Of a stretch of DNA of 46,462 bases, positions 1 to 46,462 are shown piece by piece (the stretch's first letter is position 1; the number at the start of each line of letters is the position of its first letter). The notes under the pieces are model-generated. The model searched no databases and had not been told where the DNA came from. It saw nothing but the letters and a program-made list of their open reading frames with translations. Both the position numbers and the translations under genes were made by a program. This DNA is from Ruminococcus sp. (GTDB lineage: Bacteria > Bacillota > Clostridia > Oscillospirales > Ruminococcaceae): contig JAFXVT010000049.1 in the NCBI GenBank assembly GCA_017534835.1, positions 1 through 46,462 of the forward strand, in the 5' to 3' direction.

Positions 1-1023
1 AGGATAGCCGAGATCTGCTCTTACCTTCGGGATCTCTGCAAGAGCTGCATCAAACTTGTCCATTGCGTGCATATCTGTAAGGTTTGCGATCATATTTGAA
101 AGCATACCGCCCGGTACCTTGTACACGAGTGCCTGAGCATCTGTTGCAAGGCTCTTGGGGTTGAGCTGACCGTTATCGATGTACTTCTGCTTTACGGGCT
201 TGAAGAAGTCGTTCACCTTGTTTATGATCTCCTCGTTGAGTCCGCAGTCGATGCCGTACTGCTTGAAAGCGTAGTACATAGTCTCGGTTGCAGGCTGTGA
301 AGTACCGCCTGAGAAGCAGGAAGTAGCTGTGTCGATAACGTCGATGCCGGACTCGATAGCCTTTGTGATAGTCATATAAGCCATACCCGTTGTGCAGTGG
401 GTGTGGAGGATAAGGGTCATATCGCCGATAGCGTCCTTGATGCCCTTTATGAGGTGCTCAGCCTCGTAGGGAGACATAGTGCCTGCCATATCCTTGAGGC
501 AGATAGTATCGAAGCCCATAGTCTTGAGCTCCTTGCACATCTCGATATACTTCTCAACAGTGTGCACAGGGCTCTGTGTGTAGGAGATACAGCCGGAAGC
601 GATAGTCTTGTCGGTCGCATACTTCTTTGTAGCCTCGAGTGCAGTTGCGATGTTCCTGAAATCGTTGAGCGCATCGAAGATACGGATAACGTCGATGCCG
701 TTCTTGATAGACAGCTCGATGAACTTCTCTACAACGTCATCGTGATAGTGCTTGTATCCGAGGAGGTTCTGACCTCTCAGAAGCATCTGGAGACGGGTGT
801 TGGGAAGGTTCTTTCTGAGCCCGCGCAGTCTCTCCCACGGGTCCTCACCGAGGTATCTGAGACAGGAGTCGAATGTAGCTCCGCCCCAGCACTCCACGGA
901 ATAATAGCCAGCCTTGTCCATATCCGCGAGGATGCCCTCGTAGTCGGAGTAAGGCAGACGTGTAGCCATCAGAGACTGATTGGCGTCACGCAAAACGGTT
1001 TCTGTCAGTTGCACTTTTTTCAT
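1..1023 (-). CDS. oadA: Oxaloacetate decarboxylase alpha / pyruvate carboxylase subunit B, 3' end cut off
   Basis: Only the first 341 codons lie in the window; the gene runs off the left edge. The product opens with an LRDANQSLMATR motif, the hallmark of the biotin-dependent carboxyltransferase (HMGL-like TIM barrel) domain, and also shows the metal-binding HTH in ILHTHCTTG and the lysine in CLKDMAG that is carbamylated in this family. The family transfers a carboxyl group between biotin and pyruvate/oxaloacetate. Whether it works as a sodium-pumping decarboxylase subunit or as pyruvate carboxylase subunit B cannot be told because the biotinyl C-terminus and neighbours are missing. Start at 1023 is supported by AGGAGG about 8 bases upstream. 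Sole gene of its transcript at the 5' side. Confidence 0.88.
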   Translation of the reverse strand, partial: MKKVQLTETVLRDANQSLMATRLPYSDYEGILADMDKAGYYSVECWGGATFDSCLRYLGEDPWERLRGLRKNLPNTRLQMLLRGQNLLGYKHYHDDVVEKFIELSIKNGIDVIRIFDALNDFRNIATALEATKKYATDKTIASGCISYTQSPVHTVEKYIEMCKELKTMGFDTICLKDMAGTMSPYEAEHLIKGIKDAIGDMTLILHTHCTTGMAYMTITKAIESGIDVIDTATSCFSGGTSQPATETMYYAFKQYGIDCGLNEEIINKVNDFFKPVKQKYIDNGQLNPKSLATDAQALVYKVPGGMLSNMIANLTDMHAMDKFDAALAEIPKVRADLGYP

Positions 1024-1131
1024 GTACAAGCCTCCTGATTCTAAACTCTGCATAGCAGAAATAATTATACTTTTGCTCGCCCGAGGGCGAAGAGGGCAGC
1101 AAATATCTTGCAAATAGCCCAATCAAAATTA

Positions 1132-1160
1132 ATTATAGCACAAACAATTTTAAATTTCCA
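1132..1160 (-). promoter_or_regulatory. Extended -10 promoter for the carboxyltransferase gene
   Basis: On the minus strand TGGAAA, 17 bases, then TATAAT preceded by TGC (extended -10). It would give a leader of about 105 bases. A second TATAAT at 1064-1069 lacks a good -35. In the leader, at 1077-1090, arms TCGCCC and GGGCGA flank a 2-base centre; this inverted repeat could be an operator or a small hairpin. Confidence 0.5.
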
Positions 1161-1234
1161 CTATTTTTTCAAATTTTTTCTTTTATTTTTATCTCTGAGC
1201 CATATTTATTTTATATATTATTATTGCCCGGGAC

Positions 1235-1264
1235 AAAAAATCTCCCCTGCGACCGCAAGGGAGA
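1235..1264 (-). terminator. Intrinsic terminator of the esterase-cyclophilin operon
   Basis: Read on the minus strand: stem TCTCCCTTGC / GCAGGGGAGA with a GGTC loop (arms 1241-1264), followed directly by six Ts. It lies 9 bases past the cyclophilin stop codon. Confidence 0.9.
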
Positions 1265-1272
1265 CCGTTTTA

Positions 1273-1743
1273 TTATTCGATAGTTACCTTCTTCATTACC
1301 TGAGCTTCAAGGGGCTTGTCCCTGTAGTCAGTAGCTGTTCCGGCGATAGCATCGACAACGTCCATACCCTCAACTACCTTGCCGAAAGCGGCATAATTAC
1401 CGTCGAGATAGGGAGCGTCCTCGTGCATTATGAAGAACTGCGAGCCGGCAGAATCTGGGTCCTGAGCGCGTGCCATAGAGAGAACTCCCCTTGTGTGCTT
1501 GAGGTCGTTCTTGATGCCGTTTGCAGCGAATTCGCCCTTGATATGCCAGCCGGGACCGCCTGTGCCCGTGCCGTTGGGACAGCCGCCCTGTATCATAAAG
1601 CCCGATATTACTCTGTGGAAGGTGAGTCCGTCGTAGAAGCCCTGCTTTACGAGCTTCTCGAAGTTTTCACAGGATATGGGTGCGATGTCGGGATAAAGCT
1701 CGATCTTTATCTTGCTCCCGTTTTCCATTTCGATTACTACCAT
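1273..1743 (-). CDS. ppiB: Cyclophilin-type peptidyl-prolyl cis-trans isomerase
   Basis: 156 residues, the normal size of a single-domain bacterial cyclophilin, with no signal peptide, so cytoplasmic. The catalytic-site signature is intact: FHRVISGFMIQGG (the Arg and the Phe/Met/Gln of the active pocket) and SQFFIM later in the chain. It catalyses cis-trans isomerisation of prolyl peptide bonds and assists folding. It is the last gene of an operon with the FG-repeat protein and SGNH esterase, 14 bases after the preceding stop, with GGAGG in front of the ATG, and is followed at once by an intrinsic terminator. Being co-transcribed with secreted proteins does not make it an export foldase, as it lacks a leader. 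Confidence 0.93.
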   Translation of the reverse strand: MVVIEMENGSKIKIELYPDIAPISCENFEKLVKQGFYDGLTFHRVISGFMIQGGCPNGTGTGGPGWHIKGEFAANGIKNDLKHTRGVLSMARAQDPDSAGSQFFIMHEDAPYLDGNYAAFGKVVEGMDVVDAIAGTATDYRDKPLEAQVMKKVTIE

Positions 1744-1757
1744 TGTTTTTTCCTCCG

Positions 1758-2336
1758 TTAATTAACTATTATTGCAAAATCCGGCGGCAAGGTGGGTTTG
1801 GGCGGCATCTCGTTCCCCTTGTCGTCGTGATCACCGTGATTGAAGCCGCTTATATCCGGATATGTCGTCACGGAAGTCGTGCTCTCCCCGTCCGCGCCCT
1901 CATCCGGGAGCGTTGTTACAGGGAAGCCGAAAAAGTCCGTCTCGACCTCGGTAACAGCGGTGGTCTCAGTCGATACGGCAGCCGAAGTCGTTATGGGCTC
2001 GCCGTTCTCATCAGTCGCGAAGGCGGTATCAGTCCCCTCCTCAGACGCAGTCGTCACAGGATTGCCGAAGAGGTCGTATGATACCGTCGTCTGCTGAGCG
2101 TCGGGACTTACCGGTCTGCCGAACATATCGGTCTCTATCGGCTCACCCTTCGGCTCATACGGAAGATAGTTCACCGGAGCCGTTGTCTGCAAAGGCGCGG
2201 CAGCTGTCGTCACAGAGCTGCTGCTCTTGGACTTTTTCTGCTTCACAGCATCGTCGGTGCAGCTTTTTCCGGCGATGACAACGAGCAGCGTCGCTATCAC
2301 TGCGCAGGCAATGGCAATTATCCTGTTACGCTCCAT
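1758..2336 (-). CDS. Membrane-anchored Thr/Ser-rich protein with FG-x-PV repeats, unknown function
   Basis: 192 residues. An N-terminal hydrophobic segment (about residues 5-23) starts after MERNR and could be a signal anchor; KSCTDD just after it is not a convincing lipobox. The rest is acidic, Thr/Ser-rich and probably disordered. It carries a repeated motif, acidic residue then FGxPVT: DMFGRPVS, DLFGNPVTT, DFFGFPVTT, with a related DENGEPITT, separated by Thr-rich linkers. The C-terminus is His/Asp-rich (FNHGDHDDKG) and then Pro-rich. No family recognised. It sits between an extracellular esterase (23 bases downstream of its stop) and a cyclophilin, in one operon, so an extracytoplasmic linker or surface role is plausible but unproven. 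Confidence 0.8.
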   Translation of the reverse strand: MERNRIIAIACAVIATLLVVIAGKSCTDDAVKQKKSKSSSSVTTAAAPLQTTAPVNYLPYEPKGEPIETDMFGRPVSPDAQQTTVSYDLFGNPVTTASEEGTDTAFATDENGEPITTSAAVSTETTAVTEVETDFFGFPVTTLPDEGADGESTTSVTTYPDISGFNHGDHDDKGNEMPPKPTLPPDFAIIVN

Positions 2337-2359
2337 TTTTCTCTCTCCTCAGTCTGCTT

Positions 2360-4060
2360 TTATGCGAGCCTTGTGAGCTTCAGCTCCTTCAGCGTGAACC
2401 TGCTGCTGTCAGCTCCTCCGATGAGGAAGACTATCTCGCAGTCCGCGTCCTCCGGCGAAGTGAACTCCTCAAGCACCTCACCCGACGCATCGAGAGTCCC
2501 CTCGAGGAAGACCTTTCCGGTCGCCTTATTCTTTACAAAGTACGGTATATCCTTGATATTCTCGGCGGCGGAAGCTATCTTCAGCTCGTACTTCCCGTTC
2601 TTTTTCAGTCCGATGTCCGAGACTACAGTCTGTATCGAGCCTTTGCCGCTTCCGCCGGTAACAGTCGTAACATAGTAGGACTTGTCCCAGTCGCTGAAAT
2701 AGTCGGACATCATAGCAGAATCGGACGTTACCGTGGAATACTTCGCGTCAGCAGCCACGTCAAGTCCGCGCTGGTCGGATTCGAGCCCGAGAGCCTGACA
2801 TATCTTGTCCGCAAGGACGTATGCGCTCTTCTGCTGAGTCACCGCGCTCGGGTGCCAGTCGGAGCCGAGACCGTCCTTCTGGTCCTGAGTTGCCGACTGA
2901 TAGCACATAATGCGCTCATAGCCGGTATTTTTGCGGAACGTCCTGACAGCCTCCTCTATCGAGGGATAGAGCTCAGTGCAGCCCATAGTTCCGAGCGTGC
3001 AGATGATATACGAATCCGGGTGAGCCTCGTGCACCTTCTCAAGGAAGGCGGCATAGCCCTCCGCATACTCGGCAGAGCGCGTATCAGCGTCCTTTGAGAC
3101 GTATGTATTGTCGTTCGTGCCGAGGTTTATGACGATAGCATCGTAGTGATGAGCTGAATGGTCCCACGGCTTCCTGTAGTCATCGGGCTTGCCGATAACG
3201 TCGTAATAATCGGGAAGCAGACCTGTCGTATTCTTGTCTCCTCCCGAAGAATAGGCAGAAACGATACCGTAGCCGCTGTAGCTGACGATACTGTAATCCG
3301 CATCGAGCTGCTGAGCTGTGAGGTAAGCATATGACTTCATCGCGTTCTCGGTGGCGGTCTTGAAGTTCTCGTACTGGTTCGCGCCCTCTACGCCGTAACC
3401 GCAGGTGATGGAATCGCCGATGAACTCGATAGAGAGCTTCTTGTCGAACTCCGGCGCAACGGGAACGGGAAGGTCGGTGTTCGTGGTTATCGCGCTCACG
3501 CCGACAGCTCCGTTGTTCGCCTCAGAAAGATGTATCACTCTGACGTGAGCGACACGCGGCTCGCTCTCCTCGAAGAGCTTCACCGTCTTCTCCTCCTCAG
3601 TGAGGAGCTCGTCCAGTATCAGCTCACCGTCCACAAGGACTGCATATCTCGGGGTCTGATCCTTTCCGTTGCTTATGCCCCAGTCGCCTTTTATGGTTAT
3701 CTCCGCAGTTTTGCCGTTCACGATGAAATCGACAGCAGAGGCGCTGTGAACGAGCCATGCTGTTCCGTCGCTGTAACAGCAGCGTCCCGTGTAGCGGACA
3801 TAGTCCTCGGTGACGGGGATAGTCTGCACGGCAAATTTGCCGGTGTGCTCGAATTGCTTGCGCATCGCGACGAGGTCGAACGCATCGACTACGCTGTCGC
3901 CGTCAACGTCAGCCGCGAGCGACGGACTCGCCTTGCCTACGAGGTGGTCGCCGAGACCGCGAAGGTCTTTTGCGGTGTACTTTACTGCCGCCGATGCAGT
4001 AGTTACACCTACAGCAGCCGCAGCCAGTGCCGCTACAGCTGCTATCGCATATTTTTTCAT
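2360..4060 (-). CDS. Secreted SGNH/GDSL (CE2-like) carbohydrate esterase with N-terminal dockerin
   Basis: 566 residues. Signal peptide 1-24 (MKKYAIAAVAAL..., cleavage near ASA-AV). Residues about 26-76 are dockerin-like; only the second calcium loop (DVDGDSVVDAFD) is complete. Residues about 80-200 resemble the jelly-roll domain found in front of CE2 esterases. The SGNH domain follows with all blocks: FIGDSITCGYG (nucleophile Ser), a Gly in the SYSGYG stretch, NLGTNDN, and the catalytic Asp-His pair DWHPS. About 120 further residues form a beta-rich C-terminal module that may bind carbohydrate. The likely reaction is removal of acetyl groups from xylan or pectin-type glycans outside the cell, docked onto a cellulosome scaffold. 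First gene of an operon with its own consensus promoter; GGAGG before the ATG. Confidence 0.87.
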   Translation of the reverse strand: MKKYAIAAVAALAAAAVGVTTASAAVKYTAKDLRGLGDHLVGKASPSLAADVDGDSVVDAFDLVAMRKQFEHTGKFAVQTIPVTEDYVRYTGRCCYSDGTAWLVHSASAVDFIVNGKTAEITIKGDWGISNGKDQTPRYAVLVDGELILDELLTEEEKTVKLFEESEPRVAHVRVIHLSEANNGAVGVSAITTNTDLPVPVAPEFDKKLSIEFIGDSITCGYGVEGANQYENFKTATENAMKSYAYLTAQQLDADYSIVSYSGYGIVSAYSSGGDKNTTGLLPDYYDVIGKPDDYRKPWDHSAHHYDAIVINLGTNDNTYVSKDADTRSAEYAEGYAAFLEKVHEAHPDSYIICTLGTMGCTELYPSIEEAVRTFRKNTGYERIMCYQSATQDQKDGLGSDWHPSAVTQQKSAYVLADKICQALGLESDQRGLDVAADAKYSTVTSDSAMMSDYFSDWDKSYYVTTVTGGSGKGSIQTVVSDIGLKKNGKYELKIASAAENIKDIPYFVKNKATGKVFLEGTLDASGEVLEEFTSPEDADCEIVFLIGGADSSRFTLKELKLTRLA

Positions 4061-4165
4061 TTTCTTTTTTCCTCCTTCTATGACCGCCCGTCATCATCCC
4101 TCATCTGCACGCCTAAAATGCACTGATAACATTATCTGCCGGCAGGTCATACAAATCTAATCTAC

Positions 4166-4194
4166 ATTATACTACGAAATCGCCTCCATTGCAA
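4166..4194 (-). promoter_or_regulatory. Sigma-A promoter of the esterase operon
   Basis: Minus-strand TTGCAA, exactly 17 bases, TATAAT. It sits about 100 bases upstream of the esterase ATG. In the leader, ATGACC near 4150 and GGTCAT near 4085 can pair across about 60 bases. Confidence 0.8.
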
Positions 4195-4211
4195 GCAATT
4201 ACACCGAATTT

Positions 4212-4234
4212 TCACAAAAGCCGGTGTTCCGGCT
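4212..4234 (-). terminator. Short hairpin terminator, last in the stack
   Basis: Minus-strand stem AGCCGG / CCGGCT with a 4-base loop followed by TTTTGTG. It lies past the three repeat hairpins and just before the esterase promoter, so it closes off read-through from the operon to the right. Confidence 0.55.
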
Positions 4235-4246
4235 CTATCCTGACTG

Positions 4247-4324
4247 AAAAAGCGGGCTGCCGGACAGCATATCTGAGTTACTCATCCGGCAGCCCACAAA
4301 ATTGGCTAAATGGACACCCTTTTT
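4247..4324 (-). repeat. Hairpin repeat unit A (third of three tandem copies)
   Basis: Minus-strand order: AAAAAGGGTGTCC, ATTTAGCCAATTTTG, then an 11-bp perfect stem GGGCTGCCGGA / TCCGGCAGCCC (4254-4295), then GCTTTTTC. The linear 5' part matches units B and C, but the stem sequence is wholly different, so base pairing rather than sequence is kept. It looks like an intrinsic terminator in the orientation of the operon ending at 4499. Confidence 0.75.
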
Positions 4325-4341
4325 ATTTGATGCCGTTTCGG

Positions 4342-4420
4342 AAAAAGTAAGGTCACCGAGCCGTGAACCTGCGTTCCGTACTCAGTGACCTGCGAAATTG
4401 GCTAAAGGGACACCCTTTTT
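4342..4420 (-). repeat. Hairpin repeat unit B
   Basis: Minus strand: AAAGGG-TGT-CCCTTT palindrome, AGCCAATTTCGCA linker, 10-bp stem GGTCACTGAG / CTCGGTGACC (one wobble pair; 4351-4390), then TTACTTTTT. About 95-100 bases separate equivalent points of the three units. Confidence 0.75.
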
Positions 4421-4440
4421 CGTTAGCTTACGCTGCTGAT

Positions 4441-4516
4441 AAAGTGCGGTCACCGGGTCAATAACTCGCGTTCCGTACTCAGTGACCTGCTAAAACGCTC
4501 AGAGGGACACCCTTTG
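4441..4516 (-). repeat. Hairpin repeat unit C, overlapping the end of the upstream gene
   Basis: Minus strand: AAAGGGTGTCCCT, CTGAGCGTTTTAGCA, stem GGTCAC / GTGACC (4448-4487) with GAGTACGGAACGC in the loop as in unit B, then a weak T run. The first bases of the unit encode the last residues (RVSL) and the stop of the peptidoglycan-binding gene, so the repeat has become part of that gene. Confidence 0.7.
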
Positions 4517-5017
4517 CATATGCTCGCAGCAATGAACGAGCATATTCCACGTCGCGCAGTCTACTCTGCCGCTCCCCGGAAGTCCGCTCCAGCGCTGGAA
4601 ACGTGTGACTGCTTCGGCTGTGGGGTCGTTGTATACTCCGCATACCTCCACCTGAGGTGCATTATCGTAGCGCTTGCCTATCGCTTGCAGCATAGCCTGC
4701 AAGATGTATACGAGCTGTCCGGTATCTCCCTTCGCAGCCACATATTTTGCTGACGGGAATACCGCGTACGGCTCGGGAGCTCCGCGCAGATAACCGCGGT
4801 AGACGCTCACAATCTTGTTCCACGTTGCACCGTCAGTCGTGCCCGTATCCGGCAGCCCGTACTCGCGCTGGAATGCGCGGACGGCAATCGCAGTTTCTCT
4901 GCCGTACACGCCGTCGGGGATTATCATTGGTATCTTGTCATTCATCAGCGCTATCGCGTGAAGATAGGTCTGAAGCTCGATTATATGCTGCTTGCGCTGT
5001 ATATTCGTATATGCCAT
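4499..5017 (-). CDS. Protein of two peptidoglycan-binding-like domains
   Basis: 172 residues without a signal peptide. Two PG_binding_1-type helical repeats: about residues 8-75 (DGVYGRETAIAVRAFQREYG, then a TWN near the end) and about 88-160 (a degenerate GVYNDPTAEAVTRFQRWSG, again ending in TWN). The same modules occur three times in the preceding gene. No catalytic domain is present. The start is set by GGGAGG upstream of the ATG and by the stop of the preceding gene 3 bases away. In spore-formers such paired proteins lacking export signals are often spore or cortex associated; that is an inference from context only. The last four codons come from the downstream hairpin repeat. Confidence 0.85.
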   Translation of the reverse strand: MAYTNIQRKQHIIELQTYLHAIALMNDKIPMIIPDGVYGRETAIAVRAFQREYGLPDTGTTDGATWNKIVSVYRGYLRGAPEPYAVFPSAKYVAAKGDTGQLVYILQAMLQAIGKRYDNAPQVEVCGVYNDPTAEAVTRFQRWSGLPGSGRVDCATWNMLVHCCEHMQRVSL

Positions 5018-5020
5018 TTC

Positions 5021-6418
5021 TCAGCCTCCCGTGATTGTGTAGCCCGGCTCCTGATACGGACGCTTGTCAAAGCCGTATCTGAGGTCGGAGTAAACTCCTG
5101 CTATCTGATTCCACGTGACAGCACCGACGATGCCTGTCGGATTTATGCCGAACTGGCGCTGGAATTCCGTCACAGCCTGCCTCGTTATGGGACCGAAGTA
5201 GCCGGTATTGTTCACCGCCGGGATATTCGGATATGTCCCGTGTATATATGTCAGATATTCCTGTATTATCCGCACAGAGCTGCTCGAATCGCCCTCGCGG
5301 AGAACTGTTCCCGGATAGAGCGCGACTGCCGTATAATCCGGCTTCACCGATTCCGCAATGCCCTTGTATGCGCGGTAGAGGTCATTTCGCGTCGCACGGT
5401 CTACCCTGCCCGTCTGGGGAAGTCCGAAGACACGCTGGAACGACTTCACCGACTTCTCGGTCTTTTCGCCGAAATAGCCCGTTATCTCGACCGGCTGAAC
5501 GGCTTCGTAGTAAGCACCGATGACTGCGAGGTAGTATTGCAGCATACGCACCTCGTCGCTCTGCATACCGATGCTGAGGTCCTCGGTGAACACAGGTGTT
5601 ATCTCCTCGATGCGCACGCCCTCGGAATCGAGCTCAGCTATACGCTTTACAGCAGTATATACGCTCGTTATCCTGTACCACGTCGACTGCTCGACTATGC
5701 CGGTGACCTCGAGCCCGAACACCTGCTGGAACGTGCGTACAGCCTGCTGCGTGGCGTCGTCGAATATGCCGTCCGCAGCCGGTATTTTCGGTATCGCCGG
5801 ATAGTTGCGCGATATGCGGTTGAGGTAGATCTGGAGCGAACGGACATCGTTCCCGGCTGAGCCGAATTCGAGCGGTATGCCCGGATACGACGGCTGCGCT
5901 GTCCTGACAGGAGCATTTTTCACTATGTCTATGTCCTTTCCGTAGTAATACTGCAATATCTCATACGGCGTGTAGCCCCTGTTCGCGAGCGTGACAGTCC
6001 CCCATTGTGAGAGCCCGTCACAGGTCGAGGTAGTGCCGTTGCAGAACGCGGTGAACAGCGGCTCAACTGTCCCCTGACGCCTCACGTAGTCGTTGTAGAG
6101 CTCGTCGACGAGGTAGCTGATGTTCTGGAAATACTCCCTGCCGTTGATGAATTTCTGGTCGTACTGAGTGGTCGCGGTAATATCAAAATCATATCCCCGT
6201 GAACGGTACCACTCAGTATAGATACGGTTGAGCGCAAAGCTGATTATCGCGTATATATTCGCCCTCAGAGCGCTCTCCGGCCACGTCGGGAATATCTCGC
6301 TCGATGCCACGTTCTTGATGTATGACGGAAAATCGAGCGTTACGTTCGGCGCCGGAGAATCGGGAGTTCCGAGGTGTACTGTTATAGTTTCGGGGATAAA
6401 TGGTGTCCCTGTGAGCAT
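5021..6418 (-). CDS. SpoIID/LytB-like domain protein with three peptidoglycan-binding domains
   Basis: 465 residues, no signal peptide. Residues about 10-165 match the SpoIID-like (amidase enhancer) fold seen in clostridial spore proteins: VTLDFPSYIKNVASSEIFPTW, the ARANIYAIISFALNR-like helix and CDGLSQWG. Three PG_binding_1 repeats follow, near 180-260, 280-360 and 375-450, each with the DGIF/GYFG...AV..FQ..FG pattern and a closing TWY, TRN or TWN. SpoIID homologues remodel peptidoglycan glycan strands, in B. subtilis during engulfment; here the catalytic Glu was not verified. Middle gene of an operon, 11 bases after the upstream stop, AGGAGG in front of the ATG. No membrane anchor, so its place of action is uncertain. 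Confidence 0.82.
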   Translation of the reverse strand: MLTGTPFIPETITVHLGTPDSPAPNVTLDFPSYIKNVASSEIFPTWPESALRANIYAIISFALNRIYTEWYRSRGYDFDITATTQYDQKFINGREYFQNISYLVDELYNDYVRRQGTVEPLFTAFCNGTTSTCDGLSQWGTVTLANRGYTPYEILQYYYGKDIDIVKNAPVRTAQPSYPGIPLEFGSAGNDVRSLQIYLNRISRNYPAIPKIPAADGIFDDATQQAVRTFQQVFGLEVTGIVEQSTWYRITSVYTAVKRIAELDSEGVRIEEITPVFTEDLSIGMQSDEVRMLQYYLAVIGAYYEAVQPVEITGYFGEKTEKSVKSFQRVFGLPQTGRVDRATRNDLYRAYKGIAESVKPDYTAVALYPGTVLREGDSSSSVRIIQEYLTYIHGTYPNIPAVNNTGYFGPITRQAVTEFQRQFGINPTGIVGAVTWNQIAGVYSDLRYGFDKRPYQEPGYTITGG

Positions 6419-6429
6419 AGTCTCCCTCC

Positions 6430-7203
6430 TTAATTCTCAGGCGGCTCGCCGAGTTCGGGCTCCTGATTGAAATAGGTCACTGTCTCGTCCGAGCCGGACA
6501 TCATCAGCGGCACCGGTATCATACTGAAATTCTGCACCGACGTTATCCCGTCAAATACCGGTACATCGACGCTGCGTGCGTTGAAATAGCCCTTTATCGT
6601 CACGCTCACATCGTAGAGATTGTACGGACGCTTTACAGCTCCCGGAGACTGCGAATGCTCTATATCCGGCGCAGGTACGGAGAATTTTTCGGTCGTACCG
6701 CTGCTGTTCGTGAGTCCCTCAGCGAGGATAAGACGGTTCCCGTCAACTATCGCTGTCACCATCACAGTCGCGCCCTCTATCGGGTTTGCCTCGTCGCCCG
6801 ACCGCACATTCACGAGGATATAGCCCTTTCCGCTGCCGAGGCTCTCCTCGGAAACGTACTCCGGCGGCGTATCGTAAGCACCTGCCGCCGAGCTGACACT
6901 GTCCCCGAGGACAGACAGGTCCGGCTCGGGATAGCGGTTGTTGTACTCCGTCTCAGAGTCCTGAGAATCGGTGTTTTCCTCCCCCGAATACTCCGAATAT
7001 GAGCTGTCATCGGGAGCGTCCCCGTCAACGCCGGATACCTCTTCGTCCTCCGGAGCTGTTTCTGTTCCCGGTAAGGTATCCGTCTGCTCCGCTGCCGGTC
7101 CCTCCGGTGGAGTATGCTCCTCGTCGCAGCAGCGCTTGCCGTAAAGGCTCATAAGCTCCTTCCTGTACCGCTCTGCCTGAGCACTGAGTTCATTAAGTTC
7201 CAT
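6430..7203 (-). CDS. Acidic-linker protein with carboxypeptidase-regulatory-like beta-sandwich
   Basis: 257 residues, no signal peptide. Residues 1-25 form a short helix (MELNELSAQAERYRKELMSL) with a following CC pair. Residues about 28-130 are a low-complexity Glu/Asp/Ser/Pro linker. Residues about 135-245 form a beta-sandwich of the CarboxypepD_reg type: GYILVNVRSG..., PIEGATVMVTAI, then VTIKGYFNARS, the usual prealbumin-like layout. Such domains mediate binding or scaffold assembly. It is the first gene of the operon with the two peptidoglycan-binding proteins; GGAGG precedes the ATG. The set looks like a small cell-wall or spore-coat module; function not known. Confidence 0.8.
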   Translation of the reverse strand: MELNELSAQAERYRKELMSLYGKRCCDEEHTPPEGPAAEQTDTLPGTETAPEDEEVSGVDGDAPDDSSYSEYSGEENTDSQDSETEYNNRYPEPDLSVLGDSVSSAAGAYDTPPEYVSEESLGSGKGYILVNVRSGDEANPIEGATVMVTAIVDGNRLILAEGLTNSSGTTEKFSVPAPDIEHSQSPGAVKRPYNLYDVSVTIKGYFNARSVDVPVFDGITSVQNFSMIPVPLMMSGSDETVTYFNQEPELGEPPEN

Positions 7204-7230
7204 AATATCGCCTCCATTATCTGCTGTCCA

Positions 7231-7259
7231 ATAATATGCATAAAGGGGCGCGGATATTC
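7231..7259 (-). promoter_or_regulatory. Possible sporulation-sigma promoter of the SpoIID-like operon
   Basis: Minus strand GAATA, 16 bases, CATATTAT, placed 28 bases before the ATG. It resembles late sporulation promoters (sigma-E/sigma-G: ATA-type -35 and CATANNNT-type -10) more than sigma-A; no TTGACA/TATAAT pair was found here. The match is short and could be chance. Confidence 0.35.
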
Positions 7260-7424
7260 CGATCAGTTTTGTTTTATCTTCCGACTTGCTCTCAGCAGCG
7301 ATAATAACTGTTTAAAAAACATTCTGATCTCTTCTTTCCATTGCTCTTTCCACCAATAACGGCATCAGATTTTTGTATATTCTTACAAAGTTTCTTGTTT
7401 ACCATTTATTATTTATTGTCGATA

Positions 7425-7433
7425 TGTTATAAT
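7425..7433 (+). promoter_or_regulatory. Extended -10 promoter of the EAL protein gene
   Basis: TG-T-TATAAT on the plus strand, 58 bases before the ATG, without a clear -35 at the right distance; the upstream sequence is AT-rich. Confidence 0.5.
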
Positions 7434-7490
7434 ATGATAAGTATGAATAGTTGATGATTCTGTTTATTTTGGAACAGGGGGAAATTCACC

Positions 7491-9173
7491 ATGCGTGGAA
7501 GCTCATTCAGAAGGATAATTCAGAATTTTATTGTAAATATGGAAGCTATGGAGAGCACTATCTCTCCCAAGGCAAATTCAGCCCTTACGGAGGCTTGTGT
7601 CTTTCTCAGGATAGGCAGGATAAGCGCCGAATTTTTCGATTCTCCCCGCAGCTACGAAATGAAGAAGGGCGAATCGTACATTCTTTATGACTTCGGCGAG
7701 GTCAACTGCGATTCGCCTGTCATTCTCGAGAAGGAGACAAAGATAGGTACGCGGATAATCTATACCGTCTGCCCTGTCCTTGACGAAGAGCCGTGGAGCG
7801 AGGAAGAGCTCGACCGTATCGACGTTCTGCTGAAGCTCCTGTTTGTATTCAACGGCAGGAGCAAGCTGCAGATAGCGAATTACAGGCTCACGTTCTACGA
7901 TCAGGATATGCAGATCTACAACCTGAATTTCTTTTTCAGGACCATTGCCGAACTCATCGCCCGCAATGAGATAACACAATTCACCGCAATGTATATCAAC
8001 CTCAAGCGTTTCTCCGCGGTAAATCTTCAGATCGGCAGAAATAACGGCAATACCGTAATGCGCGGCTTTATCGCGCACATAGCTGCTGTCGGAGGTCCGG
8101 ACTGTATCGTTGCGCGTATCGGCGGCGATAACTTCGCTATCCTTTGCAGGCAGGAACGGACCAATGATGTGATGGAGGCGCTCGCAGGAACAGCTGTGAC
8201 ATACGACGAGTCATCACACGACCGTATCCTTATATCCGCTTATGTCGGCGTTTACGTTATCGACGGCAAGATACCGGTAAAGACCCCCGAGAACGTTATG
8301 GACCGGCTGAGTATCGCTATCGCTGCTGCAAAGGCTCGCACAAAGCACGATTACGCATATTTCAATGAGGAAATGCTCGAAAAGAACAAACAGCAGCTCC
8401 TTATCAGCTCGATGTTTCCGAGTGCGCTCGAAAACGAGGAATTTCTCGTATACTACCAGCCGAAGGTCTCGGTCGATACGTACAGGATAGCCGGTGCCGA
8501 GGCGCTCTGTCGCTGGGATCACGACGGGAAGCTCATTTCCCCTTCCGAGTTCATACCCGTTCTTGAGCGCGGTATGGACATCTGCAAGCTCGATTTCTAT
8601 ATGCTCGACCATGTTTGCCGCGACATCAGAAGGTGGCTCGATGAGGGCAGGAATGCAGTGAAGGTCTCTGTCAATCTCTCACGCCGTCACCTCTCCGATA
8701 TGGACCTTCTCCAGCACATCGTAGAAATCATCGACAAAAACGATGTGCCGCACGAATACATTGAAATAGAGCTCACAGAAACTACGACTGACGTCGAATT
8801 CAAGGATCTCAGACGTGTTCTGAGCGGCTTGCAGGATACCGGCATATCGACCTCCGTGGACGATTTCGGAGTCGGTTATTCGTCCCTTACACTTATCAAG
8901 GACCTGCCCTGGAACGTTCTCAAGCTCGACAGGAGCCTGCTCCCCGAAGCAGCGGTGCACGATATGCAGAAGCACATAATGCTTAAATACATCGTCGGTA
9001 TGGCAAACGACATCGGCTTGCAGTGTGTTGCCGAGGGTGTTGAGACAATGGAACAGGCTGAGCTGGTAAAAGAGGCGAAATGCCGCATAGTTCAGGGCTT
9101 CTACTTCGACAAGCCCCTTCCCGTGAATGAATTCGAGACACGTCTTGCTGATTACGATTACCGGAAAGAATAA
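7491..9173 (+). CDS. Cyclic-di-GMP phosphodiesterase (degenerate GGDEF plus EAL)
   Basis: 560 residues, no membrane segment, so cytosolic. Residues 1-150 form a GAF-like region with no known ligand. The GGDEF domain (about 160-300) has GGDNF at 211-215 instead of GG(D/E)EF, so cyclase activity is doubtful. The EAL domain (about 310-555) keeps the key residues: EAL at 337-339, ELTE, DDFGVGYSS with D457/D458, the KLDRS lysine, the EGVET glutamate and QGFYFDKPLP. It should hydrolyse c-di-GMP to pGpG, with the GGDEF part perhaps sensing GTP. The start has AGGGGG 11 bases upstream. Alone on the plus strand, divergent from the peptidoglycan-binding operon, and convergent with the SpoIIE-type phosphatase. 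Confidence 0.92.
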   Translation: MRGSSFRRIIQNFIVNMEAMESTISPKANSALTEACVFLRIGRISAEFFDSPRSYEMKKGESYILYDFGEVNCDSPVILEKETKIGTRIIYTVCPVLDEEPWSEEELDRIDVLLKLLFVFNGRSKLQIANYRLTFYDQDMQIYNLNFFFRTIAELIARNEITQFTAMYINLKRFSAVNLQIGRNNGNTVMRGFIAHIAAVGGPDCIVARIGGDNFAILCRQERTNDVMEALAGTAVTYDESSHDRILISAYVGVYVIDGKIPVKTPENVMDRLSIAIAAAKARTKHDYAYFNEEMLEKNKQQLLISSMFPSALENEEFLVYYQPKVSVDTYRIAGAEALCRWDHDGKLISPSEFIPVLERGMDICKLDFYMLDHVCRDIRRWLDEGRNAVKVSVNLSRRHLSDMDLLQHIVEIIDKNDVPHEYIEIELTETTTDVEFKDLRRVLSGLQDTGISTSVDDFGVGYSSLTLIKDLPWNVLKLDRSLLPEAAVHDMQKHIMLKYIVGMANDIGLQCVAEGVETMEQAELVKEAKCRIVQGFYFDKPLPVNEFETRLADYDYRKE

Positions 9174-9291
9174 AGAAAGCTGATCGCTGTGAGCACTCGG
9201 GCGGCTCAGCGTGTTACCGGCTATGCCACGCAGGTTTGCAGCACGACAGCCCGTTTTTTTCCGCTGATGACAGCTAACAGAACAATATAAA

Positions 9292-9341
9292 AACAGCATC
9301 CCGACTGGCAGCAGCGTGCCGGGATGCTGTTTCTTTTTTAT
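9292..9341. terminator. Bidirectional terminator between the EAL and SpoIIE-type genes
   Basis: Stem AACAGCATCCCG / CGGGATGCTGTT around a 16-base loop. It is followed by TCTTTTTTATTTTT on the plus strand and by TTTTTATATTG on the minus strand, so it can stop both converging transcripts. Confidence 0.9.
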
Positions 9342-9350
9342 TTTTCGCCG

Positions 9351-11540
9351 TCAGGCTTGCTTGTTTTCCTCCGGCTCCGCATCAGCACCTCTGTACTCTA
9401 TGCAAAGCATCGTAAGGTCATCGAACTGCTCTGCGTCGCCGACAAAATCGCTTACCGCCTCACGTACATTTCCGAGAACTTCATACGGATTCGCATTCTC
9501 GTCCTTGTTCAGCGCTTCTATCATCCTGTCGCTGCCGAACATTTCCTGCTGAGCGTCTGTAGCCTCCGGAACACCGTCAGTATACAAGAACAGACTGTCT
9601 CCTTCATTCAGCTCGATCGTGTATTCCTTATACTTCATTCCGTCCATACCGCCGAGAACAAATCCGTGCTTATCCTTGTAAAGCTCGAATTTTCCGTTTT
9701 TCCTCTTCAGCGCAGGATATTCGTGTCCGGCATTTGCACAGCTCAGCTTACCCGTCGAAAGCTCGAGGATACCGAGCCATACGGTAACGAACATATCCGC
9801 CTGATTGTTTGCACAGAGCGCAGCATTCGCTCTTTCGAGTATATCCGAAGCGGACGACCCGAGCACCGCACTGCTCTGGATAATGGTCTTTGAGATCATC
9901 ATAAACAGTGCCCCGGGGATCCCCTTGCCTGATACATCTGCCATAACGAGGCAGAGGTGATCCTGATCAATGAGGAAGAAATCGTAAAAGTCTCCGCCGA
10001 CCTCTCTCGCCGGGTCCATTATAGCGTATATCTCGAATTCGTGCTTATCCGGAAATGGCGGGAATATATGCGGCAGCATCGACTCCTGTATCCTCGTGGC
10101 AAGGAACAGCTCAGTACCGATGCGCTCATTCTCGGCAGTTATCGCCGTTATGTCCTCGATGTACTTTTTAGTCTTCTTAGAAAGGTCGTCGATCGATTCC
10201 GCAAGCACCTGTATCTCGTCATTCGTGCGGTAAACGTCCTTCATCTCGAACAGCTTGCCGGTCTCTGCGCCTTCGATCACATCTCCGGTCATCGCCTCGA
10301 TAGGTTTTAGTATCCTTCCCGCAACGAAACGAGAGATCAGGATACCGGCTATGAAAATGAGAAAAACCGCAATAGCTGCACGCTTCTGGAGCTTTCCTGC
10401 GCTGCCTGCATATTCCTCGCTCGAGCGTTCATTTATCCTGTCATATTCTGCTATGAGCTCCTTAGCCGGCTGCTCGATAAGCTCCTTCTCAACAACAGAG
10501 ACGACTGCCCATCCGACCGTGCTCATCGGCGAGCCGACCATATAATAGTCTGTTCCGCCGGCATTGACCGTTTTCATTCCCGTTGAAGCTGTAAGTGCCG
10601 AGCTGATGAAATCAGCAAGCTCAGCATTATCAGACTTTCTGAGATCCTCTGCATCTTCGGAGAGCGAGACCTCGAACAACGGATTCCCCTCCGGAGCGAA
10701 CACGACATTTCCGTTGTCGTTCACGATACAGATGAATCCGCCGCTCTTCGCAGATTCGTTTACGTATTCCTCCATTGAATCAAGGAAAAGGTCGATAGCA
10801 ACGACGCCGATGAGCTCGCCGTTTACGTAGACAGGTGCAGAGCAGGTAACGCAGGACGCACCGGAATATGTGTCGCTGATAACTCCCGAGAAGCAAAGGT
10901 CTCCGGACTCAACAGCATTGATGTACCACGGTCTCTCGCGGACTGCGATGTGGATGAGCTCACCGTTTTCGTCATATTTGTTTTCCGGGTGGTCGTCAAC
11001 GAGGAAAAATGTACCGTCCGCAAGACCGATATAGCAGTTGTCCATATAATCCGCCTTGGAGCACATCGCCGTCATCGGTGCTGCCATACGCGCAGCTATA
11101 CCGAGAAGCTCAGAGCTTTCATAGTCAACGCCGCTCTCGCAGAGCACCTGCGGAGTATACTGCCCTGCCTTAGTCTTGTCCGGAAGCTCGAACGCCGCCT
11201 TCCCTATATCGTTTTTCTGCGAGAAGATCTCCTCAGCAAGAGCCTGCATCGTCGAGACATCTGACCTCAGGTCTGAAAACATATCGTCCGCAATGTAAGC
11301 CTGTAACGCATTGCTTTTTGTCATCGAGCTATCAACAGACATAAGCAGCGTCTTTACAGAGCTGTCCTCGATCGCCTCCTGCTGCTCGACCCTCGTATTG
11401 TTCACAACGCTCGAAAGCTGCTTTGTCTTGATGGTCGAAACAACGATTACACAGCCTATCGTAGCGATAAAAACCATCAGTACAAGATTCAGTATCTTAT
11501 GCTGCAAGCCGCCGATAGTTATACCGAATATTTTTTTCAT
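9351..11540 (-). CDS. Cache-HAMP-SpoIIE (RsbU-like) sensor serine phosphatase
   Basis: 729 residues. TM1 about 12-34, a double-Cache-like extracellular sensor about 40-385 (typical RERPWYINAVESGD and VVAIDLFL blocks), TM2 about 387-405, HAMP about 406-460, then a PP2C SpoIIE-type phosphatase about 495-720 with GGDFYDFF, DVSGKGIPGALFM and LYTDGVPEAT, the metal-binding Asp motifs. Such proteins dephosphorylate anti-anti-sigma factors of the SpoIIAA/RsbV type in response to an external ligand. No partner anti-sigma gene lies nearby. I place the start at the ATG at 11540 because GGTGGAG precedes it by 8 bases and MKKIFG leads into TM1; an ATG ten codons upstream has no ribosome site. Confidence 0.92.
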   Translation of the reverse strand: MKKIFGITIGGLQHKILNLVLMVFIATIGCVIVVSTIKTKQLSSVVNNTRVEQQEAIEDSSVKTLLMSVDSSMTKSNALQAYIADDMFSDLRSDVSTMQALAEEIFSQKNDIGKAAFELPDKTKAGQYTPQVLCESGVDYESSELLGIAARMAAPMTAMCSKADYMDNCYIGLADGTFFLVDDHPENKYDENGELIHIAVRERPWYINAVESGDLCFSGVISDTYSGASCVTCSAPVYVNGELIGVVAIDLFLDSMEEYVNESAKSGGFICIVNDNGNVVFAPEGNPLFEVSLSEDAEDLRKSDNAELADFISSALTASTGMKTVNAGGTDYYMVGSPMSTVGWAVVSVVEKELIEQPAKELIAEYDRINERSSEEYAGSAGKLQKRAAIAVFLIFIAGILISRFVAGRILKPIEAMTGDVIEGAETGKLFEMKDVYRTNDEIQVLAESIDDLSKKTKKYIEDITAITAENERIGTELFLATRIQESMLPHIFPPFPDKHEFEIYAIMDPAREVGGDFYDFFLIDQDHLCLVMADVSGKGIPGALFMMISKTIIQSSAVLGSSASDILERANAALCANNQADMFVTVWLGILELSTGKLSCANAGHEYPALKRKNGKFELYKDKHGFVLGGMDGMKYKEYTIELNEGDSLFLYTDGVPEATDAQQEMFGSDRMIEALNKDENANPYEVLGNVREAVSDFVGDAEQFDDLTMLCIEYRGADAEPEENKQA

Positions 11541-11572
11541 CCAGCACTCTCCACCAATCATAATCGTCATAT

Positions 11573-11604
11573 CTGCTGCTTTTTCCTTGGCAGCAGACTT
11601 TTTT
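11573..11604 (+). terminator. Terminator-like hairpin opposing the SpoIIE-type gene
   Basis: Plus-strand stem CTGCTGC / GCAGCAG with a 10-base loop followed by ACTTTTTT. No plus-strand gene precedes it. On the minus strand the same hairpin lies in the leader of the phosphatase gene, shortly before its ribosome site. It could end an antisense transcript or affect leader folding. Confidence 0.45.
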
Positions 11605-11762
11605 CGTCAGTTTTTCAGTCCTCGCGTCTGCGGCGTGAAACTCCCGGCTTTCCGACAAATACAGCACCTGCAAGTGCCGAAAGGAAGCCTGCGCAGCCGA
11701 TGAGCAAATCTCTTGCCGGTCTCGCTAAAAACCACAAGTTCAGCAAAACCGGGTCATTTATT

Positions 11763-11791
11763 ATTATATCACAAATAATGCCAGATTTCAA
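11763..11791 (-). promoter_or_regulatory. Sigma-A promoter of the SpoIIE-type phosphatase
   Basis: Minus-strand TTGAAA, 17 bases, TATAAT. It predicts a leader of about 215 bases with no convincing gene in it. Confidence 0.8.
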
Positions 11792-11897
11792 TAGATTGTT
11801 ACAATTATCCAAGTATTCATTAAGTAGAATTGCACAAAGAGTATACAAACAGTTGTAAAACATCAGTGGGATAGCGGGTTCTTTGGTGTGATTTTTA

Positions 11898-11974
11898 ACA
11901 AAAAAGCGGGGCACCGTGCCAGATAACTGTGTTCCCGGCACGGTGACCCACTAAACCGCAGGGGACTCCCCCCA
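11898..11974 (-). repeat. Hairpin repeat unit D / terminator of the lipoprotein gene
   Basis: Minus strand: GGGGAGTCCCC palindrome, TGCGGTTTAGTG linker, long stem around CACCGTGCC / GGCACGGTG (11908-11949), then GCTTTTTTG. It has the same three-part layout as units A-C near 4.3 kb, starts about 20 bases past the stop of the lipoprotein gene, and ends in a good T run, so it should act as its terminator. Confidence 0.75.
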
Positions 11975-11995
11975 CTTCGTTGTTGTCCTTCAGAT

Positions 11996-13351
11996 TCAAT
12001 CGTTAACTATCCTGTAAAGCTTGTCCATTTCATACTGACAGGTCGCATGGTAGGAAACAAGCGGCTTGGTCTCATCATATCCGCGCCGCCGGAAGGTCAT
12101 CGCACAAACAGTATCGCCGATGTTTCCTTCAGCGAACATCGCACATTCATCGAAGCAGTAAGCTGTTCCGAGCGTGGGATCAAGATAATACAGGGCTTCT
12201 TCGGATCTATCCGACACAAAAGCTGTCAGAAGTATACCGTCCCCTGCCTGTCTGACAGTGCCGTAACGAAGGGCGTCCGCATTCATTTTCAGGCACTCGC
12301 GTCGATCGATGTCATAGGTATACATTCGCGATGCATAATTATCAAAGGCAAAAACGACCATTTTATCACGCCACATCAGAATATCAGTAAAGTTTGCGTG
12401 ATCGCTCTGAATGCTGTAATACTGCGTTTTTACGGTCATTGATGACATATCGTCAGCGCATATCACCTCAGCAGGGATACCCTCGCAGAAGTACGCATTC
12501 TCACTATCTGCGCCGGACACGAACGGGTCGTCCAAAAGCTCACTGACCTCCCCTGTTGAGAGATCGTATTCAACACAGCTACGGGGAGCCCACTCGCCGT
12601 GATATAAGGCGGCAACGATGCCTTTTTCCGTGCCTTTCATCTCGATGACAGAACCGTCGAGCTCGCACAGCTTCTTCTCTGTGCCGCTCTTCGTATCAAA
12701 GATGTAGATGCTCGACTTTTTCTCACCGGAAATGTCCGATGAATCGTAATATACCGGCTCGCCGTTCAGCTCCATAATACCGTCAAAGCAGCCGCCGTAT
12801 CCGAGACCGGTATGCTTCACGAGCTCCTTCAATTCGCCGGTCTCAGCATCGTATGAAAAGAGCGACGAATCGTGACAGCCGCAGTGGTCATCGTAATTTA
12901 CGCAAAGATAGTATTTGCCGCCGATGAAGATATAGTTTTCAACGAAGCCTTCACACGGCTCCGAAAGAAGCTCATTGTACGCCTTATCGTAAACCGGATC
13001 ATCGACAACAGATCTGTGGCTGTAATTATCGCACACGTCCTCAGCCTTGCACGGTGACAGCCTTTTGCCGAGGTCGAGACCGGTGAGGTCGACAGCCTCG
13101 ATCTTTATCGGCGGCTCCTTTTCGACGATGTTCGTTTTTATGTTTATCGGAGCAAAATCCGCTTCTTTCAGTTCAGGTACAGTCGGAACAGACTCTTCCG
13201 CCGATGAAGTATCGCCCGTGACCGGAGCTTCCGCCTCGCTGACAGAAGCTGTCACGTCCTCGACTATGTCATCATCGACAGGCTTGTCCTCGCAGCCGCA
13301 CATCATAGCCAGAAAAGCCATAACAGCAGCAAGTGCAGTTATCCTTTTCAT
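11996..13351 (-). CDS. Lipoprotein with beta-propeller-like repeats
   Basis: 451 residues. Signal peptide II: MKRITALAAVMAFLAMMCGC with the lipid-modified Cys at residue 20. A Ser/Glu/Thr-rich spacer follows to about residue 70. From about 90 on there are recurring blades in which a tyrosine- and aspartate-rich strand is followed by a turn (YYLCVNYDDHCGCHDSS, FSYDAETGEL, YIFDTKSGTE, YTYDIDRREC), reminiscent of DUF5050/TolB-type propellers. It may bind a ligand or partner at the membrane surface; no enzyme motif seen. AGGAGG and a consensus promoter set this start; an in-frame ATG 23 codons upstream lies inside that promoter. Single-gene transcript ended by repeat unit D. Confidence 0.85.
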   Translation of the reverse strand: MKRITALAAVMAFLAMMCGCEDKPVDDDIVEDVTASVSEAEAPVTGDTSSAEESVPTVPELKEADFAPINIKTNIVEKEPPIKIEAVDLTGLDLGKRLSPCKAEDVCDNYSHRSVVDDPVYDKAYNELLSEPCEGFVENYIFIGGKYYLCVNYDDHCGCHDSSLFSYDAETGELKELVKHTGLGYGGCFDGIMELNGEPVYYDSSDISGEKKSSIYIFDTKSGTEKKLCELDGSVIEMKGTEKGIVAALYHGEWAPRSCVEYDLSTGEVSELLDDPFVSGADSENAYFCEGIPAEVICADDMSSMTVKTQYYSIQSDHANFTDILMWRDKMVVFAFDNYASRMYTYDIDRRECLKMNADALRYGTVRQAGDGILLTAFVSDRSEEALYYLDPTLGTAYCFDECAMFAEGNIGDTVCAMTFRRRGYDETKPLVSYHATCQYEMDKLYRIVND

Positions 13352-13391
13352 CAGATACGCCTCCTTACAGAGCAGATTTGATACTGTCCAT

Positions 13392-13420
13392 ATTATAGCA
13401 CAGCTGCTCCCATATTGCAA
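13392..13420 (-). promoter_or_regulatory. Sigma-A promoter of the propeller-like lipoprotein
   Basis: Minus-strand TTGCAA, 17 bases, TATAAT, 41 bases upstream of the ATG and starting just past the end of the preceding operon, with no terminator between. Confidence 0.8.
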
Positions 13421-13428
13421 CAGAGACT

Positions 13429-14055
13429 TTATATATGCTCAGAAATGAAACGGCACGTCAGCCGTGTCAGCGTCTGCGCCATCCCACGGAGATACCGCAC
13501 CGGTTCAAACGGCGTCATATAGCCGTCATCGGGAGCATCTCCGCGGAGTATCCTGCCCTCGAAGTATTCGTTCCCGCGGAGAAGCCTGTCGATGTCGGGA
13601 ATTGAATACCGCCAGTACGGACGCTCCATTTTCACGGCTCCGCTGAGCTCAATGCACCGCGCAGTGAAGGACATACAATTATCGGCGTGCGCTATCCGGA
13701 ATCCGCCTATCAGCGGCATTGTCGCCATAGAAAAGACATTGAAGAGCATATCCCCGTCCTCTTCGCAGGCTCTGATATATCCGAGCACCTCTTCGTACCT
13801 CTCATCTGCTACAGTAAGCTCAAATATCTTCGCGCGGAAGTCACTGTGAGCTCCGAAGGCATAGTAATGACGGTATTCGTGGGTAATGCCGGCTTCAAAC
13901 GGGAAATAGTGATACCTCCGCGAAAAGCTGATGAGATCGGTCATAGACGGGTCAAGACTGACAGCGATGTGAGTGTAGGGATAGTGCGTTATGCACCTCG
14001 CCGCAGCTCCGAGACCGGTGTGTGCCTTTATGAGCACGATATAAAGCTTTTTCAC
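13429..14055 (-). CDS. Permuted NlpC/P60-like (YiiX-type) cysteine hydrolase/acyltransferase homologue
   Basis: 208 residues, no signal peptide. The order of motifs fits the circularly permuted papain-like group: a His after a short strand (YPYTHIAVSLD, H29), an early AHTG turn (H12), the SFSRRYHYFPFEAGITHE region, and later a Cys at the head of a helix (HADNCMSFTARC, C127). Relatives are small clostridial proteins of unknown substrate; the wider fold includes lipid acyltransferases such as LRAT as well as amidases. It overlaps the CDP-alcohol phosphotransferase by 4 bases (ATGA), so translation is probably coupled, and it is the last gene of the lipid/phosphonate operon. That context favours a lipid or envelope substrate over a housekeeping one. 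Activity is unproven. Confidence 0.72.
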   Translation of the reverse strand: MKKLYIVLIKAHTGLGAAARCITHYPYTHIAVSLDPSMTDLISFSRRYHYFPFEAGITHEYRHYYAFGAHSDFRAKIFELTVADERYEEVLGYIRACEEDGDMLFNVFSMATMPLIGGFRIAHADNCMSFTARCIELSGAVKMERPYWRYSIPDIDRLLRGNEYFEGRILRGDAPDDGYMTPFEPVRYLRGMAQTLTRLTCRFISEHI

Positions 14056-14723
14056 TTTTCAAGCTCCTTCAGTCTGCGGAAGAGCGCGATCGCCATTCTT
14101 ATCATCTCATAGTACATCGGTATAAGCGCGATGAGCATCAGTATATCTCCAGCCATAACACCGATACCGAACACCGTGAAGAGCGTGCGCGAGCCGAGTA
14201 TCATCGAGAGTATGCAGAATACCGAGTAGGCTATATGCGCCTCGATAGGTCCGAGACGCGGGAACTGGAATTCGTTGAAATAGATGATGTAGTTCATCAT
14301 CGTAACGTTCATCACGCCGTAGAGCGGTGCGCCGAACGCGGCGAGCTCGATATGCGCATACGGTGTGAGACCGAAAGCAAGTATCAGGAATGTGGAAATG
14401 AGTACATCGCTGATGAGGTCGTAATAAGCTCCGGCGCGCGATGACATTCCGCGTGAACGTGCAACGTAGCCGTCGAGGACATCGGCAGTCATATGTACGA
14501 AGAGTCCGGCAATGGTGCCGATGAAGAACAGCGGCGAGATGTTCGCAAGGAATGCGAAGATTATTGCTGCCGCTCCGCCGAGGACACCGACTGTTGTTAC
14601 CATATTCGGTGTTGCGCTCTTGGGTATGAATCTGCCGAGAAGCTTGTACATAAGCTTCTGATAGCCTGTTTCAAGCTTGCTCGGGATGAGTTTTTTTACC
14701 GGGTTTTTGTATGGTTCTGACAT
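14052..14723 (-). CDS. CDP-alcohol phosphatidyltransferase family membrane enzyme
   Basis: 223 residues with several membrane helices (about 41-60, 64-80, 107-125, 145-160, 165-200). The full family signature is present: D81-x2-D84-G85-x2-A88-R89-x8-G98-x3-D102-x3-D106, the metal-binding aspartates for CDP-alcohol chemistry. The family either joins CDP-diacylglycerol to an alcohol or joins a CDP-activated head group to diacylglycerol. Its place beside a CTP-dependent phosphonate activation gene suggests the second mode, with a CMP-phosphonate as donor; this is inference. Starts 1 base after the radical SAM stop, with GGAGG formed by that gene's last codons. Its length and order of motifs are ordinary for the family. 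Confidence 0.88.
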   Translation of the reverse strand: MSEPYKNPVKKLIPSKLETGYQKLMYKLLGRFIPKSATPNMVTTVGVLGGAAAIIFAFLANISPLFFIGTIAGLFVHMTADVLDGYVARSRGMSSRAGAYYDLISDVLISTFLILAFGLTPYAHIELAAFGAPLYGVMNVTMMNYIIYFNEFQFPRLGPIEAHIAYSVFCILSMILGSRTLFTVFGIGVMAGDILMLIALIPMYYEMIRMAIALFRRLKELEK

Positions 14724-14724
14724 A

Positions 14725-16062
14725 TTATCCTCCGAATCCGAACAGGTTCTTCACCATTGAACCGATAAAGAATCTGTAGTCGATAAAATCGTATATCCCC
14801 TGCCTCCACGCGCGCAGGAAGAGAGATATGAGCAGTATGTGATAGCAGAAATAGTAGCCTCTGACAGAGAGCCTTGACGGCTTCGCAACGACGTGGAGAT
14901 AGTCCCAGTGGGAAGGGTCGCGCGTGATAAGCCTGCCGCGGTATTCCTTTATGAGCTCGGTGTTCATCTCCGGCGTGAAAATGGACACGGCAACGTGCCG
15001 GAGGTCATTCTTTCTCACCCATTTCCAGATGTTTAGGAAATCGGCAGCTGTGTAGTCGAGGTCGACGATGAAGAGTCCCATTGCATATATCCCGAGAGAA
15101 TTGAGGATACGTACCGCCTCTGTATTCACTGAGTTGTCCGAGCGCTTCCCGTAGGCTTCAAGGTGACCGTCATCGGCAGCCTCTATCCCGACAAGGACGT
15201 AATACATACCTATATCGCGCAGCTTCCGCATAAGTCCGGGGTGAGCGGCGATGAAATCGGCTCTTCCGTAGCAGACGTAGCGCTTGCGGATATTCTTCTC
15301 CCGGACGAGCCTGATGAATTCCTCGAGCCGCTCCTCACCGAGCAGGAAATCGTCATCTGTGAAGTAGATGTTCTCGCAGTTTATCTGTGCTATCTCGTCA
15401 ACGACGTCAGCGATGTCACGCTGAGAATACACGCCGCAGTTCATTCTGTTCCTGATGCAGAAGCTGCACCTGTAGGGACAGCTGTATGCTGTACGGACCT
15501 GCGCTGCCGGAAGCAGCTCAAGATAGCGGTACCTGTCACTGTGCTCGTAGAAATAGGTGCGGTCGGGACGGATAAGCTTCCGTATATCGTGCGCGACAGC
15601 ACGGTTCATGACCCAGCGCCCGTCCCTTTTCCAGCAGAGCGAGCTGATATTCTCAGGCGAATCGCCGCGCAGCACATCTCTTATCGGATCGGTGTTAAAG
15701 CCTGTGAAAACGTAGTCGATATAGCCTGTGAAGAAGCGGCTGTAGCACCTCTGCGCGTGAAGTCCGCCTATCATCGTTACAGCTCCGGACTTCTTCGATA
15801 CAGCGGCATACTCCTTCATAAAATTCTCCTGACGGGTCCTGCCGCAGATGTAAACGACAGCAGGTCTGAGCTCCCGGAGCCTTTTCACAAACGGCACCTT
15901 CTCGACCTGTCCGTCCCAGATATAAGGCTGCCAGCCCTCCTGTACGAGCATCGCCCAGATATATTCGAGCTCAAGCGGCTCATTGTCGATTATGCCTGCG
16001 AAATTGTACTTTGTACGCGAGATCTCGGGGTGAACGAGAAGGACCTTTCTGTTTTCTTTCAT
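14725..16062 (-). CDS. B12-binding-type radical SAM enzyme
   Basis: 445 residues. Residues about 5-135 form a Rossmann-like cobalamin-binding-type domain (KVLLVHPE, then VVYICGRT and MIGGLHAQR), although the DxHxxG histidine motif is not visible. The radical SAM barrel carries the cluster motif C195-PYR-C199-SF-C202 and the GIEAADDG segment. The C-terminal 60 residues include an amphipathic or hydrophobic stretch (FCYHILLISLFLRAW), suggesting membrane contact. Cobalamin radical SAM enzymes methylate unactivated carbons or rearrange lipids; Fom3, which acts on cytidylyl-hydroxyethylphosphonate, belongs to this wide class. The ATG at 16062 is chosen because GGAGG lies 9 bases upstream, at the end of the acyl-CoA ligase gene; upstream in-frame codons only re-read that gene. 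Confidence 0.85.
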   Translation of the reverse strand: MKENRKVLLVHPEISRTKYNFAGIIDNEPLELEYIWAMLVQEGWQPYIWDGQVEKVPFVKRLRELRPAVVYICGRTRQENFMKEYAAVSKKSGAVTMIGGLHAQRCYSRFFTGYIDYVFTGFNTDPIRDVLRGDSPENISSLCWKRDGRWVMNRAVAHDIRKLIRPDRTYFYEHSDRYRYLELLPAAQVRTAYSCPYRCSFCIRNRMNCGVYSQRDIADVVDEIAQINCENIYFTDDDFLLGEERLEEFIRLVREKNIRKRYVCYGRADFIAAHPGLMRKLRDIGMYYVLVGIEAADDGHLEAYGKRSDNSVNTEAVRILNSLGIYAMGLFIVDLDYTAADFLNIWKWVRKNDLRHVAVSIFTPEMNTELIKEYRGRLITRDPSHWDYLHVVAKPSRLSVRGYYFCYHILLISLFLRAWRQGIYDFIDYRFFIGSMVKNLFGFGG

Positions 16063-16067
16063 ACAGC

Positions 16068-17696
16068 TCAGCCTCCATTCTTGAGTTCGTTGTACGCTAT
16101 CTTTCCGACGAGAGTTTTCGGCAGCGAATCGTAGAAGAGCATCTCCCTCGGAAGCGCATATCCGGCGATATTCTCCCTCAGCGCCGCCATCAGCTCCCCA
16201 CGGAGCTTCTCCTTGTCCGTGCCTTCCTTCGCGACTACGCACGCTCTCACCTTCTCGCCGCGAAGCTGGTCGGGAACTCCCACAACGGCGCACATAATGA
16301 CATCGCTGTGTGAGCTTATGACATCCTCGATGTTCTGCGGATAGATGTTGTAGCCGCTCGAAACTATCATACGCTTCAGGCGCTGGCGGAAGTAAACATA
16401 GCCGTTTTCGCCGATACAGCCGATGTCGCCCGTATGCAGCCAGATATAGCCGTCATCGCGCAGTTTCAGAGTAGCAGCAGTCTCATCGGGTTCCTTGTAA
16501 TAGCCCTTCATCACCGTCGGACCGCGGAGTATGATCTCACCCTCCTCACCGGCAGGGAGCTCATTTCCCTCACTGTCGATGACCTTGTAAAAGGTATCGG
16601 GATAAGGCAGACCTACGCTGAGAAGGTCGTCATAGCTCTCGGGCATAAGGCAGCTTCCGGTAACACATTCGGTGAGTCCGTAGCCCTCTCTCACCTTCAC
16701 ACGGCAGCCGTGCCCGGCAAGCATATCGTTGAGCTTTTTCTTCGTCGAAGGTGCGAGCGAATCTCCGCCCGAAACGATACATTTCAGGAAATCGAGCCTC
16801 TTTCCGTCGAAGCTCTTGTTGATTATCATTGCCTCGAATATCGCAGGGACTCCGGCGATGATATCCGGCTTATAGCGGAAGAGCAGCTTGTGGAAATCCG
16901 CCGCCGAGAATTTCGGCTGCAATACAGCCGTTCCGCCGAGCACCATCATCGTGTGTATGCATACACCGAGTCCGAAGCCGTGGAATACAGGCATTACCGA
17001 CAGCATTTTCATACCGGCTCTGAGACCGCCGCAGGCTTCGATGCTCTGCAATGCGAGCGCATTGAAGTTCAGATTCGTCAGCATTATGCCCTTCGGACGT
17101 CCTGTAGTGCCGCCGCTGTAGAGGATAGCGGCAGTCTCGTCCGCAGATGTGCGGCAGACCCCGGGAGCGATACCGTTCCCGGCAGAGATGAACGTTTTCC
17201 AGTCGCGGATACTGCTCTTCGGCGGCTTTTTTTTATTCGTGACGCTGTAGCCTATTTTTATGTGGATAGGCATACTGTCGCTTACACTTATCTTTACTGC
17301 GTCAAGTCCGCTGCACTTCGCCATTACGCGCTCTATCTTATCAGCGATGAGATCAACGGCGAATATCAGCCTGCTCCCGGTGAGCTCAACGAAGCGGACT
17401 ATCTCATTTTCCGCAGACATCGGGTGTATCATATTCGCAACGCCGCCTATCATATTCACCGCATAGAACAGATATACCGCCTCAGGCGTATTCGGCAGAC
17501 AGATGGATACTGCGTCGCCGCGCTTCACACCGGCAGCTGTCAGTGCTCCGGCACATTTCTTTATCTCGGAGATAAGTCCGCTGTAGCTGACGCTTTTTCC
17601 GAAGTAATCGAGTGCGCAGTATCCGGGATATTCCGCTGCCCTGCGCTCTATCAGCTCATATATGGTACAATCCGGATATTCTATGTGTCTTTTCAT
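16068..17696 (-). CDS. Acyl-CoA synthetase / fatty acid-AMP ligase
   Basis: 542 residues, a complete ANL-superfamily adenylating enzyme. Motifs: YSGGTTGRPKG (P-loop-like A3, about 190-200), YGLTE (A5), HTGDIG with downstream RLKRMIVSSGYNIYP (A7-A8), and the catalytic lysine in TLVGKIAYNE near residue 532. It activates a carboxylic acid, most likely a fatty acid, to acyl-AMP and then acyl-CoA. Start overlaps the stop of the acyltransferase gene by ATGA; 5 bases separate its stop from the radical SAM ATG. In this operon it can feed acyl groups to the PlsC-type protein or charge an unusual acid; chain length cannot be read from the sequence. Confidence 0.92.
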   Translation of the reverse strand: MKRHIEYPDCTIYELIERRAAEYPGYCALDYFGKSVSYSGLISEIKKCAGALTAAGVKRGDAVSICLPNTPEAVYLFYAVNMIGGVANMIHPMSAENEIVRFVELTGSRLIFAVDLIADKIERVMAKCSGLDAVKISVSDSMPIHIKIGYSVTNKKKPPKSSIRDWKTFISAGNGIAPGVCRTSADETAAILYSGGTTGRPKGIMLTNLNFNALALQSIEACGGLRAGMKMLSVMPVFHGFGLGVCIHTMMVLGGTAVLQPKFSAADFHKLLFRYKPDIIAGVPAIFEAMIINKSFDGKRLDFLKCIVSGGDSLAPSTKKKLNDMLAGHGCRVKVREGYGLTECVTGSCLMPESYDDLLSVGLPYPDTFYKVIDSEGNELPAGEEGEIILRGPTVMKGYYKEPDETAATLKLRDDGYIWLHTGDIGCIGENGYVYFRQRLKRMIVSSGYNIYPQNIEDVISSHSDVIMCAVVGVPDQLRGEKVRACVVAKEGTDKEKLRGELMAALRENIAGYALPREMLFYDSLPKTLVGKIAYNELKNGG

Positions 17697-18325
17697 TTTC
17701 TCTCCCAGCTTTCATATGTGGTAAAATGCTTCTGCCTGAGTTCTTCCTCGGACATCGCCTTTCTCAGCAGACAGGCGACAGCTCCGTAGAGTTTGCGGTT
17801 CGTCTTTTCGGGAGTATCCTCCGCCTTCATCGGCTTGCCGAAAATGACTCTCAGCCTGTGCTTCGGGAACAGCGAATAATCCCCGGCGATAGCATATGGA
17901 ACTATCACTGCTCCGGTGCGCTCAGCCATCACTGACGCTCCGAACTTGAACGGAAGCAGCAGCTCATCTGTGTAATTCCGCTTTGCCTCGGGCGAAACAT
18001 TCACGAGCTCGCCGTTACCGAGAGCCTCCACAGCCGCTTCAAGTGCGGCAGGGTTATGCTTTGCGCGGAGGTCGACCGGTATAGTCCCGGCAGCTCTGAA
18101 AAGGAAGCCAAAACGCGAATCGTGGAGGTCCTTCTTTGCGAGAGTCCTCACGACGCGCCGCGTTGAAATGTCGATAAGGAGCGGATCGAAGGCGTGCTTA
18201 TGATTGCCTGCAATAACAGCAGGACCGTCCTCGGGAATGTTTTCCCTTCCTATTATCACCGGTCTGTACAGCACCCGGAATACAGGAGCAAGTATGAGCT
18301 TTGCCGCCTTGTATGCATTGTACAT
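17693..18325 (-). CDS. plsC: 1-acyl-sn-glycerol-3-phosphate acyltransferase (PlsC-type)
   Basis: 210 residues. The LPLAT signature HX4D is at H42-D47 (NHKHAFDP). The second block reads VSPEAKRN instead of the usual FPEGTRS, keeping the Glu and one basic residue, which may mean a different acceptor. A last block, VPYAIAGDY, resembles the VPV motif. It should place an acyl chain on a lysophospholipid or glycerol phosphate at the inner membrane face. First gene of the leftward operon, 40 bases from a perfect consensus promoter. Start at 18325 chosen for AGGAG eight bases upstream and the amphipathic MYNAYKAAKLIL opening; the upstream in-frame start has no ribosome site. A second, housekeeping plsC probably exists elsewhere in the genome. 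Confidence 0.88.
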   Translation of the reverse strand: MYNAYKAAKLILAPVFRVLYRPVIIGRENIPEDGPAVIAGNHKHAFDPLLIDISTRRVVRTLAKKDLHDSRFGFLFRAAGTIPVDLRAKHNPAALEAAVEALGNGELVNVSPEAKRNYTDELLLPFKFGASVMAERTGAVIVPYAIAGDYSLFPKHRLRVIFGKPMKAEDTPEKTNRKLYGAVACLLRKAMSEEELRQKHFTTYESWERK

Positions 18326-18364
18326 TTCCGCCACTCCTCTCCGATTTTTACACACACATCATTC

Positions 18365-18393
18365 ATTATAGTATTCCGACACTGTTTTGTCAA
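18365..18393 (-). promoter_or_regulatory. Perfect sigma-A promoter of the lipid operon
   Basis: Minus-strand TTGACA, 17 bases, TATAAT. The match is exact, so without a repressor the five-gene operon should be strongly expressed. Confidence 0.88.
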
Positions 18394-18434
18394 CAGCGCG
18401 GCTTCCCCTCTGCTTATATCATACTGCACTCAGG

Positions 18435-18458
18435 ACATTTTTGGCAGATGAAAAATGT
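18435..18458. promoter_or_regulatory. Inverted repeat between the divergent operons, possible operator
   Basis: ACATTTTT, 8 bases, AAAAATGT: a perfect 8-base inverted repeat midway between the two promoters (18365-18393 and 18501-18529). It has the size of a dimeric repressor site and could control both operons, but no regulator gene is adjacent. Confidence 0.35.
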
Positions 18459-18500
18459 AATTTCAGGAGTGACATTCGTAACATATCAGTCTGTTTGAGA

Positions 18501-18529
18501 TTGATTTGTACAGCACAGTGTGCTATAAT
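18501..18529 (+). promoter_or_regulatory. Sigma-A promoter of the phosphonate operon
   Basis: TTGATT, 17 bases, TATAAT, 32 bases before the pepM ATG; GGAGG precedes the ATG by 8 bases. Confidence 0.82.
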
Positions 18530-18561
18530 GGTATCACGATACAAAGACTGGAGGTACAACA

Positions 18562-20577
18562 ATGCAAGCACTGATCCTCGCTTCGGGAATGGGCACAAGA
18601 ATGGGTGCCCTGACCGCAGACAGACCCAAATGTATGACGCCTCTGCCGGACGGTGAGACCATATTGAGCCGTCAGCTCCGCCAGCTCATAAGCGCCGGTA
18701 TACAGCGGATAGTGATAACTACCGGAGCATTCGCAGATGTGCTCACCGGATATGTGAGCTCTCTTTCGCTGAGCGCCGAGATAGTATTCGTACACAATCC
18801 GGAATTTGCTTCCACCAATTATATATACTCGATGCACCTTGCCGGAAGCTCGCTCTCCGGCGATATGCTCCTTATCCACGGCGACCTCGTTTTCGAGGAT
18901 ACGGTACTGGATATGATAGCCGGCAGCCGCGAAAGTGCCATGGCAGTCAGCACTACTCTTCCGCTGCCGGAAAAGGACTTCAAGGCTGTCATCGAAGAGG
19001 ACAGGATAACGGCTGTAGGTATTGGTTTCACCGAGAATGCCGCAGCTGCTCAGCCGCTTTACAAGCTGCTCGACTCCGACAGAAGGATATGGTTCGCGAA
19101 AATAGCCGAATATTGCAGCAGCGGCGATGAAGCCAAACGGAAATGCTACGCCGAGAACGCCTTCAATGAGGTCTCGGAGAGCTGCTGCATACGTCCCGTC
19201 GACTTCACAGGTCTGCTCTGCTCCGAGATAGACGACCCGAGCGACCTTGAAGCAGTTTCGGCTGAGCTGGAAAAGCTCAGAAGCAGAAGCGTTTATATGT
19301 GCTTCTCATCTGATTTCATACACAGCGGACATATCAGAATGATACGCAGAGCTGCCAAGCTCGGCAGGCTCACAGTCGGCATAATGACTGATGAAGCCGT
19401 CACAGCCTACAAGCATTTTCCGCTCGTCCCATACGATGAGAGAGCACAGCTTTTCGGCAATATAAACGGAGTTGCCGAGGTCACTGCACAGGAAACGCTC
19501 AGCTACAGAAAGATACTTTCAACGCTCCGTCCCGATATAGTCGTCCACGGAAGCGACTGGAGAAACGGCTTTCAGCAGCCGGTCCGCAGCGAGGTCATAT
19601 CTGTGCTGAGCAGTTACGGCGGAAAGCTCGTGGAATTCCCCTTCTCCGACGACAAAATCACGTCCGCTGCCGAGATGGAAATGAGAGCCGAGCTCGCTCT
19701 TCCCGACCATCGCCGCGGCATTCTCAGAAAGCTCCTCGCAGTGAAGCGTCCGGTCACGGCGATAGAGGCTCACAGCGGACTCACCGGACTTATCGCCGAA
19801 AACTCGCGTGTATACGAGAACGGGAGCGTCCGGCAGTTCGATGCGATGTGGATCTCGTCGCTGTGCGATTCGACCTCACGCGGCAAGCCGGACATCGAGC
19901 TTGTCGATCTGACAGCGAGGATGAGGACAGTGAACGAGATAATGGAGGTCACAACAAAGCCTGTCATATTCGACGGCGACACAGGCGGACTCACCGAGCA
20001 CTTCGTCTACACCGTCCGCACCCTTGAACGCACAGGTGTTTCAATGGTCATTATCGAGGACAAGACCGGACTGAAAAAGAATTCGCTCTTCGGCACGGAG
20101 GTCGCTCAGACTCAGGCTGATACAGATGAATTCTGCCGCAAGATAACTGCCGGAAAAAACGCGCTCAAGACCGATGAGCTTATGATATGTGCGCGCATCG
20201 AAAGTCTCATACTCGGAAAGGGATCCGATGATGCGCTTGCACGGGCGCACGCATACGTTGCTGCCGGAGCAGATGCGATAATGATACACAGCAGGAGCAG
20301 CTCGCCAGATGAGGTGCTCGTATTTGCAAGGAGCTTCCGCGAGACAAACAGCTATACTCCGCTTGTCTGCGTCCCGACGAGCTATTGCTCCGCGACTGAG
20401 GAGGAGCTCAGCAGCGCCGGTATCAACATCGTGATATACGCCAATCAACTCACACGCTCTGCTTTTCCTGCGATGCAGAAAGCAGCAGACTCGATTCTCC
20501 GCACACACTCAGCCGCGGAATGCGACAGTATGTGTATGCCGTTCAAGGAGATAATAAGACTTATACCGGAGGAATGA
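18562..20577 (+). CDS. pepM: Three-module PntC/LicC-type nucleotidyltransferase - cytidylyltransferase - phosphoenolpyruvate mutase
   Basis: 671 residues. Residues 1 to about 235 are a sugar-nucleotidyltransferase-like domain of the LicC/PntC type: GMGTR at 9-13, RPK at 21-23, STNYIYSM, and HGDLVF with the metal Asp. Residues about 245-375 are an HxGH-class cytidylyltransferase: HSGH at 254-257 and HGSDWRNG, like the N-terminal half of Fom1. Residues about 385-671 are PEP mutase with the diagnostic EDKTGLKKNS at 499-508 (EDKxGxKxNS). The mutase isomerises PEP to phosphonopyruvate, forming the C-P bond. The other domains should activate a phosphonate or related phosphate with CTP. Both nucleotidyltransferase motif sets look intact. 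Two-domain PepM fusions are known; carrying both kinds of transferase in one chain is unusual to my knowledge. First gene of a tight three-gene operon. Confidence 0.93.
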   Translation: MQALILASGMGTRMGALTADRPKCMTPLPDGETILSRQLRQLISAGIQRIVITTGAFADVLTGYVSSLSLSAEIVFVHNPEFASTNYIYSMHLAGSSLSGDMLLIHGDLVFEDTVLDMIAGSRESAMAVSTTLPLPEKDFKAVIEEDRITAVGIGFTENAAAAQPLYKLLDSDRRIWFAKIAEYCSSGDEAKRKCYAENAFNEVSESCCIRPVDFTGLLCSEIDDPSDLEAVSAELEKLRSRSVYMCFSSDFIHSGHIRMIRRAAKLGRLTVGIMTDEAVTAYKHFPLVPYDERAQLFGNINGVAEVTAQETLSYRKILSTLRPDIVVHGSDWRNGFQQPVRSEVISVLSSYGGKLVEFPFSDDKITSAAEMEMRAELALPDHRRGILRKLLAVKRPVTAIEAHSGLTGLIAENSRVYENGSVRQFDAMWISSLCDSTSRGKPDIELVDLTARMRTVNEIMEVTTKPVIFDGDTGGLTEHFVYTVRTLERTGVSMVIIEDKTGLKKNSLFGTEVAQTQADTDEFCRKITAGKNALKTDELMICARIESLILGKGSDDALARAHAYVAAGADAIMIHSRSSSPDEVLVFARSFRETNSYTPLVCVPTSYCSATEEELSSAGINIVIYANQLTRSAFPAMQKAADSILRTHSAAECDSMCMPFKEIIRLIPEE

Positions 20578-20580
20578 AAT

Positions 20581-21702
20581 ATGTCAGAACAGATAATCCT
20601 TCGCGGAAACGAGAGCTACAGCGAGCTGAGGAGGCTCCTCTCAGCACCGGGAGCAAAAAAGCTCTTCCTCGTCTGCGGAGGTTCACTGAAAAACACACCA
20701 ACAGGAAGATTTTTTTCCGCGGTCGAGGCTGAGGATAATGCCGCTATCGTAAGATTCAGCGGATTTTCGCCGAATCCGGACTATGATGAGATAGTCAGCG
20801 GAGTTCGTCTCTTCCGTGAGAGCGGCTGCGGCATCATCTGCGGCGCAGGCGGCGGAAGTGCCATCGACACGGCAAAATGCATAAAGCTCTTCGCGGATAT
20901 GCCCGATGACCGCGATTACGTTCTTCAGGAGGCTGTCCCGAACGGTATCCCGCTCATAGCGATACCGACTACAGCCGGCTCGGGAAGCGAAGCTACACAC
21001 TTTGCAGTCATTTACTACAACGGAAAAAAATTCTCGATAACGGATAACAGCTGCCTTCCGCAGACCGTCCTTCTCGACCCGGAGAATCTCGCGACGCTGC
21101 CCGATAAACACAGAAGAGCGGCAATGCTCGATGCGCTCTCTCACGCGATAGAATCTATGTGGTCGGTGAGGTCGACTGACGAGAGCCGCGAGCTCTCGCG
21201 CTGTGCCATAAAAACAGTCATCAGGGCAATGGACGGCTATGTCAGCGGAGACAACAGCTGCGCGGAGGATATGATGGATGCTGCCTTCACAGCCGGACGT
21301 GCAATAAATATCACCGCGACGACTGCCGGTCACGCGATGAGCTATATGCTGACAAAAATGTACGGACTTCCACACGGTCACGCAGTCTCGCTCTGTCTGC
21401 CGGAGGTGTGGCGCTTTATCGCCGAAAACGCAGACAAATGCTCCGACAGCCGCGGCTGCTCTCATTTGCAGAAGATACTCGGTGAGCTGCCGGAGCTCCT
21501 CGGCTGTGAGGATACCGGCTCTGCTGTCGCTTTTATAAAGGAGCTGCCCGAAAAGCTCGGACTTGCTGCTCCTGCCGATATAAAGCCGGGGGACATCGAC
21601 GCACTTGCGGCTTCCGTGAATCCGGAAAGGCTCAGAAATACGCCTGTTGTGCCCGATACGGAAGCAATTCGTGAAATGTATCTGAATATACTCGGGAGGT
21701 AA
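20581..21702 (+). CDS. Iron-containing alcohol dehydrogenase, probable phosphonoacetaldehyde reductase
   Basis: 373 residues, a full group III (iron) alcohol dehydrogenase. The dinucleotide-binding GGGSAIDTAK is at 90-99, followed by PTTAGSGSEAT; the metal ligands lie in DALSHAIE and in the two His of GHAMSYMLTKMYGLPHGHA. In phosphonate clusters this family (FomC, PhpC) reduces phosphonoacetaldehyde to 2-hydroxyethylphosphonate with NAD(P)H. Its place between PEP mutase and phosphonopyruvate decarboxylase, with 3- and 4-base gaps, makes that role very likely here; no aminotransferase for 2-aminoethylphosphonate is in the window. GGAGG before the ATG. Confidence 0.9.
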   Translation: MSEQIILRGNESYSELRRLLSAPGAKKLFLVCGGSLKNTPTGRFFSAVEAEDNAAIVRFSGFSPNPDYDEIVSGVRLFRESGCGIICGAGGGSAIDTAKCIKLFADMPDDRDYVLQEAVPNGIPLIAIPTTAGSGSEATHFAVIYYNGKKFSITDNSCLPQTVLLDPENLATLPDKHRRAAMLDALSHAIESMWSVRSTDESRELSRCAIKTVIRAMDGYVSGDNSCAEDMMDAAFTAGRAINITATTAGHAMSYMLTKMYGLPHGHAVSLCLPEVWRFIAENADKCSDSRGCSHLQKILGELPELLGCEDTGSAVAFIKELPEKLGLAAPADIKPGDIDALAASVNPERLRNTPVVPDTEAIREMYLNILGR

Positions 21703-21706
21703 TAAA

Positions 21707-22822
21707 ATGCTTGCTGAAAGATTCATCGACATCATCGGTGCCGGCTTCTACACCGGAGTCCCCGACAGCGCTCTGCGAGGTCTGTGCGACTGTCTTTATG
21801 ACCGCTTCGGCATCGACGGAGCAGCCCATATCATCGGCGCAAACGAGGGAAACTGTGCTGCCATTGCCGCCGGCTATCATCTTGCAACGGGCAGGCTCCC
21901 GGTCGTGTATATGCAGAATTCCGGCGAGGGAAATATCATTAATCCGGCTGCGAGCCTGCTCAGCAGGGACGTCTACGGCATACCCGTGCTGTTTGTCATC
22001 GGCTGGCGCGGCGAGCCCGGTTTCCGCGACGAGCCTCAGCACGCATTTCAGGGAAAGGTCACGCTCAGTCTGCTCGATACTATGGAGATACCGTACAAGG
22101 TCATAAGCGAGGATACGACCGAGGACGAGCTCAGCAGCACAATTGACGGATTCCGCAGCATTTTCGCTCAGGGCGGACAGGCAGCGCTCGTTGTCCGCAG
22201 CGGAGCCCTGAAATACAGCCGCAGGGTGACATACAAAAATTCGTATACCCTCACGCGCGAGGAAGCGATAAGACGCATTATCAGCGTCACAGCCAGTGAC
22301 CCCGTCATTGCGACTACCGGCAAGGCAGGGCGCGAGCTTTATGAGCTCCGCGAGGCTCTCGGGCAGGGACACAGCCGCGATTTTCTTACTGTCGGCTCAA
22401 TGGGTCACTGCTCGTCGATAGCGCTCGGTATCGCGATGAATTCAACGAAAAAGGTGTGGTGCATCGACGGCGACGGAGCTGCGCTGATGCATATGGGAGC
22501 GATGTCTGTCATCGGTGCGAAGGCTCCCGAAAACCTCGTTCATATCGTCATAAACAATGAGGCTCACGAATCTGTCGGAGGTATGCCGACCTCCGCGAAA
22601 TGTACCGGTCTTCCGGCTGTTGCTGAAGCGTGCGGCTACAGGAATGTCTGCACGGTAAAAACAGCTGATGAGCTCGACAGTGCTCTCGCAAAAGCCGTGG
22701 ACAGCAGCGTGCTCACATTCATAGAAGTAAAGGCTGCGATAGGTGCAAGAGCTGACCTCGGACGTCCGGCGTCAACGCCTGAGCAGAACAAAACAGCCTT
22801 CACCGGACACCTCAGAAAATGA
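21707..22822 (+). CDS. ppd: Phosphonopyruvate decarboxylase (thiamine diphosphate-dependent)
   Basis: 371 residues, the usual length for the single-chain enzyme. The N-terminal half has the TPP pyrimidine-side Glu (GANEGNCAAIAAGYHLATG) and NSGEGN; the C-terminal half has the TPP/Mg site GDGAALMHMGAMS...INN. It decarboxylates phosphonopyruvate to phosphonoacetaldehyde, the irreversible step that pulls the unfavourable PEP mutase reaction forward. Last gene of the operon with pepM and the alcohol dehydrogenase, GGAGG before the ATG, and a strong terminator 4 bases past the stop. Confidence 0.95.
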   Translation: MLAERFIDIIGAGFYTGVPDSALRGLCDCLYDRFGIDGAAHIIGANEGNCAAIAAGYHLATGRLPVVYMQNSGEGNIINPAASLLSRDVYGIPVLFVIGWRGEPGFRDEPQHAFQGKVTLSLLDTMEIPYKVISEDTTEDELSSTIDGFRSIFAQGGQAALVVRSGALKYSRRVTYKNSYTLTREEAIRRIISVTASDPVIATTGKAGRELYELREALGQGHSRDFLTVGSMGHCSSIALGIAMNSTKKVWCIDGDGAALMHMGAMSVIGAKAPENLVHIVINNEAHESVGGMPTSAKCTGLPAVAEACGYRNVCTVKTADELDSALAKAVDSSVLTFIEVKAAIGARADLGRPASTPEQNKTAFTGHLRK

Positions 22823-22825
22823 AAT

Positions 22826-22862
22826 GATCCCACGTAAGGAACCGACCTTACGTGGGATCTTT
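22826..22862 (+). terminator. Terminator of the phosphonate operon
   Basis: Perfect 14-bp stem GATCCCACGTAAGG / CCTTACGTGGGATC with a 6-base loop, then TTTCT. The AraC gene converges on it from the other side. Confidence 0.88.
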
Positions 22863-23639
22863 CTATTGCTTGTCCTTCCGGAATTTTGCAGGCGATACGC
22901 AGGCGTATTTCTGGAATACACGCGAGAAGTGCGAATAATCCGAATATCCGCATTTGTCCGCGACCTCGGCTGCGGAGAGGTCTGTGCTGCTGAGGAGCTG
23001 CTTTGCGAGCTCCATACGGCTCGTGAGTATGTCCTTCGTGCAGGAGATACCGTAGCGCTGCTTGTACAGCCTCTGAAAATGTGCCACGGACAGGCTGAGC
23101 TTTTCAGCGATCAGCGGTATAGTCCAGTCAGTTGCAGGCGAACTATAGATCTGCCGGCGAATGGAATCGAGCTCGATGTCGTAATGCGTCCGGACAGCCT
23201 TGGTGTTCGGGACGTAGCATCTCTTTATCTGGTAGATGACAGCGTTCATCAGCGCTCGCTCGGTCTCCTCCCTGCACGGCGCCTCCGCGGAGGCTACATC
23301 TGCACAGACCGATATCAGCCGTGAAACTATGTCAGAATCGAGCTGTATCGGTGCATTGAATTCTATCCCGAGCTCCTCGATGAACTGCTTGTCATTGTCC
23401 TCAAGCTCGAAGCGCACCCAGTCATCCATATACTCCTCGCCATCGGCGTGTATCTCGTGGGGAACGCAGGTATCCACGACAAATACCGTATTAGCTCCGA
23501 CGGTGTACTCATTCCCGCCCATTACGATACGTCCGCGTGACTGAACGAGTATCACCTGCATACCGTGAACGCCGTCGGGGCGGACGATACTCAGGTCAGC
23601 AGGGTGCTTCCAGTGCCAGCCTGCCATATTTATACGCAT
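22863..23639 (-). CDS. AraC-family transcriptional regulator
   Basis: 258 residues. N-terminal cupin-like sensor (about 10-130; GRIVMGGNEYTVGANTVFVV and PHEIHADGEEYMDDWVRFEL), then two helix-turn-helix motifs in the C-terminal 100 residues with the AraC signature VADKCGYSDYSHFSRVFQKYACVSPAKFR. Such regulators bind a sugar or oligosaccharide and usually activate. It is divergent from the PL11 rhamnogalacturonan lyase gene, 207 bases apart, so it probably controls that gene in response to pectin breakdown products. GGGAGG precedes the ATG; its own promoter is a perfect consensus. Confidence 0.92.
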   Translation of the reverse strand: MRINMAGWHWKHPADLSIVRPDGVHGMQVILVQSRGRIVMGGNEYTVGANTVFVVDTCVPHEIHADGEEYMDDWVRFELEDNDKQFIEELGIEFNAPIQLDSDIVSRLISVCADVASAEAPCREETERALMNAVIYQIKRCYVPNTKAVRTHYDIELDSIRRQIYSSPATDWTIPLIAEKLSLSVAHFQRLYKQRYGISCTKDILTSRMELAKQLLSSTDLSAAEVADKCGYSDYSHFSRVFQKYACVSPAKFRKDKQ

Positions 23640-23674
23640 TTTTCTCCCTCCCTCAGATTTTGTCTGTTACATTA

Positions 23675-23703
23675 ATTATACGTGAAATCCGGCGCGATGT
23701 CAA
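23675..23703 (-). promoter_or_regulatory. Sigma-A promoter of the AraC gene
   Basis: Minus-strand TTGACA, 17 bases, TATAAT, exact consensus. Confidence 0.87.
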
Positions 23704-23747
23704 ATGAAAGATGATAGAATAATACAAATTAATGCTGAAAATGTTCA

Positions 23748-23776
23748 TTGCTGAATTGTGGATAAAATGTTATGAT
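23748..23776 (+). promoter_or_regulatory. Probable promoter of the PL11 lyase gene
   Basis: TTGCTG, 17 bases, TATGAT, 70 bases before the ATG. It is weaker than the divergent AraC promoter, as expected for an activator-dependent gene. Confidence 0.5.
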
Positions 23777-23846
23777 ACTGTTAACGCAATTGAGAACGGA
23801 ACGATTATTATGAGGGATAGATCAAATTTGAAGGAGGATCAGAATA

Positions 23847-26432
23847 ATGAAACACACGAAAAAACTGGCAGCTTCACTGACGGCGCTCGCGCTGGTCACA
23901 TCTGCGGCAGATACGTTCTGTCTGCCTGTTGTATCTGAGGCTGCCTACGGAGTCGGCGGAAACGGCAAGGCTGTGATGGAGTACCTCGACAGAGGCATCT
24001 ACGCCGTAAAAAGCGGCAGCGGTATGTTCGTAAGCTGGCGCTGGAATGCAGATGATGCGGACGATGCGGAGTTCAGGCTTTACCGCGACGACAAGCTCAT
24101 CTACACGAGCAAAAAGGGCGACCCGACCTGCTATCAGGACAACGGCGGAGCAGCCGGCTCGAAGTACCGCGTAGACTGCATCGAGGGCGGAAAAGTCACA
24201 TCGTCACAGAACTGCAAATTCAACTCGGGCAATAACTATTTCGATATCAAGCTCAACAGCCCGGGAAGCCAGTATTCGCCGAATGACGCCTGCGTAGGAG
24301 ATGTTGACGGCGACGGACAGTACGAGATATTCCTCAAGTGGGACCCTTCCAATTCGAAGGACAACTCGCAGTCCGGCAAGACCGACGACGTCATCATCGA
24401 CTGCTACACCCTCGACAGCAAGCAGCTCTGGAGGATAAACCTCGGCAGGAATATCCGCGCCGGTCAGCATTACACTCAGATGTGTGTTGCTGATTTCGAC
24501 TGCGACGGAAAGGCTGAGCTCATCACCAAAACTGCCGACGGCACTAAGGACGGCAAAGGCAAGGTCATTGGAAATGCGAGCAAGGACTACCGCAACGGAA
24601 ACGGCTATATCCTTGACGGTCCCGAATATATGACTCTCTTCGACGGCAAGACAGGTGCAGCTCTTGACACGATAAACTTCCCCGTGCCGCGCGGAAAGGT
24701 CAGCGACTGGGGCGACAATTACGGCAACCGCGTCGACCGTATGAACAGCGGTATCGCCTACCTCGACGGCGTTCACCCGTCTGCGATCTACGGCAGAGGC
24801 TATTACACAAGACTCACGTGGTCCGCTGTGGACGTCAGAGACGGCAAGCTCTCGGTAAGGTGGATATACGATTCCACATTCAACAGGAACACTCCCGGCT
24901 GGGGCTGCGGAAACCACAACGTAATGGTCGCGGACTGTGACAACGACGGCAAACAGGAGGTATTCACCGGCGCTAACTGTATCGACGACAACGGAAAGCT
25001 CCTGTGGACCTCGGGCGACCTCCACGGCGACGCTATGCACGTCGGCGACCTTATCCCGGACAGAGAGGGACTTGAGGTCTGGGAGTGCCACGAGGACAGA
25101 CCCTACGGCGAATCCTGCTACGACGCAAAGACTGGCAAGGAGATATTCCACATCAACAACAGCAAGGATACCGGACGCTGTGCTGCCGACAACATCTGGG
25201 CAGGCAGCAAGGGCGCGGAATTCTGGGGCGCCGCAGACGGAAACGTCTATAACTCCGCCGGCAAGAAGATAGGCGGAACAAAGCCTGCTCAGAACTTCTT
25301 CATCTACTGGGACGGCGACCTCGAGCGTGAGATACTCGACGGCAACAAGATCTCAAAAATGACCGATGCAAACAAGATAGACCGTATCTTCACAGCGAAT
25401 GGCTGCGGTACGAACAACAGCTCCAAATCCGTTCCCTGTATGACTGCCGACCTCTTCGGCGACTGGCGCGAGGAGCTCATCCTGCGGACTGACGACAATA
25501 CGAAGCTGCGTATATGGTGTACAACAGCCGCAACTAAGGTACGCCTGACGACACTTATGCACGATATGCAGTACAGAGCACAGAACTGCTGTCAGCAGTC
25601 GGCATACAACCAGCCTCCGCACGTCAGCTACTACCTCGGAAGTGATGCTCCCCTGCCTGCGAGACCAAAGGTGCTCCTCAACAACTCACCGGTAAAGACA
25701 GATATACCCGATGAACCGGTAACGACCGAGCCTGCAACTACTACGGCAGAGCCCGTAACTACCACGACTGTAACAGCAGTCAAACCTGAAATTCCTGCTC
25801 CTCCTTCGGAGATCGCTGACGGAGAGATATATACATTCCGCAGCGCCTCCGGAAACCTCTATCTCGGAGCAGACGGCGAAGCAGTTGAAAACAATACGAA
25901 TATAGCCCTTTCAGCCCAAAACGGAGCTAAGAACCAGTTCAGGGCAGTCGCCGCCGGAGACGGTTACTTCTACCTCATCTCACAGCTCGGCGACGGAAGC
26001 TCCTATGCTCTTGACGTACACGCCAAAAAGCCCGATGACGGCACTAACATCGAGCTCTACACATTAAAGAACGGCGAAAATCAGCAGTTCAGATTCATAA
26101 GGAACAGCGACGGCTCGTACACGATAGCTACAAGAATATCCGGCGACAAGTCCTGTCTCGCTGCCTCAGCGGACGGCAATGTTCAGGAATGGACATCAGA
26201 TGGTTCGGCACAGCAGCGCTGGTTCATCGAGCCTGCCTCAGCACAGCAGGATCCTGATGGCGATGTGAACCGCGACGGTGTGTTCAATGTCGCAGACGCT
26301 GTAGTGCTCCAGAAGTGGCTGCTCGGCTCACGCGATACATCGCTCGCAGACTGGAAGGCTGCCGACCTGTGCAGGGACGGCGTTGTAGATGCGTTCGACC
26401 TCTGCCTGATGCGTCAGAAACTGACAGCATAA
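23847..26432 (+). CDS. Secreted PL11 rhamnogalacturonan lyase with ricin-type CBM13 and dockerin
   Basis: 861 residues. Signal peptide about 1-31. Residues about 35-610 form the PL11 eight-bladed propeller with repeated calcium loops (DVDGDGQYEIF, DFDCDGKAEL, DCDNDGKQEVF) and the conserved HTVN-type segment reading GCGNHNVMVADCDNDG. A Thr/Pro linker (about 620-650) leads to a ricin-like beta-trefoil (about 655-795; repeated LD or LA then QQ(W/F)R). The C-terminal dockerin (about 800-861) has two loops, DVNRDGVFNVAD and DLCRDGVVDAFD. It cleaves rhamnogalacturonan I backbones by beta-elimination outside the cell, attached to a cellulosome. GGAGG precedes the ATG; divergent AraC gene likely regulates it. 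Confidence 0.94.
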   Translation: MKHTKKLAASLTALALVTSAADTFCLPVVSEAAYGVGGNGKAVMEYLDRGIYAVKSGSGMFVSWRWNADDADDAEFRLYRDDKLIYTSKKGDPTCYQDNGGAAGSKYRVDCIEGGKVTSSQNCKFNSGNNYFDIKLNSPGSQYSPNDACVGDVDGDGQYEIFLKWDPSNSKDNSQSGKTDDVIIDCYTLDSKQLWRINLGRNIRAGQHYTQMCVADFDCDGKAELITKTADGTKDGKGKVIGNASKDYRNGNGYILDGPEYMTLFDGKTGAALDTINFPVPRGKVSDWGDNYGNRVDRMNSGIAYLDGVHPSAIYGRGYYTRLTWSAVDVRDGKLSVRWIYDSTFNRNTPGWGCGNHNVMVADCDNDGKQEVFTGANCIDDNGKLLWTSGDLHGDAMHVGDLIPDREGLEVWECHEDRPYGESCYDAKTGKEIFHINNSKDTGRCAADNIWAGSKGAEFWGAADGNVYNSAGKKIGGTKPAQNFFIYWDGDLEREILDGNKISKMTDANKIDRIFTANGCGTNNSSKSVPCMTADLFGDWREELILRTDDNTKLRIWCTTAATKVRLTTLMHDMQYRAQNCCQQSAYNQPPHVSYYLGSDAPLPARPKVLLNNSPVKTDIPDEPVTTEPATTTAEPVTTTTVTAVKPEIPAPPSEIADGEIYTFRSASGNLYLGADGEAVENNTNIALSAQNGAKNQFRAVAAGDGYFYLISQLGDGSSYALDVHAKKPDDGTNIELYTLKNGENQQFRFIRNSDGSYTIATRISGDKSCLAASADGNVQEWTSDGSAQQRWFIEPASAQQDPDGDVNRDGVFNVADAVVLQKWLLGSRDTSLADWKAADLCRDGVVDAFDLCLMRQKLTA

Positions 26433-26482
26433 GATCCGCTGCACCGGATATAACAGAAAAAAGTCCTGTAAGGGGGACCTCA

Positions 26483-26514
26483 AACGGCTTGGAGTATGCT
26501 CCGAGTCGTTTTTT
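26483..26514 (+). terminator. Terminator of the PL11 gene
   Basis: Stem AACGGCTTGGAG / CTCCGAGTCGTT (two wobble pairs), 4-base loop, then TTTT. Confidence 0.8.
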
Positions 26515-26596
26515 CCGTTATATCGCAGGCAGCGCGTCCGCATACAACGTATGCAAAAAGCCATTCCGGTATCGCGAAGCTGCCGAGTCGTAATCT

Positions 26597-26647
26597 TGCG
26601 ACACCTATCCGGTGACCTGCGAAACCGGCTGAAGGGTCACACTTCAT
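26597..26647 (-). repeat. Hairpin repeat unit E, degenerate dispersed copy
   Basis: Read on the minus strand it contains CCCTTCAGCC and TTTCGCAGGTCAC, matching the conserved linker of units B and C near 4.4 kb, but the hairpin is decayed (CACC / GGTG only) and the T run is missing. It lies between two plus-strand genes and points against them. Confidence 0.55.
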
Positions 26648-26789
26648 TCGCCCATTCCATACATAATATCACGAATACAGATAATGATCAATATACCATA
26701 GGTCTATTTTTCACTGAGGTCTCATTCTGCGCAGATCGCAGCTAATGGATAAAAATATAAAATTATTTGTAAATTATCCCGTAAAACTC

Positions 26790-26818
26790 TTGACAATCGT
26801 GCACTTTATTGATATAAT
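26790..26818 (+). promoter_or_regulatory. Sigma-A promoter of the LRR dockerin gene
   Basis: TTGACA, 17 bases, TATAAT, exact consensus, 92 bases before the ATG. It rules out the upstream in-frame ATG at 26745. Confidence 0.88.
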
Positions 26819-26909
26819 TTATCAAACAGAGCCGGCATTTTTGGTGAAATGTAATATCTGTTATCGTTATTACAGGCTGTTTATTTTCCGATACGGAAGG
26901 AGTGTTTAT

Positions 26910-29900
26910 ATGAAGCTATCATTCGCAAAACGTTTTACATCGGCGGCTGTAACGACTGTATTTACGGTCACTACAGTAATGGCGGTTATGCCGCCGCCCG
27001 TTCACGCTGCCGAGGAGGAGAGCTACCTCTACACCGACGACGGATTTGCCTACATCGTGAATGAAGAGGGTACGATCACCATCAAGGGACGTGACAAATC
27101 ACGCGAGGACGAATATGACAAGACAAAGATAGTCCTGCCGTCAAAGATAGACGGCAAGTACGTCACGGAAATAGATACCAACTATTTCGGGCACGGTACC
27201 TATTCTCACAATGATGTTGTAACTGAGATAGTTCTGCCCGACCACATCGAGAAGATAAACAACTGGGCGTTCAACGACTACAAGACACTCGACACACTTA
27301 TTATCCCCAAAACTCTGAAGGAAGCAGTCCGCCCGTTCACCTACTGCAAGATAAACAAGATAATTATCGAGGACGGAATGGAATCTATCCCGAATGAGCT
27401 GTTCTGGTGTACCGACTTCATCGGCGAGATCGTTATACCCGATTCGGTCACGGCTATCGGAGAAAGATCAATAGCCTCGTGCAGCGGTCTGAAGGAGATA
27501 CACGTTCCCGACAGCGTCAAAAGCATCGGCTACTGCGCCTTTGATAACAATCCCGACCTTGAAGTGCTCGATCTTCCCGATACGCTCGATTATATCGGCA
27601 CTTGTGCGTTTGCCGAGAATCCCAAGCTAACCTCAGTAACCGTCCCCGATACGTGGACATTCGGCGAGGATCAATACGGATTTTTCCAGTATTCGGGTAT
27701 TACCGAGATAAGCTTCGGACCCGACAGAAAGATCATACCTCCTTCGATATGCTCCTGCTGCCGTAAGCTTGAAACTATCAACTGGCCGAAGGCTCCCGAG
27801 AAGATAATGAACCGTGCTTTCGAGCAGTGCGAAAGCATTACCGACCCGAAGATACCCGACAGCGTCGAGTTTATCGACTCATATGCCTTCAAAGGCTGTA
27901 CGGGAATAACCAACCTTGATCTTCCCAAAAACCTTAAAGAGCTTTGCTCCGACAGCTTCAACAGCCTTACATCACTGAAATACCTCTATGTTCCGATGCA
28001 GCTCCCTGCAAAGGGAAATTACAGCGGTACCACTGCTTTCTGGAACAGCGGTATCGAAAAGCTCGAATATGCTGAGGGTATCACCGAAGTAAACGCCATG
28101 ACAGCTTCGGGGCTCCCGTATCTGACCGAGGTGGTCATCCCCGATTCCGTCACATTTATCAATAACTACTCGTTCGACGGTGACAAGTCACTGGCGCATA
28201 TCGACCTTCATGAGGGCATAACGAAGATCGGCAGGCAGACTGTCTTCGGAGGCTGCAACAGCCTTAAAGAACTTCGCATCCCATCTACTCTGGTGCTCGA
28301 AGGCTATGAGCTTTCAAGTGCGCCTGCTCTTGAAACAGTGTACGTCCCCGACGGCTGGACAGAGATACCAGCCGGAGCGTTCCGCAACTGCGAACACCTC
28401 AAAAAAGCCGTTATCCCCGACAGCGTCACGAAGATAAACACTCTTGCTTTCAGCAGATGCTATGAGCTTGAGACTATCGATGCTCCGCGTGAGGAATATG
28501 AGCTTGAAAACGGTGCCTTCTCCTACTGCAATAACCTCTGGGACGAGAGATTCAGTATCGCGAAAAAGGGCGACCTCTTCATCACGAAGTCCTCTCCCTC
28601 AAATGCGGCAGGCGACATCACCAACTATACCGTGTATTACTCGATAAATCCGCGTTTTCTCGACACGTTCGGAAAAGCTCACCTCGATGTTTCAGTAAAG
28701 CCGTGGAAACATCTTGTCATTGACGAGAGTCTCCCCGACGGCCTCACCGCAGGCGATGTCGGCTTCAAGCTTGACCTCGGAACTCCGACGGGGATATTCC
28801 GTTTCAGCGTCCGCAATCCCGAAGACGCTACTGTTAATGTCAATGCTGAGTTTTCCGCCAAGACATACACTCCCGATAGCTATGAATGGGATACGAAAGC
28901 GCTGACAGTAACCGATACGGAATTCGACCCTGTTTCTGTCAATGTTCCCGATAGGATCGCTCCGAGCGGCGATAAGCTGAGCTTCAGCGTTTACGGATAT
29001 GCACCAATAGGTGAACAGGTCAGCATTCTCGTCAACGGCGAAGAGAACACAGTCGTTGACTCAAACAAGTACACAGGAAAGTACAGCGCTCAGGTAGAGT
29101 GTGAGCTTTCAGACTCAGCCATTACCGTTCAGGCTGTATGCGGCGATAAGAAGTCAGATAAGAAGACAGTCAGCATCGACCCGAGTATGCCTGTTCTCGT
29201 TGACTTCGATGTGACACACTATACTCACGGCACAGACCACTGGACAAATGATCTTACCGATATGTTCGAGACCGGTTATTCGCCGTATGTTCCGATAAAT
29301 CCCGGCAGACCCTTTGAATTCGATGTTGAGATGGGAAATGACGACAACGTTTACAAGGTTTTCGTAGGTTCCGAGACAGCCGGCAAAAGATCGCTGATTC
29401 CGCTTGAACGCGATGCCGAGACCGGAAGATGGAAGGGAAGCGGCAATTTTGATACAACTATCCCCGGCGACCTCACCGTAAATGCGATACCCAAGCAGAA
29501 GCCCGATGTGCTGACTGCCGGTAAGACTTCCGACGGCACTCCCACACTTACAAACAAAGAGGGCAAAAACCTTCTTGATACAAGCAAACAGACTGACCCT
29601 GACCCCGTAGACAAATTCATAGAAAAGTTCCCGCCGAAGGTCGTAGAATCAAGCAGTAAAAGCACTGCTGTAAAGTTCACCTGTCCGGGGTATTTCCCCT
29701 ATGAAGGAACGGCTGAACCCTCGATCAACGTATTCCAGGGCATAACCGACAGTACCTTCATCGACGGCAAGGAAGTTGAGCCCAACACCATCATTGACTC
29801 TCCCGGAGCTTTCGGATTCACCGAATCTGCCACAAAGGTAGTCGATGAAAACGGAGATGTCAACACTTTCTATACGAGGTTCGTTCTCGATGATCAGGAA

Positions 29901-31406
29901 GGCCGCGAATTCTCCGGCTCAGCTATGAGCAGAATGTACCTTGATCCTGCGGATAAGTCTAAGGGCACAGTAAGCGATTTCATCGGAAGCAACGGCTCGA
30001 AAAACGTTGAAGGCGTTGTAATAGTACAGAAAAACGAGACGACCGGTGAAACGAATATTATCAACGAATTCTTCTCGGCTACCGAGGACCTTCTCAAGGA
30101 CGAGATAGGCGGAGCGTATGTCTCACTCATCGTTGATACCTGCCTTCAAGGGACTATGCAGACTGCCGGAGGTGTAATCTCCGCAGTCGGTGCAGGAGTA
30201 CAGAACAGCATAGATATGTACGGATATTATTATCAGTACAGCGACAGGCTCGAACAGATAGAGACCTCAAAAGATCCCGATGTAAGAAACAATGCAGCCG
30301 TTCTCAAAACTGCGTCAACAGCGCTTTTCCTCGGACGTGCGTGCGTCGCTGCCGGCTCTGTGGCAGGTTCTATCGCACTTGTTGCAGGCGGCGTCGCATT
30401 CTGGCCTGCTCTTGCCGCAGGTGCAGCAATAACGTTCTGTGCCTGGGGATGGGGCAAGATATTTGACTGGATGGAAGGCAAGCTCGACGGCTACATCTAC
30501 CGCTCGCGAAAAGGAAATCTTAAAGTTGGCATCGACCCGAGCGGCTACGTTTATGCAGCTGTTCCCGATAACCGTATCGAGGGCGCGACTGCGACTATCT
30601 ACTATAAGGACGAGAGCGGAAAAGCCGTGCTGTGGAACGCTGTCGACTATGACCAGATAAACCCGATGATAACAGACTCTCAGGGCGGCTTTATGTGGGA
30701 CGTTCCCGAGGGCTTGTGGCAGGTGAAGATAACCGCTGAGGGCTACGAGGACTACACGGCCGAATGGCTCCCTGTCCTCCCCGTTCAGACCGATGTGAAT
30801 ATCCCTATGAAAACAAGATCTGCCGCATCGCTCGGCAGCATCGACGCCTGCTCAAATGCGGTGGAGGTAACTATGACACAGTACATCACAGACAGCACCG
30901 CAACTTCTGAAAACATCTACCTCACCGGCTCGGACGGCAAGAAGCTCAGCTGCAAGATAAAGCCTGTGAAATCAGAGACGAATGACACAGAATTCTCTGA
31001 CAGGCTCCTGCTCATCTCCGACAAGGAGAACATCGCCGGCTCAACTCTGCATATCACATCAGGGCTGCTTAATTACTCCGGTATCCCGACTTCCGAAACA
31101 GTTCAGAAGATAACCGAGGTCAAGTCAGAATACCTTGTGGACAACGATGCTTCTCTCGGTGATGTGAACGAGGACGGAAAGGTCGATGCAAAGGATGCGT
31201 CACTCATACTTGTATACTACTCCAAGATGTCTACAGGAGGTGACGGCGGCTTCACAGAGGCACAGATATCTGCTGCAAACGTCAACGATGATACGCTCAT
31301 CGACGCTAAGGACGCTTCGTTCATTCTCGCGTACTACGCAATGGCTTCGACTGCTTCAGGAGAAGTTCCGACAATGTCAGAATATATGTCAGCCAAAGCA
31401 AGCTGA
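26910..31406 (+). CDS. Large secreted leucine-rich-repeat (BspA-type) dockerin protein
   Basis: 1498 residues. Signal peptide about 1-35 (cleavage near VHA-AEE). Residues about 60-560 are BspA-type LRR_5 repeats (IVIPDSVTAIGERSIASCSG pattern, many copies). Beta-sandwich-like stretches follow to about 1060. Residues about 1068-1100 and 1133-1186 are strikingly hydrophobic and Gly/Ala-rich. A CarboxypepD_reg-like domain lies at about 1214-1300 (RIEGATATIYY, EGLWQVKITAEGYEDY). The dockerin at about 1414-1474 has DVNEDGKVDAKD and NVNDDTLIDAKD loops and the YYSKMSTGG type of helix. No catalytic motif seen; a surface adhesin or binding protein that joins a scaffoldin is likely. GGAAGGAG precedes the ATG. 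Confidence 0.88.
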   Translation: MKLSFAKRFTSAAVTTVFTVTTVMAVMPPPVHAAEEESYLYTDDGFAYIVNEEGTITIKGRDKSREDEYDKTKIVLPSKIDGKYVTEIDTNYFGHGTYSHNDVVTEIVLPDHIEKINNWAFNDYKTLDTLIIPKTLKEAVRPFTYCKINKIIIEDGMESIPNELFWCTDFIGEIVIPDSVTAIGERSIASCSGLKEIHVPDSVKSIGYCAFDNNPDLEVLDLPDTLDYIGTCAFAENPKLTSVTVPDTWTFGEDQYGFFQYSGITEISFGPDRKIIPPSICSCCRKLETINWPKAPEKIMNRAFEQCESITDPKIPDSVEFIDSYAFKGCTGITNLDLPKNLKELCSDSFNSLTSLKYLYVPMQLPAKGNYSGTTAFWNSGIEKLEYAEGITEVNAMTASGLPYLTEVVIPDSVTFINNYSFDGDKSLAHIDLHEGITKIGRQTVFGGCNSLKELRIPSTLVLEGYELSSAPALETVYVPDGWTEIPAGAFRNCEHLKKAVIPDSVTKINTLAFSRCYELETIDAPREEYELENGAFSYCNNLWDERFSIAKKGDLFITKSSPSNAAGDITNYTVYYSINPRFLDTFGKAHLDVSVKPWKHLVIDESLPDGLTAGDVGFKLDLGTPTGIFRFSVRNPEDATVNVNAEFSAKTYTPDSYEWDTKALTVTDTEFDPVSVNVPDRIAPSGDKLSFSVYGYAPIGEQVSILVNGEENTVVDSNKYTGKYSAQVECELSDSAITVQAVCGDKKSDKKTVSIDPSMPVLVDFDVTHYTHGTDHWTNDLTDMFETGYSPYVPINPGRPFEFDVEMGNDDNVYKVFVGSETAGKRSLIPLERDAETGRWKGSGNFDTTIPGDLTVNAIPKQKPDVLTAGKTSDGTPTLTNKEGKNLLDTSKQTDPDPVDKFIEKFPPKVVESSSKSTAVKFTCPGYFPYEGTAEPSINVFQGITDSTFIDGKEVEPNTIIDSPGAFGFTESATKVVDENGDVNTFYTRFVLDDQEGREFSGSAMSRMYLDPADKSKGTVSDFIGSNGSKNVEGVVIVQKNETTGETNIINEFFSATEDLLKDEIGGAYVSLIVDTCLQGTMQTAGGVISAVGAGVQNSIDMYGYYYQYSDRLEQIETSKDPDVRNNAAVLKTASTALFLGRACVAAGSVAGSIALVAGGVAFWPALAAGAAITFCAWGWGKIFDWMEGKLDGYIYRSRKGNLKVGIDPSGYVYAAVPDNRIEGATATIYYKDESGKAVLWNAVDYDQINPMITDSQGGFMWDVPEGLWQVKITAEGYEDYTAEWLPVLPVQTDVNIPMKTRSAASLGSIDACSNAVEVTMTQYITDSTATSENIYLTGSDGKKLSCKIKPVKSETNDTEFSDRLLLISDKENIAGSTLHITSGLLNYSGIPTSETVQKITEVKSEYLVDNDASLGDVNEDGKVDAKDASLILVYYSKMSTGGDGGFTEAQISAANVNDDTLIDAKDASFILAYYAMASTASGEVPTMSEYMSAKAS

Positions 31407-31415
31407 TGATATGCG

Positions 31416-31443
31416 AAAACGGTCCCTGTCAGGGGACCGTTTT
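31416..31443. terminator. Bidirectional terminator after the LRR dockerin gene
   Basis: Stem AAAACGGTCCC / GGGACCGTTTT with a short loop, A-rich on one side and T-rich on the other, serving both converging genes. Confidence 0.82.
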
Positions 31444-31461
31444 CTGCTGCATTTATGATAT

Positions 31462-32517
31462 TTACGGCTTGCACTGTGAACACGGGGCATAGCCCTGAGC
31501 TATTATTTCTTCGCGTGTTCCGCTGTATTCGAGCCTGTTCTTCTCCTTTATCGACTTCGCTGACTGACACGAGGGAAAATGGAATCTGTGAGTGTTCGTG
31601 TTGAGGATGTAGGTATCGGGAGCGGACGAGGCAATGGAAGCTGTTACGGCTTCTGTCTGTATCTCAGTAACGGAAGCTGTCGATGTCTCCGCTTCATCAA
31701 GGCGGTGGCTCTCACCGTCAGAATAGTCGATGCTTATCTTCGGCTGGACATTGTAGCAGAACACGTTGAAGCACACTCCTGCTCCGTTGTCCCCGACTGA
31801 TCTTGCCTCCATAAGCACTCCCCTGCACACCAGCTCATCTTCGATAAATACAGGCGTGACTCTGTAGAGAACGTGATCTCCTGTTTTCCTGATATAGCCT
31901 GCAACGCGGTTCTCGAAAGGCAGCATACCTTCAACGTTCATATATCTTGTACCTGTTATAAGATTGCGCTCATTCGCATTTTCACCGGTCAGCTGCCAGC
32001 CGATGAGGTGACAGCGGTTGTACAGATACTTATCAGCTATGATGTCATCGTACCTGACGATATGGAATCCGGTCGGTCTGACCGAACCTATCTCTCCGCG
32101 GCTGTCAGTCGGCATAAGGTCCCTGCCGATGCAGGCGGTGCATTCTCCGCAGCGTCCGAGAGCATCGAGCGGACTGTAAAACTCGTACGATACATCAGTC
32201 AGGTCAGAGTCTTCAAAAAATGGGTGATTCTCATTTACCTCACAGTAGGGCGAGCCGGTGTACTCCGGAAGGCTGAAATAATCGAACGGAACATCTATAT
32301 GCGGAGCAGTGACCGTTTCTGTCTGAGAAGAAAAAGATGCTGCGGAAGCTGTTCCGGTCTCTGTATCAAAAACAGCAGCTGAGGAAGGAGCGGCAGCAGT
32401 CTCCGATACTGCCGGGATAGTTTCTGTTACGTTTCCGGACTCGTCCGGAACAGATATATCACAGCCGAAAAGCAGTGCTGCAAACAGAACGCCGGCAAGC
32501 AGTATACTCCGTTTCAA
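31462..32517 (-). CDS. Secreted DNA/RNA non-specific endonuclease lipoprotein
   Basis: 351 residues, starting at TTG (32517) with GGAGG ten bases upstream. Lipoprotein signal MKRSILLAGVLFAALLFGC (Cys 19). A Thr/Ser/Ala linker leads to a beta-beta-alpha metal nuclease domain (about 95-245): the active-site His in YNRCHLIGWQL (the DRGH position), then ENANERNLITGTRYMNVEGM with the metal Asn. A second low-complexity linker is followed by a Cys/His-rich tail (about 300-351: HFPSC...APCSQC) that resembles an Ada-type zinc site. It probably degrades extracellular nucleic acids at the cell surface. NRCH instead of DRGH is normal for this subfamily. Likely promoter region overlaps the end of the upstream beta-helix gene. 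Confidence 0.88.
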   Translation of the reverse strand: MKRSILLAGVLFAALLFGCDISVPDESGNVTETIPAVSETAAAPSSAAVFDTETGTASAASFSSQTETVTAPHIDVPFDYFSLPEYTGSPYCEVNENHPFFEDSDLTDVSYEFYSPLDALGRCGECTACIGRDLMPTDSRGEIGSVRPTGFHIVRYDDIIADKYLYNRCHLIGWQLTGENANERNLITGTRYMNVEGMLPFENRVAGYIRKTGDHVLYRVTPVFIEDELVCRGVLMEARSVGDNGAGVCFNVFCYNVQPKISIDYSDGESHRLDEAETSTASVTEIQTEAVTASIASSAPDTYILNTNTHRFHFPSCQSAKSIKEKNRLEYSGTREEIIAQGYAPCSQCKP

Positions 32518-32602
32518 GCTTCAGGCACCTCCCTCTTAACAGCAAAAGCTTCACCTGTACATAGTCTCATAACGCTTACACCGGAAGCATTATACACTCG
32601 TT

Positions 32603-34150
32603 TCAGAACCACGCATCGACAAGTGTGACCGCTCCCTTATCGAGCTTTTCTGAGCCGCTCATATAGTCCCATACCTCGACATCTGCCCTTGTCGCAGCTT
32701 CCGGCAGCACAAGCTCAAGGACGGTCTCGCCGTTGTTATCGAGCGTTATCGGGTCAAGCGAGAACTGCATCCATTTACCGGTCTTTCCGGTATCTTTATC
32801 AGTGTAGTTCGGGTCCCAGAAGCCCCAGCCGGCATTGACAGAGTGACCGGGCTCAGCTTTCAGCCGGACGTGGAGAACGTGTCCGCCGAGACCGTCGGTG
32901 AAGCGCCATTTTCCGGTATCCTCCGTATTGAAGTTCACATACGTTCTCGCAGCCGGAGCCTCACCGGACACAAGCTGCTTTCTGAGCATACACATATCAA
33001 ATGCGTCGAGCACTCCGTCCTCGCACACATCAGCATTTTCCGATGAAATAAAGCCTCTTTCGGGGGCTGCGAGCAAATAGTCCTGCAACGCCTTCGCATC
33101 ATCTTTGTCTACGAGACCGTCAGCATTCGCATCGCCCTTCATCGAAATACCGAGCACATCGACAACTTTGTTTCCGGACGCGGCAGGACACTCCGGTTCG
33201 CTTTCATTTCTGAAAACGTACGAAACGCAGTTCCAGCCCTTTACAAGCGGTATCTCCGCTGAATCCATATAGAATCTGTTGTCGTAGATACGGCTGTTCT
33301 GTCCCCAGCCGTCAACTGCCATATACAGGTCGACCGCGTTGAGAACGTTCTCATTTCCGTTGCGGCTGCCGGTATTATTGCGTATCACAACATCATTTCC
33401 CTTTATCTCAACGAAGCTGTTCGCGCCGTTTTTGCCCTGTATCCCTTTGCCGTCAAAGGTGCAGCCCTCAACAAGAGTGCCAAGCGTGTATTCCTTTATG
33501 TCCACGCAGTCCGCAGCGACATTTGAGATGCGGCAGTTCCTTATGGTATTGTAATGGCAGTCAAATCCGTATCCGGTCGTGCCCTTTGCACTTCCAATGT
33601 ATATTCCCTCGCCGTACTGAGGACTTACAGTCCCGCAGTCGTGGATATAGCAGTTCTCGATAAGACAGCTGCTCGTATCATCGCGCAGATGTATGCCCTC
33701 AGAGCCGATATTGTACACCTCACAGCCGGTGATAACGGAATTGCTGCCTTTATCGAGAACGATACCCTTTCCGGCTTCACACGCAGCGATGTTTTCGATG
33801 TTCCAGTATTCGCCCATAATGTGCAGAGCTATCTTGTTTTCCTGTGAGACACCGCAGATAACGGCAGGGTCTTCGGGGTCGGCGCTGCAGATCGTTATCG
33901 GTGCTTCGGCAGTTCCGCTCGCCTCAGAAAAGAATGCAGCCCAGTTGCCCTTCCATACATCGTTCTGATATTTGCCCGGAGCTATTATTATCCTATCCCC
34001 GGGTCGGGCATCTGCAAGAGCCGCGTGCAGCTCATCTGTCGTCGATACTTTCACCTCGCGTATACCGTCAGCTCCAACGGAGAACGGTGCGTCCGCACAC
34101 ATCAGCGCAGCAGTTGTCATCATAGAAAGGATGATCATTGTCTTTTTCAT
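32603..34150 (-). CDS. Secreted parallel beta-helix (pectate-lyase-like) protein with internal dockerin
   Basis: 515 residues. Signal peptide about 1-27. Residues about 30-330 form a right-handed parallel beta-helix with stacked turns (NSVITGCEVYNIGSEGIHL, SSCLIENCYIHDC, YNTIRNCRISNV, GTLVEGCTFDG). The dockerin lies inside the chain, about 337-395 (DANADGLVDKDD and DVCEDGVLDAFD). A final 110-residue beta-rich domain (about 400-515) may bind carbohydrate. The fold suggests a polysaccharide lyase or hydrolase acting on pectin, fitting the nearby PL11 gene, but catalytic residues could not be assigned. Start at 34150 chosen for GGAGG eight bases upstream and the signal peptide MKKTMIIL. Confidence 0.85.
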   Translation of the reverse strand: MKKTMIILSMMTTAALMCADAPFSVGADGIREVKVSTTDELHAALADARPGDRIIIAPGKYQNDVWKGNWAAFFSEASGTAEAPITICSADPEDPAVICGVSQENKIALHIMGEYWNIENIAACEAGKGIVLDKGSNSVITGCEVYNIGSEGIHLRDDTSSCLIENCYIHDCGTVSPQYGEGIYIGSAKGTTGYGFDCHYNTIRNCRISNVAADCVDIKEYTLGTLVEGCTFDGKGIQGKNGANSFVEIKGNDVVIRNNTGSRNGNENVLNAVDLYMAVDGWGQNSRIYDNRFYMDSAEIPLVKGWNCVSYVFRNESEPECPAASGNKVVDVLGISMKGDANADGLVDKDDAKALQDYLLAAPERGFISSENADVCEDGVLDAFDMCMLRKQLVSGEAPAARTYVNFNTEDTGKWRFTDGLGGHVLHVRLKAEPGHSVNAGWGFWDPNYTDKDTGKTGKWMQFSLDPITLDNNGETVLELVLPEAATRADVEVWDYMSGSEKLDKGAVTLVDAWF

Positions 34151-34213
34151 ATACACTACCTCCGACATCTTAGGTCAGGAATTGACGCCGAACAGTTTCA
34201 ACTCGTTATACTG

Positions 34214-34242
34214 ATTGTATCACAGCCGGGCGAAAAAATCAA
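34214..34242 (-). promoter_or_regulatory. Sigma-A promoter of the beta-helix gene
   Basis: Minus-strand TTGATT, 17 bases, TACAAT. Confidence 0.72.
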
Positions 34243-34324
34243 TACCTTTGCGTGAACAGGAAGCTAACGGCTCCGGCTCGTTGGATAGTTCTTGTTTTCG
34301 CTTGTCCGGCAGTTGATCGTACTA

Positions 34325-34353
34325 TTGACTTTTCGAGCGCAGTTTGCTATACT
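34325..34353 (+). promoter_or_regulatory. Sigma-A promoter of the small lipoprotein gene
   Basis: TTGACT, 17 bases, TATACT, 48 bases before the ATG at 34401. Confidence 0.75.
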
Positions 34354-34400
34354 TTTTTATACAAGGAGCTGTGTCTTCTTGTAGAATAGGAGAGAAAAAG

Positions 34401-34937
34401 ATGAAAAAGGAAGTGGCATTGCTTGCTTCATTCTTTATGTGCGTCAGTCTGATCTCTTGCAGTGCAGATGACGCGAGCTCGGTTGTGCAGCAAAGCGTAA
34501 CGAGCTCTTCAGCAGCAGAGCAGTCAAGCGATCCGGCAGAAACGACCGCACAGACATCAACTGAGACCGCTCAGCAGGAAACGACCGGTGATACCCAGCC
34601 TGAGAATACACAGGATACATCTTCCGGACAGAGTGGGAGCGAAGCAGCAGCTATCACAAAGGAACAGGCACTGGATGCCGTAAGGAATTACTGTTTCATT
34701 CAGGACCCCGGGCTGAAAAATATGACCGGGTCAGATGAATACACTATTTACTGGGACGTAATATCCGAAAGTGCTGATGAGATAGTTGTTCTGTACAGGT
34801 CTTATACCGGTGCGCAGATGCGCTATTATATTTCCCCTGTTTCCGGAGAAACATATGTCACCGCGCAGGTCCCCGGAATAATAGACGAGGAAAAGCCCAC
34901 CGATAAAAGCTTTAATATAAAAGACTATCTGACGTAA
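34401..34937 (+). CDS. Small lipoprotein with Ser/Thr/Gln linker, unknown function
   Basis: 178 residues. Lipoprotein signal MKKEVALLASFFMCVSLISC (Cys 20). Residues 21-90 are a Ser/Thr/Gln/Glu-rich spacer suited to crossing the cell wall. The C-terminal 85 residues form a compact alpha/beta domain (ITKEQALDAVRNYC, then YTIYWDVISESADEIVVLY and QMRYYISPVSGETYV) resembling a single PepSY-like unit, the kind of extracellular domain that inhibits or senses. Start at 34401 is fixed by AGGAGAG nine bases upstream and the signal peptide; upstream in-frame codons overlap the promoter. Monocistronic, with a terminator 55 bases past the stop. Confidence 0.83.
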   Translation: MKKEVALLASFFMCVSLISCSADDASSVVQQSVTSSSAAEQSSDPAETTAQTSTETAQQETTGDTQPENTQDTSSGQSGSEAAAITKEQALDAVRNYCFIQDPGLKNMTGSDEYTIYWDVISESADEIVVLYRSYTGAQMRYYISPVSGETYVTAQVPGIIDEEKPTDKSFNIKDYLT

Positions 34938-34992
34938 TGATTTCGTCGGTCTAACGAGCACGTAAAACTTGCATATACGAACGAACAAAGAT

Positions 34993-35020
34993 AAACCAGC
35001 CTCAATGAGACTGGTTTTTT
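34993..35020 (+). terminator. Terminator of the small lipoprotein gene
   Basis: Stem AAACCAG / CTGGTTT with CTC/GAG pairing inside, followed by TTTTTT. Confidence 0.85.
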
Positions 35021-35023
35021 CGC

Positions 35024-35286
35024 AAGCTGAACCGCATATTGGAGCGTCGGAGAAATATGAAACGGAAAGATCCGGTCTCCATATCTTATCGCATAAGCGG
35101 CTGCCCCCTGCCGATGACCTGCTGTCAGTGACAGGGGATCCTACCGTAAGCAGCGTCCGGACGTGTTATGCTTCCGGACGCTGTTTTGAGTTATCATCAC
35201 TTTTCAATGAGCATTTTTTCTGACGAGAACATATCAGATAATCCAGCCTGATCAGCTGTAAAAGATAGATCCATTTTCCCTCCATA
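35024..35286. other. Intergenic stretch with two hairpins
   Basis: No gene of more than 30 codons is convincing here. It holds CCCCTG / CAGGGG (35105-35137), which encloses a smaller TGAC / GTCA pair, and a perfect 11-bp stem CAGCGTCCGGA / TCCGGACGCTG (35151-35183) followed by TTTT. The second may act as a weak terminator for either strand. GCAGGTCA inside the first hairpin recalls the dispersed repeat family, but the match is too short to call. Confidence 0.5.
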
Positions 35287-35454
35287 TCATTCTTCGATTC
35301 GGTTCGGGTGTTTCGGCTTGCGTTTATACGCCTTCCTGTCATCTGGAGCGACGCGCGTGACAGGGTTGAGTCCGTTCCAGTCACGGCGTTTTTCAGCATT
35401 TAGCTTTTTCTGCTCCTTCTTGCTCATCTTGTCATAAGGTACGAATCTCTCCAT
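35287..35454 (-). CDS. 55-residue basic protein coupled to rtcB
   Basis: Short gene of 55 codons plus stop. The product begins MERFVPYDKMSKKEQKKLN and is rich in Lys and Arg, with a central NPVTR and a C-terminal KPKHPNRIEE. Its ATG overlaps the rtcB stop by one base (TAATG), the classical layout for translational re-initiation; a GGAG lies in the upstream gene. Small proteins of this look (basic N-terminal MERFxPY..., central LNPVTR) accompany rtcB in other clostridia as far as I recall. The charge suggests RNA binding, perhaps helping the ligase. The function is unknown. Not a chance ORF: codon use and composition match real genes and the overlap is exact. Confidence 0.75.
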   Translation of the reverse strand: MERFVPYDKMSKKEQKKLNAEKRRDWNGLNPVTRVAPDDRKAYKRKPKHPNRIEE

Positions 35455-36656
35455 TATTCTTCACCTGCCTTGAAGTTGTAGATAGGCTTGATTATTTCGT
35501 TTATCTCGACTGTGTCTGCGATATTGTCGACAATATCGTTCATCGACTTGTAAGCCATGGGACACTCGTCAAGCGTTCCCGAATTGACGGAAGTCGTGTA
35601 GATACCGTCCATCTGTTTTTTAAACTCGGACACAGTGAAGCTCTCCTTCGCCTGCGAACGCGACATAAGACGTCCTGCTCCGTGGGGTGCGGAGAAGTTC
35701 CAGTCGGGGTTGCCCTTGCCTGTGCAGATAAGGCTGCCGTCGCGCATATTTATCGGTATCAGGAGCTTTTCACCTGCCTGTGCGGAAACAGCTCCCTTAC
35801 GGAGTATCATCATATCCGTGTCTATGTAGTTGTGGATAGTCGTGAACTGCTCCTCAACGTGGAGGTGCATACCCTTTATTATCTCGTCCATCATCGCCTG
35901 ACGGTTTATCATAGCGAATCTCTGAACTATCTTCATATCGTGGATATACTTTTCGAAGAGCTCGTCCTCGCAGCAGCAAAGTTGTTTCGGTATACCGGCA
36001 TTCCCGATATTTCTGAGCTTTTTAAGAGCTGCCTCTTTTTTCTTTTCCTTGCCCTGCGACTTGTATGATTCTATCAGAGCCCTGACGTCCTCGCGGTTGC
36101 TTGCGATGCCCTGGAATGCCTTTTCCTGATAGTAAGTCGCTGTTTCAACTCCGAGGTGGCGCGAGCCCGAGTGGATAACGATGTAAATGCTTCCGTCCTC
36201 GCCGCTGTCAGCTTCGATGAAGTGATTGCCGCCGCCGAGAGTGCCGATGCTAAGCTCCGCACGAGCCGATTTTATTTTGTCGTAGCAGTAAAGCTCGGTT
36301 AGGTCTATCTGCTCAGCATAGCGGTGTGCCGTCTCACGAACACTGAATCCCGAAGGTATCTTTTCGTGAATGAGCTTGTCGAGCTTCTGGAGCTCGATGT
36401 GCTTCTCCTTTATGCGTACAGTCTCCATTCCGCAGCCGATATCTACTCCGACAAAGTTGGGCACGACCTTATCGGTTACGGTCATAGTCGTACCGATAGT
36501 GCAGCCTGCACCTGCGTGTACATCGGGCATTATGCGTATCTTCTCACCCTCAGCCATAGGCTGGTTGCACATCTCAGTTATCTGCGAGATCGCGGTCTTT
36601 TCTATGACGTCGGTAAATACCTTTGCGGTGTTGTATTTTCCGGTCAATTCTATCAT
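35454..36656 (-). CDS. rtcB: RNA-splicing ligase RtcB
   Basis: 400 residues, slightly shorter than E. coli RtcB (408). Conserved metal and guanylate sites are all visible: PDVHAGAGC, GVDIGCGM (metal Cys), GGGNHFIE, HSGSRHLG, and the guanylylated His in APHGAGRLMSR. It joins RNA 2',3'-cyclic phosphate ends to 5'-OH ends using GTP and Mn2+, for RNA repair or tRNA end healing. The ATG at 36656 has AAAGGA seven bases upstream; in-frame codons further upstream lie in the leader terminator. It is preceded by a leader peptide and terminator hairpin and followed by an overlapping small gene. Confidence 0.95.
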   Translation of the reverse strand: MIELTGKYNTAKVFTDVIEKTAISQITEMCNQPMAEGEKIRIMPDVHAGAGCTIGTTMTVTDKVVPNFVGVDIGCGMETVRIKEKHIELQKLDKLIHEKIPSGFSVRETAHRYAEQIDLTELYCYDKIKSARAELSIGTLGGGNHFIEADSGEDGSIYIVIHSGSRHLGVETATYYQEKAFQGIASNREDVRALIESYKSQGKEKKKEAALKKLRNIGNAGIPKQLCCCEDELFEKYIHDMKIVQRFAMINRQAMMDEIIKGMHLHVEEQFTTIHNYIDTDMMILRKGAVSAQAGEKLLIPINMRDGSLICTGKGNPDWNFSAPHGAGRLMSRSQAKESFTVSEFKKQMDGIYTTSVNSGTLDECPMAYKSMNDIVDNIADTVEINEIIKPIYNFKAGEE

Positions 36657-36678
36657 AGTTTTCCTTTCCGCCTGCAAC

Positions 36679-36715
36679 AAAAAAGCGCCCCTGTCTGACG
36701 CAGGAGCGCAAAAAA
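36679..36715 (-). terminator. Attenuator-like terminator in the rtcB leader
   Basis: Minus-strand stem GCGCTCCTG / CAGGGGCGC with a 7-base loop, followed by six Ts, ending 22 bases before the rtcB ATG and lying after the leader ORF. With the only visible promoter upstream of both, transcripts must pass this terminator to reach rtcB. Confidence 0.8.
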
Positions 36716-36741
36716 TGTATACCGAAAACAATACACCTATC

Positions 36742-36819
36742 TCAGTGCATCAAACGGCTGTGCAGGCAAACTCCATGCTTATTGTATTTGATTTTCTTGT
36801 TACTTGGATATGATGTCAT
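36742..36819 (-). CDS. 25-residue leader peptide upstream of rtcB
   Basis: ATG with AGGAAGGTGAGCTCT in front (AAGGA plus GGTG), 25 codons, TGA. The peptide starts MTSYPSNKKIKYNKHG and ends in LHSRLMH, basic and without a signal peptide. It lies between a perfect promoter and the attenuator-like terminator, so it is more likely a leader whose translation affects termination than a working protein. No run of one amino-acid codon marks it as a classical amino-acid attenuator. Confidence 0.55.
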   Translation of the reverse strand: MTSYPSNKKIKYNKHGVCLHSRLMH

Positions 36820-36852
36820 AGAGCTCACCTTCCTTTCTTAGAATATGAGCTT

Positions 36853-36881
36853 ATTATACATTCCATATCCGTGTTTGTCAA
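36853..36881 (-). promoter_or_regulatory. Perfect sigma-A promoter of the rtcB operon with UP-like tract
   Basis: Minus-strand TTGACA, 17 bases, TATAAT, exact consensus; just upstream (36885-36945) are repeated A tracts resembling an UP element. Strong initiation combined with a leader terminator fits control by attenuation. Confidence 0.87.
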
Positions 36882-36998
36882 GGCTTTTTCATTTTTTTCA
36901 TTGAATTGTTACTTTTTCTCAAACTTTTTTATCGTAAGTACTTTTTCTTTGACATTTTCACAGTCTGAGACGTAATGTTTTCTGTATGTAACAGAAAA

Positions 36999-37037
36999 GC
37001 CTGTATTTCGGTGTTTTCCTCGAAATACAGGCTTTTT
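36999..37037. terminator. Strong hairpin next to the 97-bp array
   Basis: Perfect stem GCCTGTATTTCG / CGAAATACAGGC with a 10-base loop; TTTTTG on the plus side and TTTTCTG on the minus side. It lies between the repeat array and the rtcB promoter. Confidence 0.7.
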
Positions 37038-37041
37038 GATT

Positions 37042-37370
37042 CTGTGTATGTGTTACAAATCAGATACGGTATGGAACGCGGGAAATAATACGCGGCTCAG
37101 AAAAACTGAACCGCGAAACTGCGCGCGCCCGCTCGGCGCTGTGTATGTGTTACAAATTAGATACGGTATGGAACGCGGAAAAAATTCGCGGCTCAGAAAA
37201 ACTGAACCGCGAAACTGCGCGCGCCCGCTCGGCGCTGTGTATGTGTTACAAATTAGATACGGTATGGAACGCGGAAAAAAATTCGCGGCTCAGAAAAACT
37301 GAACCGTGAAACTGCGCGCGCCCGCTCGGCGCTGTGTATGTGGAACGATTTAGATCCGCTATATGCAAAA
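37042..37370. repeat. Tandem array of three 97-bp repeats plus a partial fourth
   Basis: Units at 37042-37138, 37139-37234 and 37235-37331, nearly identical; a diverged partial copy runs to about 37370. Each contains GTGTATGTGTTACAAAT, GATACGGTATGGAACGCGG, an inverted repeat TTCGCGGCTCAG / CTGAACCGCGAA with a 5-base A loop, and CGCGCGCCCGCTCGGCGC. On the minus strand the inverted repeat is followed by TTTTTT, so each unit resembles an intrinsic terminator in the direction of the dockerin gene to the right. Reading frames across the array are by-products of the repeats. Confidence 0.85.
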
Positions 37371-37456
37371 AAGCCGACCTTGTACGGGTTCTGTACGAAA
37401 CCAACAAAATCGGCTTTGGATAATAGGAACAGCGGCACCCGATAAAAGGTGCCGCT
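37367..37456 (-). terminator. Two terminator hairpins after the AT-rich dockerin gene
   Basis: Minus strand: first AGCGGCACC / GGTGCCGCT (37431-37456) with a weak T run, then AAAGCCGA / TCGGCTTT (37367-37417) followed by TTTTTTGC. Together with the array they give up to five stacked hairpins behind one gene. Confidence 0.65.
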
Positions 37457-37540
37457 GCTTTGGTAATTTAGGAGAAGAATTATTCGGTAGCTCTATTTAA
37501 TGTTCAACAATCGCAAATTATGAATCCGACAGACCGTCTT

Positions 37541-38665
37541 TTATTTATCCTCGCTCAGGAATTCCTTGATATTCTTTGAGCCGCCTGTTGAAACATAAGA
37601 ATAGAAGGATAGCAGCTGAGAAGCATCTGAAGCATCAACATTTCCGTCGAGATTTACATCCAGTGTCTTCTTTTCTTCGTCAGTGATTTCGTAATCGGAT
37701 GTAGTCGATAACTTGGAATACAGCGATAGTATCTTACTGGAATCAGTTGCATCTATTCGGGCGTCTCCGTTTGCATCTCCGAGATAGAATATATATGGCG
37801 TTACATCAAATCCAACTACATCGGAATAAGCGGACGGGCTCATCTCCAAAAAACCGGGCAGTGAATTATCAACAAATATGGCGATCCTAATGACATTTTT
37901 TGATAAGGTATTCTCAGAGAAAAGAAGGTATTCGCATCCACTGTAGTCTTCAATCGGGTTTTCCCAATGATACTTTGTTTGCTTGTTCAGGCAGTCTATT
38001 ACATTTTTTATCTCTTTAACGCTGTTTAATCCGTAAATAATGAGATAGTCGATATTATGATAATCATTGCTGCAATCAAGCGCTGCATCAACTTTAATAT
38101 CTGTCGGAAGAACACTGTTTCCGTTTTCATCCTTTGTAAGCAGATCTATGAATTCCTCTGAATTAGAGAAAGCTGGGGTCTCAGGAGTTAAGTCAGGCTG
38201 CGTATAAGCAGAAATATCCGTTATCAGAGCCGATGCGCGTGCTTTGGCAAGCTGTTCATCATCTAACTCGCACACAATTGTGGCGGTATAGCTTGAACAC
38301 CATGCCTTTGACGGGTCCGCACCAATATCTGTCAGAACTTGTTCCGCTGCTTCTTTAAATGTTTCTTTTAGATAATTCAATCGAACTTTCTTGTAGTATT
38401 CAGTGCTTTTTTGCTCAACTTCTTTTACTGTTGCACCCGAACGATATAGTTCATTGATATATTCTTGCCTTTGTTGTTCAGCCGTTTCTTCTATCTTTGA
38501 CGTATCCGGAGCTTTATAGAATATCCAGTAAACACTTGCAGTTTCAAATTCAGATAAAGCCGGCGTTGACTCTTGAGTCTCAGTGCTCTCAGCCGAACAC
38601 GTAAAAGGAGTAAAACTTGATGCAAGTAAAAAAGATAATACTACTGACATTACCTTTTCTTTCAT
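37541..38665 (-). CDS. Secreted helical dockerin protein, unknown function
   Basis: 374 residues. Signal peptide about 1-25 (cleavage near CSA-EST). Residues about 55-115 are charged and helical, a possible coiled coil (EETAEQQRQEYINELYR, EVEQKSTEYYKK). Residues about 120-285 contain alternating strands and helices with no family recognised. The C-terminal dockerin (about 293-360) has DANGDARIDATD and DVNLDGNVDASD loops and the LLSFYSYVSTGG type of helix, like the LRR protein at 26.9 kb and unlike the CAZymes here. AT-rich compared with genes to the left. AAGGAGG before the ATG and a promoter 249 bases upstream, giving a long leader. Confidence 0.82.
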   Translation of the reverse strand: MKEKVMSVVLSFLLASSFTPFTCSAESTETQESTPALSEFETASVYWIFYKAPDTSKIEETAEQQRQEYINELYRSGATVKEVEQKSTEYYKKVRLNYLKETFKEAAEQVLTDIGADPSKAWCSSYTATIVCELDDEQLAKARASALITDISAYTQPDLTPETPAFSNSEEFIDLLTKDENGNSVLPTDIKVDAALDCSNDYHNIDYLIIYGLNSVKEIKNVIDCLNKQTKYHWENPIEDYSGCEYLLFSENTLSKNVIRIAIFVDNSLPGFLEMSPSAYSDVVGFDVTPYIFYLGDANGDARIDATDSSKILSLYSKLSTTSDYEITDEEKKTLDVNLDGNVDASDASQLLSFYSYVSTGGSKNIKEFLSEDK

Positions 38666-38913
38666 AATGATTCCTCCTTGTTTATTATTTTGTTGGTTTC
38701 ATGATATATATGATAGTAAAACATCACCTCCTAATAATTGTTTGTTTCAATGATTCCTACTGGAAGACAGTTTCATATACTGTGCATAGTGATTACAGCT
38801 TTTATATGATTATTCTGAGTATATATGGGGGCATTGGAATCTCTCCCTGTACAATTGAATGAGCAATGATGCATTCTATACTATCGGAACGCCTTTCACT
38901 ATTTCTTGGCTAC
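38666..38913 (-). other. Long leader of the AT-rich dockerin gene
   Basis: About 240 bases of untranslated leader. It has two small reading frames with Shine-Dalgarno-like sequences: a 10-codon one after GGGAGAG (ATG near 38815) and a 20-codon frame (38724-38662) that follows AGGAGGTG directly and ends in an ATGA overlap with the dockerin start. The second ribosome site is only 2 bases from its ATG, which is too close to be normal. No clear riboswitch fold was seen. Confidence 0.4.
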
Positions 38914-38942
38914 ATTATACCATATCTAAAAGAAATAATCAA
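38914..38942 (-). promoter_or_regulatory. Sigma-A promoter of the AT-rich dockerin gene
   Basis: Minus-strand TTGATT, 17 bases, TATAAT. Confidence 0.75.
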
Positions 38943-39101
38943 GTATTATTAATACTTTTTCACAGAATCAAGCCGAACGATGATAAGCATATTCAATTAT
39001 GATTCAAGCCTATAATTCAGACTTTATCTCATACCCACCCTTGAAAGCGACAGCTATCTCATCTATATTAAGCACTTTTACGTATTAATTATCAGTCGAA
39101 A

Positions 39102-39734
39102 TCACCTTATCTGAGTTAATGACCCTTTCTCCATTTCAAAAACGGTATCACAGAGTGTCTCTATATCTTCTGTTGAATGGGAGGCAATAATAAGCGTTTT
39201 ACCCTTATTTTTCAAGTCGATCAGATATTTTCGCATATCTGATACGCCTTCCTTGTCGAGGCCATTCATCGGTTCATCAAGTATCAGCAGATCGGGATCC
39301 TCCATAATAGCCTGAGCAAGACCAAGCCGCTGTCTCATTCCAAGGGAATACTTTCCGACGTGCTTTTTGCTTGATGGATCAAGCCCCACACTTCTTATAG
39401 CATCCATTATAGCTTCTTTTTTCACATTACCTTTTATATCAGCAAGGAATTTAAGATTCCTGTATCCGCTGTATTCAGGGAGAAAACCTGGGGTTTCGAT
39501 GATGATGCCGCAGCTTTCCGGTACATCTATATCCTTGCCTATCTCTTTATCATTGACTGTTATCCTTCCCGAAGTAACAGGCACGAATCCGCAGATACAC
39601 TTCATAAGCATAGTTTTGCCGCTTCCGTTTCTCCCGACAAGTCCATGGATCTTTTTATCATCAAAAGTAACAGAGATATTATTGAGGACAACTGTATCTC
39701 CAAATTTTTTTGTAACATTTTCAACTTTGATCAT
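39102..39734 (-). CDS. ABC transporter ATP-binding protein (BcrA-type)
   Basis: 210 residues, a single nucleotide-binding domain. Walker A GRNGSGKT, signature YSLGMRQRLG, Walker B LLILDEPMNGLD and the switch His in ASHS are all intact. It energises the two membrane proteins encoded just upstream, in a type of exporter that often handles peptides or antibiotics. Start at 39734 (ATG) is preferred: AGAGG lies seven bases upstream, whereas the in-frame TTG further up lies within the permease gene. Last gene of the operon; no clear terminator follows. Confidence 0.92.
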   Translation of the reverse strand: MIKVENVTKKFGDTVVLNNISVTFDDKKIHGLVGRNGSGKTMLMKCICGFVPVTSGRITVNDKEIGKDIDVPESCGIIIETPGFLPEYSGYRNLKFLADIKGNVKKEAIMDAIRSVGLDPSSKKHVGKYSLGMRQRLGLAQAIMEDPDLLILDEPMNGLDKEGVSDMRKYLIDLKNKGKTLIIASHSTEDIETLCDTVFEMEKGSLTQIR

Positions 39735-39744
39735 ATCAAAACCT

Positions 39745-40599
39745 CTATTCAATATCAAGTTTTATTCTTTTCCTGAAAATAAGAGTGGCTGCGATCAGTA
39801 TCAGTGAAACAGAAACAAAAAATGTCACGCAGTATGTAAACGAAGGATTATGTGTCAGACCGCCAACATCGACTTTGTCAACAGTGATCCAGGTCACCGG
39901 TGAAAATCTTCTCGCAAATGAGCTTGTAAAAAAATTCTCGATGAAGCAGCTGAATATAATAATACTGCTGCCGACCAGACTCCCGATATATCTTGTATTT
40001 GTGATGATATTGAGAAAATATATCATTGTTCCCAACATAACTGCCATCAAAAATGATAAAAGGAATGTGAACCACACAGCTTGAACAGGAGTGAAATAAA
40101 AAATTGTAAAAGACGGTATCTCCAGAAAATTATACCCCATCTCCTTTGTTAATGAGGATGCAGCCATGGTTTTAAGGCTTCTTCCCCAGTCAGTTGATAA
40201 TTCAGCAAACGGCAAAAGCAGAATAACAGACCACAAAAGAATATAGATATAGTACAGCGCTGATGAAATAACTATATAAAGGAATTGTCCTGAATGCCAT
40301 TCAGATTTCTTGCACCTTGCTATAACATACACTGCATTATTATCAATAAATGGCGCGTTGCTGAACAGCAGAAGCAACGGAATAGTGAATATGAGTTTCT
40401 GATGATATTGAGTATACAGAAATGGATATATCCAAATCGACGGCGGTTCGTTCAGTGATAAGCTGATTGATCTGTATGATTTAACATTATCATAGACCAA
40501 GAGAAACAGAAGTATCGCTATTATCAGAATGCGATAGTCTCTTTGCCATTTTCTGAGGTCCTGAAGGCATATATTGATAATAGTTTTAAGTGATCTCAC
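39745..40599 (-). CDS. ABC transporter permease, second membrane subunit
   Basis: 284 residues, GTG start at 40599 with GGAAGGAGG seven bases upstream; it overlaps the end of the first permease by 14 bases. About six membrane helices are visible (for instance ILIIAILLFLLVY near 27-40, a cluster at 100-135, AVWFTFLLSFLMAVMLGTMIYFL near 185-208, and a C-terminal one). No enzymatic motif. It pairs with the neighbouring permease and ATPase as an export complex in the cytoplasmic membrane; the substrate is unknown. Confidence 0.83.
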   Translation of the reverse strand: MRSLKTIINICLQDLRKWQRDYRILIIAILLFLLVYDNVKSYRSISLSLNEPPSIWIYPFLYTQYHQKLIFTIPLLLLFSNAPFIDNNAVYVIARCKKSEWHSGQFLYIVISSALYYIYILLWSVILLLPFAELSTDWGRSLKTMAASSLTKEMGYNFLEIPSFTIFYFTPVQAVWFTFLLSFLMAVMLGTMIYFLNIITNTRYIGSLVGSSIIIFSCFIENFFTSSFARRFSPVTWITVDKVDVGGLTHNPSFTYCVTFFVSVSLILIAATLIFRKRIKLDIE

Positions 40600-41344
40600 A
40601 GCGTATCCTCCTTCCTGCAATTATTGAAAACAGCAGCGATAAAATCGTTCCTATAAAGATAAAGACCATACATATGTACGCTGAAGACAGGAACGGGCTT
40701 TCGGATACTGTCGAAAAGCTTATCGAAAGGGTCCACAGGTCAGTGTATTTTCCTGTTCCGATCGTAAACAGCTCAAGGATATAACTTATTACCAGCGGAG
40801 AACATATAGCTATGTATGGATTCATAAAAATCGCTGAGATCACAAGTCCTGAAACTGACCAGGCTGAAACACTGACAGAGTAGTGAAAAATAAGTATCAA
40901 TACGTATAACGCTCCCTGTTCTTTGTTTATAAACTGTGTAAATGTTCCCGTGTATACATAGGAGGTATCTACAAGCTCCGGAAGTGTTATGCAGAGTATG
41001 GCAACTGAGAGCATCATTCCCAAAAATGTTACGAGAAATGCTGCTGTAACCTGAACTACGATGTATGTTATGATGCTTTCGACAGGCGAGGTGCGTATCA
41101 CAACATAATATGATGATTTCTCGTTCCATTCGCGGCAATAAACTGCGCTGAACGGAAGTGCTGCCAGAAGAACTATCATATTTCTGTACGAATTGATGAA
41201 CAAAGCATTATTAAAGCTCATTATCACCGAAGTATTACCCTCTGTGTAAGCACCGAAAAAACAAATTGCAGCTGTTCCTAAAACCGAGAAATACAACAAC
41301 GGTGAAGTGAGAAGTCTTTTAAAATAGGCTGATAAAAGTTTCAT
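40586..41344 (-). CDS. ABC transporter permease, first membrane subunit
   Basis: 252 residues with six likely helices (about 15-35, 50-70, 90-118, 145-170, 175-195, 225-245), the ABC-2/BcrB layout. The REWNEKSSYYVVIRT segment after the second helix is typical for this group. GAGGTG precedes the ATG. Follows the lipoprotein gene by 8 bases and overlaps the second permease, so all four are co-transcribed. Confidence 0.85.
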   Translation of the reverse strand: MKLLSAYFKRLLTSPLLYFSVLGTAAICFFGAYTEGNTSVIMSFNNALFINSYRNMIVLLAALPFSAVYCREWNEKSSYYVVIRTSPVESIITYIVVQVTAAFLVTFLGMMLSVAILCITLPELVDTSYVYTGTFTQFINKEQGALYVLILIFHYSVSVSAWSVSGLVISAIFMNPYIAICSPLVISYILELFTIGTGKYTDLWTLSISFSTVSESPFLSSAYICMVFIFIGTILSLLFSIIAGRRIRCEIT

Positions 41345-41352
41345 AGATCACC

Positions 41353-42381
41353 TCATAAAATGTTTCCGCTTACAGCATCAATATAACAGGGATTCGGTCT
41401 GTCCATATCATCGTCCTGCCAGCCAAATACCCAGACAGGGCGCACTTCATATTCATCAGTCACTTCCCCACTGTATATATATACCAGAGCCCTCAATTCA
41501 CAGCCAAATACTGATCCTTTTTTATGCATTCCCTCGATGTACTCCTTCATCTGTGAGACAGCGAACTCCGGAGAGCATATCTTTTCATTTTTTTCACGCT
41601 TATACACCTCCGGTATGTCACGGACAGTCAACTCATTCATGCCGTTTTCGTCAAAGAGCCCATATATTTTGGAGCTCGTTGCTACCCAGTCACTCATAGT
41701 TGACAAGAACGAGTGATTTGCTATAGGCAGCCCATCCAGAGTAGGAGTATATTTTATTATGTATGAGTCATTACATATTATGCCGTCAAACGCTCCTTCA
41801 CAATATGTGCTGTTTACGTATTCCGCCTCTTCGTCTGTTATTGCGTATATCTGCGGTCCGGTAGTTTCGATATTCAGCAGATCTATCACTCTGTTTATTT
41901 CTTCAAGGTACCCGTCAGAACTGAACCCCGGAAGCTCTGTCCGCGGAAATTCATCGCGTATCTGTTCATCTGTTTTAGGCATCGTCAGGGCGTTGACCAA
42001 CAACTCAGTTTTGTTCTCATTCTTTTTATTGTAGATAACGGTTCCGGGCATAAAGCAAACATCAGATTCTTTTTTCCGGTAAAGAGCATACTTATTCTCT
42101 TCATCTATCTGAATATCTACTGTATCTTTCGTACAATCAGGGAATAGACTTTCCGCAAGAGAAGTATCAAAATTCCGGAGTTTCGCCTTAGTTACGCTGT
42201 ATGTTTCAGGGTAATCATCAGGAAGCATTAATTTGTAGTTCAGCCCTTCATATGGGGATTCGTTTAGCTCGCTGCCATATGATATATTGCTGTTTCCTAC
42301 ACTCTCTCCCGTTGGATAACAGCCCGTTATGAAGAGTGAACATAATACACTGAATATCAGCAGTTTAGTTTTTGTCACCAT
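41353..42381 (-). CDS. Lipoprotein of an ABC exporter operon, unknown function
   Basis: 342 residues from the ATG at 42381, which has AAGGAGG six bases upstream and gives a clean lipoprotein signal (MVTKTKLLIFSVLCSLFITGC, Cys 21). An in-frame ATG at 42453 also has GAGGAG in front but would add 24 basic and hydrophobic residues before the signal. The mature part is soluble with mixed strands and helices (e.g. YRKKESDVCFMPGTVIYN, PEFAVSQMKEYIEG near the C-terminus); no family recognised. As first gene before two permeases and an ATPase it is probably the surface partner or immunity component of that exporter. Confidence 0.78.
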   Translation of the reverse strand: MVTKTKLLIFSVLCSLFITGCYPTGESVGNSNISYGSELNESPYEGLNYKLMLPDDYPETYSVTKAKLRNFDTSLAESLFPDCTKDTVDIQIDEENKYALYRKKESDVCFMPGTVIYNKKNENKTELLVNALTMPKTDEQIRDEFPRTELPGFSSDGYLEEINRVIDLLNIETTGPQIYAITDEEAEYVNSTYCEGAFDGIICNDSYIIKYTPTLDGLPIANHSFLSTMSDWVATSSKIYGLFDENGMNELTVRDIPEVYKREKNEKICSPEFAVSQMKEYIEGMHKKGSVFGCELRALVYIYSGEVTDEYEVRPVWVFGWQDDDMDRPNPCYIDAVSGNIL

Positions 42382-42530
42382 TTTTCGCCTCCTTAGTAGA
42401 TCGTGCAGCATAAAAAAGAATGATGTGAGATGTCTTAGGATTCTGCTTTTCATTTTTGCTCCTCACGATAAGAGAACAATATCTCTTCTTTACATAATAA
42501 TGCCTGAAAGTGATATAAATCCAACACCAA

Positions 42531-42568
42531 AAGCACCGCTTTTGTAAAATATCACAAAAGCGGTGCTT
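42531..42568. terminator. Bidirectional terminator after the sigma/anti-sigma genes
   Basis: Perfect 15-bp stem AAGCACCGCTTTTGT / ACAAAAGCGGTGCTT with an 8-base loop, 13 bases past the anti-sigma stop. It separates this pair from the exporter operon although all point the same way. Confidence 0.78.
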
Positions 42569-42581
42569 GAGCCAGCAAGTA

Positions 42582-43391
42582 TTATGACAAAGACAACAAA
42601 ACTTTATCGCATTCCTCGTAATCTAAATTTTCAGCAAATATTACGTATCTTATCATATCTTTTGTATATGTGGCGGTAAATTGCTTATCCTCTTCAACAA
42701 TATGCACAGTATTGCCATTGATCTCTTTCTCTGAAATGTTGTATGTATCGGTTGGAATTGAAATGGCTGGAATATCATCTTGGGTTTTGTAATTATTAAA
42801 CTGAATATTCAGTTTAGCATTACCCTTTTTGTAAAAGAAAAGCACTATGTCTGAATAATCATCTGAATCTTCACTAATGTGTTCTAAATCAAATCCCTCA
42901 GGAATATACGAAGGGGTATCAGGAAAGAAACCATATTCCGCACATTTGGCTTTCATTCCATACGGATCGCTTGGTGAAACAGCAAGTTCGCTGCTTTTTG
43001 AAGAATCATCTGTTGTTATAGTGATACTGCCCTTATTGAGCTTATAAGCAGCTGAAAACATATTCTGTCCGAACACCTTCATTGATGCGGTGTTCAGTCC
43101 CAAAACTACCATCAGTGCTGCTGCGGCAACAGAAACAATTCTGACAAGGTTCTTTTTCTTTGGATGCTTGTATTCATCAAGCATTTTCAACGACTTGTCC
43201 AAAGAGCGCACCTGACTTTCACTAAGAATTTCTTCTTCCGTCTGAGCTATCATCTCTTCAAGCTCTGAAATAAAGCTATTATCACGTTCATCAGCAGGTT
43301 TGCCTTTTTCATCAGCAAGTTCTTTTTTCAAATCTGATAAGATCTCAACGTTCAAATCAGTCATCTGAATTCTTAATTCATCTTTGTTCAT
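42582..43391 (-). CDS. Membrane-anchored anti-sigma-like protein with DUF4367 domain
   Basis: 269 residues. The cytosolic N-terminal part (1-75) is helical and acidic/basic (DLKKELADEKGKPADE), one membrane helix lies at about 80-100 (LVRIVSVAAAALMVVLGL), and the outer domain (about 150-269) matches DUF4367 (PSYIPEGFDLEHIS, NGNTVHIVEEDKQFTATY, FAENLDYEEC). Such proteins follow ECF sigma genes and hold the sigma factor at the membrane until an outside signal arrives. GGAG nine bases before the ATG, 44 bases after the sigma stop. Confidence 0.87.
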   Translation of the reverse strand: MNKDELRIQMTDLNVEILSDLKKELADEKGKPADERDNSFISELEEMIAQTEEEILSESQVRSLDKSLKMLDEYKHPKKKNLVRIVSVAAAALMVVLGLNTASMKVFGQNMFSAAYKLNKGSITITTDDSSKSSELAVSPSDPYGMKAKCAEYGFFPDTPSYIPEGFDLEHISEDSDDYSDIVLFFYKKGNAKLNIQFNNYKTQDDIPAISIPTDTYNISEKEINGNTVHIVEEDKQFTATYTKDMIRYVIFAENLDYEECDKVLLSLS

Positions 43392-43435
43392 AAAAAGTAT
43401 CTCCGTTCATTCAATCTGATATATGACATGATTCC

Positions 43436-43915
43436 TTATTCATTGTCCAAATAATGCATAACACGTTCTCTGATCCTTTTGACTCGTTGATATAGAGCAG
43501 TAGTCTTTATTCCCATACGCTTAGCTATTTCTTGACGTCTTCCATGATCAGAGTTTATGTATTCAAATAGAAGATCGGCTTCATCCTTATCAAGTATTTC
43601 ATACATTTCATCATATAGCGATCTCTCTGCTGATGCGTGTTTATCCGCTATTGTTTCTGAATAATCGTCAATATCGAGGAATACCTTGGGATTTTTGCGT
43701 ATATATTTCTTGCATATTCTCTTAGCTGTTTCGATCAACCATGATAACAGGTTTTCGGTTAAGTCGATTTTTGATTTCTTTTTCAATAATACATAGAAAA
43801 CCTCTTGGGTACAGTCTTCTGCTGCATTGGTATTCTTCAAATATTTGTAACAAGTATTATATACAATTCTATGATATTTTTCGAATAGCATTGCACAGGT
43901 TTCCTTATCTATCAA
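43436..43915 (-). CDS. ECF-type RNA polymerase sigma factor
   Basis: 159 residues. Region 2 (about 5-70: NTCYKYLKNTNAAEDCTQEVFYVLL, with the -10 recognition helix) and region 4 (about 105-155: EYINSDHGRRQEIAKRMGIKTTALYQRVKRIRERV, a helix-turn-helix for -35 binding) with a short linker. Starts at TTG (43915), GAGGTG eight bases upstream; an ATG at codon 9 is an alternative but would cut into region 2. It directs transcription of a small regulon, probably including its own operon, under control of the next gene. The promoter is TTGACT, 18 bases, TGC-TATAAT. Confidence 0.9.
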   Translation of the reverse strand: MIDKETCAMLFEKYHRIVYNTCYKYLKNTNAAEDCTQEVFYVLLKKKSKIDLTENLLSWLIETAKRICKKYIRKNPKVFLDIDDYSETIADKHASAERSLYDEMYEILDKDEADLLFEYINSDHGRRQEIAKRMGIKTTALYQRVKRIRERVMHYLDNE

Positions 43916-43949
43916 TTGTCAGCACCTCATCTTAAGGATTTTTGTGACA

Positions 43950-43979
43950 ATTATAGCACAGAATTCTTCTTAAAGTCAA
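43950..43979 (-). promoter_or_regulatory. Promoter of the sigma/anti-sigma operon
   Basis: Minus-strand TTGACT, 18 bases, TATAAT preceded by TGC. Confidence 0.65.
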
Positions 43980-44329
43980 TAGAATGACAATGATTTTTGT
44001 GGAAACGATATTCATCATAAAGCAAGTTGTTCTTTCGTCAATTCTGCTCATTTAGTATAGTCCGCAGCCTCATTGACGGCGGTATGTAACTCAACACGGA
44101 AGATCAGGGATATTTAGCCGTATAGCACAGCCATTTAACGTTGTTTTTCATTTCTGTGTCCTTTCAGCGGACACAAAAACGGAGCTTGCATACATAGTAC
44201 ACAGACTCCGAGGCTGCCTGATAAATGGGCGCACTAAAGAAAGGGTACTAAATATGCTTTTCAAAGACGAAAAGTCCATATTTGTATCCGCAGCCCTTAA
44301 TGCATATCAGACGTTGAATATTTGATTAT
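43980..44329. other. Intergenic stretch without recognisable genes
   Basis: Stop-rich in all frames. One hairpin TGTGTCC / GGACACA (44155-44175) and a CGGAG / CTCCG pair (44180-44210) are visible, neither followed by a T run. No remnant of a known gene recognised. Confidence 0.5.
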
Positions 44330-44361
44330 AAAAAAAGAGGGCATCGACAGAGATGCCCTCT
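44330..44361 (-). terminator. Terminator of the ABC exporter pair
   Basis: Minus-strand stem AGAGGGCATC / GATGCCCTCT with a 6-base loop followed by a T run. It lies 160 bases past the stop of the exporter gene; GAGGGCATC also occurs once more within that 160-base trailer. Confidence 0.83.
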
Positions 44362-44519
44362 ACCACTAAGGTAAAGAACATTCCTGCCGATGCCCTCCAT
44401 GTGATCGTTGTTAAAACGTCGGGAACTAACCATCAGGTTCGATATAGCAACACAGCTAATCTATATTTCAACTCATCTCAGCGATTGTCTGTTTATCGAA
44501 GTATCTGAGCGTTCGCAGT

Positions 44520-46256
44520 CTAATTTTTCCAGCCAGTGCTGACTGCACGTTTAGTCACCATTGAGCGATATATACCGTCCTTAGCCATGAGACTGCTGTG
44601 ATCTCCGGACTCTGCGATCTGACCGTCTTTTACCACCATTATCCTGTCTGCATGAGCGATAGTGTTAAGTCTATGTGCGATAACAAGGAGCGTTTTTCCC
44701 TTGCACAGCTCGGAGATAGCCTGCTGGATATAGCTTTCATTGTCAGCGTCCACACTTGCAGTGGCTTCGTCCAGAATGACGATAGGTGAATCCTTCAGTA
44801 TGCACCTTGCGATTGAAAGTCTCTGCGCCTGACCGCCTGAAAGTGACGCTCCTCCTTCACCGATAACAGTGTCAAAACCGTCCGGCAATTCCATTATAAA
44901 GTCGTAGCACCTTGCTTTTTTAGCAGCCTCTATGACCTCCTCACGGCTTGCGTCAGGACGTCCCAAAGCGATATTGTTATACACCGTATCCTGGAACAGA
45001 TACACTCTCTGGAACACCATGCTGATGTTGTCCATAAGCACGGAAAGCGGTATCTTTCGTATATCCGTGCCGCGCAGAAGTATCTCCCCCGACTGAATAT
45101 CCCAGAAGCGGGCGAAAAGGCTTGCAATTGTGGATTTACCGCCGCCTGACGGTCCCACAAGAGCAGTCATTGTCCCCTTTTCCGCACTGAACGAAACGTC
45201 CTTCAGAACGTCTTTTTTGTCGTAGGCAAAGGTGACGTTCCTGTACTCTATCTCAGGAGAATCATTCTCTGCAAGAGTCTGAGTACCGCTGTCATCAAGC
45301 TCCTCTTCTGCAAAAAGCGCATCTATCCTGTCCATGCAGGCATTCATGACCGTCAGTCTTGTTCCCTGATCGTAGAATGTACGGATAGGAACGAACATAT
45401 CAAACAGGAACAGCAGTATACCGATGAAGTAATCCAGCGGCAGAGTACCGTTTCTGTACATCACCGCCGACACAGCCAGCACCGCCGCAGTTGCCAGCCC
45501 GTAGACTATGTACACAGAGGTTTTCCACGGCATATGTGCTTCCTCAAAGCCGAGGTTCACACGGCAGTTTGTGTCAAAGCTGTCGGTAAGTTCCTTTGAG
45601 CGTTCACCGAGGAGGTTGTAGGTCTTGATTATGCCTATCCCCTCGGTGAAATCAAGAACAGCTTTTGTCTGCACCTCAGAGGCTTCCTGACGGGCATCAG
45701 AGTGCTTCAGATCGCTTTTCTGCATTGGTATACCGATAGCGATGATGATACCCGTAAACAGCAGTGAGACCAGTCCCAACGACCAGTCAAATGCGAACAT
45801 GAAGATTATCATTATTGCCTGAGAGAACAGATAACTCATCATATCAGCAATTACCATCATGCAGTTTTCCTCAATGAAAACCATGTCTGTTGAAAGCACG
45901 GAGCTTATCCTGCCGATGTTGCCCTCAGTGAAAAATCCCATAGGCAGACGGCGGAGATGCTCGCCCAGCTTCATTCGCATATCCGCAAATATCATATATC
46001 CTGCCGCACTTTGCAGACGGTCTGCAAGGTACTGGAAAAGTGCCTGCACACCAACGCTTGCCACCAGTGCGACCGCCGCATAAATGCAGGCTCGCTTTGA
46101 AATAGTTCCGTCGATGAATGCCGCCGCAATGAAGTACATAACGATTATCGGCACTTTCATCAGCATTCCTTTCAGGAATGAAAGCACGAATGCGCCGTAG
46201 ATCCTGCCCTTGTATTTCCCCGAAATGCCGAGAATACGCCTTATCATTCCTATCAT
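44520..46256 (-). CDS. ABC exporter half-transporter (membrane plus ATPase domain)
   Basis: 578 residues. Six-helix transmembrane domain about 15-310 (e.g. IYGAFVLSFLKGMLMKVPIIVMYFIAAAFI split over two helices), then the nucleotide-binding domain about 335-570: Walker A GPSGGGKS, signature LSGGQAQRLSIAR, Walker B VILDEATASVD, switch His in IAHRL. Type IV exporter half; substrates in this family include peptides, lipids and drugs. Its ATG overlaps the stop of an upstream gene that ends in another ABC ATPase, so the two most likely form a heterodimer. No adjacent gene hints at the cargo. Confidence 0.93.
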   Translation of the reverse strand: MIGMIRRILGISGKYKGRIYGAFVLSFLKGMLMKVPIIVMYFIAAAFIDGTISKRACIYAAVALVASVGVQALFQYLADRLQSAAGYMIFADMRMKLGEHLRRLPMGFFTEGNIGRISSVLSTDMVFIEENCMMVIADMMSYLFSQAIMIIFMFAFDWSLGLVSLLFTGIIIAIGIPMQKSDLKHSDARQEASEVQTKAVLDFTEGIGIIKTYNLLGERSKELTDSFDTNCRVNLGFEEAHMPWKTSVYIVYGLATAAVLAVSAVMYRNGTLPLDYFIGILLFLFDMFVPIRTFYDQGTRLTVMNACMDRIDALFAEEELDDSGTQTLAENDSPEIEYRNVTFAYDKKDVLKDVSFSAEKGTMTALVGPSGGGKSTIASLFARFWDIQSGEILLRGTDIRKIPLSVLMDNISMVFQRVYLFQDTVYNNIALGRPDASREEVIEAAKKARCYDFIMELPDGFDTVIGEGGASLSGGQAQRLSIARCILKDSPIVILDEATASVDADNESYIQQAISELCKGKTLLVIAHRLNTIAHADRIMVVKDGQIAESGDHSSLMAKDGIYRSMVTKRAVSTGWKN

Positions 46257-46462
46257 GCTCTCACCTCATTTCCGATAGTCCAGCTTGCTCTCGCTTCGCT
46301 GCTGTTCCACAGCTTTTTGTACTCATCACAGCTTTCCAGCAGTTTTTCATGTGTATCCGCAGCGATTATGTTTCCGTCCTTCATCACGCAAATTTTGTCC
46401 GCATTCACGACAGTCTGCAAACGATGAGCGATGACGAGAACAGTTTTTCCCTTGATTATCTC
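46253..46462 (-). CDS. ABC exporter half-transporter, C-terminal end only
   Basis: The last 69 codons are present; the rest is beyond the right edge. The fragment shows the end of a nucleotide-binding domain: KGKTVLVIAHRLQTV (switch His), VMKDGNI and the closing helix. It overlaps the next gene by 4 bases (ATGA), the usual arrangement of the two halves of a heterodimeric exporter. Confidence 0.9.
   Translation of the reverse strand, partial: EIIKGKTVLVIAHRLQTVVNADKICVMKDGNIIAADTHEKLLESCDEYKKLWNSSEARASWTIGNEVRA

Follow-up and report, generated by a model that had tools for sequence, protein, structure and literature searches.

A Candidate Glycerophosphonolipid Pathway Encoded by Divergent Operons in Ruminococcus

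Introduction

The CDP-choline (Kennedy) pathway of Treponema denticola is described as running through LicAC and a diacylglycerol cholinephosphotransferase (PMC6805115). Among 1485 Ppm proteins, Rice et al. (2019) report 42 PepM-PF12804-PF01467 triple fusions, and they propose that carbohydrate or lipid nucleophiles capture CMP-phosphonates (PMC6697681); the strings "alcohol phospho" and "Ruminococc" have no occurrence in the main text of that paper. The enzymes Fom1, Fom2, and FomC produce CMP-HEP (PMC8158854), where HEP is 2-hydroxyethylphosphonate. For Bdellovibrio/Bacteriovorax stolpii, a sphingophosphonolipid is described, a bacterial lipid whose head group is a phosphonate (PMC6148460).

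Here, we analyze a locus that probably encodes a Kennedy-pathway-like route to a glycerophosphonolipid, from CMP-HEP to a diacylglycerol-type acceptor. What appears new is the gene set; a possible supply of CMP-phosphonates to lipids or glycans has been put forward in print before. A sequence-only reading of this DNA had known of no locus of exactly this make-up, and no published description of the gene set was found. We know of no tie between the sphingophosphonolipid of Bdellovibrio/Bacteriovorax and these genes.

Results

Layout of the Locus

The stretch of DNA that was analyzed (the window, 46,462 nt) belongs to a Ruminococcus-like genome. A rightward operon of pepM, Fe-ADH, and ppd (18562–22822, + strand) and a leftward five-gene operon (13429–18355, − strand) for PlsC, an acyl ligase, a B12-radical SAM protein, a CDP-alcohol phosphotransferase, and an NlpC-like protein diverge from one common gap (Table 1). 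All eight genes lie where the sequence-only reading had placed them. Within both operons, neighboring genes overlap by 4 bases or are separated by 1–5 bases. The control region of 236 bp given in that reading holds if PlsC starts at the internal ATG, but is 206 bp for the longer GTG open reading frame. Promoter-like sites numbered 15, against 6.8 in shuffles, and terminator-like sites 16, against 7.0. A riboswitch, for cobalamin or another ligand, was considered for the control region and rejected, as no Rfam match reached the gathering score anywhere in the window.

Table 1. Features of the divergent operons
Feature	Position	Strand	Evidence or remarks
pepM triple fusion	18562..20577	+	PntC/LicC-like nucleotidyltransferase, Fom1-CyTase-like cytidylyltransferase, PEP mutase
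Fe-ADH, probable phosphonoacetaldehyde reductase	20581..21702	+	PF00465; 42% identity to Segatella copri protein so annotated
Phosphonopyruvate decarboxylase (ppd)	21707..22822	+	TIGR03297, 442.1 bits vs cut-off 312.5
PlsC-like acyltransferase	17693..18355	−	PF01553; HX4D motif; likely start ATG 18325
AMP-forming acyl-CoA/ACP ligase	16068..17696	−	PF00501 + PF13193
B12-binding radical SAM protein	14725..16062	−	PF04055 + PF02310
CDP-alcohol phosphotransferase	14052..14723	−	PF01066
NlpC/YiiX-like (permuted papain-like) protein	13429..14055	−	Invariant His29, Cys127; predicted fold
Promoter-like site, lipid operon	18365..18393	−	TTGACA-17-TATAAT, sigma-70-like, 12/12
Promoter-like site, phosphonate operon	18501..18529	+	TTGATT-17-TATAAT with TG, 10/12
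Bidirectional terminator-like inverted repeat, 14 pairs, 3' of ppd	22826..22859	.	Closes phosphonate operon

The Phosphonate Operon

Matches to TIGR02320, PF00465, and TIGR03297 bear out the trio of PEP mutase, iron alcohol dehydrogenase, and phosphonopyruvate decarboxylase that had been read from the sequence. PepM scores 383.2 bits against TIGR02320 (cut-off 319.55) and has the EDKXXXXXNS motif, present as EDKTGLKKNS at residues 499–508. The protein consists of a PntC/LicC-like domain (approximately residues 1–238; NTP_transf_3 at 3–128), a Fom1-CyTase-like domain (approximately residues 243–363; CTP_transf_like at 251–344), and the PEP mutase (residues 388–671). This triple-fusion nature, with two cytidylyltransferase-like domains, was overlooked in the earlier reading. 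It places a CTP-activation step within the locus, which supports the earlier proposal of a CTP-activated phosphonate as donor.

The CyTase domain carries HSGH at residue 254 (HxGH motif) and matches 5x3d with an E value of 4e-37. The title of the 5x3d entry is phosphoenolpyruvate phosphomutase; we take it to be the structure of a Fom1 domain. By motif and homology, the second PepM domain is classed as a Fom1-type CyTase, with predicted action on HEP. The PntC-like domain shows homology to known structures (6pd1, 2.9e-8; LicC 1jyk, 4.4e-6), and its phosphonate substrate is putative. For Fe-ADH, the best NCBIfam model is TIGR03405 (PsrA), at 165.8 bits and below the cut-off of 423.7; we do not file the protein as PsrA and say only that it probably works like a phosphonoacetaldehyde reductase.

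Proposed Route

Each reaction, the identity of HEP, and the lipid product are inferred from the observed gene content, motifs, and co-occurrence. PEP mutase would convert PEP to phosphonopyruvate, Ppd would yield phosphonoacetaldehyde, and Fe-ADH would reduce this to HEP, which a cytidylyltransferase domain fused to PepM would join with CTP to give CMP-HEP. The CDP-alcohol phosphotransferase would then move the phosphonate from CMP onto the hydroxyl of a diacylglycerol-type acceptor. The acyl chains are probably determined by PlsC and the ligase (an Aas-like pair) together with the NlpC-like protein, and the B12-radical SAM protein may act as a tailoring enzyme, on the lipid or on the CMP-phosphonate.

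The genome has the reductase and no AEP transaminase above cut-off (best match to TIGR03301, E value 3.4e-10), which fits HEP and is consistent with the earlier assignment of the first three enzymes to HEP synthesis. AEP was rejected as the head group in the host genome on the same ground. An AEP transaminase scored above cut-off in 2 of 32 entries, and three more had weaker matches near 1e-41.

The Lipid Cassette

The superfamily motif D(x2)DG(x2)AR(x8)G(x3)D(x3)D is present in all 30 aligned CDP-alcohol phosphotransferase sequences, taken from 33 loci. When a profile of these sequences was compared with the PDB, the first five matches were choline or choline/ethanolamine phosphotransferases (E values 6e-6 to 3e-5), and CDP-DAG:serine enzymes came later (3e-4), the two donor types being only 10–50 fold apart. 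This ranking speaks for use of the donor in the manner of CDP-ethanolamine, as had been suggested from the sequence, but NCBIfam matches, none of which reaches its cut-off, are mainly to enzymes of CDP-DAG or inositol type. Among them are archaetidylinositol-phosphate and phosphatidylinositol-phosphate synthases and PgsA, which would suit a reversed reaction, in which CDP-DAG donates its phosphatidyl group to the HEP hydroxyl in the style of an inositol-phosphate synthase and the terminal phosphonate stays free. We regard this as decidedly unlikely: besides the PDB ranking, 29 of 31 cassette genomes also encode a CTP-activating, PntC-like domain. The idea that the CDP-alcohol gene is the sole one of its kind in the genome was discarded; there are two further PF01066 proteins, one at 139 bits.

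The radical SAM protein fits class B (B12-dependent) by its CxxxCxxC motif (27/27 aligned sequences) and predicted B12-binding domain (PF02310, 33.9 vs 32.1 bits). Its best NCBIfam models are HpnR, BchE, and PhpK, each below cut-off (for HpnR, TIGR04367, 113.8 bits against 650). A role as a membrane-spanning lipid synthase (Mss/Tes) was provisionally set aside; in a single-sequence search of solved structures, the sole match at an E value of 0.1 or below was a tryptophan methyltransferase. The annotated proteins among the matches listed from a plasmid-collection search were BchE, HpnR, and other radical SAM/cobalamin proteins, with no nameable Fom3 among them; the best of those listed lies within four consecutive radical SAM-like genes in Acetoanaerobium.

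Neither Pfam (E value 0.001) nor NCBIfam (0.01) gives a match for the fifth leftward protein, and its profile had zero matches to PDB sequences up to an E value of 1. H29 and C127 are invariant in 24/24 aligned sequences, with His before Cys. The structural model has a pLDDT of 90.4, and its fold matches are weak, none at an E value of 0.001 (TseH, 0.02; YiiX, 0.17; 3kw0, 0.26).

Linkage across Relatives

The lipid cassette was found at 33 loci: 17 with adjacent phosphonate genes, 14 without, and two (L004 and L045) cut off at the cassette. A second count, made over 32 of the loci, agreed with these tallies. A locus was called linked when PepM, PntC, ADH, or Ppd was matched on the sequence around the cassette. 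At the 14 unlinked loci, no phosphonate gene was found within the 7–21 kb of sequence examined; five of them (L013, L017, L019, L025, and L027) were so counted though the sequence ends at most approximately 3 kb from the cassette on one side.

Linked layouts vary, from divergent to downstream, with a PntC-ADH fusion in L041 and L043. In another family the order is PlsC-rSAM-CDPAP-NlpC-(LysE-like)-PepM-ADH-Ppd, the LysE-like gene being judged by eye. The cassette itself lacks the ligase in L106 and the NlpC-like gene in L016. The radical SAM gene adjoins the CDP-alcohol gene at 32 of the 33 loci (in L025 as a C-terminal piece only); at the remaining locus the contig begins inside the CDP-alcohol gene.

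This pairing, which persists when PepM lies elsewhere, bears on a reading in which the product is a soluble, fosfomycin-style phosphonate, the radical SAM protein methylates CMP-HEP, and the lipid genes play no part. The locus has equivalents of Fom1, Fom2, and FomC as well as a gene for a B12-radical SAM protein, and CMP-HEP is methylated by Fom3 (PMC8158854). Nevertheless, no FomD- or Fom4-like name appears among the matches listed for the cluster, and with the pairing at 32 loci we consider a soluble product highly improbable. A combined route, in which the first half of the fosfomycin pathway, including B12-radical SAM methylation of CMP-HEP, is coupled to a Kennedy-type transferase, would give a membrane glycerolipid whose head group is 2-hydroxypropylphosphonate (or hydroxyethylphosphonate); we hold this to be unlikely.

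Co-occurrence across Genomes

PepM was found in 29 of 31 cassette-genome entries searched (28 of 30 distinct, G158 and G316 having identical coordinates and being counted once), 28 times above cut-off. Neither PepM nor a PntC domain was found in the cassette genomes G193 and G306. In a draw of 297 family genomes, PepM was present in 7/8 with the cassette and 29/289 without (Fisher p = 1.6e-6); by genus, the figures were 6/6 and 23/120 (p = 9.6e-5). Here PepM means at least 250 bits (34 genomes above cut-off, plus G021 and G117), and the cassette means a CDP-alcohol match below 1e-60, five weaker ones (5e-7 to 7e-6) being left out. PepM without the cassette is common, at 29 genomes of the draw. 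The co-occurrence of cassette and PepM is stronger than their linkage and holds also when they are unlinked. The sequence-only reading had proposed a search for such co-occurrence; its expectation that the two operons are conserved together stands at the level of genomes, but adjacency is found at only 17 of the 33 loci.

The gene set was found in the isolates R. albus 8, AR67, and KH2T6. Both the PntC-like domain and the ADH ortholog occur in 22 distinct genomes, and in 16 of these the domain is fused to the ortholog or adjoins it (11 via the triple fusion, three as a neighboring gene, and two fused). An ADH ortholog (E value <1e-45) was not found in 9 of 31 distinct cassette genomes, which include two isolates, R. 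flavefaciens ND2009 and SAb67. There, HEP cannot be the head group unless another reductase serves; inspection by eye beside PepM in L086, L087, L088, L092, and L079 revealed no obvious substitute.

The unlinked cassettes could also mean that the phosphonate goes into a polysaccharide or another polymer of the cell surface, that the cassette makes a separate, ordinary lipid, and that the two are neighbors as both serve the envelope. Near unlinked PepM genes, we noted by eye LicD-like (L084), sugar-epimerase-like (L077), and glycosyltransferase-like (L091) genes. In Segatella copri (NZ_CP085933.1), an aepX-aepY-phosphonoacetaldehyde reductase cluster resembles the upper module here (triple fusion 59%, Ppd 48%, and reductase 42% identity), but CDP-glycerol glycerophosphotransferase and O-antigen genes come next. 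The likely target in that cluster is therefore a glycan, and the upper module alone is no proof of a lipid product. Against a polymer, no glycosyltransferase or LicD type occurs among the ten proteins scanned between 11996 and 23639, co-occurrence persists without linkage, and in L016, L043, and L044 a PntC or PntC-ADH gene directly adjoins the cassette while PepM lies elsewhere in the genome. We judge the polymer reading unlikely. The phosphonolipid pathway first proposed from the sequence thus gains from co-occurrence, the CTP domain, and the transferase profile, and is weakened by the partial adjacency and the glycan context in Segatella copri.

Discussion

If the glycerophosphonolipid route is correct, Ruminococcus possesses a compact, conserved gene set for such a lipid, and its transferase would carry out the step from CMP-phosphonate to lipid that is missing at the end of the pathways traced by Rice et al. 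as far as activation (PMC6697681). By formula, diacylglycerol-HEP is isomeric with phosphatidylethanol, and the head-group anion with ethyl phosphate; mass spectrometry alone could therefore mislabel the lipid.

The lipid of Bdellovibrio/Bacteriovorax stolpii, as described, has a sphingolipid backbone (PMC6148460), whereas a glycerolipid is predicted here. The pnt pathways of Rice et al. share the fusion of PepM to PF12804 and PF01467, but their characterized enzymes prefer AEP and adjoin LicD or glycosyltransferase genes (PMC6697681). The upper fosfomycin pathway (Fom1-Fom2-FomC-Fom3) is alike in its PepM-CyTase, Ppd, alcohol dehydrogenase, B12-radical SAM protein, and, if the proposed route holds, CMP-HEP intermediate (PMC8158854); the present locus adds a PntC-like domain and lipid-assembly genes, and the radical SAM likeness is one of class. 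The Treponema denticola pathway would share LicC-type CTP activation and the transfer to diacylglycerol by an enzyme with a CDP-alcohol domain (PMC6805115). In the present locus, the group activated would instead be a phosphonate derived from PEP, and the cassette brings in further genes of acyl, radical SAM, and NlpC-like type.

Organization of the Locus

The host genome (2.56 Mb) is assembled in 67 contigs, of which the window is C4. The contig search placed the window closest to Ruminococcus or R. flavefaciens records, many of rumen or gut origin, and no relative found there exceeds 84% identity to its CDP-alcohol protein. Gene positions and spacing bear out the sequence-only reading of divergent phosphonate and lipid operons with a shared gap. 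Genes of the rightward operon (see table) are spaced by 3–4 bases, and a 14-pair terminator-like repeat closes it. The leftward genes (PlsC-like, acyl ligase, B12-radical SAM, CDP-alcohol phosphotransferase and NlpC-like, in that order) overlap by 4 bases or are separated by 1–5 bases. Within the common gap, the lipid operon has a sigma-70-like site matching 12/12 positions and pepM an extended one matching 10/12; such promoter-like sites are consensus matches, 15 of which were found over the region compared with a shuffle mean of 6.8. No Rfam element in the window reached the gathering score.

Genes of the rightward phosphonate operon
Gene	Position	Direction
pepM	18562-20577	rightward
Fe-ADH	20581-21702	rightward
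ppd	21707-22822	rightward

PepM is a triple fusion in which residues 3–128 match NTP_transf_3 and residues 251–344 match CTP_transf_like. Against solved structures, the first domain matched 6pd1 (2.9e-8), a nucleotidyltransferase-aminotransferase that we take to be T. denticola PntC-AEPT, and LicC (4.4e-6). The middle domain matched 5x3d (4e-37), presumably the Fom1 cytidylyltransferase domain, and contains the HSGH motif. Because PepM carries two nucleotidyltransferase-like domains, the CTP activation step, previously assumed from general knowledge, is predicted to be encoded within the locus itself.

Dockerin-type cellulosome proteins adjoin the cluster (23847-26432, 26745-31406, 32603-34168 and 37541-38665). 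One is a rhamnogalacturonan lyase of family 11 that also carries ricin-type lectin and dockerin domains. The others are a long repeat protein whose end looks dockerin-like by eye, a beta-helix dockerin protein and a dockerin protein of 374 aa. G+C content is 36–40% at 38000-44000 versus 45–56% in other 2-kb bins; this stretch, encoding an ABC transporter, a DUF4367 protein and three proteins without Pfam matches, was possibly acquired.

Conservation of the Lipid Cassette and Its Association with Phosphonate Genes

Relatives of the CDP-alcohol protein were sought in the GTDB contig collection (24 loci), 297 family genomes (13 at 1e-5, 8 of these strong) and 391 class genomes (three at 1e-30: the window's own genome and two from other families). 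With the genome entered as both G158 and G316 counted once, the merged set comprised 33 loci, 29 of which have the complete five-gene cassette. Locus L106 lacks the ligase, L016 lacks the NlpC-like gene, and the L027 contig begins inside the CDP-alcohol gene. In L025 the radical SAM gene is reduced to a C-terminal piece, with no cassette match further upstream to the contig end. Since only the last 67 residues remain and an unmatched 497-aa ORF lies upstream (L025:1-1740), this gene is interrupted or the contig misassembled. Among loci that no contig end interrupts, L016 alone is missing the NlpC-like gene; its PntC-like domain (5136-6272) is followed by a C-terminal stretch resembling, by eye, a C39-type cysteine-peptidase domain, a possible replacement for the NlpC-like enzyme. 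Motifs were intact in every sequence aligned from the 33 loci: the CDP-alcohol signature (30/30), the radical SAM CxxxCxxC (27/27) and the NlpC-like NCxSF (24/24).

A phosphonate gene adjoins the cassette in 17 of the 33 loci; 14 have none, and two are cut off at the cassette. The window shares its divergent triple-fusion layout with L005–L007, L010 and L011. L008 and L009 have only ADH and Ppd beside the cassette, while in L018, L020 and L106 the phosphonate genes lie downstream. Other neighbors are stand-alone PepM, Ppd, PntC and ADH (L046); PepM, Ppd and a PntC-ADH fusion (L041); that fusion alone (L043); PntC alone (L016, L044); and a cytidylyltransferase-PepM fusion with Ppd and PntC (L047). 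The recurrence of the same parts in differing layouts argues that the linkage reflects function and not shared descent alone. In L106 (genome G645), a LysE-like transporter gene (9611-10375, by eye) separates the cassette from pepM.

Of 31 cassette-genome entries, 29 contain PepM, 28 of them with a score above the cut-off; where it is not linked to the cassette, it is located elsewhere in the genome. PepM is present too in the window's own genome, G645 and G699. No PepM was found in cassette genomes G193 and G306, the same two that lack a PntC-like domain (present in 29/31). The co-occurrence check proposed earlier gave an association when 297 family genomes, taken in one draw, were compared: PepM scored at least 250 bits in 7/8 genomes with a cassette (CDP-alcohol match below 1e-60) versus 29/289 others (Fisher p = 1.6e-6), or 6/6 versus 23/120 by genus (p = 9.6e-5). 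Five listed genomes belong to the window's genus; both features occur in two of them and neither in the other three. The two gene sets co-occur more consistently than they are linked, with about half the loci having a phosphonate gene beside the cassette.

Predicted Phosphonate and Acceptor

In the window's own genome, no AEP transaminase match exceeds the TIGR03301 cut-off; among 32 entries only G260 and G314 have one that does, and three more have weaker matches near 1e-41. Some Fe-ADH match was present at 1e-20 in 32/32 entries, and an ADH ortholog (E < 1e-45) in 22 of 31 distinct genomes. The PntC-like domain and ADH are fused or adjacent in 16 of these 22 (triple fusion, 11; neighboring gene, 3, in G297, G314 and G117; fused, 2, in G289 and G260); in the other 6 they lie apart. 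This pairing points to hydroxyethylphosphonate, which ADH would produce, as the PntC substrate. Nine cassette genomes, two of them isolates, lack an ADH ortholog, which counts against a single phosphonate for all; five stretches inspected from such genomes had no obvious ADH replacement beside PepM. The PntC-ADH fusions (L041:5178-7046, L043:11143-13278) parallel the nucleotidyltransferase-aminotransferase fusion of 6pd1.

The sequence-only reading had the CDP-alcohol enzyme transfer the phosphonate from CMP to diacylglycerol. A search of solved structures with its profile put choline or choline/ethanolamine phosphotransferases in the first five places (E 6e-6 to 3e-5), ahead of a CDP-inositol enzyme (4.7e-5), AF2299 (1.2e-4) and CDP-DAG:serine enzymes (3e-4). 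NCBIfam matches, none of which reaches its cut-off, belong mostly to CDP-DAG and inositol types. The structural ranking favors the predicted transfer, without proving it.

The PlsC-like protein and ligase resemble the two halves of Aas-type lysolipid acylation; the PlsC-like match to PRK08633 (5e-19) is far below cut-off. In the NlpC-like protein His29 and Cys127 are invariant in the alignment, and the confidently predicted structure (pLDDT 90.4) gave only weak YiiX/NlpC-type matches. As a guess, these genes could act in deacylation and reacylation. The closest models to the radical SAM protein are HpnR, BchE and PhpK, none above cut-off. By analogy with Fom3-type methylation (PMC8158854), it may methylate CMP-HEP; a lipid substrate is slightly favored because the gene accompanies the lipid genes even in genomes that carry PepM at another site. 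Acetoanaerobium noterae carries a run of four radical SAM-like genes (L110:6030-12039), the first two of which flank a gene that looks methyltransferase-like by eye; three of the four proteins are 27–33% identical to that of the window.

Comparison with Known Systems

The upper genes might not be lipid-specific and could also serve glycans. The same triple PepM, Ppd and reductase occur in Segatella copri at 59%, 48% and 42% identity, respectively, but there they adjoin a CDP-glycerol transferase and O-antigen genes, whereas the window's adjoin the lipid cassette. LicD-like, epimerase-like and glycosyltransferase-like genes also lie, by eye, near PepM in L084, L077 and L091, respectively. Both observations argue against lipid specificity, and we interpret the upper genes as a module supplying CMP-phosphonate, which different lineages connect to glycans or, in this case, lipids.

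No description of this gene set was found among the matches listed (titles and visible abstract starts), with most subscription literature outside that scope. The concept of CMP-phosphonates feeding cell-surface lipids or glycans is already published, and the window PepM shares its domain make-up with 42 triple fusions counted among 1485 Ppm proteins (Rice et al., PMC6697681). The bacterial CDP-choline:diacylglycerol transferase of T. denticola (PMC6805115) is a precedent for the predicted transfer to diacylglycerol. One bacterial phosphonolipid already known, from B. stolpii, is built on a sphingolipid backbone (PMC6148460), whereas the acceptor predicted here is diacylglycerol.
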